In this document: positions 1-64,000 of the stretch, piece after piece
Position numbering within the stretch: the first letter of the stretch is position 1
Layout of the letters: each line of letters starts with the position of its first letter
From: Xanthobacter sp. NM-59
GTDB taxonomy: Bacteria; Pseudomonadota; Alphaproteobacteria; Rhizobiales; Xanthobacteraceae
Direction of reading: 5' to 3'
Assembly (NCBI RefSeq): GCF_021401125.1
Contig: NZ_JACBFQ010000010.1
Span: 1 to 64,000, forward strand
DNA length: 64,000 nt
Made by a program: the position numbers and the translations under genes
The notes under the pieces: generated by a model
What the model was told of the DNA's origin: nothing
Seen by the model: only the letters and a program-made list of their open reading frames with translations
Databases searched by the model: none

Positions 1-278
1 AAGCTCCGGAGTTCGTTAGACCGCCTAGTCTCTTAATAATCCCCGCCCCTCTCAGAGCAGAGATCCGCAAGGACTACGCCGTCCACGTTTCTCTTTCTTC
101 ATTCCAACTTGTCAAACAGCACGAGAGCCGGCAGCCCTCAACCTATTGCCCCCGACAGGGGCGACACTTCATCCTCCGGCTTTTTAGCCGGCGATTTCAC
201 GCCAGTCAAGTCGTGAGAAGCGTCGGAGACGCGCTTTCAACCGCCGGTTTGCGTCGGCGGCGTCAGCGCGTCATCGAT
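1..278 (-). promoter_or_regulatory. rRNA operon 5' leader (16S gene lies just outside the window)
   Basis: Read on the minus strand this segment has the look of an alphaproteobacterial rrn leader: a boxA-like element followed by the purine-rich stretch GAAGAAAGAGAAACGTGGAC (about 102 to 83), then a pyrimidine/purine-alternating tract running off the edge at position 1. Small hairpins are visible, for example CCGGCT/AGCCGG at 176-191 and GCCCC/GGGGC at 148-162. No protein frame here is convincing. The 16S gene should begin within a short distance beyond position 1. That placement is inferred, because none of the mature 16S sequence is in the window. Confidence 0.8.
110..121 (-). promoter_or_regulatory. 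boxA-like antitermination element of the rrn leader
   Basis: The minus strand reads TGCTGTTTGACA, a close match to the boxA core TGCTCTTTAACA that recruits the NusB/NusE antitermination complex in rRNA operons. It lies downstream of the rrn promoter and just upstream of the conserved AAAGAGAAACGTGG stretch, the expected order for such a leader. Confidence 0.65.
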
Positions 279-284
279 GGGCGG

Positions 285-313
285 TTTATAGGGGACACCC
301 TGCCCGCTGTCAA
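285..313 (-). promoter_or_regulatory. strong sigma-70 promoter of the rRNA operon
   Basis: On the minus strand there is a perfect -35 TTGACA (313 to 308), a 17-bp spacer and a near-perfect -10 TATAAA (290 to 285). The bases just after the -10 are GC-rich (CCGCCC), the discriminator type linked to stringent control of stable RNA. An A/T-rich patch further upstream (about 330-340) could serve as an UP element. Transcription should start near 278 and run leftward into the leader. Confidence 0.8.
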
Positions 314-780
314 CACTGCCTAGCTCGCAAAAATGAAACGCCAATGACGGTGTGGACAAATTGCGGCTGCACAGCACCAAAAGTACGCACCTGCAACGAG
401 TTTGCCGCTGTGGAAAAATTCTCAGCGGGTCAGCTTGCGCCACAGGCGGTCGCGCGAACTTTCGGAAATCGAGGTCAGGGTCGGCGGTTCACGCGCGCGC
501 GCGTTCTCTATTTTCTGAGCACCTTCCGAAGGCCGAAGAGCGTTCACGAAAACGTGGAAGGCACGGAGACAGAGGGCATCGGCGGGCGTGCGAAGGGACG
601 ATGCGGCAACGCGTTACGAGGCCGCGCCATGCTTTCGCCGCGAGTCGAGGATCTCATCCGGCCTGCTTGACGATGCCGGGGTTGCGTTGACGAGGGCAGT
701 GTCGAGAGGCATTGTCCGCGCACCTGCAAGAGATGCGTCGCGGGACGAAACGGTGCGCCGCAGCGACCTGAAGGGACGGA
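314..780. other. intergenic region, no gene supported
   Basis: This gap separates the leftward rrn promoter from the rightward M23 peptidase gene. Several overlapping short frames occur but none has protein-like composition or a good start. An alternating CG tract lies at 491-504. The promoter of the peptidase gene should be here, but no clear -35/-10 pair stands out. Confidence 0.5.
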
Positions 781-2769
781 ATGTATCAACGACGATCAGC
801 AGCCGCTTGGCGCGATTCCGGAAGCGCGGCCGGTCTCGGTGAGGACCCGCCGCTTGGCGTCGATGGCGACGAGGAAGAGATCGATCGGCGCCGTGTTTCG
901 GTGCGCTGGTTCGCTGCGACGCTGCTGACGGCACTGTGCGGTTCGTTCCTGATGGGAGGCGCGGTCTATGCCGCGCTCGATGGTGAACACCGCCTGGCGC
1001 TTATGCCGGAAAAGATTCGCACCACCCTGCGCAACGCGCTGGCTGTCGGTGAGCGGCCCACGAATGCTTCCCGGAAGGGCGATCGCATGTCGCTGCTGAG
1101 CGACAGCTCGAACGCGCGGCAGACGTTCCGGGTTTCCACGGCCACCAAGGTGGGCGACCGTGAGATCATCAAGGTGCGGCCCTTCACGCGCGTGGCCGCC
1201 AACTTAGCCATGTCGACCACGTCGGTGTCGGCCAATATTCCCCGTTTCAACCCCGCGCAGCTGGTGGCCGATTCCACGGCCAGGGAGGAAGCCGCCCCGC
1301 AGGCGGAGCCGACCGGCGAGGTGACGGTGGTGATGCGCGAGCTGACTTCGGTTCCGCCCCATACGAAGCTGGGCGCCACCGTCCCCATGGAGAGCGTGCT
1401 GGTTAAGGTCCGGGAGATCGCGGAGCTGGCGCGCAGCCAGCCGGGCGTGCTGCCGGAGGCGATCGTCGGTACCAGCGCGCATTTCTCACCCAATGCGCCC
1501 TATCTGTCCTACGCCAGCGTGGGGCAGGATCTTGGTGCCGCCGCAGCACCGGCCCCCCGCGACAATATCAGCTTCGTGCCCAAGACTTCGGCGGAGACGT
1601 CTGGCGGCAATGACTGGTCGGACACGACCGTGGTGGTGAAGAAGGGAGACACCATCGTCTCCATCCTCACCGATGCGGGCGTGTCAAAGGAGGATGCCCG
1701 CGCGCTGGCAGCCGCATTCAAGCGCGGCAAGGATGGCATTGTGAAAGACGGGCTGCGGCTGCGCATGCTGCTGCAGCAGGAGGGCAGCCGGATCCTGCCG
1801 CTGCGCGTCTCGCTTTTCAGCGATTCGGGTCACGAAGGCACCATTGCGCTGTCCGACCGCAACGAGTTCGTGAACGTGCCGGAGCCCGCCGAAACGGAGA
1901 TGGCCGGCGTTTCCGAGGATGCGGACGACGACAGCGGGCCGGGCGTGCGCCTCTACGAGAGCATCTATGAAACGGCCCTGCGCAACGAGGTGCCCCGCTC
2001 GGTGATCGCGGATCTCATCCGGGTCTACTCGTTCGACGTTGATTTCCAGAAACGTGTGCGCTCGGGTGACAATTTCGAGGTGCTGTACTCGGACGACCCC
2101 TCGGGCAATAACGAGGTGCTGTTCGCGGCTCTTACCCTCGGCAATGACACCAAGCGCTACTACCGTTTCCAGACATCGGATGATGGCGTCATCGATTATT
2201 ATGACGAGGACGGCAAGAGCGCGAAGAAGTTCCTGGTGAGAAAGCCGCTGAGCGGCGGCATCATGCGCTCTCCCTTCGGCTATCGCCGACATCCCATCCT
2301 GGGCTACTCCAAGCTCCACACGGGCGTTGACTGGGCGGACGCCATCGGCACCCCGATCTATGCCGCCGGCAATGGCACCATCATCTATGCCAACTGGAAA
2401 TCCGGCTATGGCAAGCACACGGAGATCCAGCACGCCAACGGCTATGTCACCACCTATTCGCACCAATCGGGCTTTGCCCGTGGCATTCGCGAGGGGATGC
2501 AGGTCCGCCAGGGGCAGCTCATCGGCTATATCGGCTCCACCGGCCTGTCGACCGGCCCGCATCTGCACTACGAAGTGAAGATCAACGGCAATTTCGTGGA
2601 TCCCATGCGCATCAAGCTGCCGCGCGGGCGCGCCCTTTCGGGCAAGTTCCTGGCGGAGTTCGGCAAGGAGCGCGAACGCATCGATGCCCTGATGAACCAC
2701 GGGCCGGTGCCACCCAAGGTGGCTGGCGTTTCCGCCTCCGGCAAACCGGCGCGCGAAGCGAGCAACTGA
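781..2769 (+). CDS. M23 family metallopeptidase (MepM-like peptidoglycan hydrolase)
   Basis: Predicted zinc endopeptidase that cuts peptide cross-links in peptidoglycan, anchored in the inner membrane and acting in the periplasm. The 662-residue product has an acidic cytoplasmic N-terminus, one membrane helix at about 42-66, a long low-complexity linker, a LysM/OapA-like segment near residues 280-330 (VVVKKGDTIVSIL), and a C-terminal M23 domain. Zinc ligands are visible as HTGVD (H513, D517) and HLH (H594, H596). E. coli MepM has the same order of parts but is about 440 residues, so the linker here is expanded. The start is the first ATG giving the acidic tail plus helix; no strong ribosome site is evident. 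The gene is alone on its strand beside the rrn promoter. The fold is clear; the exact cellular role is inferred. Confidence 0.87.
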   Translation: MYQRRSAAAWRDSGSAAGLGEDPPLGVDGDEEEIDRRRVSVRWFAATLLTALCGSFLMGGAVYAALDGEHRLALMPEKIRTTLRNALAVGERPTNASRKGDRMSLLSDSSNARQTFRVSTATKVGDREIIKVRPFTRVAANLAMSTTSVSANIPRFNPAQLVADSTAREEAAPQAEPTGEVTVVMRELTSVPPHTKLGATVPMESVLVKVREIAELARSQPGVLPEAIVGTSAHFSPNAPYLSYASVGQDLGAAAAPAPRDNISFVPKTSAETSGGNDWSDTTVVVKKGDTIVSILTDAGVSKEDARALAAAFKRGKDGIVKDGLRLRMLLQQEGSRILPLRVSLFSDSGHEGTIALSDRNEFVNVPEPAETEMAGVSEDADDDSGPGVRLYESIYETALRNEVPRSVIADLIRVYSFDVDFQKRVRSGDNFEVLYSDDPSGNNEVLFAALTLGNDTKRYYRFQTSDDGVIDYYDEDGKSAKKFLVRKPLSGGIMRSPFGYRRHPILGYSKLHTGVDWADAIGTPIYAAGNGTIIYANWKSGYGKHTEIQHANGYVTTYSHQSGFARGIREGMQVRQGQLIGYIGSTGLSTGPHLHYEVKINGNFVDPMRIKLPRGRALSGKFLAEFGKERERIDALMNHGPVPPKVAGVSASGKPAREASN

Positions 2770-2932
2770 GGCCCATTCGCGCGCGGCGGATCCCGCTTCG
2801 CAGGAGGCGGGGAAAGTGCACCGGGCGCGGCGCCACGCCGCCGCGTTTCGGGCCGTGTGGTGCAGGAAAGTCATTTCCTGTTCGCCTCCGGGAAGCGAGA
2901 ATGGACGCCTTGCATCCTGACAAGAGCATCCC

Positions 2933-3862
2933 ATGACCCGCCTCGCCCGCCGCACCCTTTGCGCCGCCCTGCTTGCCGCCGCCCTCCCCTTCGTGTGCCA
3001 GCCGCTCGCCGCAACGGCCGCCCCGGTGGATGATTATTTCGCGGTCCGCGACAAGGCCATCGCCACGGCCCTTGCCGCGGCGAATGCGGGCAAGAATGGC
3101 GATGACGATGTCATCAAGGCGGAAGAAGCCGCGCGCCAGGATCTGGCCAAGCGCATGTCAGCCTTGGTTGGGCCCCTTAAGCTGAAGGGCTTGGGCAACC
3201 CCACTTATACCCTCGACGTCTTCGTTTATGGCGACGACCTGGGCACCACCCAGCTCGACGGCATGGCGCTGACCGACAAGAACGAAACCACCCGCGTAGT
3301 GGTGACGCCGGAGCCGGTGCTGCAAGCCTGGCTCACCGCGCGCGCCAAGGACAAGGACGCTCCCGCCGCGGCGCGAGGAGGCCTCAAGGCGCTTCCCAAT
3401 ACCGCCTATCTGGTCAACAACAGCCTCGTTAATCCGGGCGGCGGCTTCATTCCCTATACCGCCCTTGCCGTGACCGCCGCGCCGGGGGAAACGGCCTATG
3501 CCAATCTCGGCCTCTACACCGATGAAGCCCCGGCCGACACCCCGCCCAATACCATCGTAGTGGTGCGGGTGGCCGATGGACGGGCCGTTCTGGGCATGAT
3601 GCCGGTGACCCTGGACGCGAAGGTGCCGGCCGCCTGCACGCAGGTCTGGAAGCCCTACGATGTAAAAATTCAGGCGCTCCTGAAGGCGACTGAGACGGTA
3701 AGCGACCTGGAGGATCCCCGCTTCGCGGAGCTGTCGAAGCTGGAGGAGGAAGGCGCCGCCGCCTTCCAGGCCTGCTTTGCAAAGGCCCCGGAAAGCCAAG
3801 CCGCCCTCGCCGCGGCGACCAAGCGCGCCGAAGCCTTTCTCGACACCCTGCGCGGCCGGTGA
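2933..3862 (+). CDS. secreted protein of unknown function, paralogue 1
   Basis: I do not recognise the family. The 309-residue product begins with a classical signal peptide (Arg-rich n-region, hydrophobic core, cleavage probably after about residue 30, near ATAAPVDD). The mature part starts VDDYFAVRDKAIATALAA and is mixed helical. Two cysteines recur in the paralogue at 4043: one in AACTQVW and one in FQACF, possibly a disulfide. Shared signatures are PNTIVVVRVADGR and KLEEEGAAAFQACF. The two genes lie in tandem 180 bp apart and clearly arose by duplication. The ATG at 2933 fits the signal peptide; the ribosome site is weak. Confidence 0.75.
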   Translation: MTRLARRTLCAALLAAALPFVCQPLAATAAPVDDYFAVRDKAIATALAAANAGKNGDDDVIKAEEAARQDLAKRMSALVGPLKLKGLGNPTYTLDVFVYGDDLGTTQLDGMALTDKNETTRVVVTPEPVLQAWLTARAKDKDAPAAARGGLKALPNTAYLVNNSLVNPGGGFIPYTALAVTAAPGETAYANLGLYTDEAPADTPPNTIVVVRVADGRAVLGMMPVTLDAKVPAACTQVWKPYDVKIQALLKATETVSDLEDPRFAELSKLEEEGAAAFQACFAKAPESQAALAAATKRAEAFLDTLRGR

Positions 3863-3869
3863 CAAAGCC

Positions 3870-3902
3870 GCTCCCCGCTGCGTCAATGGCGCGGCGGGGA
3901 GC
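3870..3902 (+). terminator. hairpin between the tandem paralogues
   Basis: Arms GCTCCCCGC (3870-3878) and GCGGGGAGC (3894-3902) pair perfectly over nine bases just after the stop of the first paralogue. No T-run follows, so this may be a weak terminator or an mRNA-stabilising stem. Confidence 0.4.
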
Positions 3903-4042
3903 TGGCGGAATATGGTCCCCTCAGCGCTTGGATTTCGCGCGGGTCGGGCCAGAATGCCGGAACGGCAAAGGCCGCGGCGCCGCGGCGATGATTCCCTTTT
4001 TCGAACTCTGCCCGCTTTTCTCGAACGCGCCAGGAGGCCGAC

Positions 4043-5005
4043 ATGAGCCGGATCGCACAGCATCGCCCCGCCCCCCAGCTCTGCCGGCGTGGCCTGGCCC
4101 GTCTGGCGGCGGCAACCCTGGTGGCGGGCCTTGCGCTCTTGCCAAGCATCGCGACGCCAGCGGGGGCAGCCACAGTCGAAGATTACATCGCGGCCCGCGA
4201 CAAGCTCGCGGCTGAGATCGCCGGCGCGGTCCGGGCCGGTGAGAGCGAGGACGCGGTGGACAGGCGCAATGCCGCCGCCGTCAAGGATCTCCAGGCGCGC
4301 ATGGAAGCCTTGCTGGGTCCGGTGTCGTTCCCGGGCACACAAAGCACGCCCATCTTCCTGCCCACCACGCTCATTCCCGAATTCCTGGAATCGCAGCAGC
4401 CGGACGGCCTGCTATTCTCCAGCGACGATTATCTGACCCGCGTTTTCATCTCGCCCGAGCCGGTGTTTCTCAACTGGCTCGGCAACCGCGGCAAGGCTCC
4501 GGACGCCCCCGCCGCCCTGCGCTCCGGCATGGGCGACGCCATGGGCTCCGGGCCGCTCTACAATGCGGTGATGGGTGCCGATGCGGCCTTCGTGAAATAC
4601 ATGGACCTGCCGGTGGCGACCGGGACGGGGGAGAGCGTCAATGCCGCCCTCGGCCTGTTCACCCAGACGGGCGCCCAGAACGATGCGCCCAACACTATCG
4701 TCTTCACCCGCGTGGCCGACGGGCGCGTGGTGGTGGGTGCCACCGAGGTGAAGGGGGATATTCCCCCCTTCCCGGCCTGCGACAAGATCTGGGATAGTTT
4801 TGAGGACAAGGCCAAGGCGCTGATCGTCGCCGCCGAAAAGTCGAAGAACGACCAGGATCCGCGCTGGCAGGAATCCACCAAGGTGGAGGAGGAAGGCGCG
4901 GCGGCCTATCGCGCCTGCTTCGTGAAGGAGGCGCCGTCCCAGCCCTTCTTCCAAGAGGCCACGAAACGGGCGCAGGAGTTGCTCGCGACGGCGCGCGGCA
5001 AATAA
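4043..5005 (+). CDS. secreted protein of unknown function, paralogue 2
   Basis: Paralogue of the gene at 2933, not recognised as a named family. The 320-residue product has a longer n-region, a hydrophobic signal core and a likely cleavage site near GAATVEDY. The mature protein aligns end to end with its neighbour: VEDYIAARDKLAAEI, APNTIVFTRVADGR, DPRWQESTKVEEEGAAAY and the closing helix TKRAQELLATARGK. Both cysteines of the pair are kept (PACDKIW and RACF). A strong ribosome site (AGGAGG) precedes the ATG at 4043, better than that of the first copy, so the second copy could be the better translated one. No membrane anchor or catalytic motif is visible. Confidence 0.77.
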   Translation: MSRIAQHRPAPQLCRRGLARLAAATLVAGLALLPSIATPAGAATVEDYIAARDKLAAEIAGAVRAGESEDAVDRRNAAAVKDLQARMEALLGPVSFPGTQSTPIFLPTTLIPEFLESQQPDGLLFSSDDYLTRVFISPEPVFLNWLGNRGKAPDAPAALRSGMGDAMGSGPLYNAVMGADAAFVKYMDLPVATGTGESVNAALGLFTQTGAQNDAPNTIVFTRVADGRVVVGATEVKGDIPPFPACDKIWDSFEDKAKALIVAAEKSKNDQDPRWQESTKVEEEGAAAYRACFVKEAPSQPFFQEATKRAQELLATARGK

Positions 5006-5599
5006 CGCGACACCTGAGGATGTGGGCAGCATGCGATCCCGCTCGTGCCGCCCGGAAAGAGGCTGCGCCGGCCGGCACGTTCCTGAGGATGCGGTCCAAC
5101 GCCGCTTCATCCATGTGGTCGCGCGGGGATGAAGGCTCATCGCGGATGCCCGAGGGCGGAGCGCGTTTGCGGGCAAGCGGTGCGCCGCGCCCCGGCGGAA
5201 ATGGTCGCCCGGCTCGCAAAAGCGGCGGCGCGGCCCGTCCGGTCCCAGTCGCGAACGAGCGTCGCCCGTACGAGAGGCGATGGCAACGCAGGGGAAGCGG
5301 GTGGCGTCTTCCAGCGACCGGCGGAATGCCCGCAGCGCACTTTCCGCCATGGCGAATCTCGCTGCGAGTGGCGGAACCGGCGGGGCCCCGTCCATCGGCC
5401 AGAACGCGTGTCGTTCAAGACGCGTGTCGGGCAGGCCGCGCTCGAAAATCTCCGGCGCCGGCAGAAGCTCCATCGCGATGGGCATCGTCCGTGTCCGGCC
5501 AGACCATCTTCAACAGCCTGACTAAGCCGTTGTCTCCACGCCAAGCGCAATTCCCTGCGCTCGAGACGCCTTGGCCGTCGCGACACCGTGGCCATGGCG
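5006..5599. other. intergenic region, no confident gene
   Basis: About 590 bp between the second secreted paralogue and the clpB terminator. Minus-strand frames from about 5485 down to 5010 have stretches with protein-like composition (for example IFERGLPDTRLERHAFWPMD) that continue only by changing frame, which would fit a decayed gene, but I recognise no family. No tRNA or repeat was seen. Confidence 0.4.
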
Positions 5600-5628
5600 A
5601 AAAAAAGGCCCTCCGCAGGGGAGGGCCT
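5600..5628 (-). terminator. Rho-independent terminator of clpB
   Basis: A perfect nine-base stem, AGGCCCTCC (5606-5614) and GGAGGGCCT (5620-5628), with a five-base loop, is followed on the minus strand by a run of seven T (complement of the A-run 5600-5606). It lies 34 bp past the clpB stop codon, the right place and orientation for its terminator. Confidence 0.88.
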
Positions 5629-5661
5629 CGTTATCTTCAGCCTTACAGCTCAGCCGCCGGG

Positions 5662-8295
<2,634 letters not shown>

Positions 8296-8630
8296 GTATC
8301 TCCTCCTTCTCGCGTCCCGTCACCTTCTGGCGAAGCATGCGGAACACGCTGGGGCGCGGCCCCGGTATCCCCGGCAACCGCCGCGCGAGGCCTCCCCGGT
8401 TTCCCGTGGCCTTCCTTGCGCCGAAGCTCATGTGGGTGTGACTTGGCGGCAACGGAAGAGGGGTCGGCGACGAAATCGAGAATAACAGCCCCGTCCCCGC
8501 TTGCCCCTGGATTTGCCCCAGAATCGCACCCGAGCCCCGCCCCTGATCCCCATGTTGCCGGAGAGGAAAACGGGTTGACGCGCGCGCCGCCGGATGGGAA
8601 CCGCAGGCAGCTTTGCCCCGAGGCTCCGCC
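8296..8630. other. divergent intergenic region between clpB and the MOSC gene
   Basis: About 335 bp that must hold the promoters of clpB (leftward) and the MOSC gene (rightward). The clpB ribosome site is at the left end. A TTGACG at about 8575 could be a -35 for the rightward gene but lacks a clear -10. No gene or repeat was seen. Confidence 0.45.
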
Positions 8631-9467
8631 ATGCCCATCGACGCCCCATCTCCCCTCGCCCCCACCGTGACGGACCTTGCGCCCGCCACCGTCGCCGCGC
8701 TCTACCGCCACCCGGTGAAGGGCCTTTCGCCCGAGCCGGTGGAGAGGGTGCGGCTCACGGCCGGCGCCTTCTTTCCGGTGGATCGGCTCTATGCCGTGGA
8801 GAACGGCCCCAGCGGCTTCGATGCCGCCGCCCCCTCCTACCGGCAGAAGACCGCCTTCCTCATGCTCATGCGCGACACCCGCCTCGCCGCGCTGGAGAGC
8901 CGCTATGACGAGGCGAGCTGCATGCTCAGCCTGTGGATGGAAGGCGTGGAGGCGGCCTGCGGCGACCTCTCCACGGAGGAAGGGCGCGCCCATATCGCCG
9001 CCTTCCTCACCTTCTATATGGGCGAGGAGGCCCGCGGCCCGCTGCGCGTGCTGACGGCGCCGGCGGGGTTCCGCTTCACCGATTCCCTGCGCTCGGGCTT
9101 TGTCTCGCTGCTCAATCTCGCCAGCGTGCGGGATCTTTCCGAGCGCATGGGGGCGGAGCTGAGCCCGCTGCGCTTCCGCATGAACATCCACCTCGAGGGC
9201 TGGCCTGCCAATGCCGAGCTGGAGCTGAAAGGCCGCGAGCTGGACATGGGCGGGGCGCGGCTGGCCATCCTGAAGCGCACGGAACGCTGCGCCGCCGTCA
9301 ATGTGAACCCCGAGCGGGCCGCGCGCGACCTCAACGTGGTGAAGGCCCTGGTGCAGGCCTATGGCCACGCCGATTGCGGCACCTATGCGAAGGTCGTGCG
9401 CTCGGGCGAGGTCCGCATCGGCGACAGCGTCCGCATCGTGCGCCCCGAGGACCCGGATCGCGAATGA
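8631..9467 (+). CDS. MOSC domain-containing protein
   Basis: MOSC domains are beta-rich and related to the C-terminal domain of molybdenum-cofactor sulfurase; they bind or transfer sulfur or Moco in enzymes such as YiiM, YcbX and mARC. This 278-residue protein has the N-terminal beta-barrel-like part (ALYRHPVKGLSPEPVERV) and the MOSC part with CAAVNVNPERAARDLNVVK followed by HADCGTYAKVVRSGEVRIG. The ATG at 8631 is used because the upstream in-frame TTG lacks support and a GAGG lies about nine bases before the ATG. There is no attached 2Fe-2S domain, unlike YcbX. The substrate is unknown. Confidence 0.85.
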   Translation: MPIDAPSPLAPTVTDLAPATVAALYRHPVKGLSPEPVERVRLTAGAFFPVDRLYAVENGPSGFDAAAPSYRQKTAFLMLMRDTRLAALESRYDEASCMLSLWMEGVEAACGDLSTEEGRAHIAAFLTFYMGEEARGPLRVLTAPAGFRFTDSLRSGFVSLLNLASVRDLSERMGAELSPLRFRMNIHLEGWPANAELELKGRELDMGGARLAILKRTERCAAVNVNPERAARDLNVVKALVQAYGHADCGTYAKVVRSGEVRIGDSVRIVRPEDPDRE

Positions 9468-9571
9468 CACAAATACGTTGAAGAGCAGCGCTATATGCTG
9501 CGAACAGGCGGCTTGCGCCGACCGCGGCGACGCGAATGGCCGCTTCAGAGCACGAACACCAGGGGGAAGCG

Positions 9572-10108
9572 ATGTCGGACACGGCGGCCACGGGACACGT
9601 CTATAATGTGCTTTTCCTGTGCACCCGCAACGCTGCCCGCTCCATCATGGCCGAGGCGATCCTGAACAAGGACGGGCACGGGCGCTTCCGCGCCTTTTCC
9701 GCCGGCACCCATCCGGGCAATGGCGTGCACCCGCTGGCCATCCTCACCCTGCACCGCTTCGGCTATCCCACCCAGGGGGTGCGGCCCAAGAGCTGGAACG
9801 AGTTCGCCAAGCCCGATGCCCCGCAGATGGATTTCATCATCACCGTCTGCGACGACGCGGCCGGCGAGGAATGTCCCGACTGGCCCGGGCACCCCATCAC
9901 CGCGCATTGGGGCATCGAGAACCCGGCGCTGGTGGAAGGCACGAGCGTCGAGAAGGAAGCCGCCTTCAACCGCGCCTTCCATTATCTGAAGACCCGCATC
10001 TCCGTGTTCGATGCCCTGCCGGTGGCGAGCCTCGACAAGATGGCTCTTCACACCCGGCTGCTCGCCATCGGCCAGCTGGAAGGCGCCAGCGCCGCCGTGC
10101 GCGCCTGA
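9572..10108 (+). CDS. low-molecular-weight phosphatase / arsenate reductase ArsC-like
   Basis: Member of the low-molecular-weight protein tyrosine phosphatase fold that includes thioredoxin-coupled arsenate reductases. The P-loop CX5R(S) is CTRNAARS at residues 17-24 with nucleophile C17 and R23, followed by IMAEAIL. The middle segment VCDDAAGEECPDWPG is typical of ArsC-like members. In most ArsC proteins the loop reads CTGNS(A/C)RS, so the G-to-R and S-to-A changes are unusual. The ATG at 9572 is chosen because GGGGGAAG precedes it; an ATG at 9536 has no such site. No arsR or arsB lies nearby, so an arsenic role is uncertain and the substrate may be a phosphoprotein. Confidence 0.8.
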   Translation: MSDTAATGHVYNVLFLCTRNAARSIMAEAILNKDGHGRFRAFSAGTHPGNGVHPLAILTLHRFGYPTQGVRPKSWNEFAKPDAPQMDFIITVCDDAAGEECPDWPGHPITAHWGIENPALVEGTSVEKEAAFNRAFHYLKTRISVFDALPVASLDKMALHTRLLAIGQLEGASAAVRA

Positions 10109-10171
10109 TCGCATCGGCGCGTACCGGGGCAGGAGGCTTGACGTTCCGGCCCGCGCAGCGCACTAGAGGGC

Positions 10172-10786
10172 ATGGAACCGGCAAGCCTCGCTTTTTTCGC
10201 GGCCGTGCTGGCACTGGGCGCCGCAAGCCCCGGTCCGGCAGTGGTAGCCGTGGTGACGCGCACGCTCGCCCGCGGCCGCAAGGGTGCGCTTGCCTTCATT
10301 CTGGGCTTGGCCTGCGGCGATGTGCTGTGGCTGGGCTGCGCGGCCCTGGGCCTTGCGGCCCTGGCGGCTTCGCTCGGCAACCTGTTCTTTGTGATCCGCC
10401 TCGCCGGCGCCGTTTATCTGCTCCATATGGCCTGGCGCCTCTGGACGGCTCCGGCTCCGGCCGCCGATGAGGCTCCGGCGCCCGCGCCGCAATCGGGGCT
10501 CGGCCTTTATGGCGCGGGCCTGGCCCTTTCCCTGGGCAATCCGAAGACCATGGCGTTCTATCTCGCCCTGCTGCCCACCCTGATGGATCTGACTTCCGTC
10601 TCGGCTCTGGGTTTCGGCGAAATGAGTGCCCTCGCACTGGTGATCGTGACCCTGGTCCTGGCCGCCTATGTGCATCTGGCGGACCGCGCGCGGCGCTTCA
10701 TCGCCTCGCGCCGCGCCATGCGCGCCTTGAACCGCGTCTGCGGCGCCGCCCTGGCCGGGGCGGCGGTGAGCGTCGCCACCAAATAA
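10172..10786 (+). CDS. LysE/RhtB family translocator
   Basis: Predicted inner-membrane exporter of amino acids or similar small molecules. The 204-residue protein has about six hydrophobic segments and the family N-terminal signature AASPGPAVVAVVTRT, with the conserved PGP followed by a small-residue helix. The second half has SLGNPKTMAFYLALLPTL, another RhtB-type signature. It lies between the ArsC-like gene and gyrB on the same strand with its own short gaps, so no firm operon can be called. The substrate cannot be read from the sequence. Confidence 0.88.
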   Translation: MEPASLAFFAAVLALGAASPGPAVVAVVTRTLARGRKGALAFILGLACGDVLWLGCAALGLAALAASLGNLFFVIRLAGAVYLLHMAWRLWTAPAPAADEAPAPAPQSGLGLYGAGLALSLGNPKTMAFYLALLPTLMDLTSVSALGFGEMSALALVIVTLVLAAYVHLADRARRFIASRRAMRALNRVCGAALAGAAVSVATK

Positions 10787-10803
10787 CCGCGTGTTTGCGC
10801 TAG

Positions 10804-13266
<2,463 letters not shown>

Positions 13267-13267
13267 G

Positions 13268-13297
13268 GCCCCCTGCGACCGCACGAAGCGACCGCCG

Positions 13298-13306
<9 letters not shown>
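13268..13306. terminator. convergent terminator-like stem between gyrB and the DUF429 gene
   Basis: Arms GCCCCCTG (13268-13275) and CAGGGGGC (13299-13306) are perfectly complementary and sit between two convergent stop codons; the right arm overlaps the last codons of the leftward gene. The loop is long (23 bases) and can form a smaller stem of its own. No T-run follows on either side, so efficiency is uncertain. Confidence 0.5.
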
Positions 13307-16307
<3,001 letters not shown>

Positions 16308-16499
16308 CCCCCATGGTTTCCACCGCCGGCGGCGAGGTGGTATAGGATCGTTCCAATGTGAGCGGCAGCGCGCCGGCCAAAGGCGCGCTGGTGGCGCCCA
16401 CGCGGGGGGGCTTGTTCCCCCAAAGGATCGCATCTTTGCGGACCGCGTCTTCGTGAACCGCCCACCGCCTCACTCGAAACGCCAGAGCGCCGAGCTGCC

Positions 16500-17297
16500 A
16501 TGACCTCCTTCACCGGTCCCGCCTCTTCCGCACACGCCCGCCCGCCGCGCGTGGGGCTGTTCTGCACCTGCCTCGTGGACACGCTGCGCCCGTCGGTAGG
16601 GTTCGCGGCGGCCAAGCTGCTGGAGGAGGCCGGCTGCGAGGTGGACGTGCCGCGCCAGACCTGCTGCGGCCAGCCCGCCTTCAATTCCGGCGATCGCGCC
16701 ACCGCCCGCGCTTTGGCGGAACAGACCATCGCCGCCTTCGAGAGCTTCGATTACGTGGTCGCTCCCTCCGGCTCCTGCGCGGGCATGATGAAGACCCATT
16801 ATGCCGAGCTGTTCGCCGGCGAGCCGGATGGGATGATCCGCGCCGAGCATTTCTGCGCCAAGGTTTACGAGCTCGTCTCCTTCCTGGTGGACGTGATGGG
16901 GATGACCTCCGTCACCGCCCGCTATGAGGGCGTCGCCACCTATCACGACAGCTGCTCGGGCCTGCGCGAGCTCAAGGTGAAGGACCAGCCGCGCACGCTG
17001 CTCGCCTCGGTGGAGGGCCTCACCCTCAATGAGATGGCGGATGCGGACACCTGCTGCGGCTTCGGCGGCACCTTCTGCGTGAAATATCCCGACATCTCCA
17101 ACGCCATCGTGGGCAAGAAGGCGGACAATGTCGTGGCCTCGGGAGCCGACACCCTGCTGGCGGGCGACCTCGGCTGCCTCATGAACATGGCCGGCAAGCT
17201 GCAGCGCGAGGGGCACCAGATCGCCGTGCGCCATGTGGCCGAAGTGCTCGCCGGCATGGGCGACGGACCCGCCATCGGCGTCGCGAAAAAGGATTGA
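16500..17297 (+). CDS. lutA: L-lactate oxidation complex protein LutA (YkgE family)
   Basis: Cysteine-rich subunit of the LutABC L-lactate dehydrogenase complex that converts L-lactate to pyruvate. The 265-residue protein carries two CCG domains, the first with CTCLVDTLRP and DVPRQTCCGQPAFNSG, the second with YHDSCSGLRELKVK and DADTCCGFGGTFCVKYPD. In related heterodisulfide-reductase-type proteins these motifs bind an unusual [4Fe-4S] cluster or interact with one. It opens a lutA-lutB-lutC operon, with 11 bp to lutB. No lactate permease or LldR/LutR gene sits next to it in the window. Confidence 0.93.
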   Translation: MTSFTGPASSAHARPPRVGLFCTCLVDTLRPSVGFAAAKLLEEAGCEVDVPRQTCCGQPAFNSGDRATARALAEQTIAAFESFDYVVAPSGSCAGMMKTHYAELFAGEPDGMIRAEHFCAKVYELVSFLVDVMGMTSVTARYEGVATYHDSCSGLRELKVKDQPRTLLASVEGLTLNEMADADTCCGFGGTFCVKYPDISNAIVGKKADNVVASGADTLLAGDLGCLMNMAGKLQREGHQIAVRHVAEVLAGMGDGPAIGVAKKD

Positions 17298-17308
17298 GGA
17301 GAGAGGCC

Positions 17309-18751
17309 ATGAGCATCGCCATCACCTCGCCCCAGCTGAAGGAAAACGCGGCAGAGGCGCTGAAGGACGCCCAGCTGCAGGAAGCCCTGGCCAAGGTGGG
17401 CCCCGGCTTCATCGGCAAGCGCGCGGCGGCCGCCGCCGCGATGCCGGAATTCGATGCCCTGCGCGACAGCGCACGGGACATCAAGAACCACACGCTGGCC
17501 CATCTCGACCTCTATCTGGAGCGCTTCGAGGAGAAGGTCCGCGAGGCCGGCGGCCACGTGCATTACGCAGTGGACGCGGCGGACGCGCGCGCCATCATCA
17601 CCGACATCTGCAAGCGCCTCTCCGCGAAGACGGTGACCAAGGGCAAGAGCATGATCTCGGAAGAGATCGGCCTCAACGACCACCTGGAAGCCCAGGGCAT
17701 CATTCCGGTCGAGACCGATCTCGGCGAATACCTCATCCAGATCCGGCATGAGACGCCGTCCCACATCATCGCCCCGGCCATCCACCTCAACAAACGGCAG
17801 GTGGAAGCGGACTTCCGCCGCGTCCATACCGACCTGCCGGCAGACCGCGACCTCACCGAGCCCACCTCCCTGCTGGCGGAGGCGCGCGGTGAGCTGCGCC
17901 AGAAGTTCCTGGTGGCCGATGTGGGCATCACCGGCGCCAATTTCCTCATCGCCGAAACGGGCACCTCCGTGCTCGTGACCAATGAGGGCAATGGCGACCT
18001 CACCCAGACCCTGCCCAAGGCGCACATCGTGCTCGCCTCGCTGGAAAAGCTGGTCCCCACGCTGGAGGACGCCACCCAGCTCCTGCGCGTGCTCGCCCGC
18101 TCGGCCACCGGGCAGGACATGAGCGTTTACACCACCTTTTCCACCGGCCCGCGCCGGCCGCAGGATGGCGACGGGCCGGGCGAATACCACGTGGTGCTGC
18201 TGGACAATGGCCGCTCCGCCATGCTGGAGGGCGAACTGCGCGAGATGCTGCGCTGCATCCGCTGCGGCGCCTGCATGAACCATTGCCCGGTCTATCACGC
18301 CATCGGCGGCCATGCTTATGGCTGGGTCTATCCCGGCCCCATGGGCTCGGTGCTCACCCCGTCCCTCATCGGTGTGGAGAAGGGCGCCAACCTGCCCAAT
18401 GCCTCCACCTTCTGCGGCCGGTGCGAGGAAGTGTGCCCGGTGCGCATTCCCCTGCCCAAGCTCATGCGCCATTGGCGGGAGAAGGAGTTTGAGCGCCATC
18501 TCACCCCCGCGCCCCAGCGCTATGGCCTGAAGGTGTGGAGCTTCTTCGCCACCCGCGGCTGGCTCTACCGGCCAGCGACCCGCCTCGCCATGGCGGCGCT
18601 GTCGCTGCTGGGGCGGAGCAAGGGCCGCTTTTCCAGCCTGCCGCTGGCGGGCGGATGGACGAAATATCGCGATTTTCCCGCCCCCGAGGGCGACACCTTC
18701 CAGGCCCAGTGGCGCGCCCGCAAGGCCTCCAGCCGGAGCAACGCGGCATGA
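17309..18751 (+). CDS. lutB: L-lactate oxidation iron-sulfur protein LutB
   Basis: Electron-transfer subunit of LutABC. The 480-residue protein has an N-terminal LUD domain (about 60-300, with ITGANFLIAETGTSVLVTNE) and two ferredoxin-type [4Fe-4S] motifs, CIRCGACMNHCPVY and CGRCEEVCPVRIPLPKL, followed by the usual C-terminal extension with ATRGWLYRPATRLA. The start at 17309 is preceded by a GAGGAGAGAGG purine tract. Its stop overlaps the lutC start by four bases (ATGA), showing translational coupling. The order A-B-C is the same as in Bacillus and Shewanella lut operons. Confidence 0.95.
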   Translation: MSIAITSPQLKENAAEALKDAQLQEALAKVGPGFIGKRAAAAAAMPEFDALRDSARDIKNHTLAHLDLYLERFEEKVREAGGHVHYAVDAADARAIITDICKRLSAKTVTKGKSMISEEIGLNDHLEAQGIIPVETDLGEYLIQIRHETPSHIIAPAIHLNKRQVEADFRRVHTDLPADRDLTEPTSLLAEARGELRQKFLVADVGITGANFLIAETGTSVLVTNEGNGDLTQTLPKAHIVLASLEKLVPTLEDATQLLRVLARSATGQDMSVYTTFSTGPRRPQDGDGPGEYHVVLLDNGRSAMLEGELREMLRCIRCGACMNHCPVYHAIGGHAYGWVYPGPMGSVLTPSLIGVEKGANLPNASTFCGRCEEVCPVRIPLPKLMRHWREKEFERHLTPAPQRYGLKVWSFFATRGWLYRPATRLAMAALSLLGRSKGRFSSLPLAGGWTKYRDFPAPEGDTFQAQWRARKASSRSNAA

Positions 18752-19431
18752 GCACGTCCCGCGATATCGTTCTTGCCTCCGTTCGCCGCTCCCTTGGCGT
18801 CACCTCCGGGGAGGCGCCCCGCCGCCAGGCGGTGGATGACCGGCTGAAGGGCCACCCGGCCGGCGTGGTGCCCGCGCGCGGCCAGCTTGCGCCAGCCGAG
18901 CGGCTCGCTTTGTTCAAGGACAAGGTGGTGGCCGCCGCGGCCACCCTTGACCACCTGCCCTCCACTGCGGAGGTGCCCGGCGCCATCGCCGCCTATCTGC
19001 GCGCGCGCAACCTGCCGGCCACCCTGCTGCGCGGCGCCGACCCGCGCCTGGCGGCCCTGCCGTGGCAGAACGAGCCCCAGCTCGATGTCTGGATCGGCCC
19101 GTCCGACGGGCGCCAGCTGGTGGGCCTGTCCCATGCCCTGGGCGGGGTGGCCGAATCAGGCACGCTGGTGCTGCTCTCGGGCCCGGACAACCCGACCACC
19201 CTCAATTTCCTGCCCGACCATCACCTTGTGGTGGTGGATGCCCGCGACGTGGCTGGCGATTACGAGACCCTGTGGACCCGCATCCGCGCGCTGTTCCCCG
19301 AAGGGCCGCTCCCGCGCGAGGTGAACTGGATCACCGGCCCGTCCCGCTCGGCGGACATTGAGCAAACCCTGCTGCTGGGCGCCCACGGGCCGCGCAGCCT
19401 GCATGTTCTGCTGGTGGGGGAAGCCGGCTAA
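18748..19431 (+). CDS. lutC: L-lactate utilization protein LutC (LUD domain)
   Basis: Third member of the LutABC complex, a LUD/YkgG-type protein of 227 residues. Visible features are the LUD core with HALGGVAESGTLVLLSGPDN and LNFLPDHHLVVVDARDVAG, then GPSRSADIEQTLLLGAHGP and the closing RSLHVLLVGEAG, which match the family. The ATG overlaps the lutB stop as ATGA. LutC is required for lactate growth in Bacillus though its exact part in catalysis is unsettled. Confidence 0.94.
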   Translation: MSTSRDIVLASVRRSLGVTSGEAPRRQAVDDRLKGHPAGVVPARGQLAPAERLALFKDKVVAAAATLDHLPSTAEVPGAIAAYLRARNLPATLLRGADPRLAALPWQNEPQLDVWIGPSDGRQLVGLSHALGGVAESGTLVLLSGPDNPTTLNFLPDHHLVVVDARDVAGDYETLWTRIRALFPEGPLPREVNWITGPSRSADIEQTLLLGAHGPRSLHVLLVGEAG

Positions 19432-19584
19432 GCGGCCTTCACCCTTCGGAACATGATGCCTTCGCGCAACGGGTGGCTGGCAAAATGCCGCGACCGTCCA
19501 ACTGTTGCCAGCGTTAACCAAACTTGGGTTGCCGCCCGGCCAAATTGGCGGCAGAACTCGATCAACACGATCCAGGGTGCCCAA

Positions 19585-20301
19585 ATGCCATTGAGCTTGC
19601 GCTTCGCCGTGGCGCTGTTCGCAGCGCTGTTCCTCACCGTCACCGGACGACCCGCTGCCGCTCAAGGCACCCCGCACGTCTACCTCATGCGCGGCCTCGC
19701 CAACGTCTTCTCCTATGGCATGGATGATCTCGCGGCCAAGCTCAATGCCCGCGGCATTCCCGCCACCGTCTATGAATATGGCCAGTGGGAGCAGGTCGCG
19801 GCCCAGGCCTCGGCCGTGAGCAAGGCCGATCGCGGCTCGCCCATCATCATCATCGGTCATTCCCTCGGCGCCGATGCCGCGATTGAGGCCGGTGAGCGGC
19901 TGACCGCCCTCGGCACGCCGGCCAAGCTGGTGGTCACCTTCGATCCGGTCGGGGTCACCAGCGTGGGCGCCGCCTCCGGCAAGTTCGTGAACTACTACCA
20001 GTCGAACAACGGCTACGGGAAGCGCCTCACCGCCGGGCCCGGCTTCCGTGGCCGGCTCGTCAATCGCAATCTCGACAGCGTCGCCGCGCTCGATCATTTC
20101 AATATCGAGAAGTCGCCGGCCCTCCATTCGGAGGTCATCGCCTCGGTCCAGTCCTTGAAGGCGCGGCCGAAGCCGAAGCCGGCCCCTGCCGCCCCTGCGG
20201 TCGCGCCCTCCTCCCAGGCCGCGGCTTCCCCGGCGACGCCTGCTTCCGCCACCACCTCCGGCGAGCGCGCAGCGGCGGCCTCCAGCCAAAAGGCCATGTG
20301 A
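19585..20301 (+). CDS. secreted alpha/beta hydrolase-fold protein
   Basis: The 238-residue product starts with a signal peptide (MPLSLRFAVALFAALFLTVT, cleavage near AAAQ). The mature part has a hydrolase-like core: YLMRGLANVFSYGMDDLA, the nucleophile elbow GHSLGAD (GxSxG), a strand with VVTFDPVGV holding a possible catalytic aspartate, and LDSVAALDHFNIEKSP with a candidate histidine. The last 45 residues are Ala/Pro/Lys-rich and probably disordered. The ATG at 19585 is preferred because it gives a clean signal peptide; the frame is open further upstream. It could be a lipase-like or thioesterase-like protein; the substrate is unknown. Confidence 0.72.
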   Translation: MPLSLRFAVALFAALFLTVTGRPAAAQGTPHVYLMRGLANVFSYGMDDLAAKLNARGIPATVYEYGQWEQVAAQASAVSKADRGSPIIIIGHSLGADAAIEAGERLTALGTPAKLVVTFDPVGVTSVGAASGKFVNYYQSNNGYGKRLTAGPGFRGRLVNRNLDSVAALDHFNIEKSPALHSEVIASVQSLKARPKPKPAPAAPAVAPSSQAAASPATPASATTSGERAAAASSQKAM

Positions 20302-20366
20302 GTTCGAAGGGGCGGACGGCATTCCCTTTGGGAATGGACAGGACTTCCGCCCCCGCCATCCAGATA

Positions 20367-20401
20367 AAGGGCCGCGCCTCCCGGTGGAGGTTGCGGCCCT
20401 T
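20367..20401 (+). terminator. strong hairpin after the secreted hydrolase gene
   Basis: Outer arms AAGGGCCGC (20367-20375) and GCGGCCCTT (20393-20401) enclose an inner CCTCC/GGAGG stem with a CGGT loop. It is followed by GGCTTTTCC, a short T-rich stretch. It lies 66 bp after the stop codon and is the likely terminator. Confidence 0.72.
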
Positions 20402-20731
20402 GGCTTTTCCGGCATGCCCATCCACGCCCCGGCCGTTTAGAGCGAGTTGGAAGCGGGTGCCCGCCCAAGATGCGCCGCCTTCAATGACCTGGAGCGCTTT
20501 CTTATTCCGTAAGGGCGCGGCGATGCGCCCGGCATCCGCCGGCGCGCTTGGCAGATGCCGGGGAGATTCGACCGGGGCGCGCCCCCTGGGCGCATGCCTT
20601 AGGGTCCCCGCCCACCATGCTTACCAGACAAACGCGCGTGCCCCTTGAGATCGCTTGCCCTTGAGATCGCGTGCTCCTGAGCCAGGTGCATCTTGGGATC
20701 CGGCAGCTCAAGGATCGGGTGACCCGGGCTC
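20402..20731. other. intergenic region with short repeats, no gene supported
   Basis: This stretch lies between the hydrolase terminator and the 14-bp repeat block beyond the azlD stop. No frame has protein-like composition. It contains one 16-bp tandem duplication, listed separately. Confidence 0.5.
20643..20674. repeat. two-copy 16-bp tandem repeat
   Basis: CCTTGAGATCGCTTGC (20643-20658) is followed at once by CCTTGAGATCGCGTGC (20659-20674), differing at one base. It is part of the repetitive stretch downstream of azlD. Confidence 0.8.
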
Positions 20732-20830
20732 CTAGGGCTTGGCCTCAGAAGACTTGGTCCCAGGTAGCTAGGCCCAGGTCGCTGGGCTCAGGTGGCTTGG
20801 GACAGAAGGCTGGGCTCAGGGCAGGAAGGC
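20732..20830. repeat. imperfect 14-bp tandem repeat array at the azlD 3' end
   Basis: Successive units read CTAGGGCTTGGCCT, CAGAAGACTTGGTCC, CAGGTAGCTAGGCC, CAGGTCGCTGGGCT, CAGGTGGCTTGGGA, CAGAAGGCTGGGCT and a decayed CAGGGCAGGAAGGC. The consensus is about CAGGTGGCTTGGCT with a period of 14 (one unit has 15). The array abuts azlD: its stop codon (20816-20818) spans the last unit boundary. Replication slippage around the azlD terminus is a simple origin. Confidence 0.75.
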
Positions 20831-21121
20831 GCGGGTGGCGGCGGCCACGGCCATGGCGGCGGCTACGGGGATGATGTCGTTGCGCACCAGCTTCGCGGTG
20901 ATCACGGCGGCGGCAAGGCCGGCAATCATGCCCTTGTCACCATGCACCGCGCCCGGCGCCAGCAGCGCCACCAGCACCGATCCGGGCAGGCAATCCAGCA
21001 CCTTGCGCACCCGCGGCGTGACCGGGATGAGGCGCATGAGGAAGAAACCCGCCGTGCGGTTGAACACGGTGGCGAGGGCCATCACCAGGATGGCGAGCAG
21101 CGTGCCCCCATCAACGCTCAT
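20816..21121 (-). CDS. azlD: AzlD family branched-chain amino acid transport subunit
   Basis: Small subunit of the AzlCD exporter, which moves branched-chain amino acids out of the cell. The 101-residue protein has about four hydrophobic segments, with the family-like RTAGFFLMRLIPVTPRVRKV and DCLPGSVLVALLAPGAV, and a second half AAVITAKLVRNDIIPVAAAM. Its ATG lies inside the end of azlC (11-bp overlap), the usual coupled arrangement. The C-terminus ends within the tandem repeat array. Confidence 0.88.
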   Translation of the reverse strand: MSVDGGTLLAILVMALATVFNRTAGFFLMRLIPVTPRVRKVLDCLPGSVLVALLAPGAVHGDKGMIAGLAAAVITAKLVRNDIIPVAAAMAVAAATRAFLP

Positions 21122-21824
21122 CGGTGAAGCCTCCGGCCAGGGCACCGGCCAGCGCGCCGATGACGATGAACCACCAGCCCGGCAGCAGGAAGGACACGAC
21201 GATGGCGACCGCCGCCGCCACGCCCCAGCCCACCGCCTCGCGCCGGCCGCGCCAGTTGGGCAGCAGCATGGCGATGAAGAAAGCGGGCACCACCAGATCC
21301 ACCCCCACGGCCTTCGGATCGGGAATGCCGCCGCCCACCACATGGCCGGCGAGGGTGCCGAGCACCCAGATGACCCAGGTGACGAACCCCGCGCCGATGA
21401 AATAGCCCACATCCCAGCCGCCCTGGGCGTGGTAGCGCATGGCGAGCGCCCAGTTGTTGTCGGCCAGCAGCACCAGCGAGGAATAGGACTGCCACGCCGG
21501 CAGCGGCGCGAACCAGGGCCGAAGCGAGGCCGCCATCAGCACGTGGCGCATGTTCACCGTCATGGTGAGGAAGCCGAGCGCCAGCAGCGAAGCGGCCGTC
21601 CAATGGGTGGACCAGCCCTCCAACGCCACCATCTGGGCCAGGCCCGCGAACACGAGGCCGCTGAACAGGCCGGCCTCGGCCAGGCTCAGCCCCTTCTGGG
21701 CGGCGGCGGCACCGAAGGCCATGGCGAACACCACCAGCCCCGGCATGAGCGGAAAGATGGTGCGCGCGCCATCAAGGCAGCCCGCGAGCGTGAGCGTGGT
21801 TTGGGTGTGGGCAGAGCGGGGCAT
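21111..21824 (-). CDS. azlC: AzlC family branched-chain amino acid transporter
   Basis: Large membrane subunit of the AzlCD exporter. The 237-residue product has about seven to eight hydrophobic segments with family hallmarks such as LMPGLVVFAMAFGAAAAQKG, EAGLFSGLVFAGLAQMVAL and TMTVNMRHVLMAASL. It overlaps azlD by 11 bp and lies 64 bp downstream of a LysR gene on the same strand, which may be its regulator or simply a neighbour. Substrate assignment is by family only. Confidence 0.92.
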   Translation of the reverse strand: MPRSAHTQTTLTLAGCLDGARTIFPLMPGLVVFAMAFGAAAAQKGLSLAEAGLFSGLVFAGLAQMVALEGWSTHWTAASLLALGFLTMTVNMRHVLMAASLRPWFAPLPAWQSYSSLVLLADNNWALAMRYHAQGGWDVGYFIGAGFVTWVIWVLGTLAGHVVGGGIPDPKAVGVDLVVPAFFIAMLLPNWRGRREAVGWGVAAAVAIVVSFLLPGWWFIVIGALAGALAGGFTDER

Positions 21825-21888
21825 GGGGACACGATGAAGCGGAGGGACAACCTTTATGGCCTGTCACGGCGCGCCGGCCAACCCGCTT

Positions 21889-22842
21889 TCACCCCTCGCC
21901 AGCCCCTGAAGCCTTCGCCATGCCGCCAAGCAGGGCGTCCAGCCCCTCGTCCCAGCTTGGCACCGGGCCGTATTGCGCCGCGAGATGATCGATGAACAGG
22001 CGCACCTTGCGCGGCAGGAACCGGCGCGAGGGATAAACGGCGAACACCCCGACCCGGTGGGACGCCCGCCACTGCGGCAGCACCACCTTGAGCGCCCCGG
22101 ACCGCAATTGCGGCCCCACGTCCCAGGTGGAGCGCAGGGCGATGCCCACCGAGGCCAGGACGGCGGCGCGGACCACCTCGTTGGAATTGGTGCGCAGGGG
22201 TGCGCCGATGCGCAGCGTCACCGGCCCGTCCGGGCCTTCCAGCCGCCAGGGGTCCTGGCTGTGGGTGGCCAGCAGCACATGGCGCGAGAGATCGGCGATG
22301 GTGGCCGGCTCGCCCGCGCGGGCGAGATAATCCGGAGTGGCGCACAGCACCCGGTGCACGGGCGCTAGGCGCCGCGCCACCAGGCTCGAATCATCCAGGT
22401 CCGCGATGCGGATGGCGAGGTCGAACCCCTCGCCCACAATGTCCACGAACGCGTCGGTCAGCTCCAGGTCGATGGTGAGGCCGGGATTGGCCTCCAGCAG
22501 CGGGCCGATATGGGGGGCGATATGCATGCGCCCGAACGAGGTGGGCGCGGACACGCGCAGCAGGCCCCTCGCCTCCGCCGACCCATGGGTGAGCTGGTTC
22601 TCCGCCTCCTCCACCGCGGCGAGGATGGCCACCACGCGCTCGTAGAAGCCCTCCCCCGCCTCGGTCAGGGTCACCTTGCGGGTGGTGCGCTGAAACAGGC
22701 GGGTGCCGAGGCGCTCCTCCAGCCGCTGCACCCGCTTCGACACCACCGGCGGGGACAGCCCCAGCTCCCGCCCCGCTGCGGAAAGGCTGCCGGCGGTGAC
22801 GATGCGGGCGAAAATCTCAAGGTCGGCCAGATTGTCGATCAT
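21889..22842 (-). CDS. LysR family transcriptional regulator
   Basis: The 317-residue product has the LysR N-terminal winged HTH (MIDNLADLEIFARIVTAGSL, with SAAGRELGLSPPVVSKRVQR as helix-turn-helix) and a substrate-binding domain from about residue 90 (GLLRVSAPTSFGRMHIAPHI). The type resembles the CrgA/YafC-like group that often acts on neighbouring genes. The ATG at 22842 gives the conserved N-terminus; a GTG 39 bases upstream would add a poor extension. It is divergent from glcD and also upstream of azlC on the same strand, so it could control either; a glycolate or amino acid inducer is a guess. Confidence 0.9.
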   Translation of the reverse strand: MIDNLADLEIFARIVTAGSLSAAGRELGLSPPVVSKRVQRLEERLGTRLFQRTTRKVTLTEAGEGFYERVVAILAAVEEAENQLTHGSAEARGLLRVSAPTSFGRMHIAPHIGPLLEANPGLTIDLELTDAFVDIVGEGFDLAIRIADLDDSSLVARRLAPVHRVLCATPDYLARAGEPATIADLSRHVLLATHSQDPWRLEGPDGPVTLRIGAPLRTNSNEVVRAAVLASVGIALRSTWDVGPQLRSGALKVVLPQWRASHRVGVFAVYPSRRFLPRKVRLFIDHLAAQYGPVPSWDEGLDALLGGMAKASGAGEG

Positions 22843-22969
22843 GGGCGGCAGGGGCGCGATTTTTCCAGTTCTCCAACTCACTTTAGCCGCCGCGGCAACA
22901 ATCGGCGACGGATTTTCGCGCGGCAGGGATTATACTTGCTCCAAACACATCGGAACGGGAAACGCCGTA
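22843..22969. promoter_or_regulatory. divergent promoter region lysR / glcD
   Basis: The 127-bp gap should carry the glcD promoter and LysR binding sites. A TATACT at 22931-22936 is a good -10 for glcD; the -35 is poor, which fits an activator-dependent promoter. I could not assign a specific LysR box. Confidence 0.5.
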
Positions 22970-24493
22970 ATGGGAGCGACGATCGAGGCCGCAGGGGCGC
23001 CGCGCCTCGCCATGCCGGAGCCGGACGCCGGCGTCATGGGCCGCCGCGCGGCCATCGTCGCGGACCTGCGGGCCATTGTGGGCGCGGGCGCGGTGATCGA
23101 CCACGAGCGGGCCATGCGGCCGTATGAGTCAGACGCTCTCACCGCCCACCGTCAGCTTCCGCTCGCCGTGGTGCTGCCTTCGACCACCCAGGAGGTGGCG
23201 GCGGTGCTGAAATATTGCCACGACAACCGCATCCGCGTGGTGCCGCGCGGCGCCGGCACCTCCCTTTCCGGCGGCGCGCTGCCGCTGGCGGATGCGGTGC
23301 TGCTGGGCCTGGCGAAGTTCACCCGCGTACGCGAGATCGACATTGCCAATCGCTGCGCGGTGGTGGAGCCGGGGGTCACCAATCTCGGCATCACCAAGGC
23401 GGTCGAGCATCTGGGCTTCTATTACGCGCCCGACCCCTCCTCGCAGATCGCCTGCACCATCGGCGGCAATGTGGCGGAGAATTCCGGCGGCGTGCACTGT
23501 CTGAAATACGGCCTCACCACCCACAATGTGCTGGGCGCCGAGCTGGTGCTGATCTCCGGCGAGATCGTGCGGCTCGGCGGCAAGCATCTCGACGCTGGCG
23601 GGCTCGACCTGCTCTCCGTCGTCATCGGCTCGGAAGGCCTGCTGGGGGTGGTGACGGAAGTCACCGTGCGCCTTCTGAAGAAGCCGGACACCGCGCGCGC
23701 CGTGCTGGTGGGCTTCCCCTCCTCCGAGCAGGCGGGGGATTGCGTGGCTAAGATCATCGCTTCGGGCATCATTCCCGCCGGCATCGAAATGATGGACAAG
23801 GATGCCATCGCCGCCGCCGAAGCCTTCGTGAAGGTGGGCTATCCGCTGGATGTGGAAGCCCTGCTCATCGTCGAGCTGGATGGGCCGGAGGCCGAATGCG
23901 CCCACCTGCTGGGGGCTGTGGAGGCCCTCGCCCGCGATTGCGGCGCCACCACGCTGCGCGTCTCCCAAAGCGAGGAGGAGCGGCTGGGCTTCTGGGCCGG
24001 GCGCAAGGCGGCCTTTCCGGCGGTGGGGCGCATCTCCCCCGACTATCTCTGCATGGACGGCACCATTCCCCGCCGCCAGCTGCCCTTCGTTCTGGCGCGC
24101 ATGCGGGAGCTGTCCGGGAAACACGGCCTGCGCGTGGCCAATGTGTTCCACGCCGGTGATGGCAACCTGCACCCCCTCATCCTTTATGACGCCAATGCCC
24201 CGGGAGAGCTGGAGGCAGCCGAGGCGTTCGGCGCCGACATTTTGCGCCTGTGCGTGGAGGTGGGCGGCGTGCTCACCGGCGAGCATGGAGTGGGCATCGA
24301 AAAGCGCGACCTGATGCCGGAAATGTTCAACGAGACGGACCTGCTCCAACAGCAGCGCCTGAAATGCGCCTTCGATGCCGAGGGCCTGCTGAACCCCGGC
24401 AAGGTGTTCCCCACCCTGCACCGCTGCGCTGAGATGGGGCGGCTGCATGTGAGCGGCGGCGCCCTGCCCTTCCCTGATCTGCCGCGCTTTTGA
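22970..24493 (+). CDS. glcD: glycolate oxidase subunit GlcD (FAD-linked)
   Basis: Catalytic flavoprotein of the GlcDEF glycolate dehydrogenase, oxidising glycolate to glyoxylate. The 507 residues carry the vanillyl-alcohol-oxidase-type FAD domain (PRGAGTSLSGGALPLADAV and SQIACTIGGNVAENSGGVHC) and the C-terminal cap ending with NVFHAGDGNLHPLILYD and GVLTGEHGVGIEKRDLM. D-lactate dehydrogenases share the fold, but the glcE and glcF neighbours decide for glycolate. The start is the ATG at 22970. It begins a glcD-glcE-glcF run. Confidence 0.95.
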   Translation: MGATIEAAGAPRLAMPEPDAGVMGRRAAIVADLRAIVGAGAVIDHERAMRPYESDALTAHRQLPLAVVLPSTTQEVAAVLKYCHDNRIRVVPRGAGTSLSGGALPLADAVLLGLAKFTRVREIDIANRCAVVEPGVTNLGITKAVEHLGFYYAPDPSSQIACTIGGNVAENSGGVHCLKYGLTTHNVLGAELVLISGEIVRLGGKHLDAGGLDLLSVVIGSEGLLGVVTEVTVRLLKKPDTARAVLVGFPSSEQAGDCVAKIIASGIIPAGIEMMDKDAIAAAEAFVKVGYPLDVEALLIVELDGPEAECAHLLGAVEALARDCGATTLRVSQSEEERLGFWAGRKAAFPAVGRISPDYLCMDGTIPRRQLPFVLARMRELSGKHGLRVANVFHAGDGNLHPLILYDANAPGELEAAEAFGADILRLCVEVGGVLTGEHGVGIEKRDLMPEMFNETDLLQQQRLKCAFDAEGLLNPGKVFPTLHRCAEMGRLHVSGGALPFPDLPRF

Positions 24494-24507
24494 GGCCGCA
24501 CGCGACC

Positions 24508-25713
24508 ATGACCGAGCCCCTTTTCGCCCGCGACGAGCAGGATGTGGTGGAGGCGGTGGCCGCCGCCTGCGCGAGCGCCAGCCCCCTTGAGATCACCGGC
24601 ACCTCGTCCCTGCGCGCCCTGGGCCGCCCCTGCGCTGGCCGCGTGCTGGATGTTTCCGCCCTCTGCGGCGTCACGCTCTATGAGCCGGAAGAGCTGGTGC
24701 TCTCGGCCCGGTGCGGCACGCCGCGGCGGGATATTGACGACATGCTGGCAGAGAGTGGCCAGATGCTGGCCTTCGAGCCCCTGGATCTCGGCCCCGTTCT
24801 GGGCACTGCGCCGCGCGCCGGCACGGTGGGCGGGCTGTTCGCGGTGAACCTGTCCGGCCCCCGGCGCCTCAGCGCGGGCTCGGCGCGCGACCACGCTTTG
24901 GGCCTGCGCGCGGTGTCGGGGCGAGGCGAGTTGTTCAAGGCCGGCGGGCGGGTGGTGAAGAACGTCACCGGCTATGACCTGCCGCGCCTGTTCGCGGGCG
25001 CGTTCGGCACCCTGGGCGTCGCCACCGAGATCACCTTCAAGGTGCTGCCCCGGCCGGAAACGGAACAGACCCTGCTGCTCCACGCCCTTGCGCCCGCCCG
25101 CGCCGCCGAGGCGCTGAGCGCGGCCATGGGCTCTTCCTGCGAGGTCTCCGGCGCCGCTTTGATGCCGGCGGCGGTGGCGGCCCGGCTGCCCGGTCTTTCC
25201 GCCCGCGAGACGGTGGCCCTGCGGTTGGAAGGCGTCGCCCCCTCCGTGGCGGCGCGCCGCGAGATGCTGCGGCAGGCGCTCTCCCCCTTCGGCCCCACGG
25301 ACGTGCTGGAGGCCGACGTCTCCGCCCCCCTGTGGCGCGCGCTGCGCGATGTCGAGCCCTTCGCCGGACCAAGCGCGTGCGCCCTGTGGCGCATCTCCAC
25401 CGCCCCCATGGCGGGGCCCATTCTCGCCGCGCGGCTGTGCGCGGAGCTGGACGGGGAGGCGTTCTGCGACTGGGCCGGCGGGCTCATCTGGCTTTCCCTG
25501 CCGAGCGAGGCCGCGTGGGCGGAGCGCGTGCGCGCCGTGCTGGCGCCTGAGGGCGGGCACGCGACGCTGATCCGCGCCACCGCCGCCGAACGGTCAAAAA
25601 CCGCGGTATTCCAACCCCTCGACGGCGCCCTCGCCGCGCTAACCCACCGGGTGAAGGACAGCTTCGACCCCGCCGGCGTGCTCAATCGCGGCCGCATGCA
25701 TGAGGGATGGTGA
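24508..25713 (+). CDS. glcE: glycolate oxidase subunit GlcE
   Basis: Second FAD-binding subunit of glycolate dehydrogenase. The 401-residue protein has a short FAD-binding domain with APRAGTVGGLFAVNLSGPRR, RVVKNVTGYDLPRLFAGAFG and LGVATEITFKVLPRP, which match GlcE, and ends with VKDSFDPAGVLNRGRMHEGW, the usual C-terminal FAD-oxidase signature. It starts 14 bp after glcD. The start ATG at 24508 begins the conserved MTEPLFARDEQDVVEAV. Confidence 0.94.
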   Translation: MTEPLFARDEQDVVEAVAAACASASPLEITGTSSLRALGRPCAGRVLDVSALCGVTLYEPEELVLSARCGTPRRDIDDMLAESGQMLAFEPLDLGPVLGTAPRAGTVGGLFAVNLSGPRRLSAGSARDHALGLRAVSGRGELFKAGGRVVKNVTGYDLPRLFAGAFGTLGVATEITFKVLPRPETEQTLLLHALAPARAAEALSAAMGSSCEVSGAALMPAAVAARLPGLSARETVALRLEGVAPSVAARREMLRQALSPFGPTDVLEADVSAPLWRALRDVEPFAGPSACALWRISTAPMAGPILAARLCAELDGEAFCDWAGGLIWLSLPSEAAWAERVRAVLAPEGGHATLIRATAAERSKTAVFQPLDGALAALTHRVKDSFDPAGVLNRGRMHEGW

Positions 25714-25884
25714 CATGAACCTTCAGCCCACCATCCCCCGCGCGGCCCTTTCCGCCCAATGGCCCCGTGCCCCATACGGCCATGGCGCCTCCGCCGCGCG
25801 GTCAGTCCGCCGCTCTATCCCCGGTCGCGGGCTCCGCCGCCCCTCCACCGCTCTCCTTTGCCCCGTCGCGCCAGGACGCCGCTG

Positions 25885-27180
25885 ATGCAGACCCATTTTT
25901 CCCTGGCGCAGCTCGCAGATCCGGCCATTGCGGAGGCAGATTCCATTTTGCGGGCATGCGTGCATTGCGGCTTCTGCACCGCCACCTGCCCCACTTATGT
26001 GCTGCTGGGCGACGAGCGCGACAGCCCGCGCGGGCGCATCTATCTCATCAAGGACATGCTGGAGGCGGGGCGGCCGGCCACCGAGGACGAGGTGGGGCCC
26101 ATCGACCGTTGCCTGTCATGCCTGTCATGCACAAGCACCTGCCCCTCGGGCGTCGATTACATGCACCTCGTGGATCAGGCCCGGAGCTATATCGCAGCCA
26201 CCTATGAGCGCCCGGCGGCAGATCGGCTCATTCGCGCGCTCATCGCCCGCATCCTTCCCTATCCCCAGCGCTTCCGCCTGGCGCTGAAGGCGGCGGCCCT
26301 GGGCCGGCCCTTCGCCGGGCTGCTGGATCGCGGCGCCCTCAAGCCGCTGGCGGCCATGCTGCGCCTCGCCCCGCGCTCCACCGCGCGGACGGCGGTGAAG
26401 GATGGCATCCATCCCGCGCAGGGGCCGCGGCGGGCGCGGGTGGCGCTGCTGAAGGGCTGCGCCCAGGACGTGCTTCAGCCCTCCATCGACGCGGCCGCCA
26501 TCCGCCTGCTGAACCGGCTGGGGGTGGAGGTGGTGCGCCTGGCCGACCAGGGCTGCTGCGGCGCGCTGGTGCATCACATGGGCCGCACCGATGAGGCCCA
26601 CGGCTTCGCCCGGGCCAATGTGGAAGCCTTCAGCCAAGAAATGGAGCAAGGCGGGCTCGACGCCATTCTGGTCACCGCCTCCGGCTGCGGCACCACGTTG
26701 AAGGATTACGGCCACATGCTGCACCGGGACCCCGCCCATGCGGAGCAGGCGGAGCGCGTCGCCGCCAAGGTGCGCGATATCAGCGAGTTTCTCGCCACCC
26801 TCGAACTGCCGCCGCAGCCGCCGCGGGGCCTGAAGGTCGCCTACCATTCCGCCTGCTCGCTCCAGCACGGGCAGAAGGTGAAGGCGCCGCCCGTGGAGCT
26901 GCTGCGCCGGGCGGGCTTCGAGGTGGTGGAGCCCATCGACCCCCATCTGTGCTGCGGCTCCGCCGGCACCTACAACATGCTGCAGAGCGACTTGGCCGAG
27001 GCCCTCAAGGCCCGCAAAGTGGCAACCCTGGAAGCCCGCGCGCCGGACCTGATCGCCGCCGGGAACATCGGCTGCCTCACCCAGATCGCCAGCGGCACCG
27101 AGCTGCCCGTGGTGCACACGGTGGAGCTGGTGGACTGGGCCCTGGGCGGCCCGCGCCCCGTCGCTCTCGGCCCGGGCTGA
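25885..27180 (+). CDS. glcF: glycolate oxidase iron-sulfur subunit GlcF
   Basis: Electron-transfer subunit passing electrons from GlcDE to the quinone pool. The 431 residues contain two [4Fe-4S] motifs, CVHCGFCTATCPTY and CLSCLSCTSTCPSGVDY, and two CCG domains (DQGCCGALVHHMGR and LCCGSAGTYNMLQ). The ATG at 25885, preceded by CAGGA, starts the conserved MQTHFSLAQLADP. The frame is open upstream but that part is Arg/Pro-rich and unlike the family. A 171-bp spacer separates it from glcE, longer than the other gaps in the operon. Confidence 0.95.
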   Translation: MQTHFSLAQLADPAIAEADSILRACVHCGFCTATCPTYVLLGDERDSPRGRIYLIKDMLEAGRPATEDEVGPIDRCLSCLSCTSTCPSGVDYMHLVDQARSYIAATYERPAADRLIRALIARILPYPQRFRLALKAAALGRPFAGLLDRGALKPLAAMLRLAPRSTARTAVKDGIHPAQGPRRARVALLKGCAQDVLQPSIDAAAIRLLNRLGVEVVRLADQGCCGALVHHMGRTDEAHGFARANVEAFSQEMEQGGLDAILVTASGCGTTLKDYGHMLHRDPAHAEQAERVAAKVRDISEFLATLELPPQPPRGLKVAYHSACSLQHGQKVKAPPVELLRRAGFEVVEPIDPHLCCGSAGTYNMLQSDLAEALKARKVATLEARAPDLIAAGNIGCLTQIASGTELPVVHTVELVDWALGGPRPVALGPG

Positions 27181-27189
27181 AAGCCGGCA

Positions 27190-27226
27190 GGCAACAGTTC
27201 GGCATCAATTCCCCGCAATTGTTGCC
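27190..27226. promoter_or_regulatory. inverted repeat after glcF
   Basis: GGCAACAGTT (27190-27199) and AATTGTTGCC (27217-27226) match as an inverted repeat at nine of ten positions, with a 17-base spacer. It begins nine bases past the glcF stop. It may be a terminator stem for the glc operon or an operator for thiE; no T-run follows. Confidence 0.45.
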
Positions 27227-27335
27227 ATTACAGCGAAAGTGCATTTCCACCCCCGGGGTTGGACAGGGCCGCCAGGGGGCGTTACCACAAAAGGAACGCG
27301 GGCGGTTTCCGTCCCCAGCAACCGGGCTCATCGTG

Positions 27336-27971
27336 ATGGCCAGCGCCTTCGATCTTTCGCTCTATCTCGTCACCGACCCGCGCCTCACCGCGGCGCGCGG
27401 GCTTGAGGCGACGGTGGCGGCGGCGGTGAAAGGCGGCGTCACCCTGGTGCAGCTGCGCGATCCCGACGCCCATGGCCGGGCCCTGGTGGAACAGGCGCGC
27501 GCCCTGAAGGCGCTACTCGCGCCTTTGGGTCTGCCGCTCATCATCAATGACCGGGTGGACGTGGCTGTGGCGGCGGACGCGGACGGCGTGCATCTGGGCC
27601 AGGACGACATGTCTCCCGCCGATGCGCGCGGCCTTCTGGGGCCGGACCGCATTCTCGGCCTCTCCGTGGGCAATCCGGCGGAATATGCCGGTTCCGACCT
27701 TTCAGGCGTGGACTATCTCGGCGTCGGCCCGGTGAAGGCCACCGGCACCAAGGCGGATGCGGGCGCGGCCATCGGCCCGGCGGGCATCGCCGCCATACGG
27801 GCGCTGACGGGCCTGCCTCTGGTGGGCATTGGCGGCGTCGACGCCGCCATCGCGCCGGAGGTGATCCGCGCCGGGGCCGACGGGATCGCGGTGGTGTCCG
27901 CCATCTGCGCGGCCGCCGACCCCGAGGCCGCCGCCAAAGCCTTGCGCGCCGCCGTATCGGCCGCGCGCTGA
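27336..27971 (+). CDS. thiE: thiamine phosphate synthase ThiE
   Basis: Joins HMP-pyrophosphate and THZ-phosphate to give thiamine phosphate. The 211-residue TIM barrel shows [85 protein letters not shown] and [10 protein letters not shown], all classical. The ATG at 27336 follows a GTG by one codon; either could be used. No other thiamine gene and no TPP riboswitch is visible nearby, so it is a detached thi gene between glcF and aceB. Confidence 0.94.
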
Positions 27972-28041
27972 CCCTCACGCGGCGTCGCCGCGAACCGACA
28001 CTTTCCACCGAACTTCAAGTGGCTGAAGGAGGCCGCACGCC

Positions 28042-29658
<1,617 letters not shown>

Positions 29659-29663
29659 CCACC

Positions 29664-29694
29664 CTGGCGCCCCTCCTTCCGGGCGGGGCGCCAG
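29664..29694 (+). terminator. terminator hairpin of aceB
   Basis: Arms CTGGCGCCCC (29664-29673) and GGGGCGCCAG (29685-29694) form a perfect ten-base stem six bases after the aceB stop. No T-run follows, common in GC-rich genomes. Confidence 0.65.
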
Positions 29695-29704
29695 CGGAAG
29701 GCCG

Positions 29705-29723
29705 GTGATGTTTTAAACATCAC
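29705..29723. promoter_or_regulatory. perfect palindrome upstream of the HTH gene (candidate operator)
   Basis: GTGATGTTT, one central T and AAACATCAC form a 9+1+9 palindrome in an A/T-rich island that contrasts with the GC-rich surroundings. It lies about 80 bp upstream of the small HTH gene that heads the hyf-like operon, so it could be the binding site of that regulator or of another. Confidence 0.55.
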
Positions 29724-29759
29724 TAATTGGTGTTGAAATCTGAGTTCGCGAGGCGTAGC

Positions 29760-29781
29760 GTTGAATATAGATAGATTCAAC
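29760..29781. promoter_or_regulatory. second inverted repeat upstream of the HTH gene (candidate operator)
   Basis: GTTGAAT (29760-29766) and ATTCAAC (29775-29781) are perfect inverted arms with an eight-base spacer. It sits 20 bp before the GTG start of the HTH gene, where a bound protein could block transcription or translation. Its sequence differs from the upstream palindrome. Confidence 0.5.
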
Positions 29782-29801
29782 AACACTCGCCTCGGCCCTC
29801 C

Positions 29802-30083
29802 GTGATCACTGCCGCACAGCTCCGTGCCGCCCGCGCTCTGCTTGGCCTCGACCAGAAGGGGCTGGCCGCCCTGTCCACCCTCTCGGTGCCCACCATCCAG
29901 CGGATGGAGGCCAGCGAGGGGGTCATTCGCGGCAATGTGGACTCGCTCATGAAGCTGGTGGCGGCCCTGGATAGCGCCGGCATCGAGCTCATCGGAGACA
30001 ATATGGCGAGCGAAGCGGGCGGGCGCGGCGTGCGGCTGAAGGAGCCCACCCCGCGCACACCCCTGGCAGGGACGGAGGGCTGA
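29802..30083 (+). CDS. small XRE-family HTH protein heading the hyf-like operon
   Basis: The 93-residue product is a helix-turn-helix of the Cro/C1 type: ITAAQLRAARALLGLDQKGL then AALSTLSVPTIQRMEASEGV covers the five helices, followed by VDSLMKLVAALDSAGIELIG. The last third is a short polar tail without a second domain. It starts with GTG, and its stop is three bases before the start of the hyfB-like gene, so the two are almost surely co-transcribed. Such a small XRE protein is likely a repressor or activator of its own operon; two inverted repeats lie just upstream. No ligand domain is present. Confidence 0.85.
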   Translation: MITAAQLRAARALLGLDQKGLAALSTLSVPTIQRMEASEGVIRGNVDSLMKLVAALDSAGIELIGDNMASEAGGRGVRLKEPTPRTPLAGTEG

Positions 30084-30086
30084 GAC

Positions 30087-32141
30087 GTGGCCGACGGCGC
30101 AACTGCCGCCGCGGCGGCGCTGGGCTCCACGCCCACCGGGCCCCTGAGCGGCCTTCTCTTCCTGATTGTCGCCTTCGCGGCGATCGCGCTGGCGGCCCCG
30201 CGCCTCGCCCGGCGGCCCGGCGGCAGCGCTCTCGTCTATGGCGCAAGCTTCATCGCCGCGACGCTGGGCCTGCTGAGCGCCCTCGCCGGCCTTGTCTGTG
30301 CACCCGAAACGCTGGTGCTGCCCTTGGGGCTGCCCTGGATCGGCGCCCATTTCCGGCTCGATGCGCTCTCCGCCTTATTCGCCCTGGTGGTGAATCTCGG
30401 CGGCGCAGCGGCGAGCCTCTATGCCATCGGCTATGGCCGGCACGAGCATGCGCCGGAACGGGTGCTGCCCTTCTTCCCCGCCTTTCTCGGCGCCATGAAC
30501 CTGGTGCTGGTCGCGGCTGATGCCTACAGCTTCCTGTTCGGCTGGGAGCTGATGTCGCTGGCCTCCTGGGCGCTGGTGATCGCCCATGACAAGTCCGCGG
30601 AAAACCTCAAGGCCGGCTTCGTCTATATCGTCATGGCCACCTTCGGCACGCTGATGCTGATGCTGGCCTTCGCTCTGCTCGCGGGCCCCTCCGGCGCCTA
30701 TGCCTTCGCGGACATGGAGCGCGCGCCCCATGGCGCCCTGGTGACCGCCTTGGTGCTGGGGCTGGCGCTGGTGGGCGCGGGCTCCAAGGCGGGCCTGGTG
30801 CCGCTGCATGTGTGGCTGCCGCTGGCCCATCCGGCGGCGCCCAGCCACGTGTCCGCCCTCATGAGCGGGGTGATGACGAAGGTGGCCATTTACGGCTTCA
30901 TCCGCATCGTGTTCGAGCTAGCTGGTCCGCCCGATTGGTGGTGGGGCATTCCGGTGCTGGCGGCGGGCGGCATCACCGCCACCCTGGGCGTGCTCCAGGC
31001 CATGCTGCAGGCGGACATGAAGCGCGTGCTGGCCTTCTCCACCATCGAGAATATCGGCATCATCTTCGTCGGGCTGGGGCTCGCCCTGGCCTTCAAGGGC
31101 AATGGGCTGGAGGCGGCCGGCGCGCTCGCGCTCACCGCCGGCCTGTTCCACGTGCTCAACCACGCGCTGTTCAAGAACCTCCTGTTCTTCGGCGCCGGCG
31201 CGGTGCTGAACGCCACCGGCGAGCGAAGCCTCGAACAGCTCGGCGGGCTCATCCATCGCATGCCCACCACGGCGGCGGTGATGCTGGTGGGCGCCGCCGC
31301 CATCTCGGCCCTGCCGCCGCTCAATGGCTTCGCCTCCGAATGGCTCACCTTCCAGGCCATCCTTCTGAGCCCGGAGCTGGCGCCCTGGGGCCTCAAGCTG
31401 CTGGTGCCGGCGGTGGGCGCGCTGCTGGCCCTCGCCGCGGCATTGGCGGCGGCCTGCTTCGTCCGGCTCTACGGCATCGCTTTCCTGGGCCGCCCGCGCA
31501 CCGGGGCCGCCGCCGAGGCGCGGGAGGTGGACCGCTGGTCGCGCGGGACCATGATCGGCCTCGCCACGCTCTGCGTGCTGGCAGGCATCCTGCCCGGGCC
31601 GGTGATCGACGCGCTGCAGCAGGTGGTGTCACCGCTGATGGGCGCGCGCATGCCGGTGCAGGGCGACGTGGCGTGGCTCTCCATCATCCCGGTGGGCGAG
31701 AGCCGCTCCAGCTATAACGGCCTCCTGGTGTTCGTCTTCATCCTCATCTCGGCGGGGCTGGCGGCGGTCCTGATCCACCGCTTCGCTTCCCGCGCCCTGC
31801 GGCGGGCGCCGGCCTGGGATTGCGGCTTCCCGCTCAACGATCCCCGCACCCAATACTCGGCCTCGAGCTTCGCCCAGCCCATCCGGAGGGTGTTTGCCAG
31901 CGGCCTGTTCCGCGCCCGCGAGGACGTGACCATGCCGCCGCCGGGCGACCTTTCCCCCGCCCGCATCCGCCTGAGTGGGGACGACCCGGCCTGGCGGCTC
32001 ATCTACGCGCCGCTCACGACGATGGTGGACGCGCTGTCCGCGCGCGCCAATGTGCTGCCGCACCTCACCATCCGCCAATATCTGGGCATCGTCTTCTCGG
32101 CGCTCATCCTCCTGCTGCTGGTGCTGGCGATATGGCCCTGA
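30087..32141 (+). CDS. hyfB: hydrogenase-4 subunit B-like antiporter subunit (HyfB/NuoL-type)
   Basis: Large polytopic membrane protein (684 residues, about 14-16 helices) of the complex I/Mrp antiporter family, thought to translocate protons or sodium. Key polar residues are visible: the glutamate of LFGWELMSLASW, the lysine of GSKAGLVPLHVWLP, and the second lysine in SGVMTKVAIYGF. The C-terminal part resembles HyfB/HycC, with WDCGFPLNDPRTQYSASSFA. It starts with GTG directly after the XRE gene and overlaps the hyfC-like gene by ten bases. As the large subunit downstream lacks nickel ligands, the name hyfB describes ancestry and not hydrogenase function. Confidence 0.9.
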   Translation: MADGATAAAAALGSTPTGPLSGLLFLIVAFAAIALAAPRLARRPGGSALVYGASFIAATLGLLSALAGLVCAPETLVLPLGLPWIGAHFRLDALSALFALVVNLGGAAASLYAIGYGRHEHAPERVLPFFPAFLGAMNLVLVAADAYSFLFGWELMSLASWALVIAHDKSAENLKAGFVYIVMATFGTLMLMLAFALLAGPSGAYAFADMERAPHGALVTALVLGLALVGAGSKAGLVPLHVWLPLAHPAAPSHVSALMSGVMTKVAIYGFIRIVFELAGPPDWWWGIPVLAAGGITATLGVLQAMLQADMKRVLAFSTIENIGIIFVGLGLALAFKGNGLEAAGALALTAGLFHVLNHALFKNLLFFGAGAVLNATGERSLEQLGGLIHRMPTTAAVMLVGAAAISALPPLNGFASEWLTFQAILLSPELAPWGLKLLVPAVGALLALAAALAAACFVRLYGIAFLGRPRTGAAAEAREVDRWSRGTMIGLATLCVLAGILPGPVIDALQQVVSPLMGARMPVQGDVAWLSIIPVGESRSSYNGLLVFVFILISAGLAAVLIHRFASRALRRAPAWDCGFPLNDPRTQYSASSFAQPIRRVFASGLFRAREDVTMPPPGDLSPARIRLSGDDPAWRLIYAPLTTMVDALSARANVLPHLTIRQYLGIVFSALILLLLVLAIWP

Positions 32142-33085
32142 TTGGCGATCTCCTCATTCAGGGCACGCAGATGACGGTGGTGCTCGCCGTGGCTCCGCTG
32201 GTGACGGGCGTGGTGCGCAAGCTGAAGGCGCGGCTCTACCGCAAACGCGGCGCGAGCGTGCTCCAGCCCTATCGCGATCTCGCCCGCCTGTTCCGCAAGG
32301 AAGCGGTGGTGGCGGAAGGCGCCTCCTGGCTGTTCCGCGCCGCGCCCTACCTCATCTTCGCGGCCACCTGGGTGGCGGCGGCGCTGGTGCCCACCTTCGC
32401 CACCGGGCTGCTGTTCTCCTGGTCGGCGGACCTCATCGCCATCACCGCCCTTCTGGGCAGCGCCCGCTTCTTCCTGGCGCTGGCGGGCATGGATGTGGGC
32501 ACGCCCTTCGGCGGCCTCGGCTCCAGCCGCGAGATGATGATCTCATCCCTCGCCGAGCCGGCCATGATCATGCTGGTTTTCTCCCTGGCCCTGGTGGCGG
32601 GCTCCACCCAGCTGTCCACGGTGGCGGGGGTGATGCTGCAGGGCGTCGGCCTGCGCGTGTCGCTGGCCCTGGCGCTGATCGGCCTCATGATCGTGGCGGT
32701 GGCGGAGAATGCCCGCATCCCGGTGGACAATCCCTCCACCCACCTTGAGCTCACCATGGTGCACGAGGCCATGGTGCTGGAATATTCCGGTCGCCACCTC
32801 GCCCTCATCGAGCTGTCGGCGCAGCTGAAGCTTACGCTCTACATCTCGCTCATCGCCTGTGTGTTCGTGCCCTGGGGGCTGGCGCCCGCGGGGGCGGGGC
32901 TGACCCATATGCCGCTCGGCCTGCTCGCATATTTCGGCAAGCTGGCGGTGGGGGCCACGCTGCTCGCGCTGTTCGAGGTGTCGCTGGCGAAGATGCGGGT
33001 GTTCCGGGTGCCGGACTTCCTCGGCGCGGCGCTCATGCTGGGGCTGCTCGGCACCCTGCTCTTGTTTGTGTCTCGGGGGCTCTGA
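32132..33085 (+). CDS. hyfC: hydrogenase-4 subunit C-like protein (HyfC/HycD/NuoH-type)
   Basis: Membrane subunit of 317 residues with about eight helices, homologous to NuoH, linking the hydrophilic redox arm to the ion-pumping subunits. Family markers are LQPYRDLARLFRKEAVVAEG near the N-terminus and the conserved loop ENARIPVDNPSTHLELTMVH then EAMVLEYSGRHLALIEL, typical of the HycD/HyfC branch. The ATG at 32132 lies inside the end of the hyfB-like gene, a coupled start. The charged loop residues needed at the interface with the large subunit appear intact. Confidence 0.9.
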   Translation: MALIGDLLIQGTQMTVVLAVAPLVTGVVRKLKARLYRKRGASVLQPYRDLARLFRKEAVVAEGASWLFRAAPYLIFAATWVAAALVPTFATGLLFSWSADLIAITALLGSARFFLALAGMDVGTPFGGLGSSREMMISSLAEPAMIMLVFSLALVAGSTQLSTVAGVMLQGVGLRVSLALALIGLMIVAVAENARIPVDNPSTHLELTMVHEAMVLEYSGRHLALIELSAQLKLTLYISLIACVFVPWGLAPAGAGLTHMPLGLLAYFGKLAVGATLLALFEVSLAKMRVFRVPDFLGAALMLGLLGTLLLFVSRGL

Positions 33086-33088
33086 TCC

Positions 33089-33766
33089 ATGCCGCAGCCC
33101 ATGTCCCCCCATTTCGTGTTCGACATCGCCCACCTCCTGGCGGGCGCCATGGTGCTCATAAGCCTGATGATGCTGTACCAGGACCGCCTGCCTGCGCTCA
33201 TCAAGGTGTTCGCGCTGCAGGCGGTGGCGCTGGCGGCCTCGGTGGCGTGGCAGGCTTATGCCCATGATGCGCCACACCTTTACGTCACCGCCGGCATCGC
33301 CATCCTGTTCAAAGGGCTGGTCATTCCGGTGGCCCTGCACCGCATGGTCGCGCGGCTCGGCATTCACCGGCAGGTGGAAACGGCGCTTGCCACCGGACCC
33401 ACCATGCTGGCCGGCATCGGCCTCGTCGGCCTCTCTCTGGTGGTGATGCTGCCGGTGACAGCCACCTCCGATCCGCTGGCGCGGGAGGACCTCGCCTTCG
33501 CCCTTTCGGTGGTGCTGCTGGGCTTCCTGATGATGGTGACGCGGCGCAATGCGGTGAGCCAGATCATCGGCTTCATGTCCATGGAAAACGGCCTCATCCT
33601 CGCCGCCGCGGGCGCCAAGGGCATGCCGCTGGTGGTGGAAATCTCGGTGGCGTTCTCGGTGCTCATCGCCTTCATCATCCTCGGCGTGTTCCTGTTCCGC
33701 ATCCGTGAGCGGTTCGACACGGTGGACGTGGACGCCCTCGACCGGTTCCGGGGAGGGCGGGCATGA
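33089..33766 (+). CDS. hyfE: hydrogenase-4 component E-like protein (HyfE)
   Basis: The 225-residue membrane protein has about seven helices. The C-terminal half resembles NuoK/MrpC (NAVSQIIGFMSMENGLILAA, with the conserved glutamate, and EISVAFSVLIAFIILGVFLF), joined to an N-terminal helical part special to HyfE. It starts three bases after the hyfC-like stop and overlaps the hyfF-like gene by four bases (ATGA). HyfE is absent from the Hyc formate hydrogenlyase and marks this operon as Hyf/Ehr-like. Confidence 0.88.
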   Translation: MPQPMSPHFVFDIAHLLAGAMVLISLMMLYQDRLPALIKVFALQAVALAASVAWQAYAHDAPHLYVTAGIAILFKGLVIPVALHRMVARLGIHRQVETALATGPTMLAGIGLVGLSLVVMLPVTATSDPLAREDLAFALSVVLLGFLMMVTRRNAVSQIIGFMSMENGLILAAAGAKGMPLVVEISVAFSVLIAFIILGVFLFRIRERFDTVDVDALDRFRGGRA

Positions 33767-35211
33767 GCCTTCCCAGCATCCTTCTGCTGCTCGCCACCCC
33801 GGCGCTCGCCGCCGCGCTGCTGGCGCTGTGGCCGTCCTGGCGCTCGGGGGCGTGGGTCAACGTCCTCGCCTGCACCCTCGCCTTCGCCGGGGCGCTGGGG
33901 CTGGTGGTGCACCGGCCGGACAGCGGGCCCTATATCCTGGTGGACGACCTCAACATCGTGTTCATCGTCCTGAACACGTTCGTGGCCCTCACAACCGCCG
34001 TGTTCAGCGCCACCTACATCGCCCACGAGGTGGAGACCGGGCGCATGACGCCCGCCAACCTGCGCGTCTACCACGCCATGTACCAGGTGCTGCTGTTCGG
34101 CATGAACATGGCGCTGGTGTCCAACAATCTCGGCGTCATGTGGGTGTCCATCGAGGGCGCGACCCTCTCCACCGTGCTCATGGTGGGGCTCTATCGCACG
34201 CCGGAAGCCATTGAGGCGGCGTGGAAATACTTCATGCTCGGCTCGGTGGGCATCGCCATGGCGCTGTTTGGCACCATCCTCGTCTACATGGCCGCCCAGC
34301 CGGTGGTGGGCGAGGGCCAGGACGGCATGGTGTGGAGCGTATTGGTCACCCGCGTTCAGGCCTTCGATCCGGCCTTGCTCAACCTCGCCTTCGTGTTCCT
34401 GCTGCTCGGCTACGGCACCAAGGTGGGCCTGTTTCCCCTCAATGCCTGGCTGCCGGACGCCCATGCGGAAGGGCCAACCCCCATTTCCGCCGTGCTGTCC
34501 GGCCTGCTGCTGAACGTGGCGCTGTATGCGGTGCTGCGCTTCAAGCTGCTGCTGGCGCTCAATCCCGGCGCGCTGGCGCCGGGGCCCCTGTTGATGGGCA
34601 TGGGGCTCGCCTCGCTGCTGCTGGCGGGCGTGATGCTCTACCGGCGGCGGGACATCAAGCGCCTGTTCGCCTACTCCTCCATCGAGCATATGGGGCTCAT
34701 CGCCTTCGCCTTTGGCATTGGCGGGCCGCTGGCCAATTTCGCCGGGCTGCTGCACATGGTGATGCATTCGCTCACCAAATCCGCCATCTTCTTCGCAGTG
34801 GGCCATGTGGCCCAGGTGAAGGGCACGCAGAAATTGTCGGAGATCCGTGGCCTCACCACCTCCCATCCCGCGCTCGGCTGGGCCCTGGTCATCGGCGTCC
34901 TCGCCATTGCGGGGCTGCCGCCGGGCGGGGTGTTCATGAGCGAGTTCCTGCTGGTCACCTCCACCTTCGCCAAGCCGTTCCCGCTGATGCTGCTGGCCTT
35001 GCCGCTGGTGGCCGGCCTCCTCATCGCCTTCGGGGCCCTGGTGCTGAAGCTCAGCGGCATCGCATTCGGCGAACCGACTCCCGGAACCGCCCCGGTGAAG
35101 GCCTCCTACGGGCCTCTGGTGGTCCACCTTGCCCTGGTGCTGGCCGCCGGCCTCTATCTGCCGGCGCCGCTGGTGGCCTGGTTCCAGCACGTGGCGAAGC
35201 TTCTGGGGTAG
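33763..35211 (+). CDS. hyfF: hydrogenase-4 subunit F-like antiporter subunit (HyfF/NuoN-type)
   Basis: Second antiporter-like subunit in the operon, 482 residues with about 13-14 helices. Conserved charged sites are seen in WVSIEGATLSTVLMVGLY (glutamate), GYGTKVGLFPLNAWLPDAHA (lysine) and RRRDIKRLFAYSSIEHMGLI; the second channel lysine of many NuoL/M/N proteins is a leucine here (SGLLLNVALYAV). With the HyfB-like protein this gives at least two potential ion channels. No HyfD-like third antiporter gene is present. Confidence 0.9.
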   Translation: MSLPSILLLLATPALAAALLALWPSWRSGAWVNVLACTLAFAGALGLVVHRPDSGPYILVDDLNIVFIVLNTFVALTTAVFSATYIAHEVETGRMTPANLRVYHAMYQVLLFGMNMALVSNNLGVMWVSIEGATLSTVLMVGLYRTPEAIEAAWKYFMLGSVGIAMALFGTILVYMAAQPVVGEGQDGMVWSVLVTRVQAFDPALLNLAFVFLLLGYGTKVGLFPLNAWLPDAHAEGPTPISAVLSGLLLNVALYAVLRFKLLLALNPGALAPGPLLMGMGLASLLLAGVMLYRRRDIKRLFAYSSIEHMGLIAFAFGIGGPLANFAGLLHMVMHSLTKSAIFFAVGHVAQVKGTQKLSEIRGLTTSHPALGWALVIGVLAIAGLPPGGVFMSEFLLVTSTFAKPFPLMLLALPLVAGLLIAFGALVLKLSGIAFGEPTPGTAPVKASYGPLVVHLALVLAAGLYLPAPLVAWFQHVAKLLG

Positions 35212-35219
35212 CGCACGGC

Positions 35220-36725
35220 ATGCAGTCTCTCACCTCCCTCCTCGCCGCCGGAACGCGCAGCTTCACCTGCCGGCCGTGGCCACGCGCGGTCCTCGACCCC
35301 GGCGCGTGGTCGGCGCTCGCGGCGCATCTGGCCCAGGGGCGCTTCACCCTGGTGTCTCTCTGGGGCGACGTGGATGCGGTGCACATGGCGCTGCTGGACG
35401 AGGCCTCGGTCGAGGCCGGCATCGCCACCTGCCTGTGCCCCGAGGGGCGCTTTCCCTCCGTCGGGCAGGTGCACCCGCCGGCGCAGCGGCTGGAACGCGC
35501 GGTCCGCGACCTCTACGGCCATGTGCCCGAGGCGGCTCCCGACACCCGGCCCTGGCTGGACCACGGCCGCTGGGGCATCGACGCGCCGTTGGGCGCGGCC
35601 CAGGCCGCGGGCGAGGGTGAGCCCTATGCCTTCCTGGCCGCCGAGGGCGCCGCCCTGCACCAGATTCCGGTGGGGCCGGTGCATGCCGGCATCATCGAGC
35701 CCGGCCACTTCCGCTTCACCTGCCATGGCGAGACAGTGGTGCGCCTGGAAGCGCGGCTCGGCTATGTGCACAAGGGCATTGAAGGGCTGATGGTGGGCGC
35801 TTCAGTGGAGGAGGCGGCGCGCCTTGCCGGCCGCAGCTCCGGCGACAGCACCGTGGCGTTCGCGCTCGCCTTTGCCCGCGCGGTGGAAGCCGCGCGCGGC
35901 ATCGGCGTGCCGCCGCGCGCCATCTGGCTGCGCGCCCTGGCGGCGGAGCTGGAGCGGCTGGCCAACCATTTCGGCGACGTCGGCGCCATCTGCAACGACG
36001 CCGCTTTTGCCCTCATGCTGGCCCATTGCGGCGTGCTGCGGGAACGGACCCTGCGCGCGGCGCAGACCGCCTTCGGCAACCGGCTGATGATGGATGTGGT
36101 GATCCCCGGTGGACTGTCGAACGACATGACGCCCGACGGCATCGCCGCCGTGCGCGCGCTGGTGAAGACCGCCCGCGCCACCTTCCCCGAGCTGATCCGC
36201 CTTTATGACGACACCACCTCCATCCAGGACCGCACCGTCGGCACCGGCATCGTGCGGGAGGCATTGGCGCGCCGGTTCGGCGCCGGCGGCTTCGTCGGGC
36301 GCGCCAGCGGGCGGAGCTTCGATGCCCGCCGCTTCCTGCCCTATCCGCCCTACAACCAGATGCCCTTCACCATTCCCAGCCGCCAGGACGGGGACGTGAA
36401 CGCGCGCATCTGGATCCGCATTCAGGAGATCGAGGAGAGCCTCTCCCTCGTCACCCGGCTGCTGGACACCCTGCCCGCCGGCCCCACGCAGACTTCCGTG
36501 GAGCCCGGCCCCGGCGAGGGCGTGGCCATGGTGGAGGGGTTCCGGGGCGATATCTTCGCCTATGTGCGGCTCGACCGCGAGGGGCGGATGGCGCGCGCCC
36601 ACCTGCGGGACCCCTCATGGTTCCAGTGGCCACTGCTCGAGGCCGCCATCGAGGGCAACATCGTCGCCGACTTCCCCTTGTGCAACAAATCGTTCAACTG
36701 TTCCTATGCGGGCCATGACCTCTAG
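35220..36725 (+). CDS. hyfG: hydrogenase-4 large-subunit-like protein lacking nickel ligands (HyfG/NuoCD-type)
   Basis: The 501-residue protein fuses a NuoC-like part (FPSVGQVHPPAQRLERAVRD, then DTRPWLDHGRWG) to a NuoD/hydrogenase-large-subunit part (VGPVHAGIIEPGHFRFTCHG, YVHKGIEGL). In [NiFe] hydrogenases the first ligand motif is RxCGxC; here the same place reads RSSGDS (205-210), with serines at both cysteine positions. The second motif, DPCxxC at the C-terminus, reads NCSYAG (493-498) before the final HDL, again without the pair. All four nickel ligands are therefore missing, as in NuoD and in Ehr-type complexes. It probably docks electrons to an unknown acceptor near the small-subunit cluster. 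A 214-bp gap separates it from the small-subunit gene. Confidence 0.9.
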   Translation: MQSLTSLLAAGTRSFTCRPWPRAVLDPGAWSALAAHLAQGRFTLVSLWGDVDAVHMALLDEASVEAGIATCLCPEGRFPSVGQVHPPAQRLERAVRDLYGHVPEAAPDTRPWLDHGRWGIDAPLGAAQAAGEGEPYAFLAAEGAALHQIPVGPVHAGIIEPGHFRFTCHGETVVRLEARLGYVHKGIEGLMVGASVEEAARLAGRSSGDSTVAFALAFARAVEAARGIGVPPRAIWLRALAAELERLANHFGDVGAICNDAAFALMLAHCGVLRERTLRAAQTAFGNRLMMDVVIPGGLSNDMTPDGIAAVRALVKTARATFPELIRLYDDTTSIQDRTVGTGIVREALARRFGAGGFVGRASGRSFDARRFLPYPPYNQMPFTIPSRQDGDVNARIWIRIQEIEESLSLVTRLLDTLPAGPTQTSVEPGPGEGVAMVEGFRGDIFAYVRLDREGRMARAHLRDPSWFQWPLLEAAIEGNIVADFPLCNKSFNCSYAGHDL

Positions 36726-36864
36726 CGCCGGAGCGGAAGAGCCAACCGGCCGGCGGGCCGCCCCTGATGTCGCATCGTCGGTTCCGCCTATGAAATGCCA
36801 TGCGCCTGTTTGGAACGGCTTCAAACTACGGGGTGAAGCGGGCAATTTTGGGTATACGGGCTGA

Positions 36865-36884
36865 ACATGTGCAATTGTATATGT
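36865..36884. promoter_or_regulatory. A/T-rich imperfect palindrome in the hyfG-hyfI gap
   Basis: The 20-bp ACATGTGCAATTGTATATGT, centred on CAATTG, matches its own complement at 16 of 20 positions. The surrounding gap (36726-36939) is unusually A/T-rich for this window and could contain an internal promoter for the small-subunit gene. Confidence 0.4.
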
Positions 36885-36939
36885 GTAGGGCGACCGGCGC
36901 GAACCTGAGGTGATCGCCGGGCGCTCAAGGGAATGAGTG

Positions 36940-37464
36940 ATGCGCCAAATCCTGCTGAAGAGCCTGTTGACAGGCCCCCTCACTGAAGATGTGCCCGACG
37001 CCACCGAAGTGGCGGCGCTCGGCTCAGCCGTGGGGGCGGCGGCGCAGGCCCGGCTTGGCCGCAGCCTCGCCATCCGGGAGGTGGATGCCGGCTCCTGCAA
37101 TGCCTGCGAGCTGGAGATCCATGCGCTGTCCAACGCCTTCTATGACCTGGAGCGGTTTGGCCTGAAGTTCGTCGCCTCCCCCCGCCATGCCGACGTTCTG
37201 CTCGTCACCGGCCCGGTGAGCCGCAACATGGCCGAGGCGCTCCAGCGCACCCATGAGGCCACGCCGGCGCCCAAATGGGTGGTGGCGGCGGGCGATTGCG
37301 CCATCAATGGCGGCGTCTTCGCGGGAAGCTACGCGGTGATGGGGGGTGTCGAGGCGGTCCTGCCGGTGGATCTGCGCATTCCCGGCTGCCCGCCCACGCC
37401 CACCGCGCTGCTCCAAGGCCTGCTTGCCCTGCTGAATGCCAATGAGGGGCGCGCCGCGCGCTGA
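36940..37464 (+). CDS. hyfI: hydrogenase-4 small-subunit-like [4Fe-4S] protein (HyfI/NuoB-type)
   Basis: The 174-residue NuoB-type subunit carries the proximal (N2-like) [4Fe-4S] cluster. All four ligand cysteines can be seen: GSCNACELEIHAL (C53, C56), AAGDCAINGG (C120) and IPGCPPTPTALLQG (C150). So the redox centre is kept although the large subunit has lost the nickel site. The N-terminal 40 residues lack the tandem ferredoxin clusters, and no HyfA or HyfH ferredoxin gene is found in the operon. The ATG at 36940 follows AAGGGA; a GTG one codon earlier is possible. Confidence 0.9.
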   Translation: MRQILLKSLLTGPLTEDVPDATEVAALGSAVGAAAQARLGRSLAIREVDAGSCNACELEIHALSNAFYDLERFGLKFVASPRHADVLLVTGPVSRNMAEALQRTHEATPAPKWVVAAGDCAINGGVFAGSYAVMGGVEAVLPVDLRIPGCPPTPTALLQGLLALLNANEGRAAR

Positions 37465-37497
37465 GCACATCGGGCCCCGTCCGCACCCACGCGCGCT

Positions 37498-37689
37498 CTA
37501 CTGCCGTCCGGCGCTGTCGCGGGTGAGCTCATCCACGCGCTGCATGATGATGAGCCAGGTCTGCTGCTCCTCGCTCTTGCCGCCGATTTCGAAGCTCTGC
37601 GCCATGGTCGCGGCAAAGCCCACGCCTTCGGCGCCATATTGATCCGCGATGATCCAGGCGGTCTGCCACAGGTCCTCGTCGCTCGCCAT
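37498..37689 (-). CDS. small conserved-looking protein (DUF6961-like), unknown function
   Basis: The 63-residue product MASDEDLWQTAWIIADQYGA, followed by a helical stretch and QQTWLIIMQRVDEL, resembles small acidic alphaproteobacterial proteins grouped as DUF6961; this match is from memory and weak. The ATG at 37689 has GAGGAGG six bases upstream, strongly supporting translation. It is convergent with the hyf-like operon and alone on its strand. No signal peptide, membrane segment or cysteine pair. Confidence 0.6.
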   Translation of the reverse strand: MASDEDLWQTAWIIADQYGAEGVGFAATMAQSFEIGGKSEEQQTWLIIMQRVDELTRDSAGRQ

Positions 37690-37886
37690 AGCCGCCTCCT
37701 CGCTCACCGGGTCGTCGAGAGGGAGGGGCAGCGGCCGCCCCGGCGGGAGAGCCGCTGCCCAAAATTTCCCCGGCCCCCGCGCGCATTTTCACCACGGGCA
37801 GCCAGCTTCGGACGGTCGCGAAATACCGATGCGGGCCGGCCGCCGCGAGGTGCGCACGGCCGGCGAAACCGCGTCTCCTCAAACTG

Positions 37887-38846
37887 TCACAAGTCCAACA
37901 CCAGCAGGTCGCCTTTGCCACGCGACACGCAGGCCAGCATCCAGCCTTCGTCGCGCTCGGCGGCGGAGAGGCGCTTGTCGCGGTGGTCCACCTCGCCTTC
38001 CAGCACCTTCACCTTGCAGGTGCCGCAGGCACCCTGCTCGCAGGAGGTCCGGATCTTCACCCCCCTTTCCTCGAGCGCGCCGGAGACGGACTTGTCGCCG
38101 GGGATCTCATAGGTCTTGCCGGTGGACGCGATCTTCACCGAGAAGACCTTGTCCAGCAGCGGCGCGGGCGCCTTGCCGCCGAACCGCTCCATGTGGATGC
38201 GATTGACGCCGAAGCCCTTCTGCTGCGCGGTCTTGGCGATGGGGTCCATCCACCAGTCCACGCCGCACAGGAACAGCTCGGTGTCATCGGGTCGATCGGC
38301 GAGGATGTTGGCCGGATTGAAGGGCGGCTGCGCGCCTTCCAGATAGAAGGTGGTGTTCTCCGCGAAGGCGGACGCCTCGATGGTGCCCTGGAACGAGCCC
38401 GGAGAACCGCCGGCAAACACATAGTGCAGCTCGAAGGGAACCTCTTTCTTCTTCAGGTGATCGGCGATGCTGAGAATGGGCGTGATGCCGATGCCGCGCG
38501 CCATCAGCACGGCGCGGGCCGTGCCCTTGGGCACCGCGAAGCGGTTACGCGGTGCGCTCACCTGCAGGGTGTCGCCCACATTCACGTTCTCATACATGGC
38601 CAGCGAGCCGCCACGGCTGTTGGCATCCTTCCACACGCCGATGAGATAGTGGTTGCGCTCGTCGGCGCTGTTGAACAGCGAATACTGGCGCACCAACCCG
38701 CCGGGGATCGTCACATCAATGTGCGAGCCGGGCGTGAAGCCGGGCAGCTCCGCGCCTGCGGGATCCACCAGCTCCAGCGAGACCATATTGTTAGCCTCGA
38801 CCGTCTTCTTCGCTACGACGACCGGGTGCAGGGCATCGTCTGACAT
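37887..38846 (-). CDS. flavin / [2Fe-2S] oxidoreductase, dioxygenase-reductase type
   Basis: Predicted NAD(P)H-dependent electron donor of class IA aromatic oxygenases (vanillate demethylase VanB / phthalate dioxygenase reductase type). The 319-residue protein has a flavin domain (RQYSLFN for flavin binding), a nucleotide domain (MARGIGITPILSIADHL) and a C-terminal plant-type ferredoxin with CEQGACGTCKVKVLEGE and LACVSR as cluster ligands. GGAG precedes the ATG at 38846. No oxygenase component lies in the window, so its partner must be elsewhere or it serves another reduction. The domain assignment is firm, the pathway is not. Confidence 0.87.
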   Translation of the reverse strand: MSDDALHPVVVAKKTVEANNMVSLELVDPAGAELPGFTPGSHIDVTIPGGLVRQYSLFNSADERNHYLIGVWKDANSRGGSLAMYENVNVGDTLQVSAPRNRFAVPKGTARAVLMARGIGITPILSIADHLKKKEVPFELHYVFAGGSPGSFQGTIEASAFAENTTFYLEGAQPPFNPANILADRPDDTELFLCGVDWWMDPIAKTAQQKGFGVNRIHMERFGGKAPAPLLDKVFSVKIASTGKTYEIPGDKSVSGALEERGVKIRTSCEQGACGTCKVKVLEGEVDHRDKRLSAAERDEGWMLACVSRGKGDLLVLDL

Positions 38847-38995
38847 TCGAAACTCTCCATGGACCTTAAGCCGATGGGGAGGGAGCAAGGACAAGGCCAG
38901 TTTTCAGGCGAAAACCCGCCATTGCGCACCGGAGGTCAAAAAATAGGCAAGTGCCCGGCAGCCGGCATGCACAGCACGGCCCCGCGACGGAGAGC

Positions 38996-39023
38996 CGCCC
39001 CGGCCTGAACGCAGGCCGGGGCG
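38996..39023 (-). terminator. terminator-like hairpin downstream of adhP
   Basis: Arms CGCCCCGGCCT (38996-39006) and AGGCCGGGGCG (39013-39023) form a perfect 11-base stem with a six-base loop, nine bases beyond the adhP stop. No T-run follows on the minus strand. Confidence 0.62.
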
Positions 39024-39032
39024 CGCCCGCTG

Positions 39033-40061
39033 TCAGCCCTCGAAGTCGAGCACGATGCGGCCCTGGATGTCGCCCTTATGCATGCGATCGAAGATGGTGT
39101 TGATGTTGTCCAGCCTGTCGGTGTGGATAGTGGCCTTCACCTTGCCCTCGCCCGCGAAGTTGAGCGCCTCCTGCAGGTCGAGCCGGGTGCCGACGATGGA
39201 GCCGCGCACGGTGATGCCGTTCAGCACTGTATCGAAGATGGAAAGCGGGAAGTCGCCCGGCGGCAGGCCGTTGAGGGAGACGGTGCCGCCGCGCCCCACC
39301 ATGCCCAGCGCCTGCTCGAACGCCTTGGGCGAGACGGCGGTGACCAGCACGCCCTGGGCCCCGCCCACCTCCTTCTTCACGAAGGCCACCGGATCGGTGG
39401 TGCGGGCGTTGACCGTCAGCGCGGCCCCCAGCGAGCGGGCAAGGTCGAGCTTGGTGTCGTCGATGTCCACGGCGATTACGTTGAGGCCCATGGCCTTGGC
39501 ATATTGCACGGCGAGGTGCCCGAGGCCGCCGATGCCGGAAATCACCACCCAATCATCGGGCTTGGTGTCCGTCACCTTCAGGCCCTTATAGACGGTGACG
39601 CCCGCGCACAGGATGGGGGCGATCTCCGTGAAGGAAATGTTGGCCGGCAGGTGGCCCACGAAGTTCGGGTCCGCCACTACATATTCGGCGAAGCCGCCAT
39701 TCACGGAATAGCCGGTGTTCTGCTGGTCCTCGCACAGGGTTTCCCAGCCACCCAGGCAATGCTTGCAATGGCCGCAGGCGGTGTAGAGCCACGGCACGCC
39801 CACCCGGTCGCCTTCCTTCACATGCTTCACACCCGCGCCGACGGCGGCCACATAGCCCACGCCCTCGTGGCCGGGAATGAAAGGCGGCTTCGGCTTCACC
39901 GGCCAGTCGCCCTCGGCGGCGTGAAGATCAGTATGGCACACGCCGCTGGCCGCGATCTTCACCAGGATCTGCCCCGCGCCCGGCGTCGGCACCGGCACCT
40001 CCTCAATGGACAGGGGCTTTCCGAACGCGTGAACGACAGCGGCCTTCATGGTCTTCGTCAT
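39033..40061 (-). CDS. adhP: zinc-dependent alcohol dehydrogenase AdhP
   Basis: Interconverts primary alcohols such as ethanol and their aldehydes with NAD+. The 342 residues show the catalytic zinc site (C42-H43, H65-E66 in [17 protein letters not shown]), the structural zinc cysteines C96, C99, C102 and C110 in [15 protein letters not shown], and the Rossmann motif [18 protein letters not shown] ribosome site (GGGAAGAGC) precedes the ATG at 40061. It lies near the aldehyde dehydrogenase at 40668, on the same strand but with a 600-bp gap and a hairpin between; together they could oxidise ethanol to acetate. Confidence 0.94.
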
Positions 40062-40638
40062 GCTCTTCCCTTTCGTTCCCATCCGACGGGCCCGAAGGCC
40101 AGGCCCCCGGCACCCCCGGCTTTGACAGGGAACGCGCGCGACGATGCACGGCCGGCCCCGCCGCTCGCGCCCCAGGCCCCCGCAGCAGCGGCCCGGACAT
40201 GAACCGGCGCCCTGGCGCGGGAAACACGGCAATTGGTCATTCCGCTGGCAGCGCCCGGTGCTCAAGCGTTTCGGGCGCGGGCTGGCATGTGGGGGATGGC
40301 TGGCGCGCAGCCGAGTGAGGGGGAGACCGAACCGCACCACTCACGGCAAGGAGCGCCACGGCTGCGAGATCGCTGTCGATGTCCGGATCAACGACAGGCA
40401 CGAATCGACGGCCGCCGGAAGCCAGGGGGAAACTGGCCTCCGGCCTCGATCATGGCCGTTCGTTCCTCCTTGAGCGGTTGTCCGCGGCCGGTCCGCGGGT
40501 CGTTTCAGACGCCGCCTTGGGACAGGATGGAGTCCACTGCCCCAAGAACGGCGCCGGTGATCCTTTGTTCCCGGCGGCGGGACGGATGAAAGTGAGGATG
40601 CCGGGCATCCCCGCCCCGCCGCCGGCCACGTCTGGCGC
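40062..40638. other. intergenic region upstream of adhP, no gene supported
   Basis: About 580 bp between adhP and the aldehyde dehydrogenase terminator. I searched it by eye for a sigma-54 promoter toward adhP and found none with correct GG/GC spacing. Short frames here are Arg/Pro-rich and unconvincing. Confidence 0.5.
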
Positions 40639-40660
40639 CGCGCCTTCACCAGAAGGCGCG
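40639..40660 (-). terminator. terminator hairpin of the aldehyde dehydrogenase gene
   Basis: Arms CGCGCCTTC (40639-40647) and GAAGGCGCG (40652-40660) form a perfect nine-base stem with an ACCA loop, seven bases past the stop codon. Confidence 0.65.
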
Positions 40661-40667
40661 GATCCGC

Positions 40668-42188
40668 TCAGAAGAAGCCGAGCTTCTTCGGGCTGTAGCT
40701 CACCAGCAGGTTCTTGGTCTGCTGGTAATGGTCCAGCATCATCTTGTGGGTCTCGCGCCCGATGCCCGACTGCTTGTATCCGCCGAACGCCGCATGGGCG
40801 GGATAAGCGTGGTAGCAGTTGGTCCACACGCGGCCCGCCTCGATGGCGCGGCCGAAGCGATAGGCACGAGAGCCATCGCGCGTCCACACGCCGGCGCCCA
40901 GGCCGAACAGAGTGTCATTGGCGATGGAGAGCGCCTCCGCCTCATCCTTGAAGGTGGTCACCGACACCACGGGGCCGAAGATCTCTTCCTGGAAGATGCG
41001 CATGGAATTGTTGCCCAGGAACACGGTGGGCTTCACATAGAAGCCTTCCGAAAGGTCCCCTTCCAGGGCGTTGCGCTCACCGCCGATCAGCACCTTGGCG
41101 CCTTCCGCCTTGCCGATCTCGATATAGCTCAGGATCTTGTGCATCTGCTCGCTGGAGGCCTGGGCGCCGATCATGGTGGAGGGATCGAGCGGCGAGCCCT
41201 GCTTGATGTCGGCGACACGCTTCAGCGCCTTTTCCATGAAGCGGTCATAGACGCTTTCCTGGATCAGAGCGCGGCTGGGGCAGGTGCACACTTCGCCCTG
41301 GTTGAGGGCGAACATCACGAAGCCTTCGATCGCCTTGTCGAAGAAGTCGTCGTCTTCCGCCGCCACATCCGAGAAGAAGATGTTCGGCGACTTGCCGCCC
41401 AGCTCCAGGGTGACCGGGATGAGATTCTGGCTGGCATAGCCCATGATGAGGCGGCCGGTGCCCGTCTCACCCGTGAAGGCGATCTTGGCGATGCGCTTGG
41501 AGGAGGCGAGCGGCTTGCCGGCCTCCAGGCCGAAGCCGTTCACGACGTTGAGAACGCCGGCGGGCAGGATGTCGGCGATCAGCTCGGCCAGCACCAGCAT
41601 GGAGGCCGGGGTCTGCTCGGCCGGCTTCAGCACCACGCAATTGCCGGCGGCGATGGCGGGGGCCAGCTTCCACGCGCCCATCAGGATCGGGAAGTTCCAG
41701 GGAATGATCTGGCCCACCACGCCGAGCGGCTCGTGGAAGTGATAGGCGATGGTGTCGTGGTCGATCTCGGAGAGCGCGCCTTCCTGGGAGCGCACGCAGG
41801 CCGCGAAATAGCGGAAGTGGTCGATGGCCAGCGGAATGTCCGCCGCCGTGGTCTCACGGATGGGCTTGCCGTTGTCCCAGGTCTCGGCCAGCGCGAGCAG
41901 GTCGAGATTCGCCTCCATCCGGTCGGCGATGCGGTTCAGGATCAGCGCGCGCTCGGCGGCCGGGGTGCGGCCCCAGGCGTCCTTGGCGGCGTGGGCGGCG
42001 TCGAGAGCCTTCTCAATGTCGTGCTCATCGGAGCGCGCCACTTCGCAGATCACTTTACCGTTGATGGGCGAGATGTTCTCGAAATAGCGCCCGTTCACCG
42101 GCTCCACGAAGGTGCCGCCGATGAAGTTCCCATACCGGGCCTTGAAGGGCGAGGCCTTGTCCTGATTGAGGAATTCTGGCTTGTTCAT
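40668..42188 (-). CDS. NAD(P)-dependent aldehyde dehydrogenase (AcoD/ExaC type)
   Basis: Oxidises acetaldehyde and related aldehydes to the acid. The 506-residue product shows the family set: [20 protein letters not shown], catalytic glutamate E262 in LELGGKSPN, catalytic cysteine C301 in [12 protein letters not shown], and [15 protein letters not shown]. The closing [20 protein letters not shown], then [16 protein letters not shown], is typical of the AcoD/AldB/ExaC group. GGAGGAAACC precedes the ATG at 42188. A sigma-54 promoter stands upstream and the divergent neighbour is an AcoR-type activator, so induction by ethanol or acetoin-derived acetaldehyde is likely. acoD, aldB or exaC are all possible symbols, so none is assigned. 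Confidence 0.93.
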
Positions 42189-42220
42189 GGTTTCCTCCCA
42201 CTGTGGGTCGCGCATCCTAT

Positions 42221-42236
42221 CGCAGCCCTCGTGCCA
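42221..42236 (-). promoter_or_regulatory. sigma-54 (RpoN) promoter of the aldehyde dehydrogenase gene
   Basis: The minus strand reads TGGCACGAGGGCTGCG: a perfect -24 element TGGCAC(G) and a -12 element CTGCG with the essential GC at the right ten-base distance from the GG. It is 33 bp upstream of the aldehyde dehydrogenase start codon and followed by a strong ribosome site. A GAFTGA-type activator gene lies divergent to it. Confidence 0.78.
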
Positions 42237-42364
42237 ATTGCCGGCCGGATGCGGAACTTTTATTCTTGCAGTGCGGTAAGTTGTTGTGCGGCTGCACTTC
42301 AGGTCAAGGCTGGATCCACTCCACTTTGGCCGGAGCTGGACGCGGCATGAACAGTCGTGCGAGA

Positions 42365-42416
42365 CTGTCGCCCATAAGAACAACACGGAACGACAGGTGT
42401 CGCATTTTGCAACACC
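42365..42416. promoter_or_regulatory. inverted repeats, candidate AcoR upstream activating sites
   Basis: CTGTCG (42365-42370) pairs with CGACAG (42391-42396), and GGTGTCGCA (42396-42404) with TGCAACACC (42408-42416) at eight of nine positions. Both dyads share a TGTCG half-site. They lie about 130-195 bp upstream of the sigma-54 promoter, the usual enhancer distance, and just before the activator gene. Confidence 0.55.
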
Positions 42417-42450
42417 CGTCATTTGGGAGCGAAAACGTCCCGAGGTGCCG

Positions 42451-44436
42451 ATGCTGCAGACCATCCCGTCCCGCGACGCCCACCTGTTCTCGCACGAGGC
42501 GCTGGTTGCCGCGCGCCAGCGCTTCTTCTCCGGGGAAGCGATCTGCACTGGCGTGGCTGAGCCGATCCTGCGCTCCTGGACGCGCTGCGCCGCGCGCGGC
42601 CTGCCGCCGGGCGGACGCGTCGCCCCCGAGCCCGTCACCGCGGGCGAGCTGCGCCAGCACCGTGACCGGGCGGAAACCCTGCGCCGGCGCTGCCGGCCGG
42701 AGCTGGAGGCGCTCCACGCGGATGCCGCCGTCACCGGCAGCATCGTTATCCTCACCGATCCCTCAGGCTTGGTGCTGGACACCATCGGCTCGGCGGAATT
42801 CGCCGATCGCGCAGCCCAGGTCTCCCTGCTGCCGGGCGTGAACTGGAGCGAAACCGCCATCGGCACCAACGCCATCGGCACCGCTTTGGTGGAGCGCCGG
42901 CCACTGGAGGTGCGCGGCGCCGAGCATTATGCGGAGGCCCACGGCATCCTGAGCTGCGCGGCGGCACCCATTCTCGATCCCTTCGGCGAGGTGGTGGGCC
43001 TGCTGGACCTGTCCGGCCCCTCGGCGGTGGCGCAGATGCACGCTCTGGGGCTGGTGCAGCTGGCCGTGAACCAGGTGGAGCACCGCCTGTTCGAGGGCGC
43101 CTTCCCCGGGCATACCGTGGTGCGCTTCCACACCGATGCCAGCTTCCTGGGCACCAGCCGCGAAGGCATCCTGGTGTTCGAGAACTATCGCCTGGTGGCC
43201 GCCAACCGCTGGGGCCTCGCCCAGCTCAGCCTCGGCTGGGATGCCCTGGGAACCTGCCGTTACAGCGAGCTGTTCGAGGGCAGCCTGGGCCGGAGCGCGG
43301 AGGTACGGCGCGTGCGCAGCACCCGCGGCGACACCCTGCATGCCCGCGTGGAGCAGCAGCCGTCCCGCCAGGCCTCATCCCGGACCTCCGCCGCGCAGCC
43401 GGACGGCAGCCGCGCGGTCAGCGCCCCGGCTCCGACAGCGACGCCGGCGGAACCGCTGCCCGCGGCCCTGTCACGCCAGTCGCCCGAGCCTTGCTTCGAT
43501 GCCGCCACCGCCGAGGCCCTGCGCCGCGCCGTGCGCCTGCTTGATGCTGGCGTGCCGGTGCTGATCCAGGGCGAAACCGGTTCAGGCAAGGAGGTCTTCA
43601 GCCGCCAGATCCACGCCCGCTCGCAGCGCGCGCAGCGGCCGTTCGCGGCGGTGAACTGCGCCGCCTTGCCGGAGGGGCTCATCGAGTCCGAGCTGTTTGG
43701 CTATGAGGACGGCGCCTTCACCGGCGCCCGCCGGGCCGGCTTCAAGGGCCTGCTGCGCGAGGCCGATGGCGGCGTTCTCTTCCTGGATGAGATCGGCGAC
43801 ATGCCGCTGGCGCTCCAGACCCGCCTGTTGCGGGTGCTGCAAGAGCGGGAAGTCACGCCACTGGGGGGCGGCAAGCCCGTGCCCGTCGATTTCCACCTGG
43901 TCTGCGCCACCCACCGCGACCTGAAGCAGCTGGTGGATGCCGGCACCTTCCGCGCCGACCTCTATTTCCGCATCGCCCAGTACACGGTGGCGCTGCCGGC
44001 GCTGCGACACCTGCCCGAGCGCGAGGCCCTGGTGCGGCACTTCTGGCGGGAGCTGGCGGGTGAGGGCGATGCGCCCGCCCTTTCGCCCGAATGCGTCGCG
44101 ACCCTGGCGCGCTATTCCTGGCCTGGCAACTTCCGGCAGTTCGTGGGCACGCTCAAGGTGCTGCATGCTTTGGCCGAACCCGGCGGCATTCTGGGCCCTG
44201 AAGCCCTGCCCGCGGACCTGCGCGCTGATCTGCGCGACGGCCCGCGCGATGCCCCTGCGGACGTAGCGGACACCCTCCGCGAGGATGACCTTCAGACGGT
44301 GACGCGCGCCACCATCCAGGCCGCCCTTGCCGCTTGCAACGGCAACATTTCCATGGCGGCGCGGCGGCTCGGCATCCACCGCTCGACCCTGCACCGCCAC
44401 CTGGCGGCCGAGCGGCACCCCGGCAAGCCCACCTGA
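42451..44436 (+). CDS. acoR: sigma-54-dependent transcriptional activator, AcoR family
   Basis: Enhancer-binding protein of 661 residues. The N-terminal half holds the AcoR-type region ([19 protein letters not shown]) and a GAF-like sensor domain (about 70-210, with [20 protein letters not shown]). The AAA+ domain has Walker A GETGSGKE, the sigma-54 contact loop GAFTGA (in [12 protein letters not shown]) and Walker [14 protein letters not shown]. The C-terminus is a Fis-type helix-turn-helix ([20 protein letters not shown]). The ATG at 42451 begins the conserved part. It is divergent from the aldehyde dehydrogenase, which has a matching promoter. The symbol follows family resemblance; the inducer is not known. 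Confidence 0.9.
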
Positions 44437-44543
44437 CGCATTCCCCTGCAAAAGGGTTGGAGCGGGCGGCAAAATGCGTTTTCCTCCCGGTACCAGCCTG
44501 CTCCGGTCCGCACCGAAGCCCAGGCGCAAGGTGGAGGATGACG

Positions 44544-45404
44544 ATGACGCCCCCAGCGGCAGACGAGTCCATTGGCCATGAGAGCCTGGGTTATGAGAGC
44601 CTGGGTTATGAGAGCCTGGGTCATGTGACCCTCGGAGACGGATGCCGCCTCGCCTACCGTTTTGACGGGCCGGCGGACGCGCCGGTTCTGCTGCTGTCCC
44701 ACGCCCTCGGCACGCGGCTGGAGATGTGGGACCCGCAGATACCCGCACTCGCCGAGACCTTCCGGGTGCTGCGCTACGACTGCCGGGGCCACGGCCGCTC
44801 GGACGTGCCGGTGGGCGCCTATGGCATGGACCGGCTGGGGCGCGACGTGGTCGAGCTCATGGACACGCTGAGCGTCGAGCATGTGCATTTCTGCGGCCTG
44901 TCCCTGGGCGGCATGGTGGGGCAGTGGCTGGCCGCCCGGGTGCCGGAGCGCGTAACGGGGCTGGTGCTCGCCAACACCACCGCCCACATGGGGCTCGCCT
45001 CGGTATGGGACGAGCGGATCAACGCCGTACTGGACGGCGGCGTGGCCGCCCTGACAGAAAGCGTGCTGATGCGGTGGTTCACCCCCGCTTTCCTCGCCGC
45101 CCATCCCGAGCGCGTGGCGCCGGTGCGCGCCATGCTCAACGCCACCGCGGCCGAGGGTTATGCCGGCTGCTGCGCCGCCATCCGCGACATGGACCTTCGC
45201 CTCACCGCCCCGCTGATCCGCGCGCCAACCCTGGTGATCGTCGGCACCCAGGACCCCTCCACGCCGCCCGAGGAAGGGCTGCGTCTGGCCCAGTCCATCG
45301 CCAGCGCCCATGTGGCCAAGCTCGATTGCGCCCACCTCTCCAATGTGGAGCAGGCGGACGCCTTCACCGAGCTGCTGCTGGCCCATTGCGGCGCCGGAGC
45401 CTGA
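44544..45404 (+). CDS. alpha/beta hydrolase, 3-oxoadipate enol-lactonase-like
   Basis: The 286-residue product resembles PcaD: LLLSHALGTRLEMWDPQIPA, YDCRGHGRSDVP, nucleophile serine in GLSLGGMVGQWLAA, aspartate in GTQDPSTPP and histidine in LDCAHLSNVEQ. Real PcaD proteins are about 260 residues; the extra N-terminal part contains ESLGY-ESLGY-ESLGH, encoded by a perfect-looking 15-bp repeat. GGTGGAGG lies six bases before the ATG at 44544; an ATG at 44538 is too close to it. No other protocatechuate gene is nearby, so the substrate could be another lactone or ester. Confidence 0.82.
   Translation: MTPPAADESIGHESLGYESLGYESLGHVTLGDGCRLAYRFDGPADAPVLLLSHALGTRLEMWDPQIPALAETFRVLRYDCRGHGRSDVPVGAYGMDRLGRDVVELMDTLSVEHVHFCGLSLGGMVGQWLAARVPERVTGLVLANTTAHMGLASVWDERINAVLDGGVAALTESVLMRWFTPAFLAAHPERVAPVRAMLNATAAEGYAGCCAAIRDMDLRLTAPLIRAPTLVIVGTQDPSTPPEEGLRLAQSIASAHVAKLDCAHLSNVEQADAFTELLLAHCGAGA
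44580..44624. repeat. three-copy 15-bp in-frame tandem repeat
   Basis: GAGAGCCTGGGTTAT occurs at 44580-44594 and 44595-44609, and GAGAGCCTGGGTCAT at 44610-44624. Each copy encodes five residues (ESLGY or ESLGH), so copy-number change keeps the reading frame of the hydrolase. Confidence 0.92.
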
Positions 45405-45464
45405 TACGCGGGCCCGATCCTGAACCGGGACCAAGACGCCAGCCGCTTGCCCCCGGTGTGGGAT

Positions 45465-45480
45465 GGGCGCCGCGGCGCCC
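45465..45480. terminator. GC-rich palindrome between convergent genes
   Basis: GGGCGCC-GC-GGCGCCC lies between the hydrolase stop and the stop of the leftward CmcI-type gene. It may be part of a bidirectional terminator; there is no T-run. Confidence 0.35.
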
Positions 45481-45487
45481 CGTCAGC

Positions 45488-46261
45488 TCAGGCCTTGACG
45501 CGCTTCAGGAAGCCGTCGGGCGCAACGGTGATCTGGAGCTTGTTCTGGATCGCCACGTCGATCTCGAACTCCGGATGCCCCTTCAGATAGGCATGGACGG
45601 CGGTCTTGGGATTGTTGCCCACGTCCCAGGGGCGATCGTGGAACAGGCCCTTCGGCAGGTCCTCGACGATGGTGTCGAACACCACGCAATAGCTGTCGGC
45701 GCTCACCAACGGGGCATAGGCCTCCAGCTCCGCCAGCGCATGGTCGTGGGAATGGTTGCTGTCGAGGCAGACGAGAATGCGCGCGTGGCCTTCCGCCCGG
45801 CGCTTGACCTCGGCCACGATCTCAGGGGCGATGCTGGAGCCCTGGATCATCTCGATGCGCGAGGCCATGGGATGGGCCTCGATGGCCGCGCGGTTATGGG
45901 CCCGGATGTCGATGTCGACGCCGATCACCTTGCGCCGGCTCGCGCGCGGGTCCATCGGCGTGCCCGCCTCGATGGCATCGGTCAGGTCGAGCAGGGCCAG
46001 CATGGAGGCGCTGAAGATCAGCGAGCCGCCATGGGCGATGCCGGTCTCGATGATGAGGTCGGGCCGTACCGACCAGATCAGCTCCTGCATCGCGCAGATA
46101 TCCTGCGGATACTGGATGATCGGCCGGCCCATCCAGGAGAAATTGTAGGAATATTTGGCGTTGATGGAGCTGAGCATGAAGCGCCCGGTGTCCTGACGCA
46201 GCTGGGCGTCCGTGCCGAGGGCCGCGATGCGGGCTTCTCTTTCCTGTTCGAACTCAGTCAT
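45488..46261 (-). CDS. CmcI / rhamnosyl O-methyltransferase family protein
   Basis: SAM-dependent methyltransferase of the family that includes cephalosporin hydroxylase subunit CmcI and mycobacterial rhamnosyl O-methyltransferase. The 257 residues show the SAM-binding strand DLIIETGIAHGGSLIFSAS, acidic strand VIGVDIDIRAHNRAAIEAHP and the metal-binding LDSNHSHDHALAELE, then YCVVFDTIVEDLP. It is the last gene of a leftward four-gene cassette and overlaps the preceding methyltransferase by eight bases. A sugar hydroxyl of a surface polysaccharide is the likely target, judged from context. Confidence 0.86.
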   Translation of the reverse strand: MTEFEQEREARIAALGTDAQLRQDTGRFMLSSINAKYSYNFSWMGRPIIQYPQDICAMQELIWSVRPDLIIETGIAHGGSLIFSASMLALLDLTDAIEAGTPMDPRASRRKVIGVDIDIRAHNRAAIEAHPMASRIEMIQGSSIAPEIVAEVKRRAEGHARILVCLDSNHSHDHALAELEAYAPLVSADSYCVVFDTIVEDLPKGLFHDRPWDVGNNPKTAVHAYLKGHPEFEIDVAIQNKLQITVAPDGFLKRVKA

Positions 46262-47294
46262 TTCCGACCTCGACATAGCGGTAGGCATGGTGCGACATGG
46301 CGCGGATCTCGTCCGCGTAGTTCGGATTCATGATGTAGATGGTGGATCCCGGTGCCAGCAGGGCCAGTCCCTCATCCGGCGCATGAACGCGCAGGCCGGT
46401 GACGGGCATGTGCCGGCCCTGTTTCGCCGGATTGATGTCGATGGCGAGATCGACCGGATGTCCGGCGCGCGCGCGCAGCAGGGCATAGATCACCCCCTTC
46501 GAGGCGCATCCCCAGATCGCCCCGCCCGCGCCGTCCATGGTCGCCAGGGAGGCGGCGAAGTTCTCGGGGACGGTGACGGCGTCACCGGGCACGAAGGCGG
46601 GCGCCTGAACGGTGGCGAGATCGGCCACCACATAGAGATATTGCCCGCCGAACAGCCGCCCGCTCTCCACCACGGTGCCGAACATCTTGTTCAGGTCGGC
46701 CAGGCGGAAATAGTTCACATGCTCATAGAAGATGTCGAACCAGGCGCGATTCTCCAGAATCCAGTCGAGGCAGGGCACCTCGATATAGATGAGCCCCTGC
46801 CCACCGTTCGCGACCTTCAGATTCTGCAGGAAAGCGACCGGGTCGGCGATATGCTCCAGCACATGGCGCAGGATGAGCCCGTCGCCGGACATGCCCATTC
46901 CCGGCTCGAAGAAGCGCCGCTGGATCCGGGGATTGTCGCCCTCATAGGCGGCATCGAAGCCGACGATGTCGAACCCGGCCGCCAGCAGCATCTCCAGGAA
47001 GAAGCCCTTGCCGCAGCCCACCTCGACCAGCCGCTCCCGGCCGAGCCGGCGGGCAATGATCTCGCGCACCTCCTCCAGATGCCGCACGAAGGCGGAGCTG
47101 AGGGACTGCTCGTTGTGGTAATTGCTGTCGTAGATGACGAGCTCGGGCCGAAAGGCCGCGTTGAACACGAGGCCGGTGGCCGGATCCTGCACCAGCCGCA
47201 CGTCACCCAGCTGGCACGCCTGCGCCTCCCGCACGGTGGCATAGACACGGTTCTGCAGCACGGGCAACCCGGTTTGCTCGTATAGCGCCTTCAT
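46254..47294 (-). CDS. class I SAM-dependent methyltransferase
   Basis: The 346-residue product has a standard SAM-binding motif (LVEVGCGKGFFLEMLLAAGF), DGLILRHVLEHIADPVAFLQ typical of Methyltransf_23-like domains, and a C-terminal domain (AIWGCASKGVIYALL, YIMNPNYADEIRAM) like that of sugar C-methyltransferases (Methyltransf_14). The N-terminus lacks the Cys4 zinc motif of its neighbour. It overlaps the CmcI-type gene by eight bases. The ATG at 47294 directly follows a GTG. It probably modifies a nucleotide sugar or sugar chain. Confidence 0.85.
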   Translation of the reverse strand: MKALYEQTGLPVLQNRVYATVREAQACQLGDVRLVQDPATGLVFNAAFRPELVIYDSNYHNEQSLSSAFVRHLEEVREIIARRLGRERLVEVGCGKGFFLEMLLAAGFDIVGFDAAYEGDNPRIQRRFFEPGMGMSGDGLILRHVLEHIADPVAFLQNLKVANGGQGLIYIEVPCLDWILENRAWFDIFYEHVNYFRLADLNKMFGTVVESGRLFGGQYLYVVADLATVQAPAFVPGDAVTVPENFAASLATMDGAGGAIWGCASKGVIYALLRARAGHPVDLAIDINPAKQGRHMPVTGLRVHAPDEGLALLAPGSTIYIMNPNYADEIRAMSHHAYRYVEVGND

Positions 47295-47400
47295 CACCCC
47301 GCCCTTCCCCGGGTGCGCCCCGCACCCGCAACGGCCGCGCCCGCGCGCGGAGATCGAGGATTACGGGACGAACCTTGCGCGGGTCCGGCGTCCGCGGCGC

Positions 47401-48624
47401 TCATGAAATCTGCAGCCGGGGCACCGCCGTGACGAAGCGGGTGCCGCGCGCAGCGAGCTCCGCATTCTGCCGGCGCACCTCATCCGCGATGTTCCACGGC
47501 AGGATGAGCACGTCATCGACGGGCTGCTCCAGCAGCGCGGAAGGCGGCAGGATCGGAATATGGCTGCCGGGCATGAAATGCCCCTGCTTGGAGGGGGCTG
47601 CATCGCACACGAAGGGCAGAAGGTCCGGCTTCACGCCGGCATAGTTCAGCAGGGTGTTGCCCTTGGCCGCGGCGCCATAGGCGGCGACCCGCCGGCCTTC
47701 CCGCTTCCGCGCGATGAGGAAGGACAGAAGGTCGTCCTTGATCCGGTCCGCCCGCGCCTGGAACGCGCTGTAGGTGGCGAGATCCTCCAGGCCGCGCTCC
47801 CGCTCCAGGGCCAAGAGGTCATGCACCGCCGCGCTGGTGGGCCGGGCATCCTCGTGATGGCAGCCGAAAATCCGCAGGCTTCCGCCATGGGTCGGCAGCT
47901 CCTCCACGTCGAACACCCTTAGCCCGGCGCTGGCGAACAGCCGGCCGACGGTGCGCAGCGACAGGTAGGAGAAGTGCTCGTGGTAGACGGTGTCGAACTG
48001 CGCCTCATCGATCAGCCGCATGAGGTGCGGAAACTCCAGCGTGATGGTGCCCGTGGGCTTCAGCACGGCGGCAAGGCCGGCGGTGAAGTCATTGATGTCG
48101 GGAACATGGGCATAGACATTATTGCCGATGACGAGATCCGCCTGCTGCCCCTCTGCGGCCAGCCGGCGCCCCACCGCCGCCCCGAAGAACTTGCGCAGCA
48201 CCGGAATGCCCAGCTTCTCGGCCGCGTCGGCGGTGCTCGCCGTGGGCTCGATGCCCAGGCACGGAATGCCGGCGGCGACGAAGTTCTTCAGGAGATAGCC
48301 GTCGTTGGAGGCGACCTCGATGACGAAGCTGCCGGCATCGAGCTCAAGCTTGCCGATCATCTTCTCCACATAGCGGGCCGCATGGGCGAGCCAGCTGGAA
48401 GAGGTGCTGGAGAAATAGGCATAGCCCGGGGTGAAGAGCGCGTCGGCGGCGGCATAATCCTCGGTCTGGACCAGCCAGCAGCGGTCGCACACCTTCACCT
48501 TCAGCGGGAAATAGACCTCCGGCCGGTGCAGGTCCGCCGCGCAGAGATAGGCGTTGGACGGCGGCGCGAAGCCCAGATCGAGAAAGGTGTGCGCCAGGGG
48601 AGCGGAGCAGTGGCGGCACTTCAT
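47401..48624 (-). CDS. zinc-binding sugar C-methyltransferase family protein
   Basis: The 407-residue protein has the full three-part layout of NovU/TylCIII-type dTDP-ketosugar C-3 methyltransferases: an N-terminal zinc site (CRHCSAPL and KVCDRCWLVQ), the central SAM domain (SFVIEVASNDGYLLKNFVAA, NNVYAHVPDINDFTAGL, TVYHEHFSYLS) and a C-terminal domain with AAYGAAAKGNTLLNYAGV and ILPWNIADEV. The ATG at 48624 starts the zinc motif. Real C-methylation or a related step on a nucleotide sugar is probable; the substrate is unknown. Confidence 0.88.
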   Translation of the reverse strand: MKCRHCSAPLAHTFLDLGFAPPSNAYLCAADLHRPEVYFPLKVKVCDRCWLVQTEDYAAADALFTPGYAYFSSTSSSWLAHAARYVEKMIGKLELDAGSFVIEVASNDGYLLKNFVAAGIPCLGIEPTASTADAAEKLGIPVLRKFFGAAVGRRLAAEGQQADLVIGNNVYAHVPDINDFTAGLAAVLKPTGTITLEFPHLMRLIDEAQFDTVYHEHFSYLSLRTVGRLFASAGLRVFDVEELPTHGGSLRIFGCHHEDARPTSAAVHDLLALERERGLEDLATYSAFQARADRIKDDLLSFLIARKREGRRVAAYGAAAKGNTLLNYAGVKPDLLPFVCDAAPSKQGHFMPGSHIPILPPSALLEQPVDDVLILPWNIADEVRRQNAELAARGTRFVTAVPRLQIS

Positions 48625-48735
48625 CGGCGAGCCCTGTGATCGGGGAGAGTGAAGAACAATCCGGCCCGGCGCTTTCGCGCCCGTGGTGCCCTGGTGCAGC
48701 CCCGCTCTGCGCCATGGCACGGCCGGCATCACCGG

Positions 48736-49791
48736 TCAGGCCTGCCCGGCCACCCAACGCAGATCGGCGCCGAGCCGGCCGGCGGCCATGTGCCGGCGCA
48801 GCATGTTGAGCCGCATATAAGGCGACTCGCGGAAATTCGCGTCCCTGAAATCCATGCGCCGGAACCCGTCCACCAGCCGCTCGATGGAGCGGTCGAGGGA
48901 CACCTGCGGGATGTTGTCCGGCGCCAATGCGCGGAACAGGGCGAAATCCACCCGGTAAGAACGGTTGTCCGGCGGGGCGTCGGTATTGATGCTCACCTTC
49001 ACCCCGGGAACATGACGCGCCACCGCCTCGGCCAGGTCGCGCACCTGGTAGTTATTCTCGTCGCGGCCCGCATTCACGGCCAGCCAGGGCCCGCCATTCT
49101 CCCGCGTGCGGCCGATGGCCCAGGCGATGGCGCGGGCCATGTCCTCCACATCGATCAGCGGCCGCCAGGGCGTGCCGTCGCTGAGCACGGAGATTTCGCC
49201 GCGGGTGAGGGCGCAGGCCACGAAATCGTTCAGCACCAGGTCGAGCCGCAGCCGGTCGGACATGCCGCAGGCGGTGGCGAAGCGCAGGGAGGTGAACACC
49301 ATGTCGCCGAGCGGCCCATCACGCAGGTCGCTTTCCGTGCCGATCTTGGAGCGGGCATAGGCGGTCAACGGGTTGGTCGGGTCGCCCTCCTTGCGCGGGC
49401 TGCCCTCGGTGGCGCCGTACATGGAGCAGGAGGAGGCGAAGACGAAATTCCGCACGCCGCTCTGCGCCGCCAGGCGGGCGATGCGCACGCTGGCGTCGCG
49501 GTTCACTGCGCCGGTGACCTCCTCGAACTCCTTGCCCATGGGATCGTTGGAGATGGCGGCCAGATGCACCACCGCGTCCACGCCCTCCAGCAGCTCCGCG
49601 GGAAACGCGCGCACATCGCCGAAATGCTGGCGCGCGAGCACGGATTCGGGCAGCCGCTCCGCCCCCGTCAACGCATGGCCGAAGAAGCCCGCATCATAGC
49701 CGATCAGCTCGATGTCCGGGTTCGCTCCCTTGAGGTAGCGCGTGAGCACAGAGCCGACATAGCCCATGTTTCCGGTAATGAGGACCCGCAT
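48736..49791 (-). CDS. NAD-dependent epimerase/dehydratase (extended SDR)
   Basis: The 351-residue product has the NAD motif GNMGYVGS near the N-terminus (MRVLITGNMGYVGSVL), DAVVHLAAISNDP, the catalytic serine region FASSCSMYG and the YxxxK pair in YARSK, all of the extended SDR class that works on nucleotide sugars. It is the first gene of the leftward cassette. It may make the 4-keto or epimerised sugar used by the following methyltransferases. The ATG at 49791 gives the clean N-terminal strand. Confidence 0.88.
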   Translation of the reverse strand: MRVLITGNMGYVGSVLTRYLKGANPDIELIGYDAGFFGHALTGAERLPESVLARQHFGDVRAFPAELLEGVDAVVHLAAISNDPMGKEFEEVTGAVNRDASVRIARLAAQSGVRNFVFASSCSMYGATEGSPRKEGDPTNPLTAYARSKIGTESDLRDGPLGDMVFTSLRFATACGMSDRLRLDLVLNDFVACALTRGEISVLSDGTPWRPLIDVEDMARAIAWAIGRTRENGGPWLAVNAGRDENNYQVRDLAEAVARHVPGVKVSINTDAPPDNRSYRVDFALFRALAPDNIPQVSLDRSIERLVDGFRRMDFRDANFRESPYMRLNMLRRHMAAGRLGADLRWVAGQA

Positions 49792-49976
49792 CCGCCCGCT
49801 CCCTGCGCCTCGCCGCCATCCAAGGCGCCCTATGGGGTTAGCATAATCAGGCGACAGAAGGGGGACGACCTTAGGCTGAGCGCTTTCCCCCCATTTCTCA
49901 CGCGAGGGCAATGGGGCAGAGCCTCCCCCGAGCGCATTGCGTTTACCCGAACCGGCGCCCCTCCACTCGAAGCGCC

Positions 49977-50876
49977 CTAGAGCTCCAGGGATGAGAGGAC
50001 GCCGCCGCGCATCAGCGCGCCGTCGCGGCCCGGCGGCTCGCCGAACAGCCGGCGATAGTCGCGGCTGAATTGGGAGGGGCTCTCATAGCCGATGGAGAAC
50101 CCCACATTGGCCACCTCCACCCCGTCGGAGAGCAGCATGCGCCGGGCGGTCTGCAGGCGGATCTGCTTTTGGAACTGGATGGGCGACATGGCGGTGGCGG
50201 CGCGAAAATGGCGGTGGAAGCTGGCGAGGCTCATCCCCACCAGGGCGGCCAGATCGCTCACACGCAGCGTTTCCGCGAAATGATCGCGGATCCAGGCTAC
50301 CGCGCGGGCGATGCGCGCCAGCCGGCTGTCGGCAAGCCCCACCTGGCGCAGCATCGCGCCATGGGGGCCGTTGAGCAGCCGCCACACCATCTCACGCCGG
50401 ATCAGGGGCGAGAGCACCGCGAGGTCGCGCGGGGAATCCAGCATCGCCAGCAGCCGGCCCAGAGGGTCGAGCAGGTCGGCTTCCATCCGGCACACCGCGA
50501 TGGAGGCGAAGCTTCCGGCCGCCGGCTCCTCCACGGCATCCAGCAGCAGGTCGGCGATCATGGCCGGGTCCACGGCAAGGCTGAACGCCATGTAGGGCCG
50601 CTCCGCGCTCGCCTCGACGATCTGGGCGGTAATGGGCAGGTCCATTGAGGCGATCAGGCACTTGCCGGTGTCGTAGCGAAAGGCGCGCTCGCCCAGAAGG
50701 CTCATCTTCGCGCCCTGCAGCACGCCGCAGAAGGACGCCTGATACACCGAGTGCAACAGGCCGGACGGCTCCTGCGCCACCATCAGGCGCAGCCCTTCCA
50801 GCGGCGTCTCGCGGCCAAAGCGCTGCCATTGCCGCCAGAGCAGCTCGCGGGGCCGGTCGAGGAGATCATCACTCAT
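49977..50876 (-). CDS. AraC family transcriptional regulator
   Basis: The 299-residue product has an AraC-type N-terminal domain of the YqhC group (LHSVYQASFCGVLQGAKMSL, then RYDTGKCLIASMDLPITAQI) and two C-terminal helix-turn-helix motifs (RVSDLAALVGMSLASFHRHF and VANVGFSIGYESPSQFSRDY). YqhC-type regulators often activate a neighbouring aldehyde or keto reductase; the divergent gene at 51028 is just that. The ATG at 50876 starts the conserved MSDDLLD. Confidence 0.9.
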   Translation of the reverse strand: MSDDLLDRPRELLWRQWQRFGRETPLEGLRLMVAQEPSGLLHSVYQASFCGVLQGAKMSLLGERAFRYDTGKCLIASMDLPITAQIVEASAERPYMAFSLAVDPAMIADLLLDAVEEPAAGSFASIAVCRMEADLLDPLGRLLAMLDSPRDLAVLSPLIRREMVWRLLNGPHGAMLRQVGLADSRLARIARAVAWIRDHFAETLRVSDLAALVGMSLASFHRHFRAATAMSPIQFQKQIRLQTARRMLLSDGVEVANVGFSIGYESPSQFSRDYRRLFGEPPGRDGALMRGGVLSSLEL

Positions 50877-51027
50877 GGCCCTAAAGTAGGCCACCGCGCG
50901 GGCGGGAAAAGCCCCGCCCGGCGTTTTGAGAGAATCGGGCAAGAGAGCGCGAGGATCCGCGTCGCGCCGGGGCGGCCGGCGGGCCTATGTCATCGGCACG
51001 GGTTGTCCCGCCATAAGGAGCATGACC

Positions 51028-52068
51028 ATGCGTTATCGTCAGCTCGGCCCCAGCGGCCTTTTCGTTTCCGAGATCTGCCTCGGCACCATGACGTTCGGCG
51101 GCAATGAGGGCATGTGGGCCCAGATCGGCCAGCTCCACCAGGAAGAAGCCGACGCGCTGGTGAAGGCCGCCGTGGAGGCCGGCGTCAACTTCATCGACAC
51201 CGCCAATGTCTATGCGGGCGGGGAGAGCGAGCGCATCCTCGGCCGCGCCATCCGCAATCTGGGGCTCTCGCGCGATGATCTCGTCATCGCCACCAAGGTG
51301 CTGGGCCCCATGGGCGAAGGCCCGAACGCCCGCGGCGCCTCGCGCAAGCACATCCTCGACCAGTGCAAGGCGAGCCTTCAGCGGCTCCAGCTCGACCATA
51401 TCGACCTCTACCAGATCCATGGCTTCGACGCCGCCACGCCCATCGTGGAAACGCTGGAGGCGCTCGACACCCTCGTGCGCCAGGGCCATGTCCGCTACAT
51501 TGGCCTGTCGAACTGGGCGGCCTGGCAGATCGTCAAGGCCATCGGCATCGCCGCCGCCCGCCAGCTGGCGCCCATCCTGTCGCTGCAGGCCTATTACACC
51601 CTGGCGGGCCGCGACCTCGAGCGCGAGATCGTGCCCATGCTGAAGTCCGAGGGGCTGGGGCTGATGGTGTGGAGCCCGCTCGCCGGCGGTCTGCTCTCCG
51701 GCAAGTACAGCCGCTCGGACGAAGCCTCCGGCAGCGGCCGCCGTGCCGCCTTCGACTTCCCGCCCGTGAACCGCGACCGGGGCTATGGGGTGATCGACGC
51801 CATGCGGCCCATCGCCGAGGCCCATGGGGTGAGCGTGGCGCAGATCGCCCTGGCCTGGCTGCTGCACCAGAGCGTGGTGACCAGCGTCATCGTCGGGGCG
51901 AAGCGGCCAGACCAGCTGGCCGACAATCTCGCCTCCACCCGCGTGCGCCTGTCCACCGAGGAGCTCGCGGCGCTGGATGCGGCGAGCGCCCTGCCGCCGG
52001 AATATCCCGGCTGGATGCTGGAGCGCCAGGGCGGCTACCGCGCCCACATGGCCGAAAGCCAGCGCTGA
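51028..52068 (+). CDS. aldo/keto reductase
   Basis: NADPH-dependent (beta/alpha)8 reductase of 346 residues. The catalytic tetrad parts can be read: D and Y in FIDTANVYAGGESE, K in VIATKVLGP and H in LYQIHGFDAATP. The C-terminal cofactor loop has SVIVGAKRPDQLADNL. AAGGAG lies seven bases before the ATG at 51028, making it better than the ATG at 51022. It is divergent from an AraC regulator and may detoxify reactive aldehydes or ketones. Confidence 0.93.
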   Translation: MRYRQLGPSGLFVSEICLGTMTFGGNEGMWAQIGQLHQEEADALVKAAVEAGVNFIDTANVYAGGESERILGRAIRNLGLSRDDLVIATKVLGPMGEGPNARGASRKHILDQCKASLQRLQLDHIDLYQIHGFDAATPIVETLEALDTLVRQGHVRYIGLSNWAAWQIVKAIGIAAARQLAPILSLQAYYTLAGRDLEREIVPMLKSEGLGLMVWSPLAGGLLSGKYSRSDEASGSGRRAAFDFPPVNRDRGYGVIDAMRPIAEAHGVSVAQIALAWLLHQSVVTSVIVGAKRPDQLADNLASTRVRLSTEELAALDAASALPPEYPGWMLERQGGYRAHMAESQR

Positions 52069-52098
52069 CGCACTCCCGCAAACCCGCCCCGGCCGACC

Positions 52099-52413
52099 TC
52101 AGTCGTCGTCCGGGGCGTCATCCGCGCGGGCCACGGGCTCCAGGCTGGCGGGGTCGTATTTGGCCTTGAGCCGCCGGCCCTGGGCATTGGTAGCCCGCAC
52201 CTTGTAGCAGCCGTCGTCGGAACGGATGGACAGCACGGTCCAACCCTCCGCCTCCAGCTTCTTCTGAAGGGCGGCGCGCGGCTGCCATTGAGCAAGGGGC
52301 ACATCGCAATGGGGTCCGGCCATCGCCGGGCCCGCGCCGAGACCCACGGCGCCCAGGCTCACCGTGGCGAGGCAGACCATGGCGAGACCGCCCGCGAACG
52401 CTGCGCTTTTCAC
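52099..52413 (-). CDS. secreted PepSY domain protein
   Basis: The 104-residue product has a signal peptide (cleavage near AMAGPHCD) and a single PepSY-type domain (PRAALQKKLEAEGWTVLSIR followed by DDGCYKVRATNAQGRRLKAK), ending in an acidic tail ADDAPDDD. Two cysteines (PHCDVP and DGCYKV) could form a disulfide. The start is a GTG at 52413, seven bases after AAGGAG. PepSY proteins are often linked to two-component systems or to membrane reductases; both occur just to the right, divergently transcribed. A role as periplasmic sensor or inhibitor is a guess. Confidence 0.8.
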   Translation of the reverse strand: MKSAAFAGGLAMVCLATVSLGAVGLGAGPAMAGPHCDVPLAQWQPRAALQKKLEAEGWTVLSIRSDDGCYKVRATNAQGRRLKAKYDPASLEPVARADDAPDDD

Positions 52414-52650
52414 CTTCACTCTCCTTCGCACGCCCCGCGTCCAGCAGAAGCACGCGGAGCTGACGGCCACCTGAACGACGCGGCGCATTCGCGCGCCCCA
52501 TGGCCGGCCCGCCGGGCTACACTATATGCCATGGCGGCCATTCACCGGACATCCTCCAGCCTTTTCACGCCCTCGCGGTTCCGCCGAGAGCCCGCTGCAC
52601 GGCATGGCGAAGGGCGCTCCGGGTTGGCCTGTTCCGCGCCGAGGTGAGAG

Positions 52651-53322
52651 ATGCGCATTCTGCTGGTGGAAGACGACCCGATTCTCGGCACGGCCGTGCG
52701 TGACCAGCTCGTGGCCGATGGACACGGCGCCGATTGGGTGACCCGCCTCGGCGAGGCCGATGCCGCCCTCCATGCCGCCGTGTTCGAGCTCGTGCTCCTG
52801 GATCTCATGCTGCCGGACGGGCGCGGGTCCGATTTCCTGAAGCGCATTCGCGCCGCCGGCGATGTGACCCCGGTGATCGTCCTCACCGCCCGCGACCAGA
52901 TCTCCGACCGCATCGCCGCCCTCGACGCGGGCGCCGACGATTATCTGGTGAAACCGTTCGACCTCTACGAGCTCTCCGCCCGCATCCGCGCGGTGGGGCG
53001 GCGCTATGCGGGCAATCCCAACCCGCTCGTCACCGTCGGCGATCTCGAAATCGACCTTGCCGCCCGCTCGGTCCGCCGCGGCGGGCGCGCCATCTCGCTC
53101 ACCGCGCGCGAATGGTCGCTGTTCGAGGCGCTGGTGCAGCGGCCCAACCAGCTCATGTCCAAGCCCCAGCTGGAAGAGCGGCTTTATTCGTTCGACGCGG
53201 AAGTGGAGAGCAACACCATCGAAGTCTACATCGCCCGCCTGCGTAAGAAACTGGGCGCGGACGCCATCGAGACCGTGCGCGGCATGGGCTATCGCCTGGG
53301 CACGCCGGGAGCGGGCGCGTGA
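52651..53322 (+). CDS. OmpR-family response regulator
   Basis: The 223-residue product has a receiver domain with phospho-acceptor D51 (LVLLDLMLPDG), acidic pocket EDD at 7-9 and K101 (YLVKPF), joined to a winged-helix DNA-binding domain (RSVRRGGRAISLTAREWSLF, ETVRGMGYRLG). It is of the QseB/PmrA type. Its stop overlaps the start of the histidine kinase gene (GTGA). Divergent PepSY gene on the left. Confidence 0.94.
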   Translation: MRILLVEDDPILGTAVRDQLVADGHGADWVTRLGEADAALHAAVFELVLLDLMLPDGRGSDFLKRIRAAGDVTPVIVLTARDQISDRIAALDAGADDYLVKPFDLYELSARIRAVGRRYAGNPNPLVTVGDLEIDLAARSVRRGGRAISLTAREWSLFEALVQRPNQLMSKPQLEERLYSFDAEVESNTIEVYIARLRKKLGADAIETVRGMGYRLGTPGAGA

Positions 53323-54680
53323 ACGCAGCCCGCCCCGCCCGCCGCTGGAGCCTGGGCCGGCGCCTGGGGCTCTGGCTCGCTGTTTCGGTCACCGCGCTCT
53401 GGCTCGCGGCGGCGACGGTGGCCGGCCTGGTGCTGCGCCGCGAGATCGACGACGTGTTCGACAGCGCCCTCGAAGAGGTGGCCCAGCGGGTGCTGCCCCT
53501 CGCCTATTCCGAACTCCTCTCCCGCGAGGACGGCGACGCCCCCCAGCGCATGGCGCCCATCGGCACCCACCGCGAATACATCTCCTACGTGGTGCGCGAC
53601 GCGGCCGGGCGCGAGCTGCTGCAATCCAGCGACGCCGACCTGATGGACATTCCGCGTGCGCTTGCCCCCGGCTTCCACACCACCCACCATTTGCGCACCT
53701 TCACCATCTCCGCCGTGCAGGGCACCATCTCGGTCACCACGGCCGAGCATCTCGGCCACCGCAAGAACGCGGTGCGCAGCGCGGTAATGGCGCTCATCTG
53801 GCCGCTGGTGGCGTTGGTGCCCATCGCGCTGGTCGCCGTCTGGCTCGCCATCCGCCTGTCCCTGAGGCCGGTGGTGGCCTTCCGCACCGCCATCGAGGCC
53901 CGGGGCCGGGGGAACCTGTCCGCCGTGGCGGCGTCCGGGCTGCCGGAGGAGATCGCGCCGGTCGCCTCTTCGGTGAACGCCTTGCTGGAGCGCCTGCGCG
54001 GCGCGCTGGAGGCGGAGCGCGGCTTCACCGCCAACAGCGCCCATGAGCTGCGCACTCCCATCGCCGCCGCTCTGGCGCAGACCCAGCGCCTGATGGCGGA
54101 GCTGCACGAAGGGCCGGAACGCGAGCGCGCACGGGCCATCGCCACGGCGCTGAAACGCCTCTCGCGCCTGTCGGAAAAGCTGCTCCAGCTCGCCAAGGCC
54201 GAAGGCGGCGGCCTTTTGGCCGAGGCCCCCGCCCCCCTCGCCCCGGTGCTGCGCCACGTGATCGAGGAGATCTCGCGCCAGAGCGAGCAGGCCGACGACC
54301 TTGACGTGCTCATCCCAACCGAGGGGGGCCCGGTCTCCGACATCGATCCCGACGCCTTCGCCATCCTGGCCCGCAACCTGATCGAGAACGCCCTCAAGCA
54401 TCGCGCCCCCGACACGCCGGTGACGGTGCGGCTGGCCGAGGACGTGCTGGACGTCTCCAATGCCGGCGCCGTGGTGCCGGCCAGCGAACTCGAGCGTCTG
54501 ACCCGGCCTTTCGAGCGTGGCCCCACCCAGGCCGACGGCTCGGGCCTGGGCCTCGCCATCGGCGCCGCCGTGTGCCGCGGGGCGGGGCTGAGCCTGGAGC
54601 TGGCCTCGCCCGTTCCCGGCCGCTCCGATGGCTTCCGGGCCACCGTGCGCTTTCCCACCGCCAAGCTGACGGGAAGCTGA
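53319..54680 (+). CDS. sensor histidine kinase
   Basis: Partner of the preceding response regulator, 453 residues, GTG start. Two membrane helices (about 12-38 and 155-180) flank a periplasmic sensor region. A HAMP-like linker leads to the dimerisation domain with phospho-histidine in NSAHELRTPIAAAL and an ATPase domain with N box NLIENALKH and G box GSGLGLAIGAAVCR. The sensed signal is unknown; the nearby PepSY, His-rich and reductase genes suggest metal or redox stress. Confidence 0.93.
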   Translation: MNAARPARRWSLGRRLGLWLAVSVTALWLAAATVAGLVLRREIDDVFDSALEEVAQRVLPLAYSELLSREDGDAPQRMAPIGTHREYISYVVRDAAGRELLQSSDADLMDIPRALAPGFHTTHHLRTFTISAVQGTISVTTAEHLGHRKNAVRSAVMALIWPLVALVPIALVAVWLAIRLSLRPVVAFRTAIEARGRGNLSAVAASGLPEEIAPVASSVNALLERLRGALEAERGFTANSAHELRTPIAAALAQTQRLMAELHEGPERERARAIATALKRLSRLSEKLLQLAKAEGGGLLAEAPAPLAPVLRHVIEEISRQSEQADDLDVLIPTEGGPVSDIDPDAFAILARNLIENALKHRAPDTPVTVRLAEDVLDVSNAGAVVPASELERLTRPFERGPTQADGSGLGLAIGAAVCRGAGLSLELASPVPGRSDGFRATVRFPTAKLTGS

Positions 54681-54762
54681 ACGGTCCTCGGCACCGGGTT
54701 CAGGTCGCTGTCAGGTGCGGGCGCAAGGATGCCGCCGAACACCGCCAACCGGGAGGCTTTCC

Positions 54763-55152
54763 ATGAAGACCCGCGTGAAGACCTACGTGAAAACCCGCAC
54801 GCTGATCGGCGCGAGTGTTCTTCTCCTCGCTTCGGGCAGCGGCATCGCCCTCGCCGGATCGGACATCACCGCCCCGGCGCCCGCCAGCCAGGAGCGGCAG
54901 CAGCGGCATGAGCGGAGCGGGCAGCACGGACAGCGGGGGGCCTCCACGCGCGCCGACGCAAGCCGCCACGCCGACGCGCGCTCCATGCGTGAGCGCGGCC
55001 ACGCCCCGCGTCACCACGATCACGTCCGCGCGGATGACGACGGTCACCATCACCGCATGCGGATGGCGCAGGCTGCGGCGGAACCGATGGCCGGTACGCC
55101 ATGGCCCGACGGCGGCCGCGGCGATGCGGGGCCGAGGGGCCCCGCGCGGTAA
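54763..55152 (+). CDS. small secreted His-rich protein, unknown function
   Basis: The 129-residue product begins with a signal peptide whose n-region repeats KTRV-KTYV-KTRT. The mature part is polar, without hydrophobic core, and has ten histidines, clustered as RHHDH and DGHHHR, with many Arg and Asp. It is probably disordered and may bind metal ions. GGGAGG precedes the ATG at 54763. It follows the histidine kinase by 82 bp on the same strand and precedes a ferric-reductase-like gene. I do not recognise a family. Confidence 0.65.
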   Translation: MKTRVKTYVKTRTLIGASVLLLASGSGIALAGSDITAPAPASQERQQRHERSGQHGQRGASTRADASRHADARSMRERGHAPRHHDHVRADDDGHHHRMRMAQAAAEPMAGTPWPDGGRGDAGPRGPAR

Positions 55153-55442
55153 CCCCGCTCCGCCAAGGGCGTTCCCAGCCCCTCGGCCGGTGGCGCGGGC
55201 CATGCGAGGCCCCGCGCCCGGACCTCGGCTTGAATGCCCGCGCGACACCGTTACGCGCGGCGCCAGCTGGCACGAGGAGGCGGGCCCCGACAGCGCAAAC
55301 CGAGGCACAGGACCCGGCATCGGTACCGGACTTGAGCGCCCTCAATGCAACATCAGGTGCTTTCAGGTGTCGTGGCTTGAGGTTATGCCTGACCCACGGT
55401 CAAAGGCGACTCGCGCGCCCACGGAGATTGAGACACGCAGAC

Positions 55443-56795
55443 ATGCGACACATCAAGCTGGCCCTTTTCGGCATCCTCGTCCTCATGTCGGTGCTCTGGA
55501 TCGCCGCCGAGCCGGGAGCGTTCCAGCTCCGGGGCCTTTTTCCGGTGCGCACCGTGGCCGTCCAATATACCGGCGTGCTCGCCATGGCCGTCATGAGCGT
55601 GGCCATGATGCTCGCCCTGCGCCCGCGCTGGCCCGAGCGCTGGCTGGGCGGCCTCGACAAGATGTACCGGCTGCACAAATGGCTGGGCATCACCGCCCTC
55701 GTCGTCTCGGTCGTCCACTGGCTCTGGACCCAGGGCCCGAAATGGGCGGTGGGCTGGGGCCTGCTGGAGCGCCCGCCGCGCGGCCCGCGCCCGCCCATTG
55801 AGAACCCCGTGGAAGCCTTCTTCTCAACCCTGCGCGGCACGGCCGAGAGCGTGGGCGAGTGGGCCTTCTACGCCGCCGTGGCGCTGATCGTCCTGGCGCT
55901 GATCCGCGCCTTTCCCTACCGCTGGTTCTACAAGATCCACCGGCTGCTCGCCGTGGCCTATCTGGTGCTGGCGTTCCATGCCGTGGTGCTGCTGACGTTC
56001 GCCGACTGGATGACGCCGCTGGGCGTGGTGATGGCCCTGCTGCTCGCCGGCGGCACCTATGCGGCGGTCGTGGTGCTGCTGCGCCGTGTGGGCGCCGCGC
56101 GGCAGGTGAAGGGGCGCATCGCGCAGCTCACCTATTTTCCCGGCGTGAAGGCGCTCGAGACCATCATCGACGTGCCCAACGGCTGGCCGGGCCACCGCCC
56201 GGGACAGTTCGCCTTCGCCATGTCCGATGCCTCGGAGGGTGCCCACCCCTACACCATCGCTTCCGGCTGGCACCCCGACCAGCCACGCATCACCTTCGTG
56301 ACCAAGGCCCTGGGCGACCATACCGGCCGCCTCAAGGACAAGCTGCGCGTGGGCCAGGAAGTTCGCATCGAAGGCCCCTATGGCTGCTTCACCTTCGACG
56401 ACGACTGCCGCACCCAGATCTGGATCGGCGGCGGCATTGGCATCACGCCATTCCTCGCCCGCATGAAGCACATGGCCATGCACACCGATGCCCCCGACTG
56501 GCCGCAGGGGCAGGTGGCGCACCTCTTCCACACCACCAGCGACGTGGACGAAGATGCGCTCGCCCGGCTGGCGGGGGATGCCGAGGCCGCCAATGTGCGC
56601 CTGCACTTGCTCATTAGCGGGCGCGACGGCCGCCTGACCGGCGCGCGCATCCGCGAGGTGGTGCCCGATTGGCGTGAGGCCAGCATCTGGTTCTGCGGCC
56701 CCGCCGGCTTCGGCTCCGCCCTGCGCGCCGATTTCGCCGCCCAGGGCATTCCGGTGGAAAAAAGGTTCCACCAGGAGCTGTTCGATATGCGCTGA
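55443..56795 (+). CDS. ferric reductase-like transmembrane flavocytochrome
   Basis: The 450-residue product has an N-terminal set of about six membrane helices with paired heme-binding histidines (HKWLGITALVVSVVHWLW and HRLLAVAYLVLAFHAVVLL), then an FAD domain (HPYTIASG) and a C-terminal NAD(P) domain (IWIGGGIGITPFLARMKH and WFCGPAGFG). It should move electrons from NAD(P)H across the membrane to periplasmic metal or another acceptor. The ATG at 55443 starts the first helix; no strong ribosome site is seen. It probably belongs with the two-component system upstream, but a 290-bp gap (55153-55442), in which I see no gene, separates it from the His-rich gene. Confidence 0.88.
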   Translation: MRHIKLALFGILVLMSVLWIAAEPGAFQLRGLFPVRTVAVQYTGVLAMAVMSVAMMLALRPRWPERWLGGLDKMYRLHKWLGITALVVSVVHWLWTQGPKWAVGWGLLERPPRGPRPPIENPVEAFFSTLRGTAESVGEWAFYAAVALIVLALIRAFPYRWFYKIHRLLAVAYLVLAFHAVVLLTFADWMTPLGVVMALLLAGGTYAAVVVLLRRVGAARQVKGRIAQLTYFPGVKALETIIDVPNGWPGHRPGQFAFAMSDASEGAHPYTIASGWHPDQPRITFVTKALGDHTGRLKDKLRVGQEVRIEGPYGCFTFDDDCRTQIWIGGGIGITPFLARMKHMAMHTDAPDWPQGQVAHLFHTTSDVDEDALARLAGDAEAANVRLHLLISGRDGRLTGARIREVVPDWREASIWFCGPAGFGSALRADFAAQGIPVEKRFHQELFDMR

Positions 56796-56962
56796 CGCGT
56801 CGGCGCGCCTGGAAAGCTCGCGCGCTCTAAGAGCTGACGCCGAGGACCGCGGAGCTTGGCTCACGGCCCTTGGCCACGCGCCTGGGTGGTCGCCGTCCAC
56901 ATCGGGCCGTCAGGTCACGACAAGAACAAGCGTCCACCCGATAGGAAAACGCGGAAAACGAA

Positions 56963-57484
56963 CTAGAAGTCCTTCTCGATGATGGAGCGCTTGCTGCCCA
57001 GGCCGGTGAGGGAAAGCTGAAGCTGCGCCAGGACCGAGCGCACGAAGGTGCCCGTCTGCCGGCATTTTTTCAGATTCTCCGGCGTATCCTTCTTCAGCGC
57101 CTCGCCGGTTGCCTGGCCGATGGGGGACGCCACGATCCAGGCGCGGTCGACATCCACGCCCACCTCGCGCGCGGCGGCATCGGCGGTGGCGGTCAGGCGC
57201 CGGACCTCGTCCAGGCTCACCGGGGGCAAAAAATCGGGCTTCGAGAATTCGCGGGCCGCCTCGGTGCAGCCCTTCACCGCGAAATACATGGCATAGAGGA
57301 ACTTCAGGTGCCCTTCGGCCACCATGCGCCGCCTGGCCAGGTCCGCACCCGGCTCTTCAGCCCGGCCCTCGGGCGCGGAGGAGGAGGAGGCGGCGGAGGA
57401 GGCGGAGGAGGCGGCAAGGGCCATGCGGCCCGGTCCCATCCCCACCGCCACGACCACCAGCATCAATGGCACCACGCGCTTCAT
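56963..57484 (-). CDS. secreted protein of unknown function with Ala/Ser tract
   Basis: The 173-residue product has a signal peptide (MKRVVPLMLVVVAVGMGPGR, cleavage near ALAA), a low-complexity AASSASSAASSSS tract encoded by a GGA/GGC triplet repeat, and a helical domain (FLYAMYFAVKGCTEAAREFS, then ENLKKCRQTGTFVRSVLAQL) with two cysteines. I do not recognise a family. The ATG at 57484 is taken because it starts the signal peptide; one six codons upstream (57502) is possible. It lies next to the histidine kinase at 57523 in the same direction. Confidence 0.7.
   Translation of the reverse strand: MKRVVPLMLVVVAVGMGPGRMALAASSASSAASSSSAPEGRAEEPGADLARRRMVAEGHLKFLYAMYFAVKGCTEAAREFSKPDFLPPVSLDEVRRLTATADAAAREVGVDVDRAWIVASPIGQATGEALKKDTPENLKKCRQTGTFVRSVLAQLQLSLTGLGSKRSIIEKDF
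57377..57415. repeat. GGA/GGC trinucleotide repeat (13 triplets)
   Basis: Thirteen consecutive GGA or GGC triplets on the plus strand; on the minus strand they encode a 13-residue Ser/Ala tract just after the signal peptide of the gene at 56963. The frame is kept by copy-number changes. Confidence 0.88.
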
Positions 57485-57522
57485 CTTGTCGGTCCAGGCC
57501 ATCGCGTCGTTGAAACTCCGGC

Positions 57523-58971
57523 TCAGGTTCGCGCCGGGCGGCAGGCCAGGAGGCCGTCGCCGGTCCCAATGCGCCTGGCTCCGCGGCCGCGTCCCCCATC
57601 ACGGTCGGCGTCGGGCGAGCGGGGGCAGACCAGCTCGAACCGGCAGCCGCCGCCGGGCGCTTCCACCACCCGAACAGTGAAGTCATGGAGTGCGGCAATG
57701 GCCGCGACGATGCTGAGGCCCAGCCCGTTGCCATCAATGTGCCGTTCCGGGGCCGAGCGGTAGAAGCGCTTGAACACCTGGTCCCGCTCCTGCACCGGAA
57801 TGCCGGGCCCGGTATCCTCCACGCTGATCACCGGTGCGCCCTCCACCTCCTGAAGCCCCAGCCGCACGGCGCCACCCTCGGGCGTGAACTTCACGGCATT
57901 GTCCACGAGGTTGGCCACGGCTTCGAAGATCAGGTCGCAATCGCCGGTCACCACCGCATCCCGCGCCGAGATGTCGACGGTCATGCGGATCGCCTTTTCC
58001 TCCGCCGTCGGCTCATAGAGCTCAGCCACCTCGCGCAGCATCGGGGCGAGGTCGAAGGGCTGGAAAGCAGCCCGGCGGCGCTCGTGCTCGATCTCGCCGA
58101 TGCGCAGCACGGCGGTGATGAGGGCCAGGGTCTGGTCGAGCCAGACCAGCGCCTGGTCGATGGTCTGCTGGAACTCCTCGATGCTCCGCGCCCCGTCGCG
58201 GCTGCGCTCCAGCCGCGCGCGCAGGCGGGTGAGCGGCGTGCGCAGGTCATGGGCAATGCTGTCGCCCACCCCGCGCACCTCGTCCATGAGCCGCTCGATC
58301 TCCGCCAGCAGCACATTCACGCCGGCGGACAGCCGGTCGAATTCATCGCCCGTCCCGTTCACCGGCAGGCGATGCTGCAGATCCCCGCGCATCAGCTTGG
58401 CAAGCACCGCTTCGACCGAGGACACGCGCCGGCGGGCCTGCGCGGCCAGCACCACGCCGCCGAGAATGGAGAGCAGCAGCGTCGGCGCCGCCGCCAGCGC
58501 CAGGGCCCGCATCATCACGCTGCGGCCACGCTGCACCTCGTCCAAATCGTGGGCGACCACCAGTCGCTGCCCGTCGTCGAGCCGCACGGCCACCGCCCGA
58601 AGCTCCTCGGAAACGCTCTGCCCGGCAAGCTGCACCGTCATCTGGATGCGCCGGGCGACGCCGTCGGTGGGCAGCCCCGCCGGGAAGTATCCCAGATTGC
58701 CGGCGACCGGCCGCCCATCGGGCGCGAACAAGGCGGCGAAGCGCACGCTGTGCAGGTCTTCCATCAGCCACATCTGCAGCCGGTGCGCGCTTTCCGCGGG
58801 GGCCGCGGCGGCGAACTGCGCCTCGTGCAGCACCATATGGTCGAGCTGCTCGCGCGCGAACGTCACCGTGCGCCAATACACGAAGGCGAACAGAGCGAGC
58901 GAAAGCAGCGCCGACCAGAGCGCGATGGCGAATGCCCAGCGAAAAGCGGTGGTCTTGAAGAGACTATGCAT
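57523..58971 (-). CDS. sensor histidine kinase
   Basis: The 482-residue kinase has two membrane helices (about 10-33 and 160-185) with a periplasmic region between, a HAMP domain (LMRGDLQHRLPVNGTGDEFD), phospho-histidine in DSIAHDLRTPLTRLRARLER, N box NLVDNAVKF and G box GNGLGLSIVAAIAAL. It overlaps the response regulator gene by eight bases and forms a two-component system divergent from a heavy-metal efflux pair. A metal-sensing role is inferred from that context. The C-terminal tail after LVCPRSPD is Arg/Gly-rich and unconserved in look. Confidence 0.92.
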   Translation of the reverse strand: MHSLFKTTAFRWAFAIALWSALLSLALFAFVYWRTVTFAREQLDHMVLHEAQFAAAAPAESAHRLQMWLMEDLHSVRFAALFAPDGRPVAGNLGYFPAGLPTDGVARRIQMTVQLAGQSVSEELRAVAVRLDDGQRLVVAHDLDEVQRGRSVMMRALALAAAPTLLLSILGGVVLAAQARRRVSSVEAVLAKLMRGDLQHRLPVNGTGDEFDRLSAGVNVLLAEIERLMDEVRGVGDSIAHDLRTPLTRLRARLERSRDGARSIEEFQQTIDQALVWLDQTLALITAVLRIGEIEHERRRAAFQPFDLAPMLREVAELYEPTAEEKAIRMTVDISARDAVVTGDCDLIFEAVANLVDNAVKFTPEGGAVRLGLQEVEGAPVISVEDTGPGIPVQERDQVFKRFYRSAPERHIDGNGLGLSIVAAIAALHDFTVRVVEAPGGGCRFELVCPRSPDADRDGGRGRGARRIGTGDGLLACRPART

Positions 58972-59641
58972 CGGGGCTGAAGACGAAGCCGACACCGCGA
59001 ACGTTCTGGATCAGGCTCGGCTCACCCGGTCCATCGAGCTTGTGCCGCAGACGCCCGATATGGACATCCACGAGATTGGATTTCGGCACGAAATTATAGT
59101 TCCACACATCCTGGAACAGCATGGCGCGCGTGATGGTCTGGCCCGGGCGCCGCATCATGTATTCCAAAAGTCTGTATTCGCGCGGCAAAAGCTCGATCTC
59201 GCGCCCGCCGCGCTTGGCGGTGGAGGAGATGAGGTCCAGCTCCAGCGAGCCCACACGCAGCAGGGTTTCCTTCGGCTCCGCCGGCCGCCGCAGCAGCGCC
59301 TCGATGCGCGCCGCCAGCTCGGCGAAGGCGAACGGCTTGACGAGGTAGTCATCCCCGCCCGCGCGGAGACCGCGAATGCGCTCGTCCACGCTGCTGAGCG
59401 CGCTCAGCACCAAAGCCGGCGTGCGCACCCCCTCGCTCCGCAAATCCTGAAGCACGCTCAACCCGTCCCGCCCCGGCAACAGCCGGTCGGTGACGAGAAT
59501 GTCCCAGCTCCGGTCCCGGGCGAGGTCGAGGCCGGTGGGGCCGGTGTCAGCCCACTGCACCTCGTGCCCGCGCCCGCGCAGGTCCGCAACCACCTCCTCG
59601 GCGGTTTCCCGGTCATCCTCGATCAATAATACCTTGGCCAT
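58964..59641 (-). CDS. OmpR-family response regulator
   Basis: The 225-residue product has receiver features D52 (LVTDRLLPG), acidic residues at the N-terminus (IEDD) and YLVKPF, and a winged-helix domain (LELDLISSTAKRGGREIELL, LIQNVRGVGFVFSPDA). The type resembles CusR/CzcR-like metal regulators but that is not decisive. It precedes and overlaps its kinase gene. Its promoter must lie in the gap before the divergent efflux genes. Confidence 0.93.
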   Translation of the reverse strand: MAKVLLIEDDRETAEEVVADLRGRGHEVQWADTGPTGLDLARDRSWDILVTDRLLPGRDGLSVLQDLRSEGVRTPALVLSALSSVDERIRGLRAGGDDYLVKPFAFAELAARIEALLRRPAEPKETLLRVGSLELDLISSTAKRGGREIELLPREYRLLEYMMRRPGQTITRAMLFQDVWNYNFVPKSNLVDVHIGRLRHKLDGPGEPSLIQNVRGVGFVFSPDA

Positions 59642-59906
59642 CCCACGTCCTTCGCCGGTTTTTCCTCGCATGGCCGGCTGATGCCTAAAGTCATAGCGCA
59701 TTCCCGGGCGAGATAACTCTAAACTCGAATTTAATGGCTCCGATCGGCGCCATGACGTTTAAAGACATCGCTGCGATCCGCTGCCGGGCCTGTGTGGCCG
59801 GTGAACGGAAGAGGTGCGCCTGTCGAATGACGCCACCCTCGTGCAGACGAAGCAAATCGGCGATCCGCATCACATGACGACAACTGTCTGCGTGGACTGA
59901 AGACGC
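59642..59906. promoter_or_regulatory. divergent control region, two-component system / RND efflux
   Basis: The 265-bp gap contains a locally A/T-rich stretch (59710-59765) with two TTTAA elements at 59730-59734 and 59758-59762, exactly 28 bp apart. They could be half-sites for the response regulator. No certain promoter elements were assigned. Confidence 0.4.
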
Positions 59907-61118
59907 ATGAATACAATTCAAAAAGGCATTATCGTCAGTGCTGCACTCGCCGCGCTGGGCGCAACCGCCTCCCATTACATACCGCCCGCCGCCACCGCGG
60001 CGCCGCCGGCGAATGCCGCGCAGGCCGCGCCCCCGCAGGTCGACGGCAATGTGGTGAGCCTGGCCCCCCAGCTGCGTGAGGAGCTCGGCATCACCACCGC
60101 CAAGGCGCAAGAGCGCGAGATCCGGAAGGTCATCCGCACCCCCGGCATGGTCGCCTTCGACGAGCGGCGCGTGGCCCGTGTGAAGCCGCGCACCCAGGGG
60201 CGCGTGCTGTCCCTCGCCGTGCGTCCCGGCGACCAGGTGAAGGCTGGCGCGGTCCTTGCCACCCTCGACGCCAGCGGCGTGCTCGACGCGCGCAATGGCC
60301 TCGCCGCCGCCAAGGCGGCCCTGGCGGAGGCGCAGGTTGCCGCCAAGATCGCCGAGACCGCGCTCGACCGTGGCAATGTCCTCATCCAGAACGGGCGCGT
60401 GGCGCAGATCGACCTGGAGCGGCGGCAGGTGGATGCCGCCAAGGCCCGCGCCGCCGTCCAATCCGCCCAGGCCCAGGTGGACCTTTACGCCGCCCAGTAT
60501 GAGCGCCTGGCTCCCCCACCGGGGGAAGATCCCGGCACCAGCGCCATCATCTCCCCCATTTCCGGCGTGGTGGTGGACCTGGCCGTGACCCTCGGCGACG
60601 TGGTGGACACGGGCCGCGACGCCCTCACCATCGCCGACCCCTCGCAGGTGCTGGTGAAGGCCAACCTGTTCGGCGACGACATCGCGGTCGTGAAGGCCGG
60701 CGACCCGGCCGTGGTGACGGCGCCCGGCGTGGTGGAGCGGCAATATGAAGGCCGCGTCGCCTCGGTGAACCCGGCGCTCGACCCCACCACCAACACCGCC
60801 CCCGCGCGCATCGAGATCGCCAATCCCGGCGGGGCGCTGAAGGCCAACATGTATGTCACCGCCGAGATCACCGCCGATCTCGGCCGGCGCGGCGTCACCG
60901 TGCCCGCGGGCGCCGTCCAGCAGACCGAGGACGGCCCCGTGGTGTTCGTGGAGCGCCCCGACGGCACGTTTGAGCGCCGCCCGGTGAAGCTCGGCCTGCA
61001 GCGCACCGACTGGGTGGAGCTGCGCGAGGGTGTCGCCGCCGGCGAGACCGTGGCCGGCACCGGCAGCTTCGCCTTGAAGGCGGTGCTGCTGCGCGCCCTG
61101 CTCGGCTCCGAGGAGTGA
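59907..61118 (+). CDS. RND efflux periplasmic adaptor subunit, heavy-metal type (CzcB-like)
   Basis: Membrane fusion protein of 403 residues linking the inner-membrane pump to an outer-membrane channel. It has one N-terminal hydrophobic anchor, a barrel-sandwich/lipoyl part (RVKPRTQGRVLSLAVRPGDQ), a helical hairpin (ARNGLAAAKAALAEAQVAAK), and a beta-barrel part (GRVASVNPALDPTTNTAPAR) typical of heavy-metal adaptors. The pump gene starts ten bases after its stop. No outer-membrane factor gene precedes it. A CusB versus CzcB choice is not safe from the adaptor alone. Confidence 0.9.
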   Translation: MNTIQKGIIVSAALAALGATASHYIPPAATAAPPANAAQAAPPQVDGNVVSLAPQLREELGITTAKAQEREIRKVIRTPGMVAFDERRVARVKPRTQGRVLSLAVRPGDQVKAGAVLATLDASGVLDARNGLAAAKAALAEAQVAAKIAETALDRGNVLIQNGRVAQIDLERRQVDAAKARAAVQSAQAQVDLYAAQYERLAPPPGEDPGTSAIISPISGVVVDLAVTLGDVVDTGRDALTIADPSQVLVKANLFGDDIAVVKAGDPAVVTAPGVVERQYEGRVASVNPALDPTTNTAPARIEIANPGGALKANMYVTAEITADLGRRGVTVPAGAVQQTEDGPVVFVERPDGTFERRPVKLGLQRTDWVELREGVAAGETVAGTGSFALKAVLLRALLGSEE

Positions 61119-61128
61119 GGACACATCC

Positions 61129-64000
61129 ATGAAAGCCTGGTTCTCCCTCCTCATCGCCCGCCGCCGGCTCATCCTGGTGCTGGTGCTGGCCGGTGCCATT
61201 GCCGGCCTCATCAGCGTCAAATCCCTTTCGGTGGACGCGGTTCCCGACATTTCGCCCAAGCAGGTGATGATCCTCACCCAGTCGCCCGGCCTCGGCCCGC
61301 TGGAGGTGGAACGCCTCGTGACCTTCCCGGTGGAGAACGCCCTGGCCGGCGCGCAGGGACTGGAGAGCGTGCGCTCGGTGTCCCGGTTCGGCGTCTCGGC
61401 GGTCTACGCCACGTTCGAGGAAGGGATGCCGCTCGCCCAGGCGCGCGACGACGTGTTCCAGCGCCTCACCCAGGCCAAGGCCATGATGCCGCCCGGCGTG
61501 GGCGATCCGCAGATGGGCCCCATGGCCACCGGCCTCGGCGAGGTCTATCAGTTCGAGGTGCGCGGGCCCGGCTATTCGCCCATGGCCCTGCGGCGCCTGC
61601 TGCAATGGACCATCGCGCCCCGCCTGCGCCTCACCCCCGGCGTCGCCGACGTGAACATCTATGGCGGCGAGATGCCCACCTATGAGGTGCGCGTCTCGTC
61701 CGACGCCCTGCGCCGCTACGGCGTCACCATGGCCCAGCTCTTCGCCGCGCTGGAGCAGAACAATTCCGCGCGCGGCGGCGCCTATCTCAGCCACAACGAC
61801 CAGCAGGAGGTCATTCGCGGGCTTGGCCTGGTGAAGACCATGGACGATATCGCCGAAATCGTGGTGGCCACCGGCGAAGGCGGCGTGCCCATCACCGTGC
61901 GCACCCTGGGCGAGGTGGTGGAGGCCCCCAAGGTGCGCCTGGGCGCGGTGACCCACGATGCCGCCGGCGAGACCGTGGTGGGCGTGGTGATGATGCAGTA
62001 CGGCGCCAATGCCAGCGCCGTGGTCAACGCCATCAAGGAAACGGTGGCCGACCTCGACGCCCAGTTGCCGCCGGGGGTGGAGATCCGCCCCTTCTACGAC
62101 CGGTCCACCCTCGTGGAGCGCACCATCACCACGGTGACGCACAATCTGGTGGAAGGCGCGGTGCTGGTCATCGTGGTGCTGCTGCTGATCCTCGGCAATC
62201 TGCGCGCGGGCCTCATCGTGGCGGCCGCCATCCCGCTGTCCATGCTCATCGCCTTCGCCGGCATGCGGGCGCTGGGCCTTTCCGGCAACCTCATGAGCCT
62301 GGGCGCCATCGACTTCGGCCTGATCGTCGACGGCGCGGTGGTGATGATCGAGAACGTGATGCGCCGCCGGGCCGAGGAGCCGGGCCGCAATGCCTATGAG
62401 GTGATCCGCGATGCCACCACGGAGGTGGCCAAGCCCATCGCCTTCGCGGTGGCCATCATCATCGTGGTCTATGTGCCGATCCTGTCGCTGGACGGGGTGG
62501 CGGGCAAGATGTTCCGCCCCATGGCCATCACCGTGATCCTGGCGCTCGCCGGATCGCTGGTGCTGACCATGACGGTGGTCCCCGCCCTGGCCGCCCTGTT
62601 CCTGGCGCGCGGGCGCATCAATGAGCATGAGACGCGGCTCGTGCGCGGCGCCCGCTGGCTCTACACGCCCACGCTCCAGCGCGCGACCCGCCATCCGGCG
62701 ATGACGGTGGCGCTGACGCTCGCGGTGTTCGGCGTCAGCGTGTTCCTGGCGAGCCGGCTGGGCGGCGAGTTCCTGCCCAAGCTGTCGGAGGGCTCCATCG
62801 TCATCACCTCGGAGAAGCTGCCGGGCATCAACCTCGAAGCGTCGATCCGCACGGTGACGCGCATGGAGCAGGTGTTGAAGGAGTTTCCCGAGGTCAAGCG
62901 CGTGGTGTCCCTCACCGGCAGCGCCGAGATCCCCACCGACCCCATGGGGGTCGAGGCCACCGACACCTTCATCACCCTCAACGACCCCTCCACCTGGACC
63001 ACCGCCCACACCCAGAACGAGCTGGTGGCCGCCATGGACGAGCGCTTGCGGGCCAAGGTGCCCGGCGTCTCCTTCAGCTTCTCCCAGCCGATCCAGATGC
63101 GCATGGACGACCTGTTGGAAGGCATTCGCGGCGACGTGGCCATCAGCCTCTATGGCGATGACCTGAAGGTGCTGCGCGAGAAGGCAGACGAGATCGTGCG
63201 GGTGGTCTCCGGCATCGAGGGCGCCGCCGACGTGAAGGCGGAATCCCAGGCGGGCCAATCCTCCTTCTCCATCACCATCGATCGCGCCATGGCCGCGCGC
63301 TACGGCATCAACGTGTCCGAGATCCTCGACGTGGTCGAGAGCATCGGTGGGCGCACCGCCGGCATGGTCTATGGCGACGACAATTCCATCACCGACATCG
63401 TGGTGCGGGTGCCGCCCGAGGACCGGGGCGATGCCGAGCGGCTGCGCAACCTGCCGGTGGGCCGCTCCGGGCGCGCCATGGTGCCGCTGTCCCGCGTCGC
63501 CTCGGTGGAAGTGGCCTCAGGCCCGGCCCAGATAAGCCGCGACCGCCTGCAGCGCCGCATCTCGGTGCAGGCCAATGTGCGCGGCCGCGACGTGCAGAGC
63601 TTCGTGGCCGAGGCGGAAGCCGCCGTCGCCGCGAAGGTAAAGCTGCCGCCGCGCTATTCCATGGTCTGGAGCGGCCAGTTCCAGAACATGCAGGCGGCAA
63701 CCGCGCGGCTCGCCATCGTGGTGCCGGCAGCCATGGCGGCCATCGCCGTGGCGCTGGTGGTGATGTTCGGTGACGCGCGGGTCGCGGCGCTCATCTTCCT
63801 CAACGTGCCGGTGGCGGCCACGGGTGGCATCATCGCGCTCTATCTGCGGGACATGCCGTTCTCCATCTCCGCCGCCATCGGCTTCATCGCCACCTTCGGC
63901 ATCGCCATCCTGAACGGCGTGGTGCTGATGAGCTATGTGCGCGACGAGGAGGCGCACGGCCTCTCGCCCCGCGCCGCCGCCCAGAAGGCCGCCGCCATGC
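61129..64000 (+). CDS. heavy-metal RND efflux pump (CzcA family), 3' end outside the window
   Basis: Inner-membrane proton-driven pump; about 957 codons are present and the frame stays open to the window edge, whereas family members have about 1,020-1,070 residues. The diagnostic transmembrane signature DFGLIVDGAVVMIEN carries D395, D401 and E408 with the spacing of CzcA (D402, D408, E415). This fits the divalent-cation (Zn/Co/Cd/Ni) branch rather than the Cu/Ag CusA branch. The N-terminal helix, then SVDAVPDISPKQVMILTQSP, and the porter domains look normal. It follows the adaptor and is divergent from a two-component system. Confidence 0.93.
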   Translation, partial: MKAWFSLLIARRRLILVLVLAGAIAGLISVKSLSVDAVPDISPKQVMILTQSPGLGPLEVERLVTFPVENALAGAQGLESVRSVSRFGVSAVYATFEEGMPLAQARDDVFQRLTQAKAMMPPGVGDPQMGPMATGLGEVYQFEVRGPGYSPMALRRLLQWTIAPRLRLTPGVADVNIYGGEMPTYEVRVSSDALRRYGVTMAQLFAALEQNNSARGGAYLSHNDQQEVIRGLGLVKTMDDIAEIVVATGEGGVPITVRTLGEVVEAPKVRLGAVTHDAAGETVVGVVMMQYGANASAVVNAIKETVADLDAQLPPGVEIRPFYDRSTLVERTITTVTHNLVEGAVLVIVVLLLILGNLRAGLIVAAAIPLSMLIAFAGMRALGLSGNLMSLGAIDFGLIVDGAVVMIENVMRRRAEEPGRNAYEVIRDATTEVAKPIAFAVAIIIVVYVPILSLDGVAGKMFRPMAITVILALAGSLVLTMTVVPALAALFLARGRINEHETRLVRGARWLYTPTLQRATRHPAMTVALTLAVFGVSVFLASRLGGEFLPKLSEGSIVITSEKLPGINLEASIRTVTRMEQVLKEFPEVKRVVSLTGSAEIPTDPMGVEATDTFITLNDPSTWTTAHTQNELVAAMDERLRAKVPGVSFSFSQPIQMRMDDLLEGIRGDVAISLYGDDLKVLREKADEIVRVVSGIEGAADVKAESQAGQSSFSITIDRAMAARYGINVSEILDVVESIGGRTAGMVYGDDNSITDIVVRVPPEDRGDAERLRNLPVGRSGRAMVPLSRVASVEVASGPAQISRDRLQRRISVQANVRGRDVQSFVAEAEAAVAAKVKLPPRYSMVWSGQFQNMQAATARLAIVVPAAMAAIAVALVVMFGDARVAALIFLNVPVAATGGIIALYLRDMPFSISAAIGFIATFGIAILNGVVLMSYVRDEEAHGLSPRAAAQKAAAM

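Follow-up and report, generated by a model that had tools for sequence, protein, structure and literature searches.

Gene content of the locus

The window, a stretch of 64,000 nt from Xanthobacter sp. NM-59, contains an operon with the gene order XRE-HyfB-HyfC-HyfE-HyfF-L-S, all on the plus strand. The first gene encodes an XRE-family helix-turn-helix protein (29802..30083; 93 aa, GTG start), whose Pfam matches, HTH_3 and HTH_31, do not reach the gathering cut-off. It is followed by a HyfB/NuoL-like antiporter subunit (30087..32141; 684 aa; Proton_antipo_M, 1.3e-53; NF005086, 858 bits, above its cut-off). The HyfC/NuoH-like membrane subunit (32132..33085) starts with the ATG at 32132, overlaps hyfB, matched NADHdh (8.2e-37) and was aligned with HycD, HyfC and NuoH. 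Then come a HyfE/NuoK-like membrane subunit (33089..33766; 225 aa; Oxidored_q2, 7.4e-6, at the cut-off; NF008556, 2.7e-25, below it) and a HyfF-like antiporter subunit (33763..35211; 482 aa; Proton_antipo_M, 1.8e-50; NF005043, 839 bits, above its cut-off). The last two genes encode EhrL, a nickel-free large subunit with a fused 30-kDa domain (35220..36725; 501 aa; Complex1_49kDa, 6e-43; Complex1_30kDa, 1.1e-4), and the small subunit EhrS (36937..37464; GTG start, ATG at 36940; Oxidored_q6, 1.8e-33).

An earlier note on this DNA had described a hyfBCEFGI-like operon headed by its own XRE gene, and its coordinates and gene order were exact. The minimal six-subunit make-up that it proposed was found across relatives as well. 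All six genes were present in 16 of 18 further Ehr loci (L183-L200); the contig of L198 ends short of hyfB, and L199 yielded no S. Named members of the Alpha-, Beta- and Gammaproteobacteria carry the same set. Compared with X. agilis, six genes had dN/dS values of 0.11-0.27 and, by this measure, are under purifying selection.

The large subunit has lost its nickel site

EhrL is homologous to the large subunits of group 4 hydrogenases and to NuoD. Its best solved relative is HycE of formate hydrogenlyase (FHL; 7z0s, E=3.3e-53). The large subunit of MBS/Mbx of Pyrococcus (6u8y), a group 4-like complex that is not known to be a hydrogenase, is also related (E=1e-25). Both nickel-ligand motifs are absent: RxCGxC is replaced by RSSGDS (EhrL 205-210; 35832..35849) and DPCxxC by NCSYAG (EhrL 493-498; 36696..36713), each as the earlier note had read it. 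The natural C-terminus lies three residues after the second site. Relative to the cut site of HycE, EhrL stops where the mature protein would. EhrL has eight cysteines, and no CxxC pair was found anywhere in its 501 aa; such a pair elsewhere in the subunit was what the earlier note had named as evidence against its own reading.

The earlier note had also proposed an alignment and a tree of the large subunit. The tree that we built contains references from E. coli, relatives from Pseudomonadota, and NuoD. The alignment comprised 136 EhrL sequences (120 from clade A and 16 from clade B). The nickel-ligand columns (S207, S210, S495 and G498) were altered throughout, save for a Cys at 207 in two sequences. 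D209, K490, N493 and G498 were each found in 136/136 sequences, S207 in 133, S495 in 131 and S210 in 128. D209, K490 and N493 are newly invariant across both clades; D500 is not new, being present in Hyc/Hyf too. Because the substitutions are near-invariant or fully invariant in both clades and dN/dS is low, they are not due to chance. Changed ligand positions together with newly invariant residues make the former site look rebuilt and not just decayed. D209 and K490 could be mere plugs of the old pocket. Cys 258, 488 and 494 are near-invariant among clade-A sequences, and another metal may be bound there. The pocket could not be modelled, since residues 112-184 and 478-501 fell below pLDDT 50 when L alone was predicted with AlphaFold2 (mean pLDDT 79).

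Small subunit and membrane subunits

The four [4Fe-4S] cysteines that the earlier note had listed in the small subunit were found at C53, C56, C120 and C150 counted from the ATG (C54, C57, C121 and C151 from the GTG). They are proximal-type ligands, and each position is kept in 97 or 98 of 98 sequences. The pattern CxxC...C...C resembles that of HycG/HyfI, whereas NuoB has an adjacent CC. NuoH-like and Mrp-antiporter-like membrane subunits are both present. Of the key charges of antiporter subunits, HyfB keeps all of Glu/Lys/Lys/Glu, and in HyfF an Asn replaces the TM8 Lys, as it does in E. coli HyfF. It was thus right that most of these charges are kept.

Comparison with known complexes

Compared with E. 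coli hydrogenase 4/FHL-2 (hyf) and FHL-1 (hyc), the operon has homologues of HyfB, C, E, F, G and I in identical order, but it lacks HyfA, HyfD, HyfH and the maturation protease, and its four Ni ligands are replaced. With respiratory complex I it shares homologues of NuoB, NuoCD, NuoH, NuoK and NuoL/M, and EhrL D260 aligns with Nqo4 D139. It differs from complex I in the CxxC of S and in the missing quinone-head ligands. H38 and Y87 of T. thermophilus Nqo4, which are those ligands in complex I, align with I159 (kept in 135/136 sequences) and G208 of EhrL; therefore, a complex-I-like quinone site in EhrL is unsupported. Searches for NuoE-G and NuoI came back empty for the window, the 80 named loci and L183-L200.

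Ehr complexes have been described in several phyla, with examples from Geobacter (GSU0739-45), Nitrospira, Sulfobacillus and Margulisbacteria; as here, they have a group-4-like L and S and membrane subunits of the HyfB/E or antiporter type, and they lack NiFe motifs (PMC7894505, PMC10284858, PMC12342949, PMC4378227, PMC6349859). Published accounts repeatedly give their function as unknown (PMC12342949, PMC10284858, PMC4378227). The present operon differs in its six-gene set and linked XRE gene, the Geobacter and Nitrospira complexes being compared by description only. The assignment to Ehr made in the earlier note held up, here and in relatives, as did the ligand loss, the six-subunit make-up and the linked XRE gene. 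The complex is less unusual than was implied, given the spread of Ehr over phyla and of this gene set over three proteobacterial classes.

Missing partners and neighboring genes

We searched the window with E. coli HyfA, HycB, HycI, NuoE, NuoF, NuoG and NuoI (E<=1e-3) and found no match. HyfH and HycF matched only a LutB-like Fe-S protein at 17294-18751 and an Fe-S gene at 25759-27180, and for HyfD the sole matches were the operon's two antiporter genes. In the 18 further Ehr loci, HyfA, HycB, HyfH, HycF, NuoI, NuoE-G and HycI gave no match, and the sole such match among the 80 named loci was of HyfH/HycF in L020, about 10 kb away. The absence of HyfA, HyfH, HyfD and formate dehydrogenase was correctly noted earlier for the operon; a formate dehydrogenase gene does lie elsewhere in this genome (G000:C32), away from the operon.

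A check for conserved neighbors across genomes had also been suggested. All ORFs of the 80 loci were compared with each other, up to 10 kb per side as the contig permitted; clusters found in at least six loci were listed, and ORFs judged by position to be antisense or out-of-frame readings of operon genes were set aside. No conserved electron-transfer gene was found within this range. Only the operon genes and XRE (67 loci) stood out, and an adjoining conserved redox partner was dropped as a candidate. Next in frequency came an ABC-type ATPase, seen in 15 loci and on both strands, and a spermidine-synthase-like protein, seen in 12. An ALDH neighbor was not limited to X. agilis.

The XRE gene and its putative operator

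The link to XRE bore out the earlier note: the gene immediately precedes hyfB in 67 of the 71 named loci in which the region was visible. Among genomes of the family, XRE was near in 40/102 places and 35/79 Ehr genomes, counts that understate the linkage because of a strict cut-off and incomplete contigs. A perfect palindrome, TGATGTTTTAAACATCA (29706..29722, plus strand), with the XRE start codon 79 nt downstream, is probably the operator bound by XRE. Its motif, TGATGT-N5-ACATCA, occurs upstream of both Ehr-XRE genes and non-Ehr XRE genes. It sits 10 nt before a promoter-like pair, TTGAAA-17-TAGCGT (8/12 matches); a promoter scan at its own threshold found no promoter and scored the palindrome as terminator-like. 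Among 70 Ehr-XRE upstream regions, 16 scored 8/12 or less for the operator, which is no better than shuffled sequences. A second palindrome before XRE, GTTGAAT-N8-ATTCAAC, picked up by pattern in this window alone, was discarded.

In its own genome, the operator had eight matches with at most one mismatch, and the only exact one among the matches listed was that of this operon. Thus the regulon does not point to the electron donor, and this route to the donor was abandoned; XRE would govern mainly the Ehr operon. The XRE paralogs of this genome were also uninformative as a guide to function, the regions viewed, around three of the five paralogs, holding phage-like or integrative-element-like genes by eye. 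Elsewhere, 12 of 16 sampled loci have SulP transporter genes behind an XRE and operator of the window type (Pfam checked on one), and the same XRE type heads DUF1275 and DUF983 genes.

Distribution in the family

Genomes counted as Ehr-bearing were those whose L match reached 55% identity. Fragments at contig ends were accepted for G052, G033 and G172, and the partial matches of G099 and G035 did not count. This gave 79 family genomes with Ehr and 119 without. HypD was absent from 45 of the 79, and from 22 of the 52 that were at least 98% complete; therefore, nickel maturation is not needed. It was nevertheless commoner with Ehr (34/79 vs 14/119). So was nifH (31/79 vs 16/119; Fisher p=6e-5, kinship ignored). 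Both genes are present in the Xanthobacter genome studied here. A link to autotrophy was not supported (RuBisCO at E<1e-100, 39/79 vs 46/119, p=0.15). A formate dehydrogenase model was uninformative, matching 198/198 genomes at E<=0.001, 163 of them above its cut-off.

Sister operons with a fluoride riboswitch

Some operons that would be labelled 'formate hydrogenlyase' by homology (L206- and L208-type) likewise have an L without nickel ligands, an S and membrane subunits. Their L, 32-36% identical to that of Ehr, sits with Ehr on one side of the tree (support 99/99). Its motifs are RxSG with V, I or T as the next residue, and SFGLTIAGCDR or SFGLSNAECDR. The L206-type has a NuoI/HycF-like gene, which the Ehr operon here lacks. 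In six of the seven sister loci with the region visible, a fluoride riboswitch precedes the first recognised gene by about 100-210 nt and shares its strand. The sister operons are thus under riboswitch control, whereas the Ehr operon is linked to XRE; searches of the window, eight clade-B loci and six clade-A loci found no riboswitch. These riboswitches hint at a role in ion/pH homeostasis.

Possible functions of the complex

With a lost nickel site, a rebuilt pocket, one Fe-S cluster and two ion-pump subunits, the complex probably works as a redox-linked ion pump, not as a hydrogenase. Our best explanation, with middling confidence, is an XRE-controlled Ehr complex whose redox activity and pumping are deduced from its ligands and charges. 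A soluble low-potential carrier, such as ferredoxin or a flavoprotein, would dock directly on S, because the NuoI/HyfH-type polyferredoxin is missing. The single [4Fe-4S] cluster would hand electrons to the L pocket, where a small acceptor would be reduced, unless the electron flow is reversed. A conformational change might then pass through the NuoH-like subunit to both antiporter subunits, which would move H+ or Na+. The phrase 'ion pump with one cluster and an unknown redox partner' in the earlier note thus remains the best-supported reading, with redox activity and pumping as predictions.

It is extremely improbable that the operon encodes a true hydrogenase or formate hydrogenlyase whose nickel site has diverged. 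Annotation models name HyfB and HyfF 'hydrogenase 4', HycE is the nearest L of known structure, and HypD is enriched in Ehr genomes and present in this one. However, all four ligand positions are changed with no CxxC elsewhere in EhrL, most carriers lack HypD, and HyfA, HyfH and HycI are not with the operon; only measured H2 activity would revive this reading. A decaying hydrogenase 4 relic, which would fit the lost catalytic ligands and the long L-S gap (214 nt here vs a median of 12 in 81 loci), is hardly credible and already contradicted by purifying selection, intact frames and the invariance of D209, K490 and N493 in two clades.

It is conceivable, if clearly less probable than the pump, that the membrane arm does the work under stress, moving H+/Na+ or indirectly an anion, while the peripheral arm mainly gates or energises it with perhaps little net redox catalysis. 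The riboswitches of the sister operons and the SulP genes headed by the same XRE and operator are consistent with such ion/pH homeostasis. However, a non-redox machine would not need the cluster cysteines, which are almost always kept; the riboswitch is missing from all Ehr loci searched; and the SulP genes have no assigned substrate here, the XRE type heading DUF1275 and DUF983 genes too. More broadly, and tentatively, nickel-free Hyf-like complexes might together be a broad class of machines for ion homeostasis that stress induces, and would then not be relics of hydrogenases. One branch would be fluoride-riboswitched and misread as formate hydrogenlyase, and the Ehr branch, with its Cys-poor rebuilt redox pocket, would be switched by an XRE cassette common to SulP. 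It is rather unlikely that the complex runs in reverse and spends proton-motive force on making low-potential ferredoxin, with nitrogen fixation as one possible use. The enrichment of nifH would suit this, but 48 of the 79 Ehr genomes lack nifH, and hosts include Sphingopyxis and Competibacter. HypD is enriched alike, so kinship or shared lifestyle is a likely cause.

On nickel-free genes of this kind, the labels 'hydrogenase 4' and 'formate hydrogenlyase' are wrong. The locus lends itself to study: its operon is compact, with six genes, its genus can be cultured, the invariant pocket residues for mutation are few, and the predicted operator is a handle for finding the inducing condition. As the probable inducer of the sister group is known (fluoride), the function of a nickel-free complex is directly testable.

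Structure of the operon and its large subunit

Seven genes lie on the plus strand at 29802-37464, in the order given by the earlier note: XRE, HyfB-like, HyfC/NuoH-like, HyfE-like, HyfF-like, EhrL (large subunit) and EhrS (small subunit). Profile matches agree with this make-up. RSSGDS (205-210) and NCSYAG (493-498) of EhrL were both exact on alignment, and Cys 53, 56, 120 and 150 of EhrS are present, numbered from the ATG. The genome is Xanthobacter-like; among named relatives of EhrL, the nearest comes from Xanthobacter agilis, with 84% identity. The EhrL-EhrS spacer (36726-36939) spans 214 nt, against a median of 12 nt among 81 loci, window included; it reaches 874 nt in L008. The window spacer has one copy in the genome and no Rfam match.

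We aligned EhrL with HycE, HyfG, NuoCD and 177 ORFs of related loci. After removal of duplicates, columns were counted in 120 sequences of clade A (the window type, window included), 16 of the more distant clade B and 10 Hyc/Hyf; 15 further sequences were tallied separately. The nickel-ligand columns proved to be replaced in both motifs, as the earlier note had read them. All 10 Hyc/Hyf have Cys at every ligand position. In EhrL, Ser occupies 207 (119/120 clade A, 14/16 clade B), 210 (117/120, 11/16) and 495 (118/120, 13/16), and Gly occupies 498 (120/120, 16/16). The exceptions include Cys at position 207 in one sequence per clade. D209 is invariant in 136/136 EhrL, where Hyc/Hyf have Ile (10/10), and the non-ligand positions K490 and N493 are each invariant in 136/136. 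The C-terminus ...GHDL aligns with the ...TDR where the hydrogenase subunit of E. coli is cleaved.

A rebuilt site would be expected to combine lost ligands with polar residues that have become fixed, as seen here. Alternatively, D209 and K490 might plug the old pocket. In clade A, C488 and C494 hardly vary, whereas in clade B they do, and so neither is a universal ligand; judged from the alignment, clade A might hold another metal there.

Relic or hydrogenase

A decaying relic was ruled out. Against X. agilis, dN/dS was 0.21 for XRE, 0.27 for HyfB, 0.12 for HyfC, 0.11 for HyfE, 0.19 for HyfF and 0.16 for EhrL. EhrS was found in 97/98 loci, and at least 97 of 98 sequences, window included, retain each of its cluster Cys.

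A genuine hydrogenase would find some support in HypD, which occurs in the window's genome and is commoner with Ehr (34/79 family genomes) than without (14/119). However, 45 of the 79 genomes with window-type EhrL (198 surveyed) have no HypD match, and neither do 22 of the 52 carriers that are at least 98% complete. The hydrogenase reading was rejected on this lack, and the enrichment is likely due to kinship.

In a tree of 54 large-subunit proteins, made up of E. coli references, Pseudomonadota relatives and NuoD, the Ehr clades and three other nickel-free groups form one side (split support 99/99). HycE/HyfG, other NiFe proteins and NuoD, nickel-free as well, lie opposite. A single loss of the nickel site is suggested, and only suggested because the tree has long branches by the tool's warning and clade B is not a single group. 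L201 and L202, very divergent large/small-subunit pairs on the Ehr side (26-28% large-subunit identity), read SRINAVDSIA or SRINALDSVA at the first motif and have no membrane-subunit match in the 18 kb fetched.

Electron input and coupling

The earlier note could not name a redox partner, and no conserved candidate emerged beside the operon: there was no further conserved gene within up to 10 kb in 80 named loci, nine of whose contigs begin inside or past hyfB. In these loci, E. coli HyfA, HycB, HycH, HycI, NuoI and NuoE-G queries gave zero matches, and HyfH and HycF matched in L020 only, about 10 kb from EhrL. Among 18 further Ehr loci (L183-L200), all six genes were seen in 16 and an electron-input protein in none; the L198 contig ends before hyfB, and the small-subunit gene was not found in L199. 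Clade B (42-49% large-subunit identity) has the six genes and no XRE match.

In the window, the HyfH/HycF queries matched the product of 17294-18751, which we take to be LutB-like, and an Fe-S gene (25759-27180). The stretches 17294-18751, 24490-29658 and 37887-42881 hold the LutB-like gene, presumed glycolate-oxidase-like genes, malate synthase, a Fer2/FAD reductase, a zinc alcohol dehydrogenase and an aldehyde-dehydrogenase-like gene. Among the 80 loci, X. agilis alone shares glcF, malate synthase and the reductase as neighbours of Ehr; the aldehyde-dehydrogenase-like gene is found next to it in L007 and L058 too.

From the anatomy of the complex, a soluble carrier would most likely pass electrons directly into EhrS, and they would most likely exit via the EhrL pocket. 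Coupling would run through the NuoH-like subunit to the two antiporter subunits, both of which keep their charges. The quinone-head residues of complex I are missing from EhrL, which has I159 and G208 there; because of this replacement, the acceptor is probably held otherwise than in complex I. Co-occurrence gave weak hints to function: nifH is found in 31/79 Ehr genomes versus 16/119 without Ehr, and RuBisCO showed no signal in the family genomes.

The XRE gene and its candidate operator

The XRE gene (29802-30083), described earlier as heading the operon, immediately precedes hyfB in 67 loci, out of 71 named ones that show this region. L008, L076 and L079 lack it, and in L047 it lies about 2.3 kb away. 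Ehr-linked XRE proteins group together (4 changes versus 29.8 in shuffles, on a short, weakly resolved tree).

We scored the best match to TGATGT-N5-ACATCA, out of 12, in the 200 bp upstream. Of 70 Ehr-XRE genes, among them those of the window and three family genomes, 33 scored at least 10, as did 15/16 non-Ehr XRE genes; about 0.9% of single-base shuffles reached a score of 10, and 0.05% a score of 11. Another 16/70 scored at most 8, which is shuffle level, and therefore the candidate operator has diverged or is absent in those. The window's genome has eight places with at most one mismatch, and 29706-29722 is the sole exact copy among the matches listed.

At 12 of the 16 non-Ehr places sampled, a window-type XRE stands at the head of a SulP gene (Pfam check on one). 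These loci (L224-L228, L230, L231, L233-L237) mostly have the same palindromic candidate operator. Such an XRE also heads DUF1275 genes in L034 (Pfam) and L054, L018 and L011 (sequence similarity), and DUF983 genes in L229 (Pfam) and L241 (sequence similarity). In G061 it adjoins a RuBisCO gene and a presumably cbbX-like gene, and in G083 an XRE resembling it sits some 7 kb from a RuBisCO gene (L223:7233-10956; L240). Bradyrhizobium-type loci (L239, L242, L020, L041, L049, L061, L066, L070) carry a second XRE gene 3′ of EhrS, convergent with the operon, with a poor upstream operator match (8-10/12). We take XRE to be a putative autoregulatory cassette of membrane-protein operons.

Fluoride riboswitches ahead of sister complexes

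Nine sister loci of the same bacterial family (L206-L214) were fetched. Their L206-type and L208-type operons are nickel-free, and the tree places them on the side of the Ehr clades. The RF01734 fluoride riboswitch was found in six of the seven with a visible upstream region, on the same strand and about 100-210 nt ahead of the first recognised gene (L207:11150-11211, L209:11794-11854, L210:11688-11748, L211:12049-12111, L212:11424-11486, L213:2911-2972). None was found in L208, and the region is cut off in L206 and L214. Genes for enolase and CrcB also occur in L211, and one for a DUF190 protein in L209. No such riboswitch was found in the window, eight clade-B loci and six clade-A loci.

Homology would call the sister operons formate hydrogenlyase. 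In the parts available to us, the review PMC11139923 counts formate hydrogen lyase as one of the genes most often found with fluoride riboswitches and interprets this as formate metabolism; PMC8004769 likewise names it, and these parts do not mention a nickel-free nature. The formate-metabolism reading cannot hold for the sister operons seen here because their large subunits lack nickel ligands.

Relation to described complexes

The window complex belongs to the already described Ehr kind. The available parts of PMC7894505, PMC6349859, PMC10284858, PMC12342949, PMC4378227 and PMC12542776 describe Ehr or nickel-free group 4 complexes and call their function unknown or unproven; Marreiros et al. 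2013 and Coppi et al. are cited within them. There, Geobacter Ehr is more abundant with formate and a tie to formate dehydrogenase is suggested by the authors (PMC7894505), and a formate dehydrogenase-Ehr complex is proposed (PMC6349859). HydDB, in the part available, leaves Ehr out as not metabolising H2 (PMC5037454). Within a limited literature search, the signature of the putative rebuilt pocket and the XRE/operator link are absent from the available parts of the cited Ehr accounts. Nor do those parts mention the nickel-free nature of the fluoride-controlled sister complexes.
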